Shown in pieces: positions 1 to 64,000 of a stretch of 64,000 bases of DNA. The position numbers were made by a program, and so were the translations under genes. Every line of letters begins with the position of its first letter. The first letter of the stretch is position 1. The notes beneath the pieces were generated by a model. That model saw only the letters and a program-made list of their open reading frames with translations. It was not told the DNA's origin and did no database searches. The DNA comes from Ascidia mentula. Lineage: Eukaryota; Chordata; Ascidiacea; Phlebobranchia; Ascidiidae. The stretch is from positions 19,762,266-19,826,265 of the forward strand of contig OX387197.1 of NCBI GenBank assembly GCA_947561715.1. Reading direction: 5' to 3'.

Positions 1-511
1 GATAAAAACCTACTTTTTGGAGCGCGATACGAAAAAAAAACCTCGACATATAGCGCATGGATTTTTGACCAGCTAGTGCCAGGATAGGGTGCATAAAGTC
101 AAGTGCAAGACCATAAACTACCAAGATTAACAGTTTTGTAAGACTGCTTTACCTACGTATCCAAACAACGCATGCAATGCAGTTATTTGTAATCTGCATG
201 CTGAGATCTGTACAATTTTGCTCTTATAACTGTACCACAGCATTTTAGCAGTGGCCATGCAAACTGTGTTCACATAGGCGGCAAACACCTTATCCAAGAT
301 GATAGGACAATTGCATTTACTTGTCAATGTCAAGACGCACGTCGCTTATAGGCATGCGGTCGCAGCAAACAAGTTTCCCTGTGTGCCGCCGAAAACGCCT
401 CAGGGCAAGGCATCTATAATTCCATTTATGTGCGTGCGTGGGAGGCCAAAATTTCCGCTGTTTTTCCACGTTTTAAGTTAGAACACCGGACGTTGTTTCA
501 TAACTACTTAC
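1..511. other. Left-edge region, no feature identified
   Basis: This should hold the next intron and linker exon of the minus-strand module gene. The next copy of the exon carrying the DGGxDM[FY]D motif is not visible on the minus strand here, so the following module, if there is one, lies outside the window. The short ORFs show no recognisable domain. Confidence 0.4.
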
Positions 512-3500
512 CTTCCCCTGATAAGACATAAAAGAATCTGCGCATGACGGCGTTCAATTCTTCGTCAGTTATGACGTCATCGGGGTGTCTGCGAATGTTT
601 GAAACAGCGTATATGTCTTTGAACAGTGGATTTGAGAAAAGTGGAAAATTGTTATAATTTCAGGCATATAGAACTTCGCCTTCATATGGATGCTTTACCT
701 AGAAAGCAGTGTGTAACCGAATATGGAAGGTGGGCCGTTCCCAGCTTGAACAGTTGCGTTGTTTCTAAAGATATTCCTGTTGCGCGACTTGATTTCCAAA
801 TCTATTTCTGTTGCTTGGTTTCCCTGCATGAGACAATAAACTTGACCAATATTGAAAAATCATGTGCAAGTTACATCACCTGTTCGGAAAGATAAAAAAA
901 GATTTCGCAGACGGTTGCATCGTAGGCGTCGTAAACTTGAACTGCTTTGTATGACAACCTAAAGTTGTTGCTGCTTATTTGTCCTGACGAGTTTTTCATC
1001 CTTCCCCTTCCATCAGCTCCAAGGTTTGAAACAACCTGCAGATAAATAGATTACTTCAAATAACACTAATATGTTTCGATGATTTGTTACTGCGTTGATT
1101 CAAAGATAAATTTTATACAGGGAGGAGACCCCGCACGCACTGAGGAAAAAGTTGTCTGGTAGGTTAACACGAGGGGATGCGTGTAAACATATGGGCGAGT
1201 TACCGGGTCTCCCTTTTCTCCTGAATAAGCAGAAAATTCAAAACGATGTAATCTCGACACGGTACTGTTTGTCGATAACTGGGCATTGGATTTGGTAATA
1301 AAAGGACTATGAGAACATACAATGGCTTACATAATAATTTGTTATATAAATACAATTTGCAAATTAACAGTTATTTCTTTATGGCTTATCACATGTTGTT
1401 TTTACCTCAATGGAAAAATTTCTCAGACCAGCACCTTCAGGCCTTGATTCGATGTTAAACAAGGCAGTAAACGGATGGGTTGCGAAAGACAAAAACCTAT
1501 ACCCTGACGACCTGCAATCAAACATATATTATTTTGCACTGTGCAAACTGCAATTACGGCTAACTTACATGTATGTGCGATTGTAAACCACCTGAGTCAA
1601 ATTACGTCCATCCACGCTAAAGTACACCTGTAGTAAAAAGTTTCTTTCTTCAGTTTTTTTTTTACTCTCGCAATCGACATGACATTACAATATTGGAGGT
1701 TAAAAAGTTAGCGATAGGAAGTGTAAGTACAGCTATTTACCGAGTTTCCTCCGTCATACATGTCGTTCCCGCCGTCGCTAATAGAAGTTTGCACATCTCC
1801 TGTTCGGTAAACGTAAAAGTGAAAGTTTGCAATGAGGTCACTTAAGCTGGCTTCACTCAATCTTTCCATGAGGACATCCCGTGACATCGAGGCTAAAAAA
1901 TCATGTAAACATAAAGTTTGCACTAAAACTGTGTAATGTTTGTCGCAAACAAAAAACAAAATACCGAAATAAGGGGTTTCTGCAGTGACAGCGACCGATG
2001 TTACTTGAATTGTTGATAAATTTTGCGTCGCCGAAACATCTTCGACCGTGGTAGGAACAGAAGGAACGTACGGTGAAGTAACTGGGACTGCGTACATCAA
2101 CATAACCTTTAATAACCATTATGGAACCTTAAGCCATAAGATCAATGTAATGAAAATACCGGATGCTTGTGTTGTTGAATTAAGCAACGTCGCTGTACTC
2201 GTTGTTCCCATCTGAGTTGTTATAGGGGAGAATGCTTTTCACATAAAGTAGCACAACACAGATTTTAAAACTTTTGCAGGATGACACTTGTCACAAACAT
2301 TTCACTTGATTGAATCCGAAACTTTTTTAATGTATAATTCCACTAATTGCTTTTACACTTGTTAAATATAATTTTGATTGAAATCTTACGTGGAGTTTGC
2401 GGAAAAAGGCTTTCTACTATTACTTTAACTGCATTTAAGATCTCCGTTTCATTGAAAGATTGGGGATTTGCTCTGAACAAAAATTGGGGTTTAAATTATA
2501 AATTTTTTGAAGAATTAGAATTGGAAAAACATCATTAATACTTCGATAAAAGGGTGTATCCAAAAACAACGTTGTTGATTATTTCGCCTGAAAGGATGCC
2601 CTGTCTGGACGATGCTCCTTTATACGAGATTGTATCTTCGCGAAGAAGCAAAGTTGTTTCAGGATATGTAATCTGCTGAAGTGTAATAAACCGGTGTTAT
2701 CCTAATTGTTCCAATTATGTCTACATTACAAAAAGACGTTTACTTGTAAAATGGCTGGCAAAAAGTATAACCTGACTTTATGTTTGTTGGCAAGTGATTT
2801 TATGGAATGTTTTGGTCACAACGTATACGATCGTATATACTGCAAATTTAGTACATATTTACCACTATGTAACCAAGACCATACGTGTGTATCCTGCACA
2901 TGTACATACATAGTAACCTACTGTAGGACTATCCATGTTGACAGAAAAAAACACTTCGCATGTAGATGGTTTTCTTGCACCGAATCGTTGAAACCCAGCT
3001 ACATCTACGATCAATCCAGATATCGAAAAACTTCTTGTGGTAATCGCTTCTTCATCAGATACATGATTGGACACAATCTAAAGTATGGATAAGATAACTT
3101 CTACGCACAAGTTGGGTTAAAACTAGTTTAGTTACTTCGATGATGTATTTGCTGCTGTAGCTTTTCTCAATCCACCATAGAGCAACAAAGGGATGGGAGG
3201 CAACCGACGAAAAAACGGAATTATCAAATCTAATTGAAAACAATGATTCAAGCATTTAACAAATGCCAAACTGAAACCTTGTCACCTGTAAGTTTCTTGG
3301 TACACCACGTCCGTCACAGATTTGTTCGCGTAAATTCTAATCTACAAAAATAAATCAAATTGACTATTTCCTGCATGTTATTTGCATTACGCATATAAGG
3401 CGCTGATAAATATTTGCTCATTTCATTTTGGCTTCCAAAAGTTTTTTTTATGCTTAGTAATTAAAAGCCACGACAGGACGTTCAATTTTATGTCTTTTAC

Positions 3501-3716
3501 AGATCGAAGTAGCAAGGTATTTACAGTCCTATAAGCCACTGCATGGTTTGCAGCTGCCTACCCTGTTCCCGTTGTCAAACATATTCAATCCTCCATCGAT
3601 GATACTTCGTAATTCCGGGTCATCGTAGGTGTAGTTATGAAAGTCCGATATCTGGCTAGTAATTTCGTTTGTATGTGCGGCAATGGAATGCAGAGCATTA
3701 GTTATGTTGAAGGAAT
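512..3716 (-). CDS. Partial gene made of two copies of an unknown ~230-residue module
   Basis: Minus-strand gene whose product I do not recognise. Upstream module exons (transcript order): 3716-3562, 3341-3286, 3229-3136, 3077-2922, 2672-2542, 2472-2390. Downstream module: 1892-1741, 1627-1569, 1511-1406, 1035-880, 823-699, 588-512. Each exon matches one exon of the module repeated six times in the plus-strand gene at 9421-30181, with the same splice phases. Conserved signatures are DGGxDMYDxGN (exon A), VYNRTY (B), FxSxAxHPF (C), an invariant Cys in VCEIFF or TCEVFF (D) and FGYTLLS (E). Linker exons between the modules (2160-1893) were not resolved: a Ser/Thr-rich open frame exists there, but its phase does not join cleanly. 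No signal-peptide exon was found upstream and the 3' end lies left of the window. It is probably a secreted or surface protein, inferred only from its paralogy with gene 1. Confidence 0.8.
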
Positions 3717-6700
3717 CTGTGACAAATATATCTAGCATAATTTTGTGTCAAACGCAACATTTAAAGCATGAGCAATTGGCACAAAAGTAGTATGCACCTT
3801 GACATTCAGAAATATGTTTTTCAAAGTTTTATTAAAATTTATCACGAAATTTAGCGTTTCGCACCTCAGCAGTTGCCAAAAACATGTACATGATATAGTA
3901 ACACTGAAAGGTGTTTAATGAATGAATACTGGATCAATTTAAAACAAAAAGTCCCTGGCAGGCTGTCGATCGCTCACCGTATCGATATAATTATATATTA
4001 AATTTCATAAAGCAATCTGTGGACAGCTCAGATGGTTTTTTTATGAGAAAAATATATTTGCCTAAAAAGGCATCAAAAAGGCAAACAGGCATTTAACTGA
4101 TGATGCCTTTTTAGGCAAAATATATTTTTCTTATAAAAAAACATCTGAGCTGTCCACAGATTGCTTTATGAAATTTATTATATAATTAACTCATAAAGGT
4201 TTAGTTATTTATTTTGGTTACAAAAAATATTGCTTTTTTTCTGCGCAAGTGTACCCACCTTCAGCATTTCCTCGCAAAATACAGTTTATCAGAGCAACCA
4301 CCAAGCACCACCTGGCGCAAAACATTTTGCTGCTCTCCTTCGTCAGTTACCAGAAGGGCATAGAAACAATTTTCGTAATAGGCGGATAAAGTTCTTAAAC
4401 CTCGTCTACAAATATCATTCATTAATATTTAACAACAGCTATCGAATTTTGCTCCGAAAATCTCCTCTGCTAAATTTTCTCGCCGAAGTGCAAATGAAAC
4501 GTGCGTGCACAGACAGTGAACTTAACTGCACTGTCACGCGCAAAACCTCCGCTGCTCACTATAATCTTTGGGCTAAAATATGCCCTAGGCCGAGTTTACG
4601 ACCGCGTGCGTAAGACCGCATACACGAAAAATGTGTACCTTCTTCCTTTGCACTTTTTAGCTCAATCAAAATACCGGTTTTAAGCCAAAATGTTTTCAGC
4701 GCTGGGAAAAGTCGTTAAAATCCGCTTAGATTACGACTGTTTACGTCACTAAAGTGCATGAGTATGTGTTTGTAATACTCGTCTCGTTGCGTTTTAACTT
4801 GTGATGAGTGACTAGCGCACCTCAGGATTACTGCAGAGCTATACAATTAAGTTTCATGCATGGTAAATTGCCAATGTTCACAATGTTCACAATGTGCAAT
4901 TACGTTTTTGTAATTAATGCTGGGTGAAATATCTAAGCGTTTATGTGACCTGACTTGGTGTTACGTTTGTTTACAGATGCGCAACAACCTGACTACATTG
5001 TCTAGTTAGCAAATTTTTGAAGTGATGTATATCAGCCACGATACCACTTTAAAAACTGACCTTGGTAAATTTCAAATGCTTTTGAAATCGGACTAAAAGT
5101 AAATCAAATTGCCGAGTTTACATTTAAACCGTGAGAAGCAGCAATGCAGAAGTGCGTTTTGCCGGCGGCCCGATTATCTCGTTTGATCATGAGCACGCTC
5201 ATGCCTAATGTTAGGTACCGCTTATTGTTATAATTTGCCCTACGGTCTAAAGGTAGTGCTGGCTCGTGCATGAGCATATATGAGACTGCGGCAACCCAAT
5301 ATTTCGACTTAATATTATCGATAACATTCAATATTATTAATGAGGTAATTTTTGTATTTAACTTTATATTACAACGCTATGTCAGGACAGTAATACGACT
5401 TACATCAGTACTTGGGCCGTGCAGTTTAACTGGTGGCAACTTCCTCCTTGCTTTCAACAACTAATTTCATTCACACAGTTTTTGACATGAGCCTTCTGTG
5501 TAATCCATGTATTTTTCAAAAAAGTACGCATAAATCCCCAAATCGCTTTAACGCAGGGTAGGCCAACCTTTACGCTCTATACCAGAGATTATCAAAAATA
5601 CGCATGTGTGCTAGTGAAAAAATAACGGTTTTCCAGAGGAAAGTACTTCATAAATTTTGGTCTCTCATGTCCATGGATGCAAAAGGTTGTTTCCAAATAA
5701 CACTACCAAGACACAAACTCAGTGTACTTTCTTTCTATTGTTTCTTTTCGGAAGACCATGCGGACATTTTTTGTAGACTGTCCATTACCTTCACCGTGAG
5801 AACGTCAAATGAAAGTGTTCTCATGCTCCACTATGCGGACACTAAAGAAAATATCCTCTAGCACCCTTTGTGGGCGTTATGTTGATCGTTACTTCACCAA
5901 TTGCAACAGTACGTGATTTACACCAACGGCAGTGCACAATGCGCGGGAAACGATGTCTTAGGTTAAGTTGTGCTACGCGCGAATGATTTGATTTGGTTAA
6001 CTTAGTGTATTCATTTACGTTATAACTACGATTCTGGGATGTTTTAATGGTTTCTAGTTGCATTGCAGCCGGTCGCAATGGGAGGTTATGGGTTGCAACA
6101 AGGTGCATAAGGTGGCCACTCTGCTGACAAAAAAAAAAACGTGAACGCTCGGTTCAAAGAGCACTTCCTTTGTTAGATTTATTCGTCCTGGGGACTCTCC
6201 AATAGTTACGGTTTATTTCGCAGGTCGTCGGGATCAGCTCCAAAATTCGCTTAGTTCTAATCGTAGATCTTGTTGATGGTCGCAGATGTTGATGTTGGAA
6301 AAGGTGTACACCGCGCAGCGCGCTAACAGGCCAGAAACAACAACAGATCCCATGGCAGCAAATGTTTTATTTAGGCGTGGAATCCATAGCAGCGTCGATA
6401 AAACGTGCAAAACAACAACTAAACACGCTAGAATAAAGGGTAAAATATAAAAGGAAATGTACGACGGCGAAAAAGAAGGAATGATAATATTGTGGTTTGA
6501 GTTAAATACGGAATCGGAATCTATTTCCTCCCAGTTTTTGGTACCTATATTTAGGCATGTGTAAGGCTAATTTAGAATCACAATTGGAAGACGCCTTGTT
6601 AGTCTTGTCAGGTGCACTGCGTACGTGCACCCCTTTTAAAACGCTTTATTGAAATCGTTAAAAGTCTAACCGCTTTTAAGTGAAGTCGTTTCTTTTGACA

Positions 6701-8638
6701 ACAAGTTTACGAAGATTTTATTGGAGAGGCAAGTCCAATTTTTTTTATTGGAAAATCCGCGAACAAAAGTTTGACGTCAATGATCTTTAACAACCTTCCC
6801 AGCGCAATCGTTCTGTTAAGACGTTAAAGTATTTTTAACGTGGGTAAACATATAGCTATTGTGTTTAATGAATAGCAGACTTCGAGGAACTGCAGTAATT
6901 ACTTCGAAAAAATTCCAAAGTCACAAAAGCACCGTTGATTTAAAAATAGGGGCACAGAAAGGGAAACTTCGCAGCGTTTATCTTATTAGCAGAACATCAA
7001 ATATATGCCTTTTGTTGTAGATATTTGAGGGTTTGATTGACATGTTATATAAGTACGTAACCCCATGATTTTGTAACATTTCCCATTTTGGAAAACCCTG
7101 GTTGCATGGAAATATGTGTTAATGCTTGTAGGTAATTATCTCGTCAAGCACATAGCGCATAGTACACGAAGTCGTTACACATGTGACGTTTTTTGCGAAA
7201 AGCTTATGTTTACCCGGAAGCAAGATTAATCAAACAAGTTTAACAAAACATTGATTATAATCGAAACAATTTTCCAAATCGGAAATGACAAGATCACAAG
7301 AAACATGTTTTACTATATGATCATGTTACCGCTTTGATGTTCTAGATTCTAGGATATACGATCTTCCATTTCGAAAGAAGTTTTTTGCTGGCTGTCGTTG
7401 TAAATTGCCTTTGACGAGTCTGCAAATAAAGCGCACGCAAAGGACAATGTAAGTAATAAAAAAAAACCAACGTTATTCAAACAATTCAAACTTTATGGAA
7501 CATATGGGGAACACTGCTATGAATACAATGAACCTGTAGTAAATCCAAACTCAACAGACCTAGGATTTTTCAAGTGTTCCTCAGCAAACAGCTTCAGCAT
7601 AATAACCATTTTATCACTTCGAGTTGGAAAAGTAGCGCTGCACGCCATAGAGATGTGTTGCACAAAACCGTTGACATATATCGATGAAACCAGTAACAAG
7701 TTGTACGAAGCCAAAAGTTCTAAATAGCAACTAATAGCAGCAGTTACACAATTTCGAACGAAGAATGCAGTCCTTGATGACCAATCTAGATAAAAGGTTT
7801 GTCGAGCCAAACAGGATTAAAAACCCGTTGGAGTGTCGACGTTTACGGTTAAGACCGATGCTTGTGCTAGTGGTGCACACAAAACCAGTGTAAATGGAGA
7901 CGAAGCGTGTTAGTTTTAGTTGGAATGGATTACATTAAAGTTCTTGTTTGAATTACATTTGTGACAAAAAAAAGTAACTTCAGTTCCGAGTGCGTGACTT
8001 TGTCTCACGGAAAAGGTGTGATCCGATAAATATGCAGGTTCTGGTATGTTCTTTGATGCAAAACTAAAGTTGACCTCATGCACCGATATTCTCTCCTATG
8101 GTTGGCACATATTTTATTGATTAAATCATAGGTTTTGGCTAAGAGCTGGAAACAAAACTATAAAATTAGAGCGGTGATTTTCAGCCAAAGTTCTTAGCGC
8201 CACATGCGGCACTCAACTATTTTTTGCGCCCCCCAGTATCAGGACTGTTCGTAGAAAATGCAGGACTGGATTTAGAAAGTCACTTTTTAATTTGTTTGGC
8301 ACCGGAAAACTAAATTTTTGAAGTTGGAAAAGTGCAGGACACTTCTGACCGCGTCGCTAAATGTGCGATTTGATAAAATGTGTGCCCACAAAAAAGATAT
8401 TTCACATCGGGTCTTCCGTCTGCTACGACCGGCCACGAACTTATGCGGCTGCTTCCAAACGTAAGGTTCCGAATTTAGCTATGAATTTAGATAAGGTTGG
8501 GAATCACTGATGTAGAGTATTATTATAAAAAAACAAGTACCTCTTAAATGCAGTATGAAGGCTAGCGTGCTGAAGGTAGGACTACACTTTCCGAAAATCT
8601 TAGTCAATACTTTTTGTACAGAAACTGTAATAAGCGAA
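3717..8638. other. Divergent intergenic region
   Basis: About 4.9 kb between the minus-strand module gene and the plus-strand gene 1. Apart from the MITE at 3989-4187 and a short dispersed repeat at about 3950-3980, I see no coding exon, RNA gene or retroelement. The first exon and promoter of the minus-strand gene should lie here. Minus-strand candidates were scanned for a hydrophobic exon ending in phase 1, and none was convincing. Confidence 0.5.
3989..4187. mobile_element. Palindromic MITE (~199 bp)
   Basis: Two arms of about 90 bp are near-perfect inverted complements. The left arm starts AATTATATATTAAATTTC and the right arm ends AAATTTATTATATAATT. Both carry the CAATCTGTGGACAGCTCAGA block in opposite orientation. 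There is no coding capacity, so this is a non-autonomous DNA element or foldback element. Confidence 0.8.
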
Positions 8639-8705
8639 ATGAAGCTCCTTTTGAGCTTTATTGGTGTTTTACTGTTTTGTGTTAGAAAAGCAACACAACA
8701 ATCCG
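8639..8705 (+). CDS. Gene 1 exon 1: signal peptide
   Basis: Encodes MKLLLSFIGVLLFCVRKATQ and three further residues, ending in phase 1 at a GTAAGT donor. The ATG at 8639 gives a compact hydrophobic leader. The open frame extends upstream to an ATG at 8555, but that start would bury the hydrophobic stretch behind 28 mostly polar residues, so 8639 is preferred. The first exons of genes 2 and 3 are the same kind (21-22 codons, phase 1). Confidence 0.75.
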
Positions 8706-11700
8706 GTAAGTTTTTGATATTTTTGTTGAGTCACGTAGGCTACTATTTATGGAATGGAACAAGAAACATTTTATAAATGCTATAACGATGTAAAATAAAA
8801 CATATCGTATCACCAAAAGTAGAAAAAGCAGGGATTCTAAAACATTTTAGGCTTACGGTACACTTGGATCCTCTTAATTCGTTTACGGCACACCAAACTT
8901 TTATTTCAAGTTATAAAACGAAACAACAGGTGGCCCCGGTTATGTAAACGAATTGCTTTGTTTCGGAAGGTGGGTTTGGTAAAACATTTTACAACTTTCG
9001 CGGACAGAGTTTGAGAAACCCTGTTCTAAAGGTTACCGACCTCTTGCCTATAAAGTAACTGATACAGTTACAAGGTTACTGACTCAATGCAGTTAACCTA
9101 TGTTGTAGCTATCACGTGGTTGTCAAATTCTAAATTAAAATAATTGCCAAGTGGCGTAAAGCATTAAAAAGACAAACATAACACTCCGATGATCAGACGT
9201 AACAAATACGATAAATTGACAAGTGCATACTGTACAGCATAACAGCAACAAAGCCAAACAATCAAGTATATTTTCCATTGTTAAATCAAAAAAACGTGTA
9301 AAAAGCGCCTCCGAGGAGCTAAAAAAATGGCACAATTGGTGAAATGAGATGTAACACTATAGGGATTAAAACTATTTCGTCTAAGGAAACAAAGCTCTGA
9401 ATATTGCGTATTGGTTCCAGTAACGCAAAAAACAGGAGATTACCTCCAGAGGCTCCGGGCGTCCAACTTGACTAAAGATTTGAATAACTTTTACCCCTGC
9501 AAGTATGATGATTGGCCTCCCCCCGGTAACGAAATTAGGGATGGAGGGTGGAATATGTATGACTTTGGAAACGAAGTGAGTACTTTAAACTTTAATCTAA
9601 AAGCCTAATTTTTGATAATTTATTTCAGGTATATTTCACTGCGGACCGAAGTAGTATATGGGCTGAGTACAATCGAACATACAAGTACGCTCTGATTGTA
9701 AAGGAAGAAATCTAAACTTTTTTGTTATTAAAAGTCTATTTAAGTTAGTTTTGCTTGATGTATTGTAATGTGCTACAGTGGTTCAGACTTCTCGTTTTCA
9801 ACGCTTGCTGTGCACCCGTTTGTTGCGTTTTATTACATCAACGCAAATGATAGTGATAGGAGCTACTCAATTCAGGTAAAATGTGGTAATTACTATACGT
9901 AATAGATCATGTGGAAAATCAACTTACATTCTTTTATTGTCGCCCCATCGCCTTTAAGCGTTTTGTGTGGTTTTGCTGGGACTGACACATACCACGAAAT
10001 TACTTTTTTAAAGTTGTTCCCAGCAGATTCTTTTAAAACCCCTGGTTTCTAATATGTGAAGCGACTGTTTATTCTGAGAAATAAAGTAATACAACATTTT
10101 GTCATTTAAAATTTTTATGTGTTTTACACATGTAAAACCGGTGCTATGAAAAAAAGCAATTATAGATTTTTTTTTTAGGTTTCATCAAATTTGGGTGCGA
10201 GAGGCCGTGGTATTTTCCAAGAGTTTTTTGGTGATGTTGAAGACGATGATTATGAACTGCATTTTAGAGGTGTTCAAGTTTTCCATGCCTCTGTACCCAG
10301 TGTTTGTGAAGTGTATTTCTATATTTCTAAAGTAAGTGATGCTTCTTGTTGTTGCAGCACAAAAAGTAAAAACAGATTTATTGTTCAATTACAAAATTCA
10401 TTTGGAAATTGTAACGTACTCACGAAGTGTTTCTAGGACTAACCTGGACTATTGTAAAATCATCTAAGACAACTAATCGTAAAAATATCGCCCTTATGAC
10501 ATCATTACTTTAAACACCAAAAACAAACAAACATAAAACAAAAGTAAACATTTTAAAGATTGAAATTAACATTGATTATACTTGTTGACGTAACGTTCAA
10601 CAAGAGCAGCTTTGTCGTCCTTTTGTTTGTATACCTTTGTGTGACCTCACCCCACATTGCTCTCTGCAGCCACGCCACCTTGTGAAAAACGATGTTTTTT
10701 GTTTAGCCGAGATAATTGTCGCCGCATGGTGTGCATGTTTCGGCAAGTATGTGGTGTTGTTAAACTTGGTAAAAGTCGCGGGTATTGTCAAGTAAAACTT
10801 TCAATGCCGGGTACTCTATTACGTCACAAGGCCAATTACTGTTTATGCATCAACATAAATCGGGCCGCTTTCGCTCGCGTGTCGCATAACGTCCATGCAG
10901 CATAGGCGCCAAGTTTTCAGAATCACCGGGGAAACCGGTCCCATCGTGACGTCAAAACTAATGTTAACCGTAATTGGAGGGGGTTATAAATTTCGGGGAA
11001 AATTCCTCTATTTATCGCTGTTATATGACAGTAAATTGGGGGAAAAACAAATATGCATGCGGTAGCCCGGTAAGCCTCTGCACATTTTCGCAATGTGTTT
11101 AAAATCGGAACAAATTTTAGTTTTGTTCTCCAGCGAAAAGAATGGTTTACATTGAGAAAATCGCACGTGACGCGGGTCACTTTACCGACATCCCGGTTAT
11201 TCACAGCTTTAATTTCCATACGTACCAAGCGCGTCAAAGTGTATGACTTTCTTACAATTGTCGCAGCGCAACATTGTAATTGTGACTAAATAACTACAAA
11301 TTTGCGGGCCCCCGTACATAAAGCCACCGACGTCCAGCGTGGTTGTTGTCTGCTGTGTTGTCCTGACTAGCTTTATCACTGGTATCGCTGGAAATCTACG
11401 GTAATCTTGTTGGTTGAAGTTAACTGACGTGTCTTTTCCAGACATTTCGGTCGGTTTGCACCAAGTAGAGAACATTTCTTCGTTTTTCAATGATTTGCCA
11501 GTTAGCCATTTTGGTGCAGACGAGTAGTTGCGTGCATACACAAGCGGACCTATCACTTGCTTCATTTCTATGTTGATCTCTGCTGTAATGTGGTGCGAAA
11601 CGTTATCTCTGCAGTAAGATCATCTTCTGATGTCTACACTCCCGCACAAATATTTTTGCATTCCCCGCTTAAATATTTGCACGAAGCGTTCTGCTTCTCC

Positions 11701-14700
11701 GTTCGAAGCGTAGTGGAATGGGGGTGATGTCAGGACAAATATCCAACTTGACTTCTTTAGATTAGTTTTAAGTCTGAAACAGGAAACCCGCTTGTAATGT
11801 GATACGATAAAATTTTGAGGAAAAAGCACTTGCTGTTTATAAACATTTGACTTATTAAGGGGTGCGGATAATGTATTGGTTAGACTTTGTAATACAAGAA
11901 CTCCTTGATGTTCAAAAATACCAACAAATGTGGTTTGCAGAGAGAAGCCACTTACAACTTTTCTTTTACGTCACCATTTGGAAACACCTTTAGCATGTAC
12001 AATGAAGCTATTTTAAGCGGGAAAGTTAATGACGTCGTGTTTGGTTACATCCTACTGTCAACGTAGGTGGTGTTTGATTGCTAGGTTCCGAGCAAACGCT
12101 ACAATGTGTACTTTTCGTTTTAGCTTACCCCCGGGTCGTGAAATTTATCAATGCGACCTTGAAAAGACGATGCTAAGGACGTTGCAAGCTTTTACTGGAA
12201 AAAGTAAGATGACATAGTTTGTATTTAATTTAAGTTTTGCTGGAAAACGATGCTAAGGATGTTGCAAACTTTTACTGGTCACGCCACGTAGTCTATGACA
12301 TAACTGTTGATTTTTGTTTGGTTATAATGCTCTAATTCCTGAAAAATCTGTCAATGGAAAAATACAGTAAACAAACACCCGGGCGCAAATGTAAAACCGG
12401 CAATGCTGTGCATCCATTTGTGATGCTTCGATGAGTTGCGAAAAATTATGGTCATTTTGGATGTGCCCCTAAAATGCATAAGTGAAATATATAGTAATAC
12501 ACCATCCACTTAATCATTTTTACATTTATTTTTGTATGTGATTAGATGCAACCCAGACCACACAAACCGCGCAAGCATTACGTCCTGAGGGTATGAGCGT
12601 CTGATACATATGTTTCTTGTTACTCCATGTGTTCATATTTTCTTGTGTAGTAACAAATACTGAGAATGTTTTTAGTCATTTCAGTTAATCATGGTCGTGC
12701 TTTAGTTGTCAGAGAAACAGAAGTTATTTTGACGCGGCTTAAATCTTTGGATTTGACAACGCGCGTTACAAATTTTTACCGATATCAGTACGATGTGACA
12801 TCTTATGACTCGATTAAAGGCGGTGGCGAAGACATGTTTGATGAAGGAAACGTTGTAAGTGTATTACCAGTTAAGCAAATGTTTTTGGAATATAAATTTT
12901 AAGCTGTGTGTTTAAAACATCAGGTACGTGCATCAGCGAATCGAAACTGCTTCATGGGCGAATACAACGTTACTTACAAGTAAGTTTTAATCAAAGCGAT
13001 TCAAAGCAGTACTGTTCTATTAAACTATTAAAGTTGCCAGGAAAACATATTTACCGGTATGCAACAAAACTAATTCAAAGAAATCACACTTGTCATCTCT
13101 TTAGTCAACCTGACTACACGTTCTCCACCATTGCAATTCACCCGTTTACTGCATTTTTCTACATCAATGCCACCAACGACCGAAGCACAGAATACACCAT
13201 AAAGGTAACCGATTTGCCAACATCAAACTGCGCAAACTAAATTTACTGTCATATTTTTTTAATATTTAACATTTTTGCAACCTATGCGAAACCGCAAAAG
13301 TACAAAGCAAAAGCATTTTTTTTATTCATATACATTCCCGTTAGTGAACAGAGGTTTAACAAGACCAAACGCATCGTAAAGTTTAATTGACAGATCTTAG
13401 CGCTTTGTGGCGTCAGTGGAAACTATTCAACACAAACAAAACATAAGAAACGGCCATTTAGAAATCGTTAGATGCAAACATTTTTTGCTTGCTACTTAAA
13501 GTATTTTAGAACCTCAGGATTTTTTTAAATTGTGTGGATAAAAACAATAAATTATATTACCATAGACTTTATAACCAACGTTTTTGAAATTTGCATATAG
13601 TATCTCCACTGCGCTTTTTACCATATACATAAAACTGCTGGGAACTCCTTTATTCCATCAAGGGCATTTACCAAAACAATATTTCTATTGTAAAAGGTCG
13701 CATCCATATTGGTATCAAACGGGCCGTCTAGTGAATTTTCTGGATCAACTTCCTACAATGGCTCTGTGTTATATTTCAAAGGAATCCAATATTTTGAACG
13801 ATTTGCTCCAACAGTGTGCAAGGTCTATTTTTACATTGCCCAGGTATGCAAATAGGCTGCACGGGAGGCCAATCATAGTTGCTGTTCGCCTTAAATCTAA
13901 TAAAACAAAGCTTTGAGGAGAAAGTAAAATTGTTCAACATGAGATACCATTTCTAAAGGAAAATCTAAAACTAAGAAACGGACATTTAACATACAAAGTT
14001 ATTACTAGGATTAACCTAGGTTATTGCACAATCGTCCAAGCCTCCAAGGCATCTAATCGTGAGAATATAAACATTTTTACCCTTGGGTATCATGAGTATA
14101 TATATGTATGTATGTATGTGTGTGTTAGAACAATTCTGCCTTGAAGTTCGAACTTAACGCTACAGAGAACGGACTGACTGAAACAACACTTTCTGGAATT
14201 CCCATAAACGTCGTATATGGATACACGTTGTTGTCCTCGTAAGTTATTGAATACTTTGTCTTTTTTTTAGACCTACCAAAAAACGTTATGTGCTACATGG
14301 AAAAATTGTTCCATACCAGCATGGTGTATCAGAAATATTAGAGTTTAGTGTAATTGGTTTAGAAGTTTGTTGTAGTCTTTTGAGGCAACGTTTTTTTCGA
14401 ACATTCGACGAAACAGTTGTGGTTAACCACTACGGTTTTGAGTCAAGGTAATAATTCTGTATGCCTTTATCTATTCCTAATAAATGATATTTTTTCGAAA
14501 CATCATGCACAGTATATTTTGTAATTCCAAGCTTTTAAAAACAGTAACGTTTTTTCGTTCGAACATACGACTTTTACTAGGGCCGCGGGTTTGATGTATG
14601 CTAATCTGCTCCAAGCATTTTCAGTGTAACGGCAGAATTTTGCGCGCCTGACACCGCACTGTGTAGATTGCAATCTATTTACTTTCTCGACACACGCGTG

Positions 14701-17700
14701 TAATTAGCACTAGGGATGCACCAAAAGTTCGGTTTTCCGAATTTATTCGGCCGACGCAACTTTTGCCGAATATTCGGTTTCGGCCTAATATAAAAATAGC
14801 TGTTTCGGTGCATCACTATTTAACACACACTCAAGATCACGTGGTGCACATAGCTGATCAAGGCACACGGAAAACAGGTTACTGTCAAAAAAACATGGAT
14901 TTATCGCCCCAGTCTTTAATGTTACACTGATACAAAGCGCCAATAAAGAATATGCTCACCGGAGTTTTGAGACAGATAGAAAACGTCATTAAAACCGAAC
15001 GACAGATTCAGATTTGAGCAAAAACCTCAATAACTAAGTTTGCATGGCGGAAAGAAATGCCGTTCTATAGCATTATGACGTGTGGGCCGAACTGGCATTG
15101 TGTTGAAACGCAATTACATACGGCGTGACGCAGTACTATGCATGAGTGATTTTCGATGTTACATTCTCCTCCCTAAATGTGTGCTTACACCTCAAACACA
15201 TTTACGAATTAACATTAAAATCACGAAACAACGAAGTAATGAAAGCAAAACATCCGCGCTGACGGCAAGCAAGCTCCATATATAATGTGCCGCGTTTGTG
15301 AACGGCAAACAAGATCAGCACAGCGTCCATGATTTATGTTTATCAGTTTAGGATCACGTGCACGGCAACTCCGGGTCAGTTTGACGAATTTGTGGTTTGA
15401 ATTCGTCCGATGCTTATTCGTTTGTCGTGCTCGCCTCGCAAAGCAAGCATAATTTTGCAAGCCGCCATTTGTGCGTGGAGTGCGTTTTCACTTCGACCTG
15501 ACAGACAACATCGTGGCCTTCAAGAGCGCACGCAGAACCGTCCAATCTCCCAACGACATCAGGGTTGTGTCTCATCTACAATCATCACCACATCTACGGA
15601 TTAAAAGTTTCGTTGTCGGTCAGGCCACTTCTGACGCAAGGCAATGGTAGGCATATATTCCCGCAACCATCTTCTCAAAAATTCATCGGCAAGGTATTGA
15701 ATGTGTTTCCACCGCCTACACGTAAAGCTATTCGGCGTTAAAGGCCTGGAATTTAAAATGCTTTCCACTTCTATGATTAAGTTTTGCAGCATGTCGGCAT
15801 TGATCGTTGGGTTCTTTGTAAGCGTCTCTCTCACTACTCTTCAATATGTAAAGCAGCAGGACAATTAAAGTTCCACTTAATTTCTTGTCGTTTGAAGTAC
15901 GATTGCAAACTGTGCTCCCGGAGTCCTTGCAGGGCTTCTCGTCGGGCCCTTTCAGCACCTACAAAGTTCGTACCATTATCGCTGTATATTTCTTTTGGTC
16001 GACCTCTTCTTCTAATAAATCGACGCAACGCGTTAATAACTTGTCCGTAATTAAGTCGGACGACACCTTATTGTGTCAACTTAGGTAAATGGCGGCTCGT
16101 CGGCGAATGGCATGTCAGCCATTTATTGTTGTCAGCGTCGACCCTTTCAGACTTTCCGACCTAAGACATAATGTTGCCCACTGGAGAGTAGCACCGACGT
16201 TGATATCTCCAATTCCTCATTCTTTAACTCACACACAATCAATTTGCCAGTGGTTGCAGACTGCAGGAACGACTTGAATTGTAGCAGCCGTGCGACCGAT
16301 TTCTTTATTTTATAAGAAGATGAATAGTTCATCAGACGATCGAATGTCTCTGACTGTGTACAAACGTTAACGACATTTCTTTTCCTCTCAGCTGGCTGGA
16401 CTGCTGGGACAGCTGGGTCTTTACTTGGGGTAGGCCATTAATATTCTTTCTGCCGGAGAAACTGCGGACCTGTCAGTCATCGATAGCTGATAAGCTTGCG
16501 TACCGACAAACCACGCGAAACATCGTCTATTATAAACCAACGTGCCTCCAATGTTCAGGGTTTATATGTCGATGAACTTGTATACCACAACGTTTACTCT
16601 GGTTGCATATGCTCTGCCGGACGGCGCACGTGTCCGAACAACACACAGGCATTCTGTTATCAAATTTGCGTCTGAGCTATTTGTCAATTTGCGTCTGCCA
16701 AATAAAAACGAGCATTGGGTTTACCATTAACGTTTACAAGTCGAGGTATGACGGGATTCCATATCCTTAAGTAGGCGCATCACGGGCTTCGCCACGGAGC
16801 CGATTGTTGCCTGCTTGAAGTTGAAGTTTGGAGTGTTGGCAGTTGGGAAACCAACGTCGCCATTCATCAACATCATCTTCTGGCAGCTCGTTATCTTGTC
16901 CTGATTTCTGTCAAACTATTTCCTGTTGCAGCACCTTACCCAACATACGCCCCTTCAAGGGGACATCCAAATTTACATCAGTTACCGATTTTGCTTTTCC
17001 CGTCTCGGGAATTTAATACAAGACGTTTTGAACAAGTCACATAGCATCGCGACTATACCAACAGCGCGCTCGACTGTATCAGCTAAAGTCAAACAGTCGT
17101 AAACATCAAAACCATCACGAACGATGTCCTCGACGTCCTTGTCAAGTCTGGCACCGACTTATTCGGCGGTTTCGCGCAAGCAAAATGTCGCACAGCTAGG
17201 CGAGGATGTAGCGGATTTTTTGATTTCTTCATTTTCATTTAATCAATGGCAAAACGCTTTTGGCGGACCTTCTCCTGCAGATGGATTGACTTGTCTCGGT
17301 CTTCCGTTTGTCGGAAGTAGATACCCTAACTTTTTGTCATTAATACTTTTGTCGGATCCCTGGTTGAGAAACGCGTACGCCTTGACATCTCGATCATTGG
17401 CGCGAATTTTCACCGGAATATTCGAAGTACGATTAATGACAGTTTTTTTATCGCATTGCATCTGGGGTTCGCTGAACGGAGTTCTATGGTAGTTTTCCTA
17501 TGAAGGCACGTATGTCCTCAAACGTACACGATTTGGCATATCTTCATGCAGCAGTGTGTGGTGCGCAAGGGTGCAGCCCTGACAGCACTTGCACTTGGCC
17601 GGGTACAAAACCTCGATGCGTGTCGATAACCCAAACAGCTTAAGCACATAAATTTCCCTCTTAGGAACTCCATTCTTTGAACATTGGACTTTTTACCTAA

Positions 17701-20700
17701 TGCATCACGTGATTCTGTTTCTATATCGGGACAGGCGACGAACTTGATTTTGTTGTGTCAGTGGCGCGGGTAACATTTTTTTCACCGAGTTAACCTGCTC
17801 GTTTTTTTGCTTCAATCTTTTGGGACACACAACTGACCAGGTAAAGTGTTTACTGCGGCAGATTCTTCCACAACGAATTAAACGAGATCTGCAATATATA
17901 CTTCCTGCTAGATTTCCTTACAATGTTCGCAACTCGGCGCCCCAAAGCCTTTGTGACGGTAAATGACCCTTGATCAACTGATTTACGAAAGCTCTAATCG
18001 CGCTTACTGAAGTTCTCGTAAACAAAAAATAATGTTGTTTGCGTAAACAGAACAATGTTCAACCAGGGACCTCGCCTTTCCTTTGCATTGATTGACGAGC
18101 TATGTTAGTCGCATATCGTCACTTCGCGTCTTGTATTCGAGATTGGACACGAAGTAGCGTATACAAACATCGAACAATCCGTAGATTTTCCCAAGAACGC
18201 CATCGGCATACTCATGCCTTATCCAACTGCCTTTACGATGCATGGTGGTGTACAGCTGAACTTTCTTGCATTTCCATGTCCGGTTGAATTCAACTGGGGA
18301 AAGAACGTTGTTACGTGGTGTTTCCCCGAGCTACCTGGAACAGAAGATGTCATCGGAACTTCTTCGACATATATGACCGAGAAATTCACTTCTATTTCTG
18401 GATTCAGGCTATGGATCGGCCCTTGTCCGACGACGGAAGATCACTGGGTTCTTCAATAAATATGTTAGTCCTTGCATCAGCAACCTGGACATCGTACTTT
18501 GACTTCAACTTCCGCCTTTCTGCTTCCAAAGTAAAGTTTTCCAGATCCGCTTTCTGTTGCACAGCTTCTCTTATAAGTTCCTCCTTTCTTTGTCCTTCTA
18601 CTAGATAATCTTCTATCTTTACGAACGTGATTTGTGGCAAGAAGCCACTATTACCCTGTACTGTAGACTTACCTGTGCAATTCTGTACGGAAACTCGTTT
18701 TCGCATACAGCGCGATTCTCTAAGTCTTCACAAGAGGCAATATACACACCGTACATATTTTGCATTGTTTCCATGCCTGTTTGGTCCATGTTTAACGTTT
18801 TGGGCCAAAAACGGGTCGTGTTTTCATGTCGCATACGAATTCAAGCGTAACAATTTTTGGCCCTTCACTGGTCGTGTCGCGGAAGTGAGAAAATTCATAT
18901 CTTAATCTTCAAGAAATTAACTTCTTGGATGCTTTGTCCCATAATATCCGAACGACAGATTCAGATTGCTCATAAAAATTGAAATTATTTATTAACATTC
19001 AAAACTTTAATTGTAGCACAATAAACTTGCCACTTAGGAGCACGCTACACGTGGCACAAACCTCAAGTTTGCCAGCATTACAGAAAGAATGCAGCTTTAT
19101 AGCATTTTGAGGTCACATAGGCCAAATTGGCATTGTGTTTAAATGTAATTGCGTACGGTGTGACTCAGTACTATGCATGAGTGAGTTTTGATGTTACATT
19201 CAGGAAGATGTTGTGTGCAGCAGATTTCTTTGCAGTGCACCTTGTAAGATAGGAGTACCAAGATAAACAGGATGGGGATATTTTGTGTAGGGTCAATTAG
19301 GCGATTGGCCAATTTGATGTTAAGATTCCAACTGCTCGTAATACAAACGATGCCCCGAAAGTGCATTAATTAGTTTATTTTCTGTCCTGCAGGCTCGCTA
19401 CTTACCCTAATCAGCTTTTTGGTTAATCATAGCGCAAGGTTGAAAACACGTGATGCTTTTTATATCTGCACTTAACAATTTTCGCATTTTCTATCTTCAA
19501 CAAACAATGTTACGTTAACTGTCCAACTTCCAATTGCATTTAAAACAGTGTTGATCCGGGACGAGCAATTCCTGACTCCGAAATTGAGGCTACTATGTTT
19601 GACATGCTGACTGCAGTGACAGAAGGTAAACCATGTCCCATGTAATTTGTCTTACTAAAAAACCTGCAATTGAACGTTTGTATTTCATTCAAAGCTATCG
19701 TACTTTTACTTGACAGGAAAAATACACTCTGAATCGATTCCAGAAAACCCACAAAGTAAGGATTATATTCTATGCATTTAAACTATTAAAAAAATATTAC
19801 TCAAATCTGTTTTTTGTTGTTGAAGTGAACTCACGTGTTTGTAAACTGGATTTCGTAACCTAAAATGAAAATGTCATGCATTTTTCCAAACACTCTTTCA
19901 AAAATATTATCTTTCTCTTTTTAGTAAACCAGGAAACTGTAGCTCTTCTAGATCGTTTAGCGTCTTCGAACTTGACAAGAAATTTTATTGACTTTCATCG
20001 ATATCCTTATGACGATAACACTTTTCCTATGAACAAAATATTAGATGGAGGGGACGACATGTTTGACGAAGGAAACTATGTAGGAACAGTTAAACGAACT
20101 TGGATTAGGCTATTAACATTAATATCCGAAATTAAAAAGCCAAAGCTAGAATGCTGTTCATCATAATGCTGGTAAACGTTTCGAACTCATACAGAGTTCA
20201 TCATCAGTAATCAAATGAGCAGCTTGCAAAAAGCGTCATTTGAGTACTGATGATGAACCCTGTATGATTTCGACACGTTTACCAGCATTATGATGAACAG
20301 CATTCTAGCTTTGGCTTTTTTATTTCGACTACTTAACTCCAGATACTTTCCACCCAAACATTAATATCATTTATTGCATGCAGGTTTACTTTTCTGTAAA
20401 TGGAAATGGAAGGTTTGCTGAATATAACCATACGTATAGGTAAATTTAATTCGTAAAACTGATAAAAAGGAGTAAAAAAATACTTTGGTTTGGTTAAAAG
20501 CGGTTTGGTTTGGTTTTAAGCGAGTAAAACGTAAATGTGTTGTAGTGATTTGGACTACTCATTTTCAACACTTGCTGCATATCCATTTACCGGACTTTTC
20601 CATTCAAACAAAACTGCGAAGAAGAATAATATATTTTCAATTGAGGTAAATTGAGTGTGTTAATTGTCATTTATCTGTGTAAATTAAAAAATGTCCCTAA

Positions 20701-23700
20701 ATTATGAGAAAAAAAACTCATCGCCAAAGGGAAATGGTTTCGTTTGTTTCATATTAACATCAAAGATTATAATTATGGTGCGTAGTAATTCATAAAATAT
20801 TGATGTGTGTTTTTTTTTCAGAAAAGGTTCCAAAAAGTACTTAAATTCCAATTAGCTAAAACTATGCTCATATAATATAAATGTAAGAGCTCTTAGACCA
20901 CTTGTTGTTTGTTACCATCAAGGTGTGGTCAAGAATAAATACCGGGAAAGCACAGACATTTGAAGGTTCAGTGTCGTGTAGTGGGTACATGCTGTTATAC
21001 AAAGGAATTCAGTATTTTGAGGGCCCCGGACCAACTGTGTGCAAAGTGTTTTTTCGTGTATCACTACAGGTGAGGAAATGCTGTAGTATAGACTAGTAAA
21101 TAAAAAGCTTCCATTGGATTAAACTGACTTGACTAATTTTCTTAATAACAAGTCCTTGCACATTTGGTAAATGGTTTACAGCAAAACAAATTTTATCTTT
21201 GCAAGTAAAAGAAAGATGTTATCGGTTTGCTTGTAATGTTATACTTTTTGAGTTTGAAAGGTGCGCGCTTGATCTACTATTGACCGATTTGTTTTTCAGG
21301 ATGAAAATGATCTTGCATTTACATTCGATGAGGAATACTCTCGCCCGTTCAGTAAGAGCACTGCGTGTCTCATTGAAAACACCACATATGTTGTATTTGG
21401 TTACACATTGCTTTCAAAGTAGGTACCACATTTAGCATAGTATTTTAAATCCATTTACAAATACAAACATTAAAGTAATCTAACCGATAGAACTAAACTG
21501 TGGTTACGACACATATATCTTGCTATTATAACTGAAATTAGCGTGTCCCTTACCCGGCTAACGCCCAGGCTACTCCGCACAGACGGCATATCGCGACGAC
21601 CTAGAGTCACACGACCAAGAAATGCTAATAAGTATAAAAGAGTAAAACGGTAAAAGTACGAATAAAACAATGTTTGTTCCAAAAACAAAAAGGACATTCC
21701 ACTGCACATAGCGTTTGACAACAATTCCTTGTCGCGCGCTACCACAAAAAACAATGTTTTCTACTCGCCACCACCAGAGAACTGACCCGGCTTATCCATC
21801 ATTCATTCCGCCGCCAGCACGTTAACCAATTATTGCATTTGCCACGCAAGCATGATCGCTCGGGCGTATAAAATCAAGTAAAAATGCGAAATAGTCACAA
21901 ATATATTATAAAAGGTGGGTGCGAAAAAAATTAACAAAGAAAAACATGTTAACGTGAAGGTGAAGTCAAAATACAAAAAGAAATAAAGCGTGTGAATAAC
22001 AAAACGACACTATTTTTCAATTTTTCCTAGGTGGGCCCCAGGTTTTGCTGCTACACAGAATCAACTCGATTCTACGATGCTAGACATGTTGTCTGTTGTA
22101 ATAAACGGTAAAAATAGTCATAACATTTATAATATGAAAGCATTTATTGCTTTTAGATAATTATATTTTTAAATGTTGTCACTTCTTTTAAATTTGCTTT
22201 GCAGATACATGTTTCTCCAAAAGGCCATCAAACCCACGCAGTAAGTGGCGTTTAATTACCCGTTAATATGATAGTCTGGTACTGGCCAGATTTAATTTTG
22301 ACATAAAATTCTGACTTTTTTGGGGGGCTTACAGGCGGCGATGGCTTCCAAGGAGAAATAAACAACATCAACTATATTAAAGTGTCAGAATTCAGCTCGT
22401 TTTATCACGTAATTATAATTTAAAGCATGTTTAATTTTCAGTTAATACGGAAATGCAAGTTATTTTGGAAAGATTAAATTCCTCTGCTTTGATCGGAAAC
22501 ATAATAGACTTTCATCAATATCGTTATGATGACAACATTTATCCAATAAACAAGATATTAGATGGAGGAAACGACATGTTTGACGACGGAAATTACGTAA
22601 GACCAACATCAGCATTTAACAAAAGTCGATAATTGTTTTGCATTTTGTTTGTCAGGTATGCTACTTCGCAAATGGAGAAGGTGGTTTAGTTGAATATAAT
22701 AAGACATACAAGTAAGTGCAGCGTTGTTATATTTATTAAGATTAGGAATTTTGTAACAGGTAAACAAAAACGTAAACTTGGACAGAAGAATTACGAAACT
22801 AGAATGTTGGTAAAAAATCTGACAATTTAACTAATTTGTTTGTCTTTGTCTTTATATTTTACCTTTTGTGCAGTGGCGCGGACTATGTATTTTCCACACT
22901 AGCTGTTCATCCATTTATCGGTTTGCTGTACACGAACACAACGGATTTAAAAATGCGAAATTATAAGATTGAGGTAGAGTAAAATGGTGTGATTGTGTGC
23001 CAGATTAACTAAACCAGCGTGGTCCAACTGCAAGTCCACTTTTTTATCTAATTTTCGTTGGCCTGCGAATTATAACCTGATTTGGAAACGCAACTTTGTA
23101 CGAATCAGGGCCACAACCAAAATTCCCGTGGACACGACCGTTTTCGTGTATTTCGTTTCGTAATTCTAAGATTTGTTATGGTAACACTGGCCCGCGGAAT
23201 AAACTAACGATTTGTTATGGTCCGCGACAAAATTTGGTTGGACCACACTGAACTAAATTGAAGACTTCCATTTTGTTTTCCAACAAATTCAAATACTCTT
23301 AGGTTGTAAACGACGCAGCATTAAATTTTGTTTTGTTAAACAGGTTCGATCACACTTCCGTCATTATTATTCAACCTATTCAAGTACCTTCAGGGGTTCC
23401 GTATCATACGAAGACTACATATTGAGTTTTGAAGGAACTCAATATTTTTACTATAACCCATCAACGTGCAAAGTATTTTTCTACGTTTCACAGAAAGTAA
23501 ATTTGCATGTTTGTTATAATAAATTTTTTAACAACTGACAATCGCAAATCCTTTTAAAAAATATCTTCATTTACATAACATTTCAGATTTATTGCCTGAC
23601 TGCTTTTATGCATGTGATGCCGCATGTGATTTTTTTTCATTCAGCAATAACTCAATACACAAAAAATGTTAGGCAATATCCAAATATAACAGTTGAAAAA

Positions 23701-26700
23701 TCAGTAGTTTAAACCTTACTGGATCAGTGAACCAAGCTACCCTGGCAGGCTGTCGATCGATTACCGTATGTATAGTTGCTGAATATAAACAAACAAACAA
23801 ACAAACTGTTTCTATCCAAATATACCACAAATTAGTAGTAATATGCAAACATATTTTTGTGTTTTCCGAATTCATGCTAATAAATCACATTACGCACCTC
23901 ATTATTTCTGTATTTTTAAATGCTGTGTTGCGTTTTTGTTGTTTAGAGTGAAAATAGTTTGAAGTTTACTTTTACGGAACGATACAGTTACGGATATCTA
24001 AGCCAAAGCATCGCAAACCTGGAAGGAAACACCACGTTCGCAGTTTTGGGTTACACTTTACTCTCAACGTAGGTTGTTTTGGCTTTATTATCACAATATT
24101 ATCGAATAATATTACCTAGAGCACTTAACAACGTGGAATGTTAAAGTGCTTGTGAAACGTAACCCGCAAACATGATTTTGTGTATTTTCGACCAAGGTTT
24201 AAAATGATTTTTTTACACAGGTTGTTTCCAGGACGGACTTTGTCACAACCTCAACTAGAAGTTACGATGCTCCGGATACTTAACGCAGTAATAAACGGTA
24301 TAAACTATCTTTACAATTTGCAATATATATCAAACTCAACAGACATAACCCTCTTGTTTGTTACGTGCAAAAACTCCAGTGAAAGTCGCAGTCGTAGTGT
24401 AGTAGATAGACAGGAATATAAACAGAAAAATATCTTCAATAACTACTTCTTTTTTTGAAATATTTATTATTTTTTTTCAATCAATTAAACACATGCAAGG
24501 CAATGTTCTTAAAACTAGCTGTCACTAAACGTACTACAAAGTTTGTGCTCCTTTATATACAAATATTTTTAGAAAGTTTTAGACACCGATCGTGTACTTA
24601 TGTACTTGTTTCTTTTTGTTTTTAAATACTTGCAGACAAAGCATTTTAAAGGAATTTTTCCTTAAACGCAGGTTACGTTCCTGCTGAACAACCGCAAAAG
24701 CCAGAAAGTAAGTAAATTAGTAATGGCTTCAATTTAAGAAAACCAGGGTTCGAAGGTTTTACCTCATGATATGTAGTTCAAAATGTTCCAAGATGTTTCA
24801 ATTTTTCGAAATGAATTTTTTCCTTGGTGAAAAATTACTTTTATGCAGAATGAAGTAACTATAACTGTCACACACTAGGTATCGCATTATTCAAATCATG
24901 AAAAACTATGCGGTGAAGTGCCCGATCCTTATATAATACGATGAAAACCTGATCGGGATTCTTGACCAAAAAAAAAATTCACCTAAACGTGATAAGTATT
25001 ACATTACTGTAGGTGGTTATTTGCGTTTAGTTGCAATGTGACACGGTCAAAATATGATTAAAATAATAACCCTTTATACTTTTCAAAAATTGTGTGTGTT
25101 CTTGTTTTCCTAATAAAACATGCCAGGGGATACATTTTACACATAAATACTTTTACGGTTTTGGAAAATTGTGTTTTTGTTTGTAAGCTGAAGCTGCATA
25201 ATTTTTCAGAGAATTAAAATATTTCTCATGTGTTTAGTTGCACAAAAGATGGATATTATTTTGAAAAGACTCGGTACTTTGAACGTAACGAAGCAAGTGC
25301 CAGATTTTTATTATTATGTATATGATGATTATTCCGAGCCAATCAACAACATACGTGACGGTGGAGACGACATGTACGACTACGGAAACTTTGTGAGATC
25401 AATATATATGTAACACTGTGAAGAGATTAGAATTAATTAAACGTTTTTATTGATATATTAAAGGTATGCTTTGAAAGTGAAGGTTACGGGGGATGTGTGG
25501 AGTACAATCAAAGCTACATGTGGGTTTGCCGTCAACTCCTATAACATTACACCAAATAACTTATATAAGAACGCTACAAAATATAGGCAATAACTGTTAA
25601 CTTTATAGCACAATTATTTATGTTGGCAGTGGAGAAAGTTATGCATTCTCGTCGCTTGCGGTTCATCCATTTAGTGCAGTCTTCTACATTAACGCCAGTG
25701 ACCAGACAAACAGAACATACTCTATGCAGGTTGAACAAAATACATCCAATTTTAGAAAACATTAAAATCATTTCTGCAACTATTTTTTAATGTAAATGGT
25801 TATTTCAGTAATTTAATTAAGAAATAATTAACTAATCGTTGCAATTCACTTGTTTTTGGTTTAAACTTGGGCTTCCCAAAGTAGGATCTATGGGTCCATA
25901 GTTACATATCGAGGGGTCCATACATTATTAAATAATCATGCATTCAGTGATGTTTGATAAAGGTTTGAATAAAAAAGGTTTGCTCAGGTGGCCCATGGAC
26001 CCAAACAATTTTGTTATGCATTTAAAGGTTATATCGAAACCGGGTTCTTACCGAAGAAAAAAATTGTTTTTTGGAAATGTATCACTGGCGAACTACGTAG
26101 CCTCATTTAAAGGCGTTCAATACTTCCAGGGATACGCCCCATCTGTATGTGAAGTCTTTTACCACATATCAAAGGTAATCTTTTTACTTGCTTTCGAAAG
26201 TCATTTGCAAAATCCTTCTTTTTGTCCATAAATCTTACCTAAATTACCTTTCTTTCATTAATTTTATATTTTGTTTTCCTAAATTGTTTTTTTTGTAGTC
26301 GTACGTTATTGACAATGCTAATATAACAAGTGTTCTTTAGGATCTAAAAGGAAATACGTTTGAACTAACCGAGCCATACTGGAGGTATGATCAAAGTAAA
26401 GTTGTCCTTTCCGGTATTGTGAGAGACGAAGTATTTGGATACACTTTGCTTTCAACGTAAGTTATCGAATTCCACTTTTTTCGCGATTTACCATATACTG
26501 CACCAAACGCAACTCACTTTTGGTGCACGTGCATATAAATGTACCAGCGCCATTGTATAATTATATGGTGGTATGAGTATACGACTGCGTTGTGTAGACT
26601 GGAATAACAGATTTGTATGCAAGTTTAATATTTGTGTTTTAACCTTTGCCAAGCTCTTAGGTAGGTTCAGTTATGCTTTGACTCAAAAAGCGTTTATATG

Positions 26701-29700
26701 GACCACAACGAATGTAAAATAAAAATATACTTTGTGATTGGATTGTTAATTATAGAAGTTTGTTTGACAACATAAGTTTATCCATTAAAGTTGAGGCATA
26801 TAACCCCCAGGTAATTTTTTTAGCTGGGAACGCGGCAGAGAAATCACACAAACCCAACTAGAAAAGACAGTGTCCGAAATTTTACTTCTCATAACTAACG
26901 GTATGTTTTAACTGCCTAAAGTAGTTCATTTAAGATGTTAACAATGACGAAAACAATAAATTGTTACTGATGCTGCCAGGCATATTTATTGCTTAATACT
27001 GCTCTTCTGGCAAACTTTATTGTATTTACGTTTCTCGACGTTTCGGCTATTATGCAACAGCCTTCATCAGGAGGAAGTATCTAAGTCTACCACAGTGGAC
27101 GATTTGAGGCACATAAACAGAAACGCTAAAAAGAAAGAAGAAGTGAAACAACGAAAAAGCGATAAGGGCGAACACACCTGCACAGTATACTTATCACTAA
27201 CCGCACGGTTTTATCACGGTTTTTGAAGTGCGTAATGTCTATCGGCATAATTTTTCTCTAGCAAGTGTCGATACACCGGTGGAAACAGAGTTTGTTTCTT
27301 GTCATTGAGTGATGACGCATGCGTATTGATGTTTAACGACTCTAAAAACATCCTCTTGTGCCTGCGGGTGTAGTTGTACTACCATATGTTTCTGAACTTT
27401 CGGAAACTTTAAAACGCCTGCTTGGCGACTTTAATATTCAGGTTTTTGAACGTCCGGTCGTCACCCTACGTTCCTTAATATCGCACCCAAAAGACCGCAT
27501 GCACGACAAGCTCGACACGAGGGGTGTGGTCTACAGTATTCCCTGCGGTGGTTGCAGTGGCGTATACATTGGTGAAACTGGCCGTGCGCTAAGAACAAGA
27601 TTAAAAGAGCACCAAAGGGACGTGAGAAACCATGAGGAAAAAACGGCTCTTTCGCAACATGTGGCCGAATCAGGACATGCGGTGGACTTTACAAAAACGA
27701 TCATTTTTTGGAACGCGAGTCCGATAGGCACAAGAGGATGTTTTTAGAGTCGTTAAACATCAATACGCATGCGTCATCACTCAATGACAAGAAACAAACT
27801 CTGTTTCCACCGGTGTATCGACACTTGCTAGAGAAAAATTATGCCGATAGACATTACGCACTTCAAAAACCGTGATAAAACCGTGCGGTTAGTGATAAGT
27901 ATACTGTGCAGGTGTGTTCGCCCTTATCGCTTTTTCGTTGTTTCACTTCTTCTTTCTTTTTAGCGTTTCTGTTTATGTGCCTCAAATCGTCCATTGTGGT
28001 AGACTTAGATACTTCCTCCTGATGAAGGCTGTTGCATAATAGCCGAAACGTCGAGAAACGTAAATACAATAAAGTTTGCCAGAAGAGCAGTATTAAGCGA
28101 CGAAAACAATATTTAAAAAATTTTTTTTTTACTCTGGAAGTGAACGATTAATAATTCGTTTTTCTTTGCAGGTACAACTTCTCCGCTCCAACCACCCAAT
28201 GCAGACAGTAAGACCGTCCAGATTTACGTTTTTTGTTAATTGTTTACATAGTTTGTTTTTATAAAAAATCAGTTTCTGAGGTAACAGAGCCAATATTGAA
28301 TGGAATAAAGTCGTTAAATTTGACACGACACGTGTTAGATTTCTACAAATATAATTATGATGATCGCTATTATCCATTTACCCATATTGAATGGAGTTCA
28401 CTGTACCGGGGAGGAAACTACGTTAGTTCATCCTACATTAGCGCATGTATACAAACCATTATTATGTTATGTTTTTTATTAAAAAAGGTATATTATGATG
28501 CGAATGGGGAAAGAGCTCTGGCCGAATATAACCGAACTTACAAGTACGTGTAATAGCCGAGCAAATACAACACTCAATGAAACAGTAAGTATTAAACTCC
28601 GTGAATAACCTTTGTCTTTAACAGTGGCTCCTGTTATTCTTTTTCGGCGTTTGCTGGTTATCCATTTACGGCTTTTTTCTACATTGGTCCAAATGCTCCC
28701 ACAAGTGGAAATTATTCCATTCAGGTAATATTTTTAACTAGCTAGATAAACAGGGCGACATAGCCTTATTTTACGTGTACCTTTGATGATCTAACATGAT
28801 TGTGATACATCCAAGGTGCTTTCAAGAATCTATTATTATTGGTATCACAACGAGCCCGAATTCTTGGAGGGCACGGTAACAAACGAGCGTTACGTGCTTT
28901 ACTTTAAAGGAATGCAAATTTGGGGCCCCAGTAGGCCAAGTATTTGTGAGATATTCTTCTATATTGCACAAGTAAGTAGTTTGAAAAATCATAGGTTTAA
29001 AAGTGAACTTTGAGGTCATTTCAAAAAAAACTATGTGCTAAATGTCTCGTAAATGTACTGATTGTAGTTTGCATAGTCCAAATGTTTTTTGTATATGACA
29101 GAAAATGACTGTTTTTTTACAGAATGGCAGCGGCCTTGTGTTTAATCAGTCTTTATCGTGGTTATACAGTGGAGAATATCAACATGAGGCTTTTCTGTCA
29201 GGAAACGCCAAGAATGCTGTGCTCGGTTACACCTTGTTATCCACGTTTGTGAAAACTAATTATTGTGGTTTTAACTTACGTTTACTTTTTGCAAAAGCGG
29301 TAAAACTTGAGATAACATTAAATATTTCCAGATCCGCATGTGTTAATAGTTGAAACTATCATGAGGTTTTCAGGCTTTGCAGCCCAGGCAATGCAGCCTA
29401 GCTGGATTAGCCACTTTTTCCTGACTGCAAAGCCTGAAAACCTCATGATCGCGATACGTAAGCTGTGATCGCCAAGCAAGGACCTGCGCAGTGGGGCGAT
29501 CCTGCCTATCATGCCATTGCATGAAATATTACTGCGTTAGTTGAAACTATTTAGCATCTCAATTGCGTTTACAAGTCCTGGCCACGAGTTGCTTGCTTGT
29601 CGTAATGGTTAGAAATGCGCTAACCGTCGGGAAGGGTTTTGGCATCATGTCTTTGCTTGCACCTTTTTTGAAGAAAAATACATGTATAATTAGCCGCGAG

Positions 29701-32700
29701 GATAAACGGAAGTTTACAGATTTTTTCAAGCCATCTTTAAGTATAATGACGTGGTTTTGTAATGCTAATGGAAATGCATATTGCACAAGCGAAATATAGC
29801 AGCTGCTGTACAACTGAATGACCAGATTGAAATTCGCTAGCGGTGGTCCAGTAGTTGGGGAGTATTTAATATGACAATTAAATCTATTTAAATGTTTTAG
29901 GTATATTCCTCGAGATATAACAAGCGACGAGCTGGAAGCTGTGATGCTTGAATTGCTTGAAAGTATTTCCAGCAATGGTATGTCTACAAGCGAATTGACT
30001 TAGCTTTGACTTATTTAGTTTTTATTGTACGTTTGCTAAATGCAAAACGTTTAGACTTGTTGGTGACAATATTCATCACAAGCATTGACATTGCGCGATG
30101 TTTGCCAGTAAGTTTCACAGTAAATGAGTAAATGCTCATTTTTTTCAGGATTGAACAGAAAAGGAAATGTTTTGACCAGAGGTAAGAAACCCATAAAGTT
30201 AGATTATGTGTATGTAACAACGTTACTACATTTTCGAATTAACTGCGTATTTTTATAAGAAGTTGTCATTGTTACAGTTGAAGGATTTCCGGGATCTCAC
30301 GTGATTTTCTTGCGCATCACTAAAATAAGTGTCATCAACGCCACTCGTACCTACTCAGTAGATGTTGCGGGTCATGGGCAATCTTGGTCAATTACATTTT
30401 TTGACGTCGATTCTCTGCTTATCACGGGTCTGATTCCGGAAGTGACCTACACACTTGAGGTTTCCATATTAGACGACGGACTGTTGGTATCATCCTTGGA
30501 ACTAAGCATTACAACCAGTAAATTCACTTTGTACTTTAACTATGAAATGGTCAATGACTGTTGTCGACACACCTGGATCGATTTAAAAGTGTAAAGTTAT
30601 GTTTTCACTGTAGTGTTTACAAAAAACTTGTTCAGTAGGAAACAAAACATAAAATTCCAAACAAAACTTTCATGTTCCTTTTAGAAGTTCGTAAAGCTAC
30701 CACATTTTATTTTAAATTAAGATAGCTGAACTTGGTAATACTAAAAATAATTGTAAGTCAATGATTAATAATTTTAAATGTAGCAAAATTCTGCACCCTT
30801 TCATGCACGAATGGACACTGCATTGCTTTCTCTTCAATAAAGAAGGAATGTGTTTGCAATCGTGGGTACGAACCTCTGCCCAACCAACCCAATGTTTGTT
30901 TGGACACAAACGAATGCCAACAAACTCCTTCACCCTGTCCGGTTAACTCAACATGTTCAAACACTGATGGATCGTTTGTTTGCCGTTGTCGCAGCGGCCT
31001 TCAGTTGTTTGGAAATCAATGCGTAGGTAGGTACACATTTATAACAGAACTTCGTTTATCGGACAACAAAAAATTTGCCTGTACAAAAACTAAAAAGTTT
31101 ACAACAATTTTTGTTTTTAAATTACAGGCTCCGACATATGTGACCAACACCCGTGTCAAAATAACGGCACTTGTCTTTCTATTGGCGGAACCTTTTCCTG
31201 CAATTGTTCCGAATACTTTTTTGGCTCCAGATGTGAATATTACGCAAGTCCGTGCTTGAACGATCCATGCAGAAATGGGGGAACCTGCGTCGATTTGTTT
31301 GGAAAATATATGTGCAATTGTCCCTCCAATTATAAAGGTTTCCTATTCAAAATAAGTTATCATTTGTAGTCATAACTGCGCCTTATTGTCATGGATGGCA
31401 AAAGGTACCGAAACTTGCCAGAAGTTTGTTGGCCTACATTTGATATTGGTAATAATATGACCCTATGTAACCAATCTAAACTTACAGGGTCAATGTGCGA
31501 AGAAGACGTGGACGAGTGTCAACTCGAGACATATCAATGTGATGAGAATTCGAAATGTGAAAACACAGTGGGGAGCTATCAATGCAAATGCACCAAGGGA
31601 TACAGGTTTGATTTGTGCGAATCCGGAGCACTGCTTGTTTGAAAAACTTAATATCAAATTTAAACGAATTAATAAGAGCTGCAGACAGGTATACACACTG
31701 TTTCGACCTGAAGGTCTCATCAGTGCAGCTGGTGACCGTGGCACATGCTAGCTGGTAGACTAGACCTTGCAGGTCGAAACAGTGTGTACACCTGTCTGCA
31801 GCTCTCATTGACTATTATGGCTCTTTTGCGCATATAAACGAATTAGTTCTTCAAATGAGATCGTCCCTGTTACTATATTGCAGAGGGGATGGACTTAAAA
31901 GGTGCTACTTAGTACGATTGCTTCCGTACGGAGAAAGCGAAAATGATGAATTGCTAAAGATCGGAAACGACGTTGCATCACCAACAATCACGTAAGCATT
32001 GTTTCAAAAGCTGTTTAAATATGTTGAGACTCTAGTATCTTAAGTAATGAAACATTTTAGGGCATCCTTCAAGATTCCTTTCGCAAATAAGAAATTTAAA
32101 GACATGCATGTGACATCAAACGGTCTCATATCCCTGGGTACAGCTTCTTGGTTTGTCAGTTATCTCAACCGTCCACCACACAATGGGTTTAACTTTTACG
32201 ACATTGCTCTGATTGCTGCATTTTGGGACGACTTTCATCCAAGTGAAAAAAATAAGGGACGTGTGTATTACCAGGTATAATTTTTGAAACTCTGCAACAG
32301 CTTATAAACAACAAAATCAAAGCAGGAATGTACCATTAACTATACTGTATTGTACTACATGCTGGTAAATAAGTTTGCAAAACAGCCATGAAGGAGAACG
32401 TTTTATGATAATATTTTATAGTGCGTTATCACAACAATTCTGCAGAATGTGTCTATATTTTAAAAAGGTTTGAACAAATTTATTTGTTTTTTGTATTTAG
32501 GTGTATGATAAGGGTGGAGTGACGCTCACCAACAAAAGCGAATTAGTAATGCTTGAAGTTGCACGTCGCGTTAACAAACACTTCCAGCGCAATGACTTTG
32601 AACCACTATTTGTGTTAAAAGTCACTTGGAGTGAAGTTGTGATGTACAATGAATTTTACAACCGCAATTATGTAAGTAAATTTTAACAATCTCTCAAGAT

Positions 32701-35700
32701 GCACAAGCACCCAAACAGTACTTATCAATCATATCATACCAAAGGGTTTGCCACTCTGGGCCAAAACAAAAGCATGTTGCTTCTCGGTGACGCAGTAGAT
32801 CTCCACTTTACGTTGATCAATAAATAAGTCTATTTAGTCATACCCACTGTCCTTCCCTGGTTTTCATATTAAAAAGGTGAACCACATCGCCCCCATTTGG
32901 GAACCTGACGATACCGTAAATTAATGCGGCAGTCATTCGTATTAGCTAACAGAATAAGATAGCACGATGAATTCCAATACAAAAAGATGAGCACATTCAT
33001 TTTTAATAAGCATTTTTTGGAGTATGAAATATGCCTTGATGTTGTTCTGTCATTGCAACATGTATTTACTTTGACGCAATTCGTTAAGATTTATTGGCAT
33101 AGCGTAGTTATCTCATAAATTGCATGCCATAAAATATAACAAAAAAACTCATGACAGCCAAGCACATTCCAAGCGATCGTAGCGAGCGATGGGACGGACA
33201 CTTATCTTATCTACAACTACAAAGAGGATGCTATGTTGTGGGATACACGAAAGAGATATCACTGGGGAAACCGGGCGTTGATCGGGTACAACTTTGGACT
33301 GGGAAACGTTTTTGTTGAGGTGCAGGGAAATTACCGGCCGGACCACCGAAATCAAAGTGCAGGTAAATGTGTTTTTGAAAGCATTGACATATGCTCCTGT
33401 AAGCCTACTGGACAGCTTTCAGTTTTTATCGTCATGCCTAATGCGCCACTACTTTGTTTACCAGGCGGTCCTCCTGGACAATACTACTACCAAGTAACTG
33501 AAGGCACTAACATCGAAACTAAGGCCCAAGCTGGGTGTTTGAAGTGGATACAACAAGAAATAGAAAACCCGTGGATTCCCGATTACGAGCCTTGTCCCTG
33601 CAATAGCTTACAAGCACGTGTGGATAGAAGATTTACATGGTCGGTTGACGTGGAGCTGTATTGGAATCAACTTTATGCTTCATCACGTTATCGTACTGCC
33701 AGTATCAAAGAATGGTCATATGAAGAGGGCAAGTAAAACTTTATGTTCATTTTGGTAATCATTTTCTACAACTCTAAACCCGAGGAAATATGTAGCGGCT
33801 ACAAATTTATTGTTTCACGTATTACCATCAAATAAATGCAATAACCAATTCTTTAGGTGTAGTTTAAATAGGGCAAACTTGCTGCTGCTCACCAAAAATG
33901 TGTCTATTTATCTGACAGTGGGCTTGTACAACTGCTATCAATTTCGCGTCGGCAGGGGACCAAGATGTTGTTTTTCCCCACGAAACAACGTATTTTCGAG
34001 GTTCTGGGGATGGTGGAGTCAGGCACCTCTAATATCTGGCCCGTTTTCAAGTCGATATGAACGCAGTCAGATTCCGATTTTTGAGAGAAACCCATCGTGG
34101 TCTTGGATTTCTAGAAGAGAAGAAAACTTGTTTAATGTTCAGTACAACGAATCCATGAGTATGTTTTACTGCAATATATTTTACATAGCGAAACTGTAGC
34201 AGAGATAATATGGTTTGTCCTTGTATGCAGATAACGATCTAATCCCAAGAAGACAGTGTTGTGTTGAAAGCAATGACCAGGATCTCTGCGACAGATATCA
34301 GGAGCTACGACCTCCAGCTACTTGTTCCAGATATGTACCAAGGCGTATATGTGAGTATCTTAAAATGGTTTAAACTTGACGAGGGTTACGGTTTAAATAA
34401 ACTGCATTTTCAGCTTTTTTCTGGGGCGATCCTCACATTACAACAAACGACGGGGTTACGTACAGTTTTAACGGATTGGGAGAATATCATATGTTGTACG
34501 CTCCCGGTGTATTTTCCCTGCAAGCTCGCACTAAGAAGGCCAAGAAAGAAGATATGACTGAATCGGACGCTACTGTGTTTGTCGCATTTGTTGCAAGGGA
34601 TCTACGGTCAAATACATCGGGAACGGTAAAACAAAACAATTGCGATAGCAATTTGTGGAAATCTGTTTTGTTTTGTTAAAACAGGTACAATTTGAGGTCA
34701 ACATCACCAACAAGAATGGTGATGGATTAATTGTAAAAGTTGACGGTACCACTCTGCATAATATTTCTGACAGTATGTATTTCCACAAACACCATTTTTT
34801 GTGCTAAGATACCTTAAGCATGCTTACTTAATCTCATTTTTCAGCTGCCACCATTGTAAAAGAAGTAAGTTTGACCGCAACAAACGGAACTTACACCGCG
34901 ACATTTCCCTCGTCGAATTCACTTTCGATAACATCCACCAACTTTCTCCTTACCATGCAGTTCACAGGAGACACAGTTACACTGCAAAACTATTCACTTG
35001 GGCTGATGGGTACCGTAAACTAAAAAACCTTCTTTTTGCTAAATAGTACCCGAAGGGTTTACATAGTTGGTATTTGTCGGGTGATTACTATCAGGCCAAA
35101 GTAAAAGTCACTACTGTTACACAAATATTATGTACTTTTACGTTTTTTGGATTGGTTATGCCTGCTAAAATTCTACAGGCTACTGGGATGGAACAAAAGA
35201 AAACGATTTTAAGTTAAGAAATGGAACTTCTTTAAATTGGCAGTCATTGCAGCCAACCAACAACATCGATATCCTTAACGGGACTCTTAATGAAAGAATA
35301 ATTTTCCCTTTCGGTCAATCTTGTAAGCATTTATTGAGGTCGATAAGGTTAGGTAGCTAAACAATTACCCTTTCGTTTCAGGGAAATTGCTTAACAATAT
35401 GGAAAGTTACTTTGACTACACCGGTGAAACTGGCGACACATTTCAAGATCACAATCCCACATCAGCATCCGAACCTCCGTTCCTCGAAGATCTTGTGGCC
35501 GAACAACGAGGATCATCTCACTTTGAGGGGATTCGGGCGAACTGTACAACCAACAATGTACTTTCTACTACTTGTCTCTACGACGTGTTGACGACAAACC
35601 GAAGTGAAATCGGAGAAAACACCAAAGCTGATGCTGAGGCTTCGACTCAGATATCTGAAACAAATGGTTAGACACGTGCTTTGCACAAATAACCTTACAA

Positions 35701-38700
35701 AATGTTTTTCTACTAAATGTCGCAGCTCTTTGTTATGATTATGCAAAAGGTTTTAACTTAGAAAATGACTTTAGTGCCAAGCATTTAGAAATGGGAATAG
35801 GATATAAGAATCAAATGTACCATTTAAAAAACAATTATAGTTACAGCCACCTCAGTAAATATTTTGTGTTTTTGTGCGAAAGCTAAATTATTGTGCCCGA
35901 AACTACGATATTTATTTTTCAGCAAATGCCCTTCCCGTAATAAACTTTAAAGATTCGGTCAACATTTTATTATTAAACGAAAAATACACACTGCTGTCTC
36001 GGATAAACGAAGAAACCTCTTTCATGGTGAATGCGACTGATCCCGACGGTCACGAAGTTACATTCGGACTCGAGCATAAAAATTTAATTCCGGGAGTTGT
36101 CATACAAAATGGTACATTATCTTGCATTTAATACACAAAAATGTGTGTTAACTAAGTGTAAACATTCTTGTTGCAAAAAAAAATCTATTTTTATGAATTT
36201 TTGTTTAAAGTGAAGTATTTCAATGCCTACAGATACTGGAATCGTAACATGGACACCAACAGCGGAACACTTGATCACAAACGCCACAAACATGACACTG
36301 ACTTTGATTGCTACCGATTCTCTTGGTGGTGAAACCGTCCTTAATATAAACGTTAGGCTTTGCAACTGCCTTCACAATAGTACTTGTCTGTTCAATGAAA
36401 CTCTTGTTGGAAACGAAAATTATCAGGTATATATATATATATTCATGCGTTCTAGTTTATTATTAAATCATGATGTTTATTGAAGATTGTCAATTGCGAT
36501 TGCGCTGAGGCGTATACTGGTTCTGATTGTTCTGAGGATAGAAACGGTTGCCTTTTATCTGCCTGTTTCTCCAATGTCACATGCACAGATGTTCCAGCTC
36601 CAGGAGTTGGTGAAACTTGTGGGGATTGTCCAAAAGGAACAACAGGTATATTTTACCCAACATTCCAAATGTTAGTGTAAAGATGGTATCGATACCGTGC
36701 AACTTACATACAACGTTGATTTTAATCGATAATTAATGATTTGCTGTTCGATATGAGTTTTGCGTTTGATTTAGGTTATTTTAAACATTTAAATCTGTCG
36801 TATAAATTACATATTAACCCGTCTTAGGTGATGGCCGAAGTTGTACAAATATTGACAAGTGTGCGTTCAATCCTTGTGAGCACAATTGCGAAACTTTATA
36901 CAACGGTTACACATGCTCCTGCAACGAAGGATATGTATTGGTGGACACAACAAAATGTATTGACGTGGACGAATGCAGTTTTGGGAATCCTTGCAGCGCT
37001 GTTCCACACACTTACTGCGTGAACACTGATGGAGATTTTAGGTTTACCTGTTTGCGCATTATGTTATCCTTCTTACCGATTATTTATACATCTTTGTATT
37101 ACAGTTGTTTGTGCAAACCAGGCTTCCACAACAAAAGTAGTACTTGCGAAAACATAGACGAATGTGCAAGTGGTAATCACAATTGTTCTCTTGATACTAC
37201 ATCTTGCAAAGATCAACCAGGCTCATTTAGTTGTCCCTGCAAACAATACTTTGTCAGGTGCAACTTTTTTATTTTTCTTTCTTATCCAAATTCATTGAAC
37301 CCAAGTGCGGGGCATCAGATTTAGCAAATATTGTCACTGAAGCTTGTAATAATTATACTGCTTCATATCCGATATCACAATGTAATATTTTGTCACGTTA
37401 AAATCATACTCTACAAATGGAATGTTGTTCTAAAATTGCTTTATATAAGCTATACAGAACCAATGCTTTATATAACCTATACAGTCTTGTTAATCATGAG
37501 ACATATGACAAAGTTTGTCCTCATAGTTATTATCAGATCACAAGTCACAAACATACCACAAGCGGCTCAAGTCTACAAAAACCGTTTTAATTGTCCATAG
37601 ACCTTCGACTGATGGAGACGAAACTTCATGTGTGGATTTGAACGAGTGTGAGGAAGGTCTGCATAATTGCGATCCACAGACCGAAGAATGCGTCAACGAA
37701 TCACCTTCTTTTAGTTGCAAGTGCAAGTACGCAAATTTTTTTTATCGACATGAGAAAACCATTTTTTAGTGACAAAAAACATATATATATAATAATTCTG
37801 TTATGTGTTGTTTCTTTGCTACAGAATCGGATTTGAAAGTAAAGACGAAACTTGCGTGGACATACAAGAATGTTTGGATCCATTCCTTAACACATGCAAC
37901 AATATGACGTCGTTATGCGTAGAAGTAGAGGGTGGATACAATTGCACATGTTTTGCGGGTTATCGATTGTCAGAAGGGGTACATAGTGCACAGCAAAACG
38001 TTAATTGCACTTGTGTTAATAAATAAATTTATGACATATTTTATTTAGGAGTGTGCTGACATTGACGAATGCAAAGTTTCTGACATTTGTTCACCGGAAT
38101 CAACGTGCGCTAACTGGCAAGGTGGCTTTAACTGCACCTGCTTAAACGGATATCAAATGTCTTCTAACAACGTAAGATATGAAACTAGTAGTTCGTTTTG
38201 ACAAATGTCCTTTTGAAAAAAACAAATCCCTTTGGTTGTCATAAGATTCATTTACTGACCAAACACGGATTTATTCTGCAATTCTCTTCATCGCTGTAGC
38301 TTGTAAATAATTTCCTATTGGTTCAACATTTAAACATAATTATTTTATTTTTATAAATTTTTTTTTTATCTGCTGTAACGCACGGTTTATATAAACAATT
38401 ACCAACTTTGTGTTATCTAGACATGTACAGATATTGATGAGTGTACTGGCAGTGAACCTTGCGGAGTTGGAATGATTTGTACCAATCGTGTGGGCGACTA
38501 CTTGTGTTTGTGTCCTGAAGGATATTATATCTTGCCAAACGGAGTATGTAATTATTCGCCTTATCTTATTTCAAAACAAATGACTATCGGGAAACGTATC
38601 ATTACACTGTTAAAATTATGCGTAAAAGTTACTGTGTGCGGCCGCGTATATTTTTCCTGTAAAATCGTTTTACGTGCATGCTTCCGTAAAAACGGCCAGG

Positions 38701-41700
38701 TTTTCTCGCCAGCCAATCAGAGTCGCCCAAATTATTTTTTCTCTTTTTTTCGCGAAGAGGTTACTGTAAACAGTTGTCTGCGAGGTAAGGGCGTCTGCTT
38801 GGTAAAAATGTGTGTAAATTGTCTGGTTTGCTTAATTTTAGAAAATAATTGCGTAAAAGTATATAACGAAATCATGTTAAAAGCTTGCACTTGTCATCAA
38901 ACGCTGTGAAAGATACCAGTAGAGGTAAGTATTATATAACTGATTTGTTTTTTAATTGATAATTAATTTGTTGAAATAATGGATTTGTTTTATAGGCCTA
39001 TAAGTAGGCTTTTGTGTGTGTTTAATGTGCTAAACCTTTAGGTACGATGGCTAGTCAATATAATTTTGTATGCTCTTTGGAGTCCTGTAAAATGTCATTT
39101 GTGTCCATTGGGCCCCTACTTAAACATATCAAGCAGCACCTACGATTGGGGTTTGAAGTAGCCTGTCCGGTTTCTACCTGCAACAAAAGATACAGAGTTG
39201 TATCATCCTTTTCGTCCCACCTGTCACGATGTCACACCCGTTACGATACTAACACCAAAGCCATTGCACAAGTCGTTGTGGAAAATGAATCTGCCTTCTC
39301 TGAAGTAGGTCTACCAGGTTTGAATGTAGTTGAATGTTCTCAACGCGTTCATAACAAAGCAGATATAACCAGATCATGCGTATGGTTTTATTTTATGCTT
39401 CAAAACAAGTATTTAGTTCCAGCAAGCACAGTAAAGGAAATTATATCGCATATTCACAAACTGTTTAGTGAACATTCCGCAAACATGCAATATACTCTAA
39501 AAACTGTTTTGGCCAACTATGACATGTCCGAAGATACAGTATCAAAAGTTTTGCATGATGTTAATGAACAGGATCATTTTCAATCATTGCATGAAAGTGG
39601 GCCACTAAAATCTGCTCATTTAAGGGAGCAATACTTGCAAAGCCACTTTAAATATGTTGCTCCGGTTGAAATAAAACTGCTTTTAGAGTGTAATGTTGAA
39701 GCAACCTTTCAGTATGTCCCAATCTTACAAACCTTGCAAGCTTTGTTTACTGAAGAAACTGTACAATATCAGTTTCTCCATCCGAAATCTATTTCATCAA
39801 ACTTTACTGATTTTTCTGACGGGCTTTTATGGAAGCAAAACTCTCTTTTTACCAGTAACAACAAGACTCTCAAGATTGTCTTATACCAAGATGCCTTCGA
39901 AATAGCAAACCCCTTGGGCTCGGCTAGAGGAAAGCATAAACTTCTAGGAGTCTACTTTACACTTGCTAACTTTTATCCATATAATCGGTCTAAAATTGAC
40001 AACTTCCAATTAGTCCTGTTGTGCAAAGATCAACATGTCAATGCAAATACTATGGACACAGTGTTTAGGCCCTTACTAAATGACTTGAAGACTTTAGAGA
40101 ATGAAGGAATAAATTTGGGATTTGAAGAAAAAGTATATGGAAGCATTCTATGTATAGCTGGTGACAATCTAGGCAGCCACCAGATTGGTGGATTTACATC
40201 CAACTTTAGTACAGCATCACATATTTGTCGATACTGTACCATCACCCAAGCTGAAATCCAAAATGATTGGACTTTTGAAAGTCCAATGAGGACAATTGAG
40301 TCATACAACTTATGTCTGAAGAAAAAATGCAGTGATATGTCTAGTCACATTGAAGGGATTAAGCAGAACAGTGTTTTCCATGAACTACAGCATTTTCATG
40401 TCTGTTCCCCAGGTTTACCACCCTGTTTGGCCCATGATATGTTTGAAGGTGTGATACAATATGATATGATGTTGTTTGTAAATTATTTTGGAAAAAAGAA
40501 GTGGTTCAGTCATGATTATATTAACTTTAAATTAAAAAATTTTAAGTACATTCACCAAGATCTGCTAAGCAAACCAGCCAGAATTGTTATTGGTGGAAAA
40601 AGGCTTGTTGGCAATGCAAGTCAAAACTGGTGTTTTCTTCGACTGTTCCCTTTATTTGTTTTGTCTAATGTAAAAAGTGTGGAAGACCCAGTATGGAAAC
40701 TTCTATTAACTTTGCGCTCAATAACTGAAATTGTCACATCTTCATCAATTGACAAAGCCACTGTTTCTCATTTAAAGTTTTTAATTTTTGAATATTTGCA
40801 CAATAGGGTCTTAAATTTTCCTAGAGTGCCCTTGCGTCCTAAGCATCATTTTATAAGGCATTATCCATGGGCTATATTACAGTTTGGTCCCATAACCCAC
40901 ACATCTACTCTTCGCTTCGAAAGCAAACATTCTTACTTCAAGCGGGCCATTCGTAACAAAAAAAATTTTATTAATGTTTGTTCAACTCTAGCCCACAGTC
41001 ATCAACTGCTTCAAGCCTGCTTGCTTGAAAAGACATTTTTTGGCCCTGATATTGTTGCTGTTTCACCAACAACTCATTTTTCTAGTGTAATAATGGGCAT
41101 AATCCAAAGTGTTGGTTTTGATGTATTTAAATGTGATATGTTAACTTCTGCCAAGTTTCAAGGTATCATTTATGCTGTAGGCATGCTTGTTGTTTTGTCC
41201 AAATTTGGGTATGACTTACAAGTTGGTGATATTCAGGCAATATGTATTGTAGAATCCAAACTGTATTTTGTTGTGTACCCCAAATTTCTTAATTTTTTTC
41301 CACAATATGGTGTGTATGAAGTCCAACATCAAGATGGTTCCTTTAAATGTATTTGCATTGATGATCTGTTGCACAAATGTCCACTATATGTATATGGAGT
41401 GGGACTAAACCAAATGGTTGTTTTAAAGCAATGCATTTGTGTTTAGGTCAGTTATATGCATAAAAATGGAAGATCTTGTAACTAAACTTTTACCTGAACT
41501 GATTGATAACCCAGCAAAACTTGATGAGTGTGTTTCACACTTACACACACTTGGTGTCCGTGAACTTGGTGACTTCAGACACCTTGAATTAGAGGACCTG
41601 CTGATACAATTCACCCTAGTGCAGGCAAGAAAGCTGCTTAAAGCACCTAATATAGAACCAGGTATTTTGTGTAAATTTTTGCATAGCGTTATACCAGTCA

Positions 41701-44700
41701 TATGTATTTAACATTGTACACAATTGTTTTTTCAAAGTTTCATCAAGTTCTGGATTTTCTACGGAACCGCTAGACTCCAGCTTTAGCAGTGTCGAAGCAA
41801 ATACATCATTGCAATGGATTTATGAGTTTACAATCCCTTGGCAACGGTGTTCCCCAGCAACCATTCAATGTTTGGAAAGTGGCAAAGTACCCAACCTCAT
41901 GCAAAGAAAAGAGTTAATTCACAAGACAATAGACGAAGTATTGAAAGTAAGTACTGTTCATCTAGACCTGTAAAGTTTAGTGGTGACTGTTACAGTGTTG
42001 TTGCTCATTTTTCATTTCAGCTAACACTAAAACCAGGAAGAAAGAATTTGGATAAAATTGCATATAGAATTGTATCGAGGTATCCCAAATCCTTCCGTGA
42101 TGTGGTAGATAGTGTACCAATAGGAAATGGCCATAATTCAGTTTCCAACCAGTTATTTTATCGCTGGGAAAATGTGATGAGAAAAAAGAGAAAATTGTGT
42201 GAATTTGATGACCAGATTTCCACAGAACCCTCTACAAGCAGTAGTGGGTATGAAAATGATACCACTTTTCAAAAATGGCTCCAAGAGGAATTTACCAAAA
42301 AAGAAAGAAATATGAAAGAAGTGATGGAACAAATGAAGAGTACCTTTTCGAAACAACGAAAAGACATCAACACCAATGCCAGAGTAAGCGAAATTTTTAA
42401 AAAATGGCCATTCTTGGCAACCTCACAATGTCTCATGCAACACTATGGTCAACTTATGGCTTTAAGTTATGACCCAAAGGAAATTCCTGTGAGAATGACC
42501 AATCGCAGCTATCACACATACAAGTAATAATTTGTTTTTATTAAAAATACATGCTTGTTCGGTAAACCGCATGTTTTGTAGAGCTTTGAAAGCAATGGCA
42601 AAACCATCTGTTGCTGCTTGCATTAAAGAGATTAGGCTTGAATGCAAAACAATAGGAAATAAAACTCCAAAGTCCACTTCAATTTTGGAACTTCTGGGAA
42701 GTTATTTCAAAGAAGATACCTCAACTGTTTTAAAATGCATCCAAGTAAGTGATTAGTATGCATTTTTAGGCCTCCGAATGCTTATGGACCTAAATGTTCT
42801 TGACAGGATAACTTGCTACTGCAAGAAACGATTGAGAATGGTGATCCCAATCCGTTTATAATTTCAACAGGTATTACATTTTTTGGTTGAATTTTAGTGG
42901 TTTGGGTATAATAATGTGTTGTCCTTTTCAATTCTAGGTAGTACACCAGCATCATCCAGCTGTTATTCACTGATTATAGAGAGGAGTTTGGTTTTTCAAT
43001 GCAGTGACTTTTTTACTGCATTCTCCGGTCTTTTTTGTTCATTCTATGTATTTAACATACAATACCCAGAAAAGGCAGCAGCAACAATGGAATTTATTCA
43101 ACGGTTTGTAAGCTCTTGCTACTCTAAATTGTTAAATATTACATAATGTTGTATTGGTTGTTTTTTATGGCCAGACCAAGTCTTACTATAGTCAATAGCT
43201 ATATGTGACTTCGGGAAGAAAACTTTGACATGCTAAATAAAGCTAAGACCAATTTCTTTTATTTAAAAACACTATATCCCTTTTATGGGAGTAATCTTTT
43301 TTGTATTGCCAACAGTTATTTATGACTAAGATGCAAAATATGTTTAGGTGTGGACAAGTTTTTGGAAATGTTGCACTACATGAAAGTAAATTTTGGTTTT
43401 GTGCAGATACTTTGCTGAAATAAATCAGGCTGGTTCCAAAAGCAATAAGCGACGATGTGCAGGAGGAACACATCCAAAAGTGTTGGCCTTGGGCAGGCTA
43501 ATACATTCTTTGCAGCATTCATGTACCACTTAATGGTTTGCAAAGTCATTCAATAAACAAATTTTTGGCAATTTTTTTGTGCACAGTTTGCGGTTATTTT
43601 TGGGGTAAAAATTACCAGGACAATTGAGGTAAAAACTGCTGCCAGTGGTTTAGCAAGTAAATTTTACAGTGAAAAAACCAGTAAAATGTACTGGAAAATA
43701 CGCGTATTTCTTACAATGAAAAGCACGTAATTTTTCCTTTTTACGTCAAAATGAACGTAAGTTTTTACGGTGAAAGTCGCAGTAGATTTTACGTGTTGAA
43801 CATGTAAAAACTGCTGCCAGTGGTTTTCACAGTAAAATTTTTTAACAGTGTACACAATAACTTGTTTTCGCTACAAAGTATTGTTAAAATAGGACCAGAT
43901 AATTGCAGAGGTACGTCATAACTGTTTTCATGTAGAGGCTTGTATACGCTACCTGTTTGTTGTTTTCCGTATCAGTGCTGAAGAGTTGGCATGCTTATAC
44001 AAGAATAACGATAGTATAGTTGTAGAAAAGCTTATAATTACATAAAAGACATGAAGTATACGAAGAAAGCTCTACCATGTAACACTTCCAAAATCACCGC
44101 GAAACGGTTTTTATGAGATGGTAACAACAACTCTTTTTGTTCAGACATGTGCAGACATTGACGAATGTAATGAGAATAACCCATGCGGAGCTGAATTGAT
44201 TTGCATCAATGCCGTGGGCAATTATTCATGTTTGTGTCCCGAAGGATATCAAACATTGCCAAACGGAGTAAGTTATTATTTGTTTTATCGCCAATTTTAA
44301 GTAAAAGAAATTTGTGCATGTATGTAGGACTGAATGCACACGTTGTATACAAAATATACGTAGCATCGCAAAAAATATCTTTATTTAATGACATGTAGCA
44401 ATATCGAAATAACAGAAAACTGTTTTTGTAACATGTTGACTTTTTTCATTTAGACATGTTCGGATGTTGATGAATGTACAGAGAGTGAGTCTTGTGCAGT
44501 TGGAATGATTTGCACCAATCTTGTGGGCGACTACTCATGTTTGTGTCCTGAAGGATATTATATCTTGCCAAACGGAGTATGTATTTATATGAAAATAGTC
44601 GTTCTCCTAATCCCATTTCACAATCTAGTCGATTTAAAAAAATTGAAATCGAGTGGTTCTGTATTAAAATTGTATTACATCCAAATGTCATTCATTTATG

Positions 44701-47700
44701 ACTTTTTATAAACTATAAAAGCTTTTGAACAATACCAAAGAGGCATGTTTGTGACGGTTAGAGCAAGGCTTCCAAACTGGAGAAGTTTATGGCTCACAAA
44801 GATTCTATGCCACACGAAGTACAAAATTTGGCTGTACTATTTCATAATGCACGCCCTTCCTGATAGATTTTCAGTCATTATGTTACAACAAGTTGTTTCA
44901 ATCTAATATCTGCTGTGCGAAATTTGTGCATTAGCAACATAAAGCACGACAACATGCAGCCTTTATACTTTAAATCAATTTCGCTATGTCTCACAATATT
45001 TTGCTGATTTTCATATTAACGCAGACTTGTGGAGAAAGTAAATGTTTTGATCCCAATGGCTGTCCGTCCGGATATTCATGTGTAAACGTTGAAGGAAATG
45101 ATGTTTGTCGATGTCAAATATCAAGTCAATGTTCCTGTGGGTGTTGTAAAGCATCACTACTTTTTAAGTACAGCTGATAATCTCATGTCGCACTCTTTTT
45201 AGTTAACCCTGTACTAGATCCGGTTGGTGTATTACAAATATCGAGTCACACCATTGCACTTCTAATTGACAGCAAAGGATTATACAATGAATACGAGGTG
45301 TTCTACATTTGCAATAAATTTTAATGATGACTAGCGCTGGTTGGTCGTACATTTTGCAGGTACAAGCAGTTGATATGGCCTCAGGTGGATCAAAAATCAT
45401 CTTTACCAGGAATGGCTTTTTTTCCGTTTTGACGGGGTTGAGGCCAAACACGAATTACTCCCTTAGCGCTAGAGTTCGAAAACTGAAAAACTCGGCTTTC
45501 ATGTTTGATCGCCTTAACTTTAGCGAACCTGTTGTCATGGTAACGGGTAAGTACATTTGATTTGCATTAATTTATCCTTAACTTTGTTGCCAAAACCGTG
45601 AATCTATTTACTTCCTTGTTTTTGGATTTCGCAGATACAATCAAACTTGCAATAGAGGTGACCTTGGTCGGCAAAGGTTATAGCCCTGACCTGGAAAATG
45701 TTGATTCTCCTCACGCTATTTCCCTGCGTCAACAATACGAAGGCGAACTGCTAAAAGGAATCAAATCCGTGTTTAATAGTGTAACGGTTGATTTTCTTGA
45801 TATCTCATTTATTGCTTTCAGGTTTGTTAAAAGTCTTACAATCTTTGAAAGATAGCTACACAACTTTACTGTTTCGCACAAGTAAATTAAAAGGGTGTTT
45901 TTAGTGATTTATTTCTTTTGTGTCATAGATAACAACAAAAAACGTAGCAAAAAGATGTAACAAATGCGGTTGTTAACATCCTGTTTCGTACTTTTCCCAT
46001 TGCAGATCCGGCAGCTTAGTCGCTTCGGCCATAGGGTCGCTTGACACAAACGATGCAACATTTGTGTCGGCAGAAGTGGACGGGTCTAATCTGAACACAT
46101 CAATGTTTGAAAACTTGACACCACGTATGTAGGCTATAGGTTATAACAAATTTGAAATAAACGATTGTCCAAGTGACATTCTGGACAAAGGGATAAGTGC
46201 ATATACAAGTGAAATGTATGCACCAGTTTTTTAAGTTGACTTATTGTGTCTCTATAGTAAAAAACCTTCCTCCAATTCCATCAAACCTAAAAGTTACGAA
46301 TGTAACTACCACAACCATCAGTTTTGGCTTTGAACGCGTCCATGGTGAACTGAAGTACCAAGTCGAATGTAAGTTCAAAACAACAACACATAATCTCCAA
46401 CGATTTAAGTATGATTGTCACCACAAATTACAATTTCTGCAAAATTAATTTTTAATTTTTTTGTTTCGTGTACCATGTTGTAAATATGTATAATCCTGTT
46501 CCTGTTTTCAAATGAAGTGCAAGTATTCACTAATAAATTATTTTTTGCAGTGGTTTGTCCTGAACAAACTGTTGTTAAAACTAGTAATATGCTGTCTATT
46601 ACTATACGTGACTTGCCGTCAAACGAAGTGTGCTCAGGAAGAGTAAGAGCATTAGCTGTCGTTGATGGAACACAGTATGTAACTTACTCACCTTTCAGCG
46701 ACTCGATTTTTACATCCACAAGTAAGTTTCATTTCTTCATCGTTTCGTCAGCTGGTATTTGGCCATTACACGTAGCTGCTTTTTCTGATAGCATGGCTTT
46801 TATTTAGACATTGCAGTTTTTACACCTTTTTGAAACCTTATTTAATTTTATTTAGCACCGGCGATCATCTCACAGGGAATTTCATCCATCACCACAACGT
46901 CTCTCGTGGTTAAGATTGCGTCTGTATCCAGAGCTACAAAATACCTCATTGCAGCGGATGGGGTTATTCTAGTTCATGTCTCGCCTCCAGAGAGTAACGA
47001 AGTCGAATTTAAGATAACAGGTCTCAATCAAGCCACAACTTACGATTTTGTGGTTACAATTGTTACCAACGATGCGCGGGAAAAAGAAAGAAATGGAACT
47101 CGTATAATTTCTGCAACTACAGCTGGTAAGCAATCAAATACTATGTTAATAAAAAAGGGTACAGCATGCAAAATTTCGGTATTGCTTTTCTCCATTGTGT
47201 TACCAAAAGTGAAATTCTTTTTTGTATCTGTCAAGGGTGATATCTAAACCACCTATGATCGTCGATGGGTATTAATACCGTATGAAACCAATTTTCTGAA
47301 GGGTTTTCATGACGGTTTAACATCTTTAAAGCTTAATTTTCTTCTTTTCCAGATTTTAACGAATGCATAGAAACCCCGAATGTTTGTCCAAAAGACGCAA
47401 CATGCAATAACACGTTTGGTAGTTTCGAGTGCGTCTGCCAGAAAGGATTTCAACACAATTCCACAATCGACAGTTGCGTCATAGGTGAGTCACGATGTGG
47501 TTTTGTGGCACTTTTCATTGTGGCAATTGGTGATTGAAATTTGTTTTCAGAGATTTGTTTCACAAACCCAGATTATTGCAAGCATGGTGGTACCTGTGAT
47601 CTGAACGCGGCAAATGAAATGATTTGTCTGTAAGTTTTAAATTGTTTAGATTTTGACCAGTAGAAAATCTGAAAGCCAACTACTTGTAACCTGTTATGGG

Positions 47701-48145
47701 TGACACTGTTTCGGTGTTTCAAAATGTTTCAAAAGAGGTGGTTGTTTGATTTACATACCTGAAATATAGGGCAGTGTTTTGTTGCTCTTATACGCTATTT
47801 ATCACTTTGTTTTTTCTGCTTGCGCAAGCTTAATTAGGCTACAGAGTTAGTGAGTTATGTTTGACATTTTATCCGATTGGAATTTTGCATTTTTCTTCTA
47901 TAGATGTACGTCTGGTTACAAGGGAGAGCGATGTGAAGAAGCTGGTTAGTAAATCTTGTAACAAAATTTCTGATAAGAATCGTGTTGTCGTCAAACGTAT
48001 CATGTCCGTAGATGGTTCTAGCGGTTCTTGGAAGATTGCTGTTGGTGTTGTTGGGGGAGTTCTGCTTCTTATTCTTATCGTCGGAGTTGCGGTTGTGATG
48101 CGATACAAGAGAAATCAGACCAGCGAGAAGTATCGCGACATTTAA
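8639..48145 (+). CDS. Gene 1: giant modular mucin-4-like membrane protein with six N-terminal unknown modules
   Basis: A predicted 82-exon gene of 10,590 coding nt and 3,529 residues; every exon joins its neighbour in frame. Order: signal peptide (8639-8705); six tandem unknown modules (9421-30181); FN3; EGFs; NIDO; AMOP; Cys-rich block; VWD with WGDPH; glycosylated segment; cadherin-like domain; about ten EGFs; FN3-like; SEA; two FN3; EGFs; one transmembrane helix; basic tail ending YRDI. Family knowledge: NIDO-AMOP-VWD proteins include MUC4 and SUSD2, which are surface adhesion or barrier proteins. The FN3-to-tail part is collinear with gene 2 at 51821-62235, which lacks the modules. Transposons occupy the introns at 10332-11940, 14239-19548, 26901-28171 and 38544-44144. 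Splice sites were read by eye. Two adjacent genes are possible, but no start, stop or second signal exon separates the modules from the FN3 exon. Confidence 0.8.
9421..12590 (+). CDS. Gene 1, unknown module copy 1 (exons A-F plus linker)
   Basis: Exons: A 9421-9575, B 9629-9684, C 9779-9875, D 10179-10331, E 11941-12062, F 12124-12203, linker 12546-12590. Key residues: RDGGWNMYDFGNE in A, WAEYNRTY in B, FSTLAVHPFVAFYY in C, VCEVYFYISK in D, VFGYILLS in E. Exon phases run 1-0, 0-2, 2-0, 0-0, 0-2, 2-1 and 1-1. The first codon is completed by the last base of the signal exon. The D-E intron is enlarged to 1.6 kb and holds a Gypsy integrase relic. Function unknown. Confidence 0.8.
10332..11940. 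other. Gene 1 intron enlarged by transposon debris
   Basis: Intron between exons D and E of module copy 1, 1.6 kb, against 200-900 bp for equivalent introns in the intact copies. It holds the Gypsy integrase relic; the remainder (10440-11300) has no recognisable feature. Confidence 0.6.
11300..11735 (-). pseudogene. Ty3/Gypsy integrase fragment
   Basis: On the minus strand, two broken frames carry the C-terminal part of a Gypsy-type integrase: a YASNGEAERFVQ motif around 11690-11720, the region containing the catalytic Glu of the DDE triad, then, after a frame change, GPLVYARNYSSAPKW near 11520-11555, typical of the post-core domain. Neither LTRs nor reverse transcriptase are seen, so it is an old truncated relic. 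Confidence 0.75.
12243..12281 (+). repeat. Local duplication of the end of exon F (module 1)
   Basis: CGATGCTAAGGANGTTGCAA followed by a cttttactgg tail occurs in exon F (about 12167-12199) and again about 80 bp downstream in the intron. The second copy has no usable context, so it is a small tandem duplication. Confidence 0.7.
12685..19755 (+). CDS. Gene 1, unknown module copy 2
   Basis: Exons: A 12685-12854, B 12924-12979, C 13105-13204, D 13697-13843, E 14129-14238, F 19549-19625, linker 19717-19755. Exon A is 15 nt longer than usual and reads GGGEDMFDEGN. The intron between E and F (14239-19548) holds a decayed BEL/Pao retroelement. Exon E reads VVYGYTLLS and exon F retains the E-x-T-M-x-x-M-L helix-like pattern. 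Frame is open throughout. Confidence 0.8.
14711..14818. mobile_element. hAT-like MITE (~108 bp)
   Basis: Ends TAGGGATGCACC and, as inverted complement, TAGTGATGCACC; the interior is rich in CCGAAT/ATTCGG palindromes. The TAGGGATGCACC type of end is common in non-autonomous hAT elements. It lies in the module 2 intron next to the BEL/Pao element. Confidence 0.7.
14990..19205 (-). mobile_element. Decayed BEL/Pao LTR retroelement
   Basis: A minus-strand element in the gene 1 intron 14239-19548. Degenerate direct repeats at about 14995-15165 and 18949-19201 are its likely LTRs (shared ends CCGAACGACAGATTCAGATT and CAGTACTATGCATGAGTGA); the left copy has an internal deletion. Between them, in broken frames: a Gag-like coiled segment (18404-18706), a protease-like stretch (17243-17461, with FLNQGSD), and integrase (15601-16028). 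Reverse transcriptase is not clearly readable. Frameshifts and stops throughout make it inactive. The description rests on short motifs only. Confidence 0.75.
15601..16028 (-). pseudogene. BEL/Pao integrase remnant
   Basis: One frame carries YSDNGTNFVGA, the second catalytic Asp region of a retroelement integrase (about 15950-15990). The adjoining frame carries VESILNSRPLT (about 15740) and FLRRWLREYMP, arrangements characteristic of BEL/Pao integrase C-termini. A frameshift near 15834 separates them. Confidence 0.8.
19925..22240 (+). CDS. Gene 1, unknown module copy 3
   Basis: Exons: A 19925-20079, B 20384-20439, C 20546-20645, D 20923-21069, E 21300-21418, F 22031-22107, linker 22205-22240. 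Signatures: DGGDDMFDEGNY, FAEYNHTY, FSTLAAYPF, TVCKVFF, VVFGYTLLS. The A-B intron carries a hairpin insertion flanked by 12-bp direct repeats. A possible second linker exon at 22335-22379 has no phase-compatible donor and is not needed, because the 22240 to 22442 junction is in frame. Confidence 0.8.
20127..20356. mobile_element. Hairpin insertion with 12-bp target duplication
   Basis: AACATTAATATC occurs at 20115-20126 and again at 20357-20368, bracketing an insert whose core (20134-20321) is an inverted repeat: AAAGCCAAAGCTAGAATGCT on the left, its complement on the right. Non-coding. It lies in the A-B intron of module copy 3. Confidence 0.75.
22442..24707 (+). CDS. Gene 1, unknown module copy 4
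   Basis: Exons: A 22442-22596, B 22656-22711, C 22874-22973, D 23344-23496, E 23947-24068, F 24221-24297, linker 24672-24707. Signatures: DGGNDMFDDGNY, LVEYNKTY, FSTLAVHPF, STCKVFFYVS, AVLGYTLLS. Exon F resembles the F exons of copies 1, 2 and 5. Splice phases are identical to the other copies. Confidence 0.8.
23738..23776. repeat. Short dispersed repeat, copy 2
   Basis: CCCTGGCAGGCTGTCGATCG followed by an ACCGTAT block is also found at about 3952-3980. Here it is followed by an (AAAC)n run at about 23788-23805. Possibly the end of a SINE-like element; too short to classify. Confidence 0.5.
25238..28207 (+). CDS. Gene 1, unknown module copy 5
   Basis: Exons: A 25238-25392, B 25464-25519, C 25630-25729, D 26028-26174, E 26341-26456, F 26824-26900, linker 28172-28207. 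Signatures: RDGGDDMYDYGNF, CVEYNQSY, FSSLAVHPF, SVCEVFYHISK, VFGYTLLS. The intron between F and the linker contains the Penelope-like insertion at 26959-28098. Confidence 0.8.
26959..28098 (+). mobile_element. Young Penelope-like insertion with 373-bp inverted arms
   Basis: GACGAAAACAATA at 26946-26958 is repeated at 28099-28111, a 13-bp target duplication. Inside are two inverted arms, 26991-27363 and 27726-28098, each 373 bp and almost identical (one difference noticed), around a 362-bp core encoding a GIY-YIG endonuclease domain on the plus strand. The coding frame enters the right arm after a one-base shift. GIY-YIG with terminal repeats identifies a Penelope-like retroelement 3' fragment. 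The near identity of the arms points to recent insertion. Confidence 0.85.
27358..27747 (+). pseudogene. GIY-YIG endonuclease fragment of a Penelope-like element
   Basis: Contains GVVYSIPCGGCSGVYIGETG, the GIY-YIG signature, then RLKEHQRDV and a downstream SQHVAESGH. No reverse transcriptase is present upstream, because the core begins inside the ORF directly at the left arm. The natural tail continues in another frame past 27726, so the reading frame is broken by one base near the arm junction. It lies in an intron and is not part of gene 1. Confidence 0.85.
28273..30181 (+). CDS. Gene 1, unknown module copy 6 (most diverged exon A)
   Basis: Exons: A 28273-28421, B 28488-28543, C 28625-28724, D 28816-28971, E 29123-29244, F 29901-29977, linker 30149-30181. 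Exon A has lost the DGGxDMYD core (it reads EWSSLYRGGNY), while B to E are well conserved (LAEYNRTY, FSAFAGYPF, SICEIFFYIAQ, VLGYTLLS). The linker joins in phase 1 to the FN3 exon at 30278, which links the module array to the mucin-4-like part. Confidence 0.75.
29360..29537. mobile_element. Hairpin insertion with 13-bp target duplication
   Basis: TAGTTGAAACTAT at 29347-29359 is repeated at 29538-29550. The insert begins with perfect 23-bp inverted arms (29360-29382 and 29425-29447), followed by about 90 bp of GC-richer sequence. Non-coding; it lies in the E-F intron of module copy 6. Confidence 0.8.
30278..31605 (+). CDS. Gene 1: FN3-like domain and EGF block before NIDO
   Basis: Exons: 30278-30517 (FN3-like, with ITGLIPEVTYTLEV), 30784-31026 (laminin-like EGF plus Ca-binding-type EGF, with DTNECQQTPSPCPVNSTC), 31128-31337 (two EGFs, CQNNGTC and CRNGGTC), 31488-31605 (DVDEC Ca-binding EGF). 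The last exon ends within GYR, and its sixth Cys comes from the next exon (GDGLKRC), so the EGF runs straight into NIDO. Extracellular. Collinear with gene 2 exons 52387-53664. Confidence 0.8.
31606..31883. other. Gene 1 intron between the last pre-NIDO EGF exon and NIDO
   Basis: Holds the hairpin insertion above. The donor is GTTTGA, a weak GT site, and gene 2 has GTTTGG at the same place, so the unusual donor is ancestral to both genes. Confidence 0.65.
31672..31834. mobile_element. Hairpin insertion with 11-bp target duplication
   Basis: TAAACGAATTA at 31661-31671 is repeated at 31835-31845. The core 31675-31805 is an imperfect inverted repeat starting AGAGCTGCAGACAGGT. Relics of the same family occur at 62852-62944. 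Confidence 0.8.
31884..34350 (+). CDS. Gene 1: NIDO and AMOP domains
   Basis: NIDO exons 31884-31991, 32061-32274, 32501-32671 and 33158-33362, with LLPYGESEND, MHVTSNGLISLG, ALIAAFWDDFHP and GRVYYQV, which are typical of nidogen/MUC4 NIDO. AMOP exons 33465-33728, 33919-34158 and 34231-34350, with GCLKW, CPCNSLQA, LYNCYQF, PRCCF and RRQCCVE, the Cys pattern seen in MUC4 and SUSD2. The exon ending at 33728 is followed by GCAAGT, a GC donor, where gene 2 has a GT donor. Strong protein conservation with gene 2 exons 53743-55935. Confidence 0.88.
34414..35666 (+). CDS. Gene 1: VWD domain with GDPH motif and following segment
   Basis: Exons 34414-34625, 34685-34772, 34845-35009, 35179-35322 and 35382-35666. 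The VWD starts FFWGDPHITTNDGVTYSFNG; in MUC4 the equivalent GDPH is an autocatalytic cleavage site. Later exons contain GYWDGTKENDF, many N-x-S/T sequons and an acidic GETGDTFQDHN stretch. Exons 34414-34625 and 35382-35666 are nearly identical in DNA to gene 2 exons 56003-56214 and 56870-57154, far more than their neighbours are. Confidence 0.85.
35923..38543 (+). CDS. Gene 1: cadherin-like segment and EGF array (first part)
   Basis: Exons 35923-36111 and 36233-36426 resemble a cadherin-like or Ig-like fold (NATDPDGHEV, TGIVTWTP, LIATDSLGGE). EGF exons follow: 36486-36645, 36828-37041, 37105-37257, 37601-37726, 37825-37978, 38049-38171 and 38421-38543. Repeated DVDEC, NIDEC, DLNEC and DIDEC mark Ca-binding EGFs. 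The last three exons each start and end in phase 0, unlike the phase 2/1 exons before them. Confidence 0.82.
39047..41446 (+). CDS. Transposon ORF1: C2H2 zinc-finger putative transposase
   Basis: Uninterrupted 799-codon frame. Two C2H2 fingers lie at the N terminus (C9/C14/H27/H31 and C40/C45/H58/H63). No other named domain is recognised by eye; a conserved-looking PPCLAHDMFEGVIQYD block with acidic residues lies near residue 460 and may be part of the catalytic core. A 3' splice site immediately upstream (CCTTTAG|GTACGATGG, exon from 39042) and a donor at 38934/38935 (AGAG|GTAAGT) predict a 5' noncoding exon. The stop TAG at 41444-41446 coincides with a second acceptor used for ORF2. The intact frame suggests recent activity. 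Transposase is inferred from the element context. Confidence 0.7.
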   Translation: MASQYNFVCSLESCKMSFVSIGPLLKHIKQHLRLGFEVACPVSTCNKRYRVVSSFSSHLSRCHTRYDTNTKAIAQVVVENESAFSEVGLPGLNVVECSQRVHNKADITRSCVWFYFMLQNKYLVPASTVKEIISHIHKLFSEHSANMQYTLKTVLANYDMSEDTVSKVLHDVNEQDHFQSLHESGPLKSAHLREQYLQSHFKYVAPVEIKLLLECNVEATFQYVPILQTLQALFTEETVQYQFLHPKSISSNFTDFSDGLLWKQNSLFTSNNKTLKIVLYQDAFEIANPLGSARGKHKLLGVYFTLANFYPYNRSKIDNFQLVLLCKDQHVNANTMDTVFRPLLNDLKTLENEGINLGFEEKVYGSILCIAGDNLGSHQIGGFTSNFSTASHICRYCTITQAEIQNDWTFESPMRTIESYNLCLKKKCSDMSSHIEGIKQNSVFHELQHFHVCSPGLPPCLAHDMFEGVIQYDMMLFVNYFGKKKWFSHDYINFKLKNFKYIHQDLLSKPARIVIGGKRLVGNASQNWCFLRLFPLFVLSNVKSVEDPVWKLLLTLRSITEIVTSSSIDKATVSHLKFLIFEYLHNRVLNFPRVPLRPKHHFIRHYPWAILQFGPITHTSTLRFESKHSYFKRAIRNKKNFINVCSTLAHSHQLLQACLLEKTFFGPDIVAVSPTTHFSSVIMGIIQSVGFDVFKCDMLTSAKFQGIIYAVGMLVVLSKFGYDLQVGDIQAICIVESKLYFVVYPKFLNFFPQYGVYEVQHQDGSFKCICIDDLLHKCPLYVYGVGLNQMVVLKQCICV
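41466..43533 (+). CDS. Transposon ORF2: SAM-like domain protein (SAMD3-like), seven exons
   Basis: Exons 41466-41661, 41738-41946, 42021-42523, 42582-42744, 42807-42870, 42938-43103 and 43407-43533 join in frame to 475 codons. The N-terminal 60 residues look like a SAM domain (LGVRELGDFRHLELEDLL). A middle block (FTIPWQRCSP, GKVPNLMQRKELI) and the C-terminal VFNIQYPE block resemble the SAMD3-like proteins often found in fish and cnidarian genomes; this is recalled family similarity, not a search. The start lies 19 nt after the ORF1 stop, just behind an acceptor at 41446. A poly(A) signal AATAAA lies at 43552-43557. Its role in transposition is unknown. Confidence 0.7.
44145..45136 (+). CDS. 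Gene 1: EGF array (second part)
   Basis: Exons 44145-44267 and 44454-44576 are 123-bp Ca-binding EGFs nearly duplicating the exon at 38421-38543 (same CPEGYxxLPNG ending, same phase 0-0), so this is a recent three-exon tandem expansion. Exon 45025-45136 is a shorter Cys-rich EGF (CGESKCFDPNGCPSGYSC). Gene 2 lacks this expansion. Confidence 0.82.
45203..46124 (+). CDS. Gene 1: FN3-like and SEA domain
   Basis: Exons 45203-45297 and 45360-45546 form an FN3-like unit (LTGLRPNTNYSLSARV). Exons 45635-45821 and 46006-46124 form a SEA domain: an amphipathic first half (LRQQYEGELLKGIKSVF, then FIAFR), then SGSLVASAIGS. The G-S-L-V position matches the G-S-V-V-V autoproteolysis site of mucin SEA domains. 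Gene 2 has GSVIGSAVGS at the same place. Confidence 0.8.
46258..48145 (+). CDS. Gene 1: two FN3, EGFs, transmembrane helix and tail
   Basis: Exons 46258-46368, 46551-46721 (FN3), 46856-47125 (FN3, with LNQATTYDFVVTIVTND), 47353-47484 (EGF), 47551-47629 and 47904-47944 (EGF split over two exons), 48012-48145 (transmembrane and tail). The last exon encodes SWKIAVGVVGGVLLLILIVG, then MRYKRN and a stop after EKYRDI. It is a type I membrane protein by topology: signal peptide, ectodomain, one helix, positive tail. Confidence 0.88.
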
Positions 48146-48607
48146 GAAATGTTGGGTCAACGCCACATACTGATATCGTAATTATTCATCCTGTAGTTTG
48201 GCAAGTTTAGTTTTGTATGTTTGGTGTGAAAATGTATTTTTTTTTAGAAATGTACTCATCGTCTTAGCGATGGATGTGCTCAAGGCTGTCTCGTTTATTT
48301 GAGTTAAAGATTTTTAGGTTTCGATTTGTAAAAATTTAAAAAAAGTTTTGCTGAAAATGTTGTTATTAAGCACGTTAGTTGTTTCTGTTATGTGAGGTAT
48401 CGTACCTACTTAACCCTAAAAAATATTTGGATCTCAACAAAACTTCAGGAGTAATTGTTCGCATGCTTAAATATATAGTTTCTAATTACGTTATTTCTCC
48501 GCTGTGTTTTATGGCATACAAATATACAATCAATGTAACATGTTGTAATTTTAGATGTGTATTTACAGAAATGATTACTCTTCACAATGGACATAAAAAT
48601 AAGCCTA

Positions 48608-48613
48608 AATAAA
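48608..48613 (+). terminator. Gene 1 poly(A) signal
   Basis: AATAAA hexamer 463 bp after the gene 1 stop codon, the first canonical signal downstream. Nothing coding lies between. Confidence 0.6.
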
Positions 48614-48916
48614 ACATTATATAGCGAAAATACGCAGCAGGCGAAGACAACTTTTTGAAGTTTTGCAACCTTGACTATGTAGTAACTTAATCTGTAATAC
48701 AAAATTGTGATATTTTCTTAACCTTTCTCATAAGCATGCTGGATATCTTAAAACAACAAACTTCACAGTACCAGGTAAAAGATAGCACAACAAATACGGC
48801 ATTGAGTTTTAAATAATTTCCTTAAAATATGTACATATAGGCCTTCAAACATAAAGTATATTTGGCGGTTATTCAGGTAGTAGGGTGGCTTTTTCGTTGA
48901 ATGTTTCCTGGGCACG

Positions 48917-48935
48917 AATCCCGATCAGGTTTTCT
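48917..48935 (-). repeat. Dispersed repeat shared with 24944-24962
   Basis: GAATCCCGATCAGGTTTTC here is the exact complement of GAAAACCTGATCGGGATTC at about 24944-24962, with some further similarity outside the core. It may be a fragment of a SINE or other family; there is not enough sequence to classify it. Confidence 0.5.
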
Positions 48936-49789
48936 TCTTGGTATATGGGTCGAGAGCTTAGCGACTGCTACTAATCACTCGCCCTTCCAAATTGGTTATT
49001 TATCCCCAATGCAAAAAATATCTGGATATTTGCCTCCTCCGGGATGGCATTATTGGTAATGCACCTGTACCTCCACCATCCGTTCATCATCCGGTTGATC
49101 CTCTTGTTCAGTGCTATTCAAAATGCGGTACACAAGTACGTCGGTACGCATGCAATCGACTGCCGACTGAATAATCTTTCTCATTTTCACAAATACAACA
49201 CAAAAAACACAGTTTGAGGGAATATCGGTTTGTTGTAGCCCAGCAGAATTCTATACAATTTAAGGAAGTAAACTTGTTTCCCTGCATTCTAATTACAGTT
49301 GACCTAAAAATATACTACATGTACACGGTAGAAATTCCTTGATAGTTGTAAAGGGATCTAGCCCTCGGTTAGGCATTGTTTATTTATCTGCGACAGCAAA
49401 TTATTTTAGTTCCTGAGTATAATGAAGCAACAAGCTTCGGATTTACGTCAGCAGACTTTATTAGACGGAAAAGGTGCCTCCGGTACGCTGAATGAAAAAA
49501 AATGGTCTTTTCTATATTGTATGTTTAGAAAAGGCGCACGACGAGAATAGTTACGGTGGTTCTGCCCAAGGACTGCATGAACGACGAATAATGCCCATTT
49601 GGAGCATCTTAATCCAAACTCTTGGCCAGTTTTTCAGGAGATAAGCGACGTACCTATGAATTAACAGGTGGTCATGTTATGCAAATGTAATGCTGGACCC
49701 TACGTCTAGGGGGCAATGCTGGAAAACTTCGGTGCGGTTAAGGACGAAAAGCGAAAACTGCAAGGTTGAAATTATCTTGCCTTGTTACC

Positions 49790-50300
49790 AAAGCGCCGAT
49801 AAACACAAATCACTGTGTTGCAGCAGTGCTTGGAGATGCACGTGGAGATGACGCTACCTTTGTGGCAGCCATGAATGCGCGGCGCTCCTCGCTCCTTGCC
49901 TGTCGTACAGTGGTAGCACGTTGTGCAAAAACACGTGGATCGTCAGAGTCAATTCGTATTTATTCAGGCATGCTTTGTAGAAAGATATGCCGAAAAAGAA
50001 AACGCGGCTTAAAGCGGCCTAACAATGGGCATTTCATTCATTCATTAATTCTTCTGGAGATCGGTTTCCAAGTTCAGATGTGTTTAACACTTTGTGCGCT
50101 CTTTCATAATCCGAGCAATAAGTGCTTATTAACCGCAGTTCTAGACATTTGTGCTTATCGTGGTCCGGCGGGTTTTCCAATAAATCCATCGCCATTCCTT
50201 GATTACCTTGGTCGTCATTATCCAATTATTTTAGATAGTGCTTTACCTCGAACATGTGGTCATTTTTATATTTGGACCTCTAGCTTCATTTTAAGGTCAT
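49790..50300 (-). pseudogene. Ty3/Gypsy-type gag relic
   Basis: The minus strand reads MDLLENPPDHDKHKCLELRL, then YERAHKVLNTSELGNRSPEE, the conserved capsid pattern of Ty3/Gypsy (Mag-like) gag proteins. After a frameshift near 50030 comes GRFKPRFLFRHIFL and a DPRVFAQRA segment, matching the region that normally follows. Two stops and one frameshift make it inactive. The 228-codon open frame on the opposite strand at the same place is an antisense shadow. Confidence 0.72.
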
Positions 50301-51820
50301 GTTTTAAAGATTGCCCTTTAATTCCACAAAGGTTATTTTCATTATTTAAAATGGTGTTATGGTTTCGCATCAAGTTTAACGGAACAGAAAACCGTAAAGT
50401 TTCAACGAGTAATTTGAGTTTTTTTTGGTATCGTCATTGCCCAAGTAAATAGTAGTTGGAAATTCAAACCTCAACGTATTGTTGGCGTGATAAACACTGC
50501 CAAGGCATTAACAAAAACTTCAACAACCGCAAGTTAAATATTTGCTATTCTTTTATCTCCCTCGCGGGTGGTTTGGAAATTTTCTACCAGTGTTTGACTT
50601 GGAAGTTCGTGTCACGACTTTATTTGTCCACGATTTTAGGGATATCAATTCAACTTGGCTATTATTCCTGAGGAAGAAGGCAAGTATTCACATCGTAATG
50701 TTAAACCGGATGTTTAACAATATTTTTGAAAATCCCGATTGTGAAGTGATAAGGCAGTACTTCACTTTAAACGGCCAATTTGGTGATTAATATCTGTAAA
50801 TAAAGTGATTGAGCAATTGGGCAACTGAGCGAAGCATGACGAAAAGTAAACTTTACTACATTCCGGTTTAATATGTCAACGTACAAGCGTGCGTCAATGT
50901 AATCCAGGAGACTCAATCCAAACCGTTTTATTAGTCTGCTTGTAAATTTAGGTACAGTGCAAATAAGTAGCCAAAGGAATATTCGCTATCTGTTGATATC
51001 GGATGTATGTTTTATTTTATTTGAGATAACTTTGAAATAAGCTAAGGCAAGAATTCCTTCATATTTGCCCTATATTAATGTTATTACTAATTTCAACTAA
51101 GTTCTTCTTTTCACGATGCCTCCATTCACGTAAAATAGAACCAAATAAGACACAAATTAAGTTCCATTCTCTTGAATATTGTTGAATTGTGTGTATAATA
51201 TTGAACTAAAACTTTTGAAATACCGCAATGAAATTTATTTCGTGTGCCTTGTTCATGAATCAAAATCACCGCGTTATTGTCGCCAAATACTGAGCAAACT
51301 TGGTAGTCACGTAAATGCGATTTACGAGATTTCTTGACAAAAGTTTTGTCAAACATTGGCATTCTTTAGTGTCGTTGAACCCCCTACCGATGTTGTAAAC
51401 CTAGCAGGGATAATGACAGGGCGTAAGGTAAAGCTACTATTATGATTGGGCTTGCACTAACACGTTTAACCATAGGCCTATTATCAAACAATTGCGCAAG
51501 AATCAGAAACGAGAGCGTTTATCGCTTCTAGCAAAATCTTTTTCTTCCCAATACCCTACCCAGCACTTTACGCTTTACATCGTTTTGAGATGGTGTTAAA
51601 GGTTGACGCCTACAGAGACATCGCTTCAAAGTTTGTGCACTTAAGTACGCAACAGATGTAATACAGGCAGCGATTCTTGATTGTGGATTATCATTTAATA
51701 TTCAAGTTGCAAACAATGGATTTTTCCCATTACGTCACTTGTAGTAGTGCTAGCGAGATAATCGTACATATTTTCAGGGAAAATAAGAGTCTTTTTTTGA
51801 TCTGAAAAGATTAAAGCAAA

Positions 51821-52626
51821 ATGGTTTACCTGAAGGCTGCAAGCATTTTATTATTGAGTATTTGCTTGGCCTCTGGACAGGAAGGTGAGTTCTACAATGA
51901 CATAACAACAAAGTACGTTTGAACTCATGAGTAAACTAAAAACTGAAAACGATACAAATGTTTGTTCATAAAATGCACATGAAGTTTAAACTTGAGCAGA
52001 AACAAATAAACGTAAATATTCGCTTACACTGCTTGTTTGATGTCTATTTGACATTCGTATCGGCGGCTTAAGTAAACGGTTATGTAAATACTATATATTT
52101 AACTGATAATTAGCACTAGGTTTCTTCATACAGAAGTCCACATTTGCAGTTTGCATTAACTTCCCTTTTCAGGCGAAACAAGTGGAAGCGGAGAAGAAGT
52201 TCAAACCACAGGTAGGCCTGCCAAGGGTTGTGAGAGATCACATAACCGGAATCGTAATGATTCGGTTCACGTTCTGGTTTGTTCGTTTGTACATACCATT
52301 ATTCTTGCATGGTTGCGATGTCATCTTGTTTTTTACTTTCGCAATAATCTCCTCGATGACTTTTACAGCAAAAGTTTTTTTTGTAGTAAATGGCTACCCT
52401 GGGACCAATGTAATTTTGTTGACCTTTACGAATGAATGGAGTTCTGCTGCGATTTTATCGTATTCAATCAAAGTGACCGGGGGAAGCTATGATGTTATTA
52501 CTACGGCTCCAGACGTTGAATCGTTTTTTATTACGAATTTAAGTCCAGGAGTAAGGTTCACTATAGAGGTGAAAGTGTTGGAGAATGATATGCAGACATC
52601 ATCAACTACACTTTATGTTACTACGT
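51821..52626 (+). CDS. Gene 2: signal peptide, linker and FN3-like exons
   Basis: Exon 51821-51884 encodes MVYLKAASILLLSICLASGQ plus one residue (classic signal peptide, phase 1 end). Exon 52173-52211 is a 13-residue acidic linker (GETSGSGEEVQTT). Exon 52387-52626 is FN3-like and aligns with the gene 1 exon 30278-30517. The phase-1 junction between linker and FN3 is the point where gene 1 carries its module array. Confidence 0.85.
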
Positions 52627-55600
52627 GTAAGAACTCAACACTTTTATGCATTGTTTATTGCATGCACTGAAACATCCCAATGTCTTGTTTTATAGCCTAA
52701 AATTATTTTACAGTGACTAGCTGCGACTTGTCATGCACCAACGGCCATTGCATTGCATTCACGTTCACGAGATCGGAGTGCGTTTGCAATCAGGGTTATG
52801 AACTTAACCCAGCCCAAAACACTGTTTGTGTTGACGTGGACGAGTGCCAACAATCTTCTGCTCCCTGTCCGGCTAATTCTACATGTTCCAATTCTGACGG
52901 TGCCTTCATATGTCGCTGTCCAAGCGGGTTTCGTTTTAATGGCGACGAGTGCGTTGGTTAGTATAATGCTTGTAAAGTATTGGGACACCTAATGTTTGTA
53001 TCGTACAGTGTACCATTTAATATAGACAATCACTTTCACTTTCTTGTTTCAGGTTACGATATTTGCGACCGGGAACCTTGTGAAAACGGCGGTTCGTGCG
53101 TTCCTGTCGGTGAAACGTACACGTGCACTTGTCAGATGTACTACCTTGGTTCAAGATGCGAGTATTACACCAGCCCTTGTTTAAATGCTCCTTGTCAGAA
53201 CGGTGGTTCGTGTATTGATGTTCAGGGAGGCTATCAATGCATGTGCCCCAGCAACTATAAAGGTGATCGGCGAAATGGTTTTCCCAGGTTTACGTTTGAA
53301 CCATAGAAATGAAAAAAATAATATTTCTTGTCAGACTTTATGTAAATCATAGAGTGTTCAATATTCCGCCATTACTTTGAATAGTCTTGCGTTATTGAAC
53401 TTTATGTACTTATCTTTATTTACCTGCTGTAAAGGCAGTCAAGTAACAACTACAACTATGGGTTTATTTTGTACATAGGCAACAAAAGTTAAAAAATTGA
53501 TCACAACGATTAAATGACTTACACCACGAACATGTATATAACCCAGGTATGAACTGTCACATGGATGTAGACGAGTGCAATACCAGCATATTCGAATGTG
53601 ACCCAAACTCTTCTTGTGAAAACACAGTTGGAAGCTACGAATGCATTTGCAAACAGGGATATAGGTTTGGACAATGTGCCTTATCAAACACTATTTATTA
53701 TCGATCTGAAAATTTCGGTATTATTTTCATTCGTTTTTGTAGGGGTGACGGAAGGGAAAAGTGTTATTTCATAAGATTGCTGCCATATGGTGAAAGTGAA
53801 CATGACTCGTTGCTGCCTGTGTGGGATGACGTCGCTTCACCCACCATTAGGTAAATTTGGTGGAAAAATAATCTATTACGTCTTTGTACTTAACATCAAC
53901 GCGGTGTCGGCTAAATGGCGTAAAGTTATTTTGTTGTCTTATTTGCCAATTAATCATGCAAAACGCTTTACATGATAATAAATTTTTCCTCACAAGCATT
54001 TTGTTGTACATTTTTATCATTTTTAACTTTCAATTTCTAAAAAGTGGCAAAATAACTTCTGCAATATTGTTCAAGGGCGTCATTTGCTGTTCCATTTGAG
54101 TTTAAAACGTTTCGAGACATGCACGTGACATCTAACGGTCTGATATCGCTGGGTGCCGACTCCTGGTTTGTACGTTATCTTTACCGTCCTCCGTATTATG
54201 GGTTTACCCACTACGAAGTCGCACTGATTGCACCTTTCTGGGACGACTTCCACCCAAGCTTCAGTAACTATGGGCGCGTTTATTACCAGGTGAAACCAAT
54301 ACCTTATTTCGTTTCAAAACCTTAATTTCGTAAAGTGTTGTAGATTATGTGGGACATCTACAGCATGTCTACAAGTGTATACTTACTTTGTAGGTTTACG
54401 ACAAGGGTGCAGCGACATTGACAAACAAAAGCGAGACAGTTGTTAAAGAGATTGCACGCCGAATCAACAGTCGTTACGGCCGAGACGACTTCGAACCACT
54501 ATTTGTATTGAAGGCTACCTGGAGCGAAGTTGTGATGTTCTACGAATACTATAACAGAGATTATGTAATTTAATGAATATGTTAACAGCAGAAGTTTAAC
54601 GCTATTGACAACACCACATCGGAATCTATTTTTACAGCCCAGCACATTCCAAGCGATAATAGCAAGCGATGGGACGGACACCTACCTTATCTACAATTAT
54701 AAAGAAGACGCCATGTTGTGGGATACACGAAAGAGATACTACTGGGGAAATCGGGCGTTGATAGGGTACAGGTTTGCCTTTCGTCAAGAGTATATCGAGG
54801 TACAAGGAGATTACAGACCCGACAAACGAAGTCAAACCGAAGGTGACGTTTGAAATTGGGAGTATTTTTTGGTACAATTGCCTTGTATTTCTTTAAATTT
54901 AAAGAAATCGCACTTAATGCTTGCAAAGAAATATCAAAGAATGTAATTATTATGCAGTTTGCGGTTTTTATAAATTTCATAGAGAGCAAAATTTTCTCCC
55001 AGGCGGGGACCCTGGGCAATACTACTACCAAGTGGCGAGCGGAGTTACAAACGAACAGAAGGCAGCTGCTACAACCGGTTGCTTGAAGTGGGTGCTACGT
55101 GAACTCAATGATCCATGGGTACCTAATTTTGAGCCATGCCCGTGCAACAGTCTTCAAGCACGAATCGATCGCAGTTTTACGTGGTCGGTTGATTTGGAGC
55201 TTTATTGGAATGAGTTGTACGATCGGTATTGGCCGGGATATTACCGCACGGCCAGCATTGATGAGTGGTCTTACGAAGAAGGTAAGTTAAATTTTTAACA
55301 CTTTTTGTGGAATGTAATTGTCAATTTAAGCATTAGACGTAATTCGAAATATTTTTTTTATTGCGTACTCTATGTGTGCTGTAGGTTTTGTGTTAATGCT
55401 GTTATGTACTGTAACACTGCGGTTTTTGATTACTGAAGTTGGTTTATACAACTGTTACCAACCTCGTTTGAACACTGGACCGAGATGTTGCTACGCACCT
55501 CGAACACAACGGTTTTCGTGGTTCTGGGGATGGTGGAGTCAGGCTCCTCTAATATCGGGTCCATTTTCAAGTCGATATGAACGGAGTCAAATTCCTATTT

Positions 55601-58600
55601 TTGAGAGAAATCCTTGGTGGTCTTGGGTCTCTGTTAGAGAAAAAGACTTGTTTGACGAGCAATACAATCGCTCAATGGGTGGGTATACTTAATTGTATTA
55701 ACGGTTGTAATTTAAATGAAGTACACCATCCAGCTGAGCAAAGACTGAAACTGGAAATGAACAGTTTACAACTTTGCAAGAATCTTTCAATAAAGAACAA
55801 AACTTTTTATTACAGCAAACGATCTGATTCCACGACGACAGTGTTGTGTTGAAAGTGAAGACGAACTTTTGTGCGCTTTGTATCGAATTTTAAGACCCGC
55901 GGCCTCATGTACTGGTTACATTCCAAGGTTTTTTTGTAAGTGAATATTTGGACATCCTAAAATAATGTTTGCAATCGACGCGATTCATTTCTTTATCGTT
56001 AGCTTTCTTCTGGGGCGATCCTCACATCACAACAAACGACGGGGTTACGTACAGTTTTAACGGATTGGGAGAATATCATATGTTGTACGCTCCCGGTGTT
56101 TTCTCCCTGCAAGCTCGCACCAAGAAGGCCAAAAAAGAAGACATGACTGAATCGGACGCTACTGTGTTTACCGCTTTCGCTGCTAAAGATTTAACATCGA
56201 ATACGTCGGGAACTGTGCGACAACCAACACAATTATTTGTTTTAGCCAAACTTGATTAATATTCTGCTTTGCAGGCTCAATTCGAGGTTGATTTTGACAA
56301 TCCAAGCGGAGATGGAGTTGTTGTAAAAATAGATGGAAAAGTTGTGCAGAATATTTCTGAAAGTAAGTATTTTAAACGGTGTTTTCTTGGGAGACAAATC
56401 GGCGACATTGGCACATAATGTTGGCAACAAGTTTTATTTTTGTTAGCGAACACAGACTTTAGCGAAGTAAGTTTAACCGCAGCAAACGGAACATACACTG
56501 CAACATTTCCTTCATCACCTTCACTGACAGTGACAGCAAACAATTTTCTTCTGACATTGCAATTTACTGGCAACCCAACCACGATGCAGAATTACTCGAA
56601 AGGACTCATGGGTAACTAAATACACAACATCTACCATTTGTTTTCAAACTCATTTGCTTGTTTTTACAGGTTACTGGGATGGGACAAAAGAGAACGACTT
56701 TAAAATGAGAAACGGTACCATTTTGAGTTGGGAGTCGCTACAACCGACAAACTATTTGGAAATTCTCAACGGAACTTTAAGAGAAAGCATCATTTATCCT
56801 TTTGGCCAATCATGTATTTCAATACTCTTCATAACCAAGCATAACTTGATTGGGAAATTTTCCATCTAGGGAAGCTGTTGAATGAGGAGGAAAGTTACTT
56901 TAACTACACCGGTGAAACTGGCGACACATTCCAAGATCACAATCCCACATCAGCATCCGAACCTCCGTTCCTCGAAGATCTTGTGGCCGAACAACGAGGA
57001 TCACCTCACTTTGAGGGGATTCGGGCGAACTGTACAACCAACAATGTACTTTCTACTACTTGTCTCTACGACGTGTTGACGACAAACCGAAGTGAAATCG
57101 GAGAAAACACCAAAGCAGAATCCGAGAGCAGCGCAGAAATTTCCGAAACAAATGGTTTGTCTTTCTGTTTATAAATTCAAAAGGGTGACGAAATGTCATT
57201 TTTTTGATGCCTTTACACAAACTGCCTTTTTCGACAGCCAATGCACCTCCTGTCATAACAATACCTTCTTCATCGAGTATTGCTGTAATGAACACCACAT
57301 ATACTCTAATGGCACAGGTTAACGAGACGGTCACTTTTACAATTGAAGCGTCCGATGCTGACGGACATAATGTGACCTACAGTCTTGAAGACAAAGATTC
57401 CATCGAAGGGATAGTTGTTCACATAAGTACAAATAAACGTTTCTAAAAGGTTGAACATTGATCAACAATTTAACTTTTAGTCACTGGGGTTGTGACGTGG
57501 ACTCCAACAAATGATCATGTTATCACGAACACCACAAACATGACACTGACAGTGATCGCAACTGATGAACTTGGAGGTGAATCAGTCATGAGAATCAATG
57601 TCAAACTCTGCCTCTGTTTACACAATGGAACTTGTGTCTTCGACATTCCGGTATTGGGAAACGAAAACTATCAGGTGCGAATACATATATGAAATGCAAC
57701 AAAAATTTTTGTCCACTGTTACTTATAGTGTTACTTATAGGCCTTTTACTAAACGTTGAAACTTCTGCTTTCACCAAGTTTAAAAAATGCATCATGTATT
57801 TTTTATGTCCGTTTTGTAAAATTTTGCACTGATAATCGATGTATTTTTTTGTTGGAGAAAGATTGTCGATTGTAACTGCACTGAGGCCTACACTAGTCCT
57901 GATTGTTCTGAAGATAGAAACGGTTGCCTTTTATCAGCGTGTTTCTCTAATGTTACATGCACAGATGTCCCAGCTCCAGGAGCTGGTGAGACATGCGGGG
58001 ATTGTCCTGAAGGAACAACAGGTAGGTTTTGTAATTGTTAAAAAAGAATACAAAATACACATGCCTCACTTCGTTGCAAAGTACACAAATCTCTTGGGAT
58101 ACTTTGTTAAATTCTGCAATTACACAATGATGTGCGCAGGTCAGTTCAAGTTTTCCGTTGTCACAAAACCATCTTCTTTAAATATTATAACGTTGAAAAC
58201 CCCATCCACGATAATAATTAAGTCTGTACCAATTCACAATTCGGCACATTGCATTCACTGAATTTTGGTGCTTTGTTTTTTTCGCGAGCAATGACAACTC
58301 CATTAATTAGGTGACGGACGAAATTGTACCAACGTCGACATGTGTGCTTCAAGTCCTTGCGGACATGTTTGCGAACCACTCTACAACAACTATACTTGCT
58401 CCTGCAATGAAGGATACGTCTTGGTTAACGCAACTAGCTGCACAGATGTGGACGAATGTAGTATGGGCAATCCGTGCGGCGACTTTCCACACACCCAGTG
58501 CTTGAATATGGAGGGAAATTTCAGGTCGTTCATTTTACTGTTGAAAAACTTTAGTAAGCTTAGTTGTCTGCTGTTTTGCTTAACCCCAAAAAATAAGCAC

Positions 58601-61600
58601 ACGTTAAGACACGAAACGTTCGTCTTTTTAGAGCGAAACTTAATTTAAAGTTGTTTTACAGCTGCGTATGCAAACCTGGTTTTAAAGAATTACATGGAAA
58701 TTGCATAGACATCGATGAATGCATGGAAAACCGTGATAATTGTTCCAATGAAACAACATCCTGTCAAAATGTCCCTGGAGCGTATATTTGTGCCTGTCTC
58801 CAAAATTTCGCAAAGTTGGTGTCAAACTTACAACTTTTTTGTAACTTCAACACTCATGCTTAGAAATGATATTTAGAAATAATACTGCATCAGGCTTCGA
58901 GTCAACGTGTGTAGATTTAAACGAATGTAAAGAAGGCTTGGACAGCTGTAACAATCAGACTGAAGAATGTGTCAATGAAACGCCATTGTTCAGCTGTATA
59001 TGCAAGTAAGAGTGTCCCCATTCTTATTATATATAAGTTATTTACTAACTTTTTCAAAAATACGAGGTGACAAAAACAAATCCTAATAACTTCTGGTTTC
59101 GCCCTGCGAATAAATCAAATTTGTTTGTAAAACAGAACTGGCTTCACTAATGTGTCGGGAACATGTGTTGATGTAAAGGAATGTTCAAACACTGCTGTTA
59201 ACAATTGTGACAACAAAACCTCAGTGTGTGCAGAAAAAGAAGGTGGCTATAGCTGCACCTGCTTTCCTGGATACAAGAATGGAGTAGACGACAAAGTAAC
59301 AGATAAGGATTCAAGATTGTAATAAATAGAAATAAATACAATTGCACAAAACGGGTTTTTAAATATATTTCTAAAGTTTTGTTTAAATTTAGAGCTGCAT
59401 AGATATTGACGAATGCAAAGACAAAGCTGTGTGTCCAACCGGGTCAAATTGTCTCAATTTAAATGGGTCTTTCGAATGTCAGTGTCCAACAGAATTGGAA
59501 TGTCCATGTATGTCTACTTTGTAAAGTTCTACTGAACATTGTGCGCAATGCCATGAGATTTTGATTGACCTTTCGCCTTAATTCCAATTTGTTATATATT
59601 CTGCAAAAGTATGTGCTTATAATCATTAGGAAAATGCAGACAATTACACATATAACTGGTAAGATAATGACAACAGAGCAATGGTCGTGCAAACATTAAA
59701 AAAATGAGACGAATTATGACTTCAAGCCTATGCTTTATTAAAAAGTGCGTGTTAATCACATCGCATAAATGTTTGTAGTATACACCATGCTAACACCGGT
59801 GGTAATTTTACAACTTTCGGTCGACTCCGTTACGTTTATTGTGGACAGCAATGCTAAGTACGAGGAGTATGAGGTAAATACCTAATCACTTACTTGAAAC
59901 ATATTATACAACTTAACACTCTACATGCTTAGGTAAAAGCAGTTGATTTAGGAGGAGACGCCGTCTTCAATAGAACCACTGGTACTTTTGCCAGTATTAC
60001 AGGTTTAAATCCTAATACGAAGTACTTTCTGAGCACTAGAGTTAGAAAATTCAAAAACTTCATCTACATTCTTAAACAATCCAATTTTAGTGACCCGGTT
60101 TCAATAACCACAGGTAAGGGGATTAGATACTCTTCTGTGTACTTCCGAAGGTTTGTCGCAAAACTGTTAATGTACAAAGTATTGGCGTGGAGCTAATTAT
60201 CAGTTACAAAATTTTTTTGGGGTAAATGTATGGCGAAAGTTTTCAAATATTTTTATTGATTTTAGACCCTGCTGACGTTGGACTTGCAGTAACTTTAGTC
60301 ACGGAAGGATACAACGAGAATCTGGTGAACATTTCTTCATCGGCCTCTTTGCAATTGCGTAATAAATACGAAGATAAACTCCAAACAGACATAACAGCAA
60401 TATCTGGGAACGTTGCGTTACGTTTTTATAAAGTGGTGTTTATCGCTTTTAGGTAAAACATTTAGGAGTTGTGATTTAATTTGTTTTGTCATGTCAATTT
60501 TAAATCAAGACGAACGAATTTACTTTAATTTGTTTAAATAACTTTCATTTTTTTGCTATTTGTACGGAAGGGTGCATTTTGTCAATTTGCAGGAGCGGAA
60601 GTGTGATTGGTTCGGCAGTTGGATCGCTTGGTACTAAAAATGCGACACATGGACAAATCACCTTGAACGGGTCCGCCCTCGACTCTGCGCTATTCACCAA
60701 CCTTCGCAAACGTAAGTGAACGGAAACATGAAGTTTAGTAAATAAATATACGATGATTATAAAAACATTTACCTTAACTTGTTCCTCAGTTGAAATTCCC
60801 AGAAGCCCAATTGACCTGTCAGTAACACACGTAAACACAAGTTCTATTGTGTTTGCGTTTAATACGGTGAACAATGTCGTACAATACGAAACCAAACGTG
60901 AGTATTGTTTGAATTGTCACACAAAGATTCCAGTGACCACTTTTCAAATGTTTTATTGATTTAAGTATATGTTAAGCTTACCCAACGATAATTTTAGGAT
61001 TTATTCAGGGTGCGCCAAAGCGTCAACACATAACTTATCAATAAAAAATATGTTTTGTAATTTAAAGTTTCAAATGTACTAAAGTTTATGGTGGCAACGT
61101 CACCAAAGTTATTTTTATCACAGTAAGATGTCCTGGAGTAACATTTGAAAAGATCTTATCCTCCCCACCAGTTACTTTCAGCGGAATAAAACCCAACGAA
61201 ATTTGTTCTGGTCAAGTACGATTTTTGGCAAACGTTAATCGAAGTGCAGTGGTTTACTCTTCCTTCAGTGACCCGGTCGTCATTTCGACATGTATGAAGT
61301 TAAATTTGTCTTGCAATTAACTCTATGAGCTGGATATATGTATCTTTTGACGACTTACTTGCGTCGAATTTTGCATTTGATCATATCATTTACAGCTCCT
61401 GCCATTCTGCAACTCAACATAACAAACATCACCGAAAATTCCCTCGTCATTTCCTTCACAACTGTATCACGCGCTACTAGCTACCACGTGACTGCAAAGA
61501 TGATTGCTTCAGTCTATCTTCTGCCTTCGATGTCAACAGATGGTATGTTTAACGTTACTATACCGGAACTTAAGCAGGCCACAACCTACATCTTTACGGT

Positions 61601-62235
61601 CACGGTTGTTACCGACGATGCATTGGGAAGGCAAAGAAACGGAACTGCACAAATAACTGCAACTACCCCAGGCAAGTAGCCGCCTTTAATGTTACGCTTT
61701 TGATCCGACGACTAACATTTTTAAACATGTATGTTACCTTGCAGTGATTGAAGATTTTACATTAAAGTAGTTTTACATTGTGTATAGCTATGAGTATGTA
61801 TGTTTTAAGGTTTTTGCGACCTCAATCCGAATCACTGTCAAAATGGGGCAAAATGCAATCACACAGTTCCAGAAAATCCCACCTGCCTGTAAGTAATTTC
61901 CTAAATCACCTAACATACAACTGATCTGAACAGTTACCGTTCATAAAATACTAGTATTATGCTTTATTTTATTGCAATGTTTTTGTATTTGTAGATGTAC
62001 ATCCGGTTACCAAGGCAGTCGCTGTGAAAATGAGGGTAAGCATAGTTAAAAGTCCGCCTACTTGTGCTTATTTTGCTCCGTGGTAACAATACTGTATTCC
62101 TATATTCCAGTGGGATCCAACAATGCATGGAAGATAGCAGTGGGAGTTGTCTGTGGTGTTCTGCTTTTAGCTTCAATTGCATTTTTGGTAGTTTGGCACA
62201 AAAAGAAAAAGGTCGGACATTACAGTGGAATTTAA
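51821..62235 (+). CDS. Gene 2: mucin-4-like membrane protein (paralogue without the module array)
   Basis: 36 exons join in frame to 5,826 nt, 1,941 residues. Order: signal peptide, short linker, FN3-like, four to five EGFs, NIDO, AMOP, Cys-rich block, VWD (WGDPH), glycosylated segment, cadherin-like, EGF array, FN3-like, SEA, two FN3, EGF, transmembrane helix, tail. Exon by exon it is collinear with gene 1 from 30278 onwards and shares the splice phases. It lacks the six unknown modules and the 123-bp EGF expansion. Known relatives (MUC4, SUSD2) are epithelial surface proteins with a proteolysed ectodomain; the precise role here is unknown. One GC donor is predicted at 61672. Splice sites were read by eye; frame consistency across all 36 exons supports the model. 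Confidence 0.88.
52714..55935 (+). CDS. Gene 2: EGF, NIDO and AMOP block
   Basis: EGF exons 52714-52956, 53053-53262 and 53547-53664; NIDO exons 53743-53850, 54076-54289, 54394-54564 and 54638-54842; AMOP and Cys-rich exons 55003-55281, 55439-55678 and 55816-55935. Motifs: DVDECQQSSAPCPANSTC, LLPYGESEHD, MHVTSNGLISLG, APFWDDFHP, GCLKW, CPCNSLQA, PRCCY and RRQCCVE. The 78-nt intron 53665-53742 is open and a multiple of three. Confidence 0.88.
56003..57154 (+). CDS. Gene 2: VWD domain with GDPH and following segment
   Basis: Exons 56003-56214, 56275-56362, 56447-56611, 56670-56813 and 56870-57154. GDPH is at 56014-56025. Many N-x-S/T sites. The first and last exons are almost identical in DNA to gene 1, while the middle ones are clearly diverged. 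Confidence 0.87.
57238..59507 (+). CDS. Gene 2: cadherin-like segment and EGF array
   Basis: Exons 57238-57426 and 57481-57674 (cadherin-like, SDADGHNV and LTVIATDELGGE), then EGF exons 57862-58021, 58311-58524, 58662-58814, 58877-59005, 59136-59283 and 59393-59507. Exon 58877 starts after ATTTAG; a nearer AG at 58910 would break the frame. Ca-binding signatures DVDEC, DIDEC, DLNEC and DIDEC recur. Confidence 0.82.
59779..60711 (+). CDS. Gene 2: FN3-like and SEA domain
   Basis: Exons 59779-59873 and 59933-60113 (FN3-like, ITGLNPNTKYFLSTRV), 60266-60452 and 60593-60711 (SEA). The SEA cleavage-type motif SGSVIGSAVGS begins at the exon start 60593. Same exon layout as gene 1 45203-46124. Confidence 0.8.
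60790..62235 (+). CDS. Gene 2: two FN3, EGF, transmembrane helix and tail
   Basis: Exons 60790-60897, 61124-61291, 61396-61671, 61810-61888, 61996-62036 and 62111-62235. The last encodes AWKIAVGVVCGVLLLASIAF followed by WHKKKK and a tail ending HYSGI. Gene 1 has an additional EGF exon (47353-47484) missing here. Exon 61396-61671 ends before GGCAAGT, a GC donor. Confidence 0.87.
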
Positions 62236-62428
62236 AACAAAGTTTCTGGGTTGCTGTAATCAATACCATTTATCATAGCGTTAGCGAAAACTGTATTAGT
62301 TCCATATGTTAGTATATATATTTATTCACATGTTTCATAAAAAAATGTTTTCATCTGGGACATTATTGCACCTTCGCATTTGCATGGACTTTGACTGTTT
62401 TTGCTCAAAAGTTCGTCTGTTGTAAAAA

Positions 62429-62434
62429 AATAAA
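62429..62434 (+). terminator. Gene 2 poly(A) signal
   Basis: AATAAA about 194 bp after the gene 2 stop codon, followed by a TGTATGTGTAATGT stretch of the GU-rich type expected downstream of a cleavage site. Confidence 0.6.
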
Positions 62435-62851
62435 CAGACATTCTGTATGTGTAATGTATTTGTCTAAGCCAAAAAACACACGCAACCCACGCCTTTGCAA
62501 CAGTCAAGGGGTATTCTGCGTTCACTTGACGCCACTTTTAAGATGCTGCAATTAAAAAAGAGGATATCCAGAAAAGTAATTTGAGTTTGCAATACAGATT
62601 TAATAAAGATTGGATTGCAAGTTTATATATAAACTTGAACTGTGCACGCGATAAAGTCATAGCAACCATACAAGGGATTCGCGTCCAAAAAGGACTTGTT
62701 TGCAAAGGAAAGGCGCCTTTTGTTGAAGATGACGATTTGTTTCAAATACAGGTTACGTTACCACAAATGTCAGAGTGGAAAAATATTGAATCATAAATGC
62801 TTTCAACACATGAACAACCTGTCCCAAAAACGGTTTTATTATTACAAAACC

Positions 62852-62944
62852 AAATAAGACCAATAAGGTCGAAACAGCGGCTATCTGTCTGCAGCTCTCA
62901 AATAAGACCAATAAGGTCGAAACAGCGGCTATCTGTCTGCAGCT
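62852..62944. repeat. Tandem pair of 48-bp units, relic of the 31672-31834 hairpin family
   Basis: AAATAAGACCAATAAGGTCG through GTCTGCAGCTCTC occurs twice head to tail. Its complement begins GAGCTGCAGACAG and includes CTGTTTCGACCT, matching one arm of the hairpin insertion at 31675-31805. Confidence 0.75.
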
Positions 62945-63169
62945 CACATTAATAAAAATCCGTTTGTTGCACTTGTTGTGCTTTTGTCTGATGAAAAGCT
63001 ACTAAAACAGTTTTACAATGTTTTCCATTCCTGCGCATTAGCCTCGCTGACAGCTCTCGCACGACTGAAGCGAGGCGTAATAATATTTGGCGTCACGCAA
63101 CAATAATCTCGCTTTCACAAGATTGAACAAAAAGAGATGAACAAAAGACAAGTCGGGTCTTGCTCGAAA

Positions 63170-63319
63170 TCGTGCCATGCCGCCGAAGTTCCCTAATTGT
63201 TCCCAATATTTTCCTACCTTTTGTAATTTTCAACTTTTCAAAAGTAGCAACCCTTTCAGAGCAAATTTCTACAATCGCGCCATACCGCCGAAGTTCCCTA
63301 ATTGTTCCCAATATTTGTT
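63170..63319. repeat. Duplicated 42-bp block, 108 bp apart
   Basis: GCCGAAGTTCCCTAATTGTT with flanks occurs at about 63170-63211 and 63278-63319 with a few differences. It appears to be a local duplication of non-coding DNA. Confidence 0.7.
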
Positions 63320-63799
63320 TTCAGTCACCGCATTCTCTGTGTTGTTTGAGGTGGAAAATTGCCTGATGGTGTTTTTCCAGCAGCCTTTATCATGTAAGTT
63401 CGTGTCAGAACATGTTCTTTTGTCTGATCCAAGCGGGTATTTTCCTGTTGAATCGAAAGGACTCGCAAATAAACGAAAGTTTCTTGGAACTGCGCAATTG
63501 TTTTCGAGTTTAACTAACGTAGAAAGCCTATCCCTCGCAACAAACTTGCAGCATTGCGGCCTGGTAGCTATGTGTGAATAATACCCAGGACTGGACTTGA
63601 TGCATTTATGAAATTTCGATGACAATCAGTCAAACGTAATATTATAAATAAATTGGTGGAGGAGGAAGTATTTTGAGCCGAAACAATAGGTGTACTTTAA
63701 CCTAAACTAACGTGTTATTACTTGTTCTACAGTTACTAACTGCATTGTGATTTTAAGTTTGAAATACAAAGTAGGAAGAAATTTTCCTGCAGAAGGAAA

Positions 63800-63863
63800 A
63801 TGGAAGCTTTGGAATTCGTTTTTGTGCTATTACTTTGCACTGGCCTCACGTCAGGACAAAATG
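63800..63863 (+). CDS. Gene 3: signal-peptide exon of a third paralogue (partial)
   Basis: ATG at 63800 encodes MEALEFVFVLLLCTGLTSGQ plus one residue, ending in phase 1 at a GTAAGC donor. Length, phase and the terminal SGQ match gene 2 exon 1 (LASGQ, phase 1). The tandem position and orientation indicate a third member of the cluster, cut by the window edge. A CTGCAG acceptor ends at 63792, only 7 nt before the ATG. Confidence 0.72.
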
Positions 63864-64000
63864 GTAAGCAAAATTACAAAAGGTAGGAAACCCTTTCTTT
63901 AATCATGAATAAATGTGGTTTCTGGCCTAATAAAAAAGCTTTATAGTCCCACCATGATATCATATTTACCAATCTGGCATCTATACGTGGTATATAACTT

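Follow-up and report, generated by a model that had tools for sequence, protein, structure and literature searches.

The window analysed here, a stretch of 64,000 nucleotides from the ascidian Ascidia mentula, carries on its + strand six repeated copies of a protein module spanning positions 9421-30181. An ascidian host is also indicated by cox1, whose translation requires AGR to be read as Gly. Six consecutive copies with identical splice phases had been proposed by a sequence-only reading, and both points were confirmed by an exon-by-exon rebuild: the module exons are bounded by GT-AG splice sites, and the intron phases (in-out) are common to the copies (A 1-0, B 0-2, C 2-0, E 0-0, F 0-2, G 2-1, H 1-1). 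All seven exons were located in five of the six copies. Copy 1 (9421..12590) comprises exons 9421-9575, 9629-9684, 9779-9875, 10179-10331, 11941-12062, 12124-12203 and 12546-12590; copy 3 (19925..22240) exons 19925-20079, 20384-20439, 20546-20645, 20923-21069, 21300-21418, 22031-22107 and 22205-22240; copy 4 (22442..24707) exons 22442-22596, 22656-22711, 22874-22973, 23344-23496, 23947-24068, 24221-24297 and 24672-24707; copy 5 (25238..28207) exons 25238-25392, 25464-25519, 25630-25729, 26028-26174, 26341-26456, 26824-26900 and 28172-28207; and copy 6 (28273..30181) exons 28273-28421, 28488-28543, 28625-28724, 28816-28971, 29123-29244, 29901-29977 and 30149-30181. The seven-exon unit described previously was not recovered in full for copy 2 (12685..14347). 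Its exon A (12685-12854) has an ambiguous start at 12685 or 12706 and is followed by exons 12924-12979, 13105-13204, 13697-13843 and 14129-14238; its exon G (14271-14347) is doubtful, the basis being length and splice sites only, and exon H was looked for in the rebuild and not found. Retroelement-like frames were seen downstream of copy 2, and also within introns. The translated lengths of copies 1 to 6 are 235, 219, 229, 232, 228 and 230 aa, copies 2 and 5 falling below the 229-236 residues first given. Every joined copy is divisible by three, and the six together amount to 4137 nt with no stop. The rebuild did not arrive at the previously announced total frame of 10,590 nt, which presumably takes in the rest of the gene as well. 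That this frame is a multiple of three had been held against pseudogenes. Coding is indeed intact, but the argument is weak, and stronger evidence comes from purifying selection and from the conservation of splicing.

The probable first coding exon lies at 8639..8705 (+ strand) and encodes, by eye, a signal peptide MKLLLSFIGVLLFC...; its phase-1 donor, CCG/GTAAGT, read from the sequence, fits exon A of copy 1. The array begins and ends in phase 1, so that its gain or loss would be possible without a frameshift. The exons at 30278..38550 (+ strand), probably joined to the same gene, encode a Fn3-like exon, EGF repeats, NIDO, C8-3_MUC4 and EGF_CA repeats. Pfam on these hand-joined exons reported EGF_CA (E 1.4e-50), C8-3_MUC4 (8.7e-6; 25.4 bits, cut-off 25) and NIDO (PF06119, E 3.7e-27), the latter also found by genome search as one match at 33065-33355; the Fn3-like exon after copy 6 was recognised by eye and not reported by Pfam. 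The putative end of the gene (44145..48145, + strand), from Pfam and reading, contains EGF_CA (4.6e-26), a SEA-like exon (by eye), fn3 (4.8e-8) and EGF, followed at 48012-48145, again by eye, by a transmembrane helix and a short tail ending in ...VVMRYKRNQTSEKYRDI and a stop. At E<=0.01, neither AMOP and VWD nor Ig and sushi were among the Pfam matches of the hand-joined chain. WGDPH and Cys-rich stretches are visible by eye in this gene, and a whole-genome AMOP search gave no match, its controls being equally silent. N-glycosylation sequons number 2.17 per 100 aa, versus 1.39 in shuffles. The chain of a home-made gene finder was rejected as it stood, being over-predicted with exons picked inside transposon-like frames.

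Two further copies on the minus strand bring the window to eight, as had been counted from the letters. In both, at 2544..3705 (exon A match 3705-3565) and at 701..1875 (exon A match 1875-1744), exons A, C, E and F were located and B and G were not found; the second bears DGGNDMYDGGN and GADGRG. They belong to an array of at least six modules that runs beyond the window. The surrounding 200 kb holds 46 modules in six arrays, and the genome about 117, as counted from match listings. No stop was present in the 31 of the 46 cluster modules that were fully spliced. Arrays comprise 6 to 11 modules, and one whole array was recently duplicated. In the genome search, a NIDO match follows seven + strand arrays (5/5 in the cluster and 2/2 at 23.03-23.12 Mb), and the matches listed include none next to the minus-strand array and none at the clusters on C2, C67, C70, C72 and C1:18.5 Mb; the MUC4-like body is thus not general. 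Locus L045 on C67, taken up for a pattern match, has no module exon in its sequence.

Three of the signatures originally noted were counted among the 46 modules that make up the 200-kb cluster: the conserved Cys is present in 42 of 45 E exons, while all 42 F exons have G[YFH].L[LI]S and all 43 B exons Y[ND].[TSI][YF]. The motif DGG.DMYD.GN is recognisable in five of the six window copies, being degenerate in copy 6, and its residues D1, D5 and D8 are all present in copies 3, 4 and 5. Two other acidic positions, D172 (GAD) and D205 (DP), are invariant across the 69 rows of a microbial alignment (A4). GAD is found in eight of the 46 cluster modules and in none of the six window copies, and the D before P is absent from the five window copies matched, the sixth having N (by eye). 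D1/D5/D8 are retained in 8/8 modules with GAD versus 3/38 without it, and D precedes P-[ST]-x-C in 6/8 versus 0/35 (three rows dropped); common descent alone may account for this coupling. Within the minus-strand array, the module without GAD is that at the N-terminus. With GAD absent from all six window copies, the ancestral site may no longer function in this gene, and with the GAD and DP residues missing, family membership of these copies is based on the profile match and we make no claim of an ancestral site there.

The initial view that no described domain fits was upheld, as no credible match to the module was obtained in Pfam, NCBIfam, PHROGs or PDB sequences. The six window copies gave one Pfam match, under its cut-off, and had no credible match in PDB (E 0.22, 0.34). 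Scans of 13 modules gave matches to three Pfam families and to one NCBIfam family, with a cut-off given for only one of these four, each in a single member at E 0.0035 or weaker, and PHROGs gave none. YqeY, FTHFS, DUF3845, flgK_1st_1 and pyridox_lacton were rejected, each occurring in a single member and being mutually inconsistent, as was a CFA/I fimbrial subunit fusion hit weakly by the microbial profile in PDB (E 7e-4 over 40 positions, no single stretch passing). Three motif strings had no occurrence in the papers searched, and no literature on the module was apparent from titles and the beginnings of abstracts.

A search with the six window copies alone gave no relatives. Addition of the more conserved minus-strand modules led to them: a 13-module profile matched 22 proteins at E<=0.01, including microbial, viral and protist relatives. 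The profiles place the module, as a divergent member, in a domain family that bacteria, phages and protists share and that has no name. Alignment of the module and microbial profiles with hhalign gave a probability of 99.7 and E 1e-25 over 191 columns, scores that are inflated, like the DGG invariance, by collection of the microbial set with the module profile and exact shared words. The microbial HMM (from A4) matches 40 of the 46 modules and none of 341 shuffled or reversed controls; window copies 1 to 6 are all matched (E 9.2e-15, 4.3e-12, 7.7e-11, 4.9e-11, 7.9e-13 and 1.7e-9). A bacterial-only HMM matches 26/46 modules and 0/341 controls, missing 20 at E<1e-3, window copy 6 included, and the reverse search matched 37 of 39 bacterial domains. 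The relatives are located in secreted, surface or tail-fibre-like proteins. P0006 combines a partial phage tail collar with the domain, and viral contigs combine it with LamG or, elsewhere, with a sub-threshold collagen-like stretch. T9SS sorting tails are present on five of seven bacterial proteins scanned (L056, L058, L059, L075 and, by NCBIfam cut-off only, L066). P0003 and P0020 found nothing by tblastn in 50,697 phage records, and viral contigs searched for the context of P0004 itself likewise yielded nothing. Among animals, motifs of this kind may also be present in cnidarians and other invertebrates. In a tree with microbes, whose 36 rows include 13 of the 39 bacterial domains, the nine ascidian modules used group with P0002 (96/92); the alignment is loose and the branches long, and we make no claim of direction or of horizontal transfer. 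The module first described as unknown is therefore real, intact, repeated and unnamed, and not peculiar to this gene, given its microbial relatives and its roughly 117 copies in the genome.

Selection on the modules is purifying: pN/pS, as pairwise averages between paralogues, is 0.33 when pooled over 12 pairs of recent paralogues, of which three fall inside one triplet, with no exon above 0.41. Many modules cluster by array position in the tree, which supports a shared array ancestry except for the third of the five + strand arrays (19826.6 kb), in which the last module alone falls with its positional group. An ancestral gene seems to have acquired much of the array before being duplicated as a whole, in which case several positions would have their own long history.

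Taken as a whole, these data are best explained, with reasonable probability, by an unnamed extracellular domain of about 210-220 residues that forms an adhesion or recognition array on a MUC4-like membrane protein. Its predicted role, from sequence, is most likely extracellular adhesion or recognition. The protein would read, with domains from Pfam or by eye and exons joined accordingly, signal peptide, six modules, Fn3-like, EGF, NIDO, MUC4-type C8-3, EGF, fn3, EGF, transmembrane helix and short tail. The N-terminal array of this partly MUC4-like protein would project from the cell surface and act by summing several weak contacts. The few modules with all three acidic motifs (DGG.DMYD, GAD, DPS) probably retain a binding site inherited from the ancestor, whose ligand may be Ca2+ or a glycan; in the others, the site would be partly lost, and they could act as spacers or have specificities of another kind.

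The loss of GAD in all six window copies, the sequon excess and the MUC4-like body would also suit a structural matrix rod, in which the modules take the place of mucin tandem repeats and form a spacer, stiff and glycosylated, in a protein of mucus, tunic or egg coat with no specific ligands. We hold this to be rather unlikely, because many modules are old and grouped by position, which a plain spacer would not need, and the phage and bacterial relatives occur in fibre-like and surface proteins. Polymorphic receptors for allorecognition, gamete self-sterility or pathogen recognition could be expected in an ascidian whose paralogues form a large clustered family, with 6 to 11 modules per array and one whole array recently duplicated. 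Such self/nonself receptors appear distinctly unlikely, since the pairwise pN/pS averages give no sign of diversifying selection between these paralogues and the hand-joined chain has no Ig or sushi among its Pfam matches, unlike Botryllus fuhc/fester as outlined in excerpts of PMC12065747. That the copies are pseudogenes, an assembly artefact or chance open frames, as retroelement-like frames in introns and the lack of clear G and H exons in copy 2 might suggest, is hardly credible in view of the uninterrupted frames, purifying selection, shared splice phases and homology to microbial domains that no control sequence matched.

A widespread domain that has no model in the libraries searched could gain a name and a searchable model, and it would connect an animal family of surface proteins with fibre-like proteins of phages and type IX secreted proteins of bacteria. 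It is conceivable, though unlikely, that an undescribed extracellular binding domain common to bacteria, phages, protists and animals has grown to some 100 copies in an ascidian, where clustered paralogous receptors with position-specific arrays together provide a repertoire for recognising self, gametes or microbes. If so, this would be a large testable gene family near the vertebrate root.

Three known systems can be compared. The microbial DGGNDMYDGGN-type domain (P0003, P0020, P0006 and bacterial loci L053-L089) matches the ascidian module by profile over nearly its full length, with the same motif order: DGG.DMYD.GN, (GAD), (D)P[ST].C, LLS and a C-terminal segment. The ascidian copies differ in their six exons plus a linker exon, in their tandem arrays and in mostly lacking the GAD and DP acidic residues. 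Botryllus fuhc/fester, described in the same excerpts as having Ig plus EGF or sushi domains, are likewise ascidian surface proteins from clustered genes, whereas the chain of our gene is without Ig and sushi among its Pfam matches (E<=0.01). Compared with the MUC4 layout, as given in excerpts of PMC5354666, the host gene shares NIDO, MUC4-type C8-3 and EGF by Pfam, and a transmembrane helix and short tail by eye. AMOP and VWD were not reported by Pfam in the hand-joined chain. The gene differs from MUC4 in having many more EGF domains plus fn3, and in carrying the module array N-terminal to the NIDO part.

The module proposed in the sequence-only reading is real, intact and conserved. All six plus-strand copies claimed at 9421-30181 could be rebuilt exon by exon from splice sites and reading frame, with spliced lengths of 708, 660, 690, 699, 687 and 693 nt for copies 1 to 6 (4137 nt in total). 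The frame, proposed to be a multiple of three, is so in each joined copy, and there is no stop in the 4137 nt. The claimed seven exons (A, B, C, E, F, G and a linker exon H) were recovered in five of the six copies but not in copy 2, where exon G is doubtful and exon H was not found; the start of its exon A is ambiguous and retroelement-like frames lie downstream. The two copies expected on the minus strand were located at the window start. All six window copies have the Cys described as invariant, that of [ST]-x-C, and so do 42 of the 45 modules in the cluster with a modelled E exon. Within this array, a partial second copy of the end of exon G (KTMLRMLQTFTG) directly follows exon G of copy 1 (12244-12279, plus strand), retroelement-like frames, integrase-like by eye, occupy 15600-18730 (minus strand) in the intron separating copies 2 and 3, and a perfect inverted repeat (26991-28098, arms of 373 nt, spacing of 362 nt) is overlapped by a frame that resembles GIY-YIG by eye.

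The cluster examined around the window (C1:19752001-19952000, C1 being the contig that holds the window) contains 46 modules in six arrays of 6 (minus strand), 6 (window gene), 6, 10, 11 and 7 modules, the first and last of which come close to the ends of this stretch and could extend further. Stop-free exons with splice sites at the module phases, which were imposed on the search, were found for A in 46 modules, B in 43, C in 45, E in 45, F in 42 and G in 36. Automatic splicing through these six exons succeeded for 31 of the 46 modules, without any stop. On average over the pairs compared, the modules are under purifying selection. Pooled pN/pS is 0.33 for twelve close pairs between or within the 10- and 11-copy arrays (three of them in one triplet); single pairs range from 0.15 to 0.53 in dN/dS, and exon E is the highest exon (0.41).

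The 10-module array at 19856077 was copied recently to give the 11-module array (C1:19895653-19916542), in which one module has been duplicated in addition (19907920/19910148). In a tree of the 46 modules, the last modules of the window array and arrays three to five form one group (99/90), as do the penultimate modules of the window array and arrays four and five (96/96) and the second modules of the window array and arrays four to six, joined by the third modules of arrays four and five (95/82). With weaker support, the first modules of arrays four to six adjoin the minus-strand modules, and that of the window gene branches next. Several positions are therefore older than the gene duplications. 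Against this grouping, the first five modules of the third array fall outside the pattern, and relationships within a group of 17 middle modules are poorly resolved.

Elsewhere in the genome (195.8 Mb, 79 contigs), the exon-A matches listed include 27 spread widely over both strands of C2:11966000-12356000, 17 about 2 kb apart at C2:5164000-5207000, 16 at C1:23.03-23.12 Mb, two at C1:18.5 Mb, five on C70, three on C67 and one on C72. Counted by hand among the matches listed (weakest E 0.05), the genome would hold at least 117 modules including the 46 of the cluster, and the actual number may be higher, since the search scores top candidates only. On contig C79, cox1 is open throughout only with TGA as Trp, and AGA/AGG occurs at conserved glycine positions, a reading that corresponds to the ascidian mitochondrial code.

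That no known domain fits was borne out in the libraries tried. Pfam returned no family for five of the six window copies and one sub-threshold match for the sixth. Among 13 diverse modules, three Pfam families and one NCBIfam family each matched a single member at E 0.0035 or weaker, and no PHROGs family matched; PDB sequences gave nothing credible with the profile of either set. A profile of the six window copies alone had no match at E<=0.01 among 5.8 billion proteins. The 13-module profile, with five members from the minus-strand array, matched 22 proteins, including one from Guillardia theta and one with a phage tail-collar domain, and a second profile built from 14 of these reached 339 proteins at E<=1e-5 (the best 120 listed). 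Relatives are encoded at 37 of 59 GTDB loci matching the pattern DGGNDMY, among them loci of Bacteroidota, Verrucomicrobiota, Planctomycetota, Marinimicrobia, Acidobacteriota and the cyanobacterium Microseira, and in 6 of 18 pattern matches on viral contigs. The microbial domain itself seems to be without a Pfam model, no best Pfam stretch covering the motif when nine long proteins of bacterial or viral origin were scanned (E<=1e-3 or 1e-4).

The module is homologous to this unnamed microbial domain and has been amplified in the ascidian. Profile-profile comparison gave a probability of 99.7 (E 1e-25, 191 columns) for module against microbial domain, 99.5 (1.2e-22) when all 46 modules were set against the microbial alignment of 69 rows, and 97.8 (7e-13) when they were set against bacteria alone, scores that are inflated because the microbial rows were first collected with the module profile and exact shared words. 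Shuffled or reversed controls and a bacterial-only HMM are fairer tests. The microbial HMM recognised 40 of the 46 modules at E<1e-3, including all six window copies, and none of 341 such controls; the bacterial-only HMM recognised 26, window copy 6 not being reported. Three matches on contigs (P0011, P0013 and P0021) appear by eye to end just past the position of the exon A end, which suggests that other eukaryotes may have the same intron after exon A.

Six polar residues, D96, D100, D103, N106, D172 and D205 (numbered on the microbial protein P0003), do not vary across the 69 microbial rows, the invariance of the DGG motif being inflated by the same way of collecting them. The GAD motif is kept in 8 of the 46 ascidian modules, namely all minus-strand modules except the N-terminal one (five of six) and the first module in three of the five plus-strand arrays; it is absent from 34 others with an E exon. 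D1, D5 and D8 of DGG.DMYD are all kept in 8/8 GAD modules versus 3/38 others (one without a modelled E exon), these three being window copies 3, 4 and 5. An Asp precedes P-[ST]-x-C in 6/8 GAD modules versus 0/35 others, after dropping three unmatched rows (by eye N, K or no E exon). Fisher p-values for these couplings are 6e-7 and 5e-6 and ignore that the modules are related by descent. The loss of these residues together is compatible with a single shared site, plausibly one that binds Ca2+ or a ligand, and the ancestral site would have been lost in most copies.

In relatives with other recognised domains, those domains suggest a protein that is secreted, fibre-like or on the surface. In a phage collar protein the domain lies C-terminal to a partial collar; on viral contigs it is paired with LamG in one protein and with a sub-threshold collagen-like stretch in another; and in bacteria it accompanies HYR, FG-GAP, subtilase or Ig-like domains. 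Five of seven bacterial proteins scanned carry a type IX secretion tail, one by NCBIfam's cut-off only. No neighbour domain was recognised in the short phage and microbial matches.

In the window gene, a signal-peptide exon (8639-8705, plus strand, by eye) ends in phase 1, compatible with copy 1. Copy 6 is followed by an Fn3-like exon (by eye; Pfam reported none), EGF repeats, NIDO, a MUC4-type C8-3 match barely above cut-off, EGF_CA repeats, fn3, EGF, and a transmembrane helix with a short tail that stops at 48145. Pfam did not report AMOP or VWD in the hand-joined chain, though WGDPH and a Cys-rich stretch can be made out by eye. An open frame of 806 codons whose start resembles a zinc finger (39026-41443, plus strand), transposase-like by eye, is probably inside an intron of this gene. 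A paralogous NIDO gene (51815-58030, plus strand) has by eye a signal peptide and then an Fn3-like exon, with no modules; the array, in phase 1 at both ends, can therefore be present or absent. Ungapped direct repeats of 71-93% identity link this stretch with 31.5-36.7 kb.

In an exon-by-exon genome search, a NIDO match was found downstream of all five plus-strand cluster arrays and both 23 Mb arrays, and none was listed beside the minus-strand array or other clusters. In seven arrays the modules are encoded just upstream of NIDO/EGF exons, and modules and exons would join into one MUC4-like surface protein. The module would serve in adhesion or recognition. Our confidence is lowered by the arrays where NIDO was not found and by the one that does not group by position; the best explanation, which we consider moderately probable, is an extracellular adhesion or recognition array, its ancestral site partly lost, carried on a membrane protein resembling MUC4.
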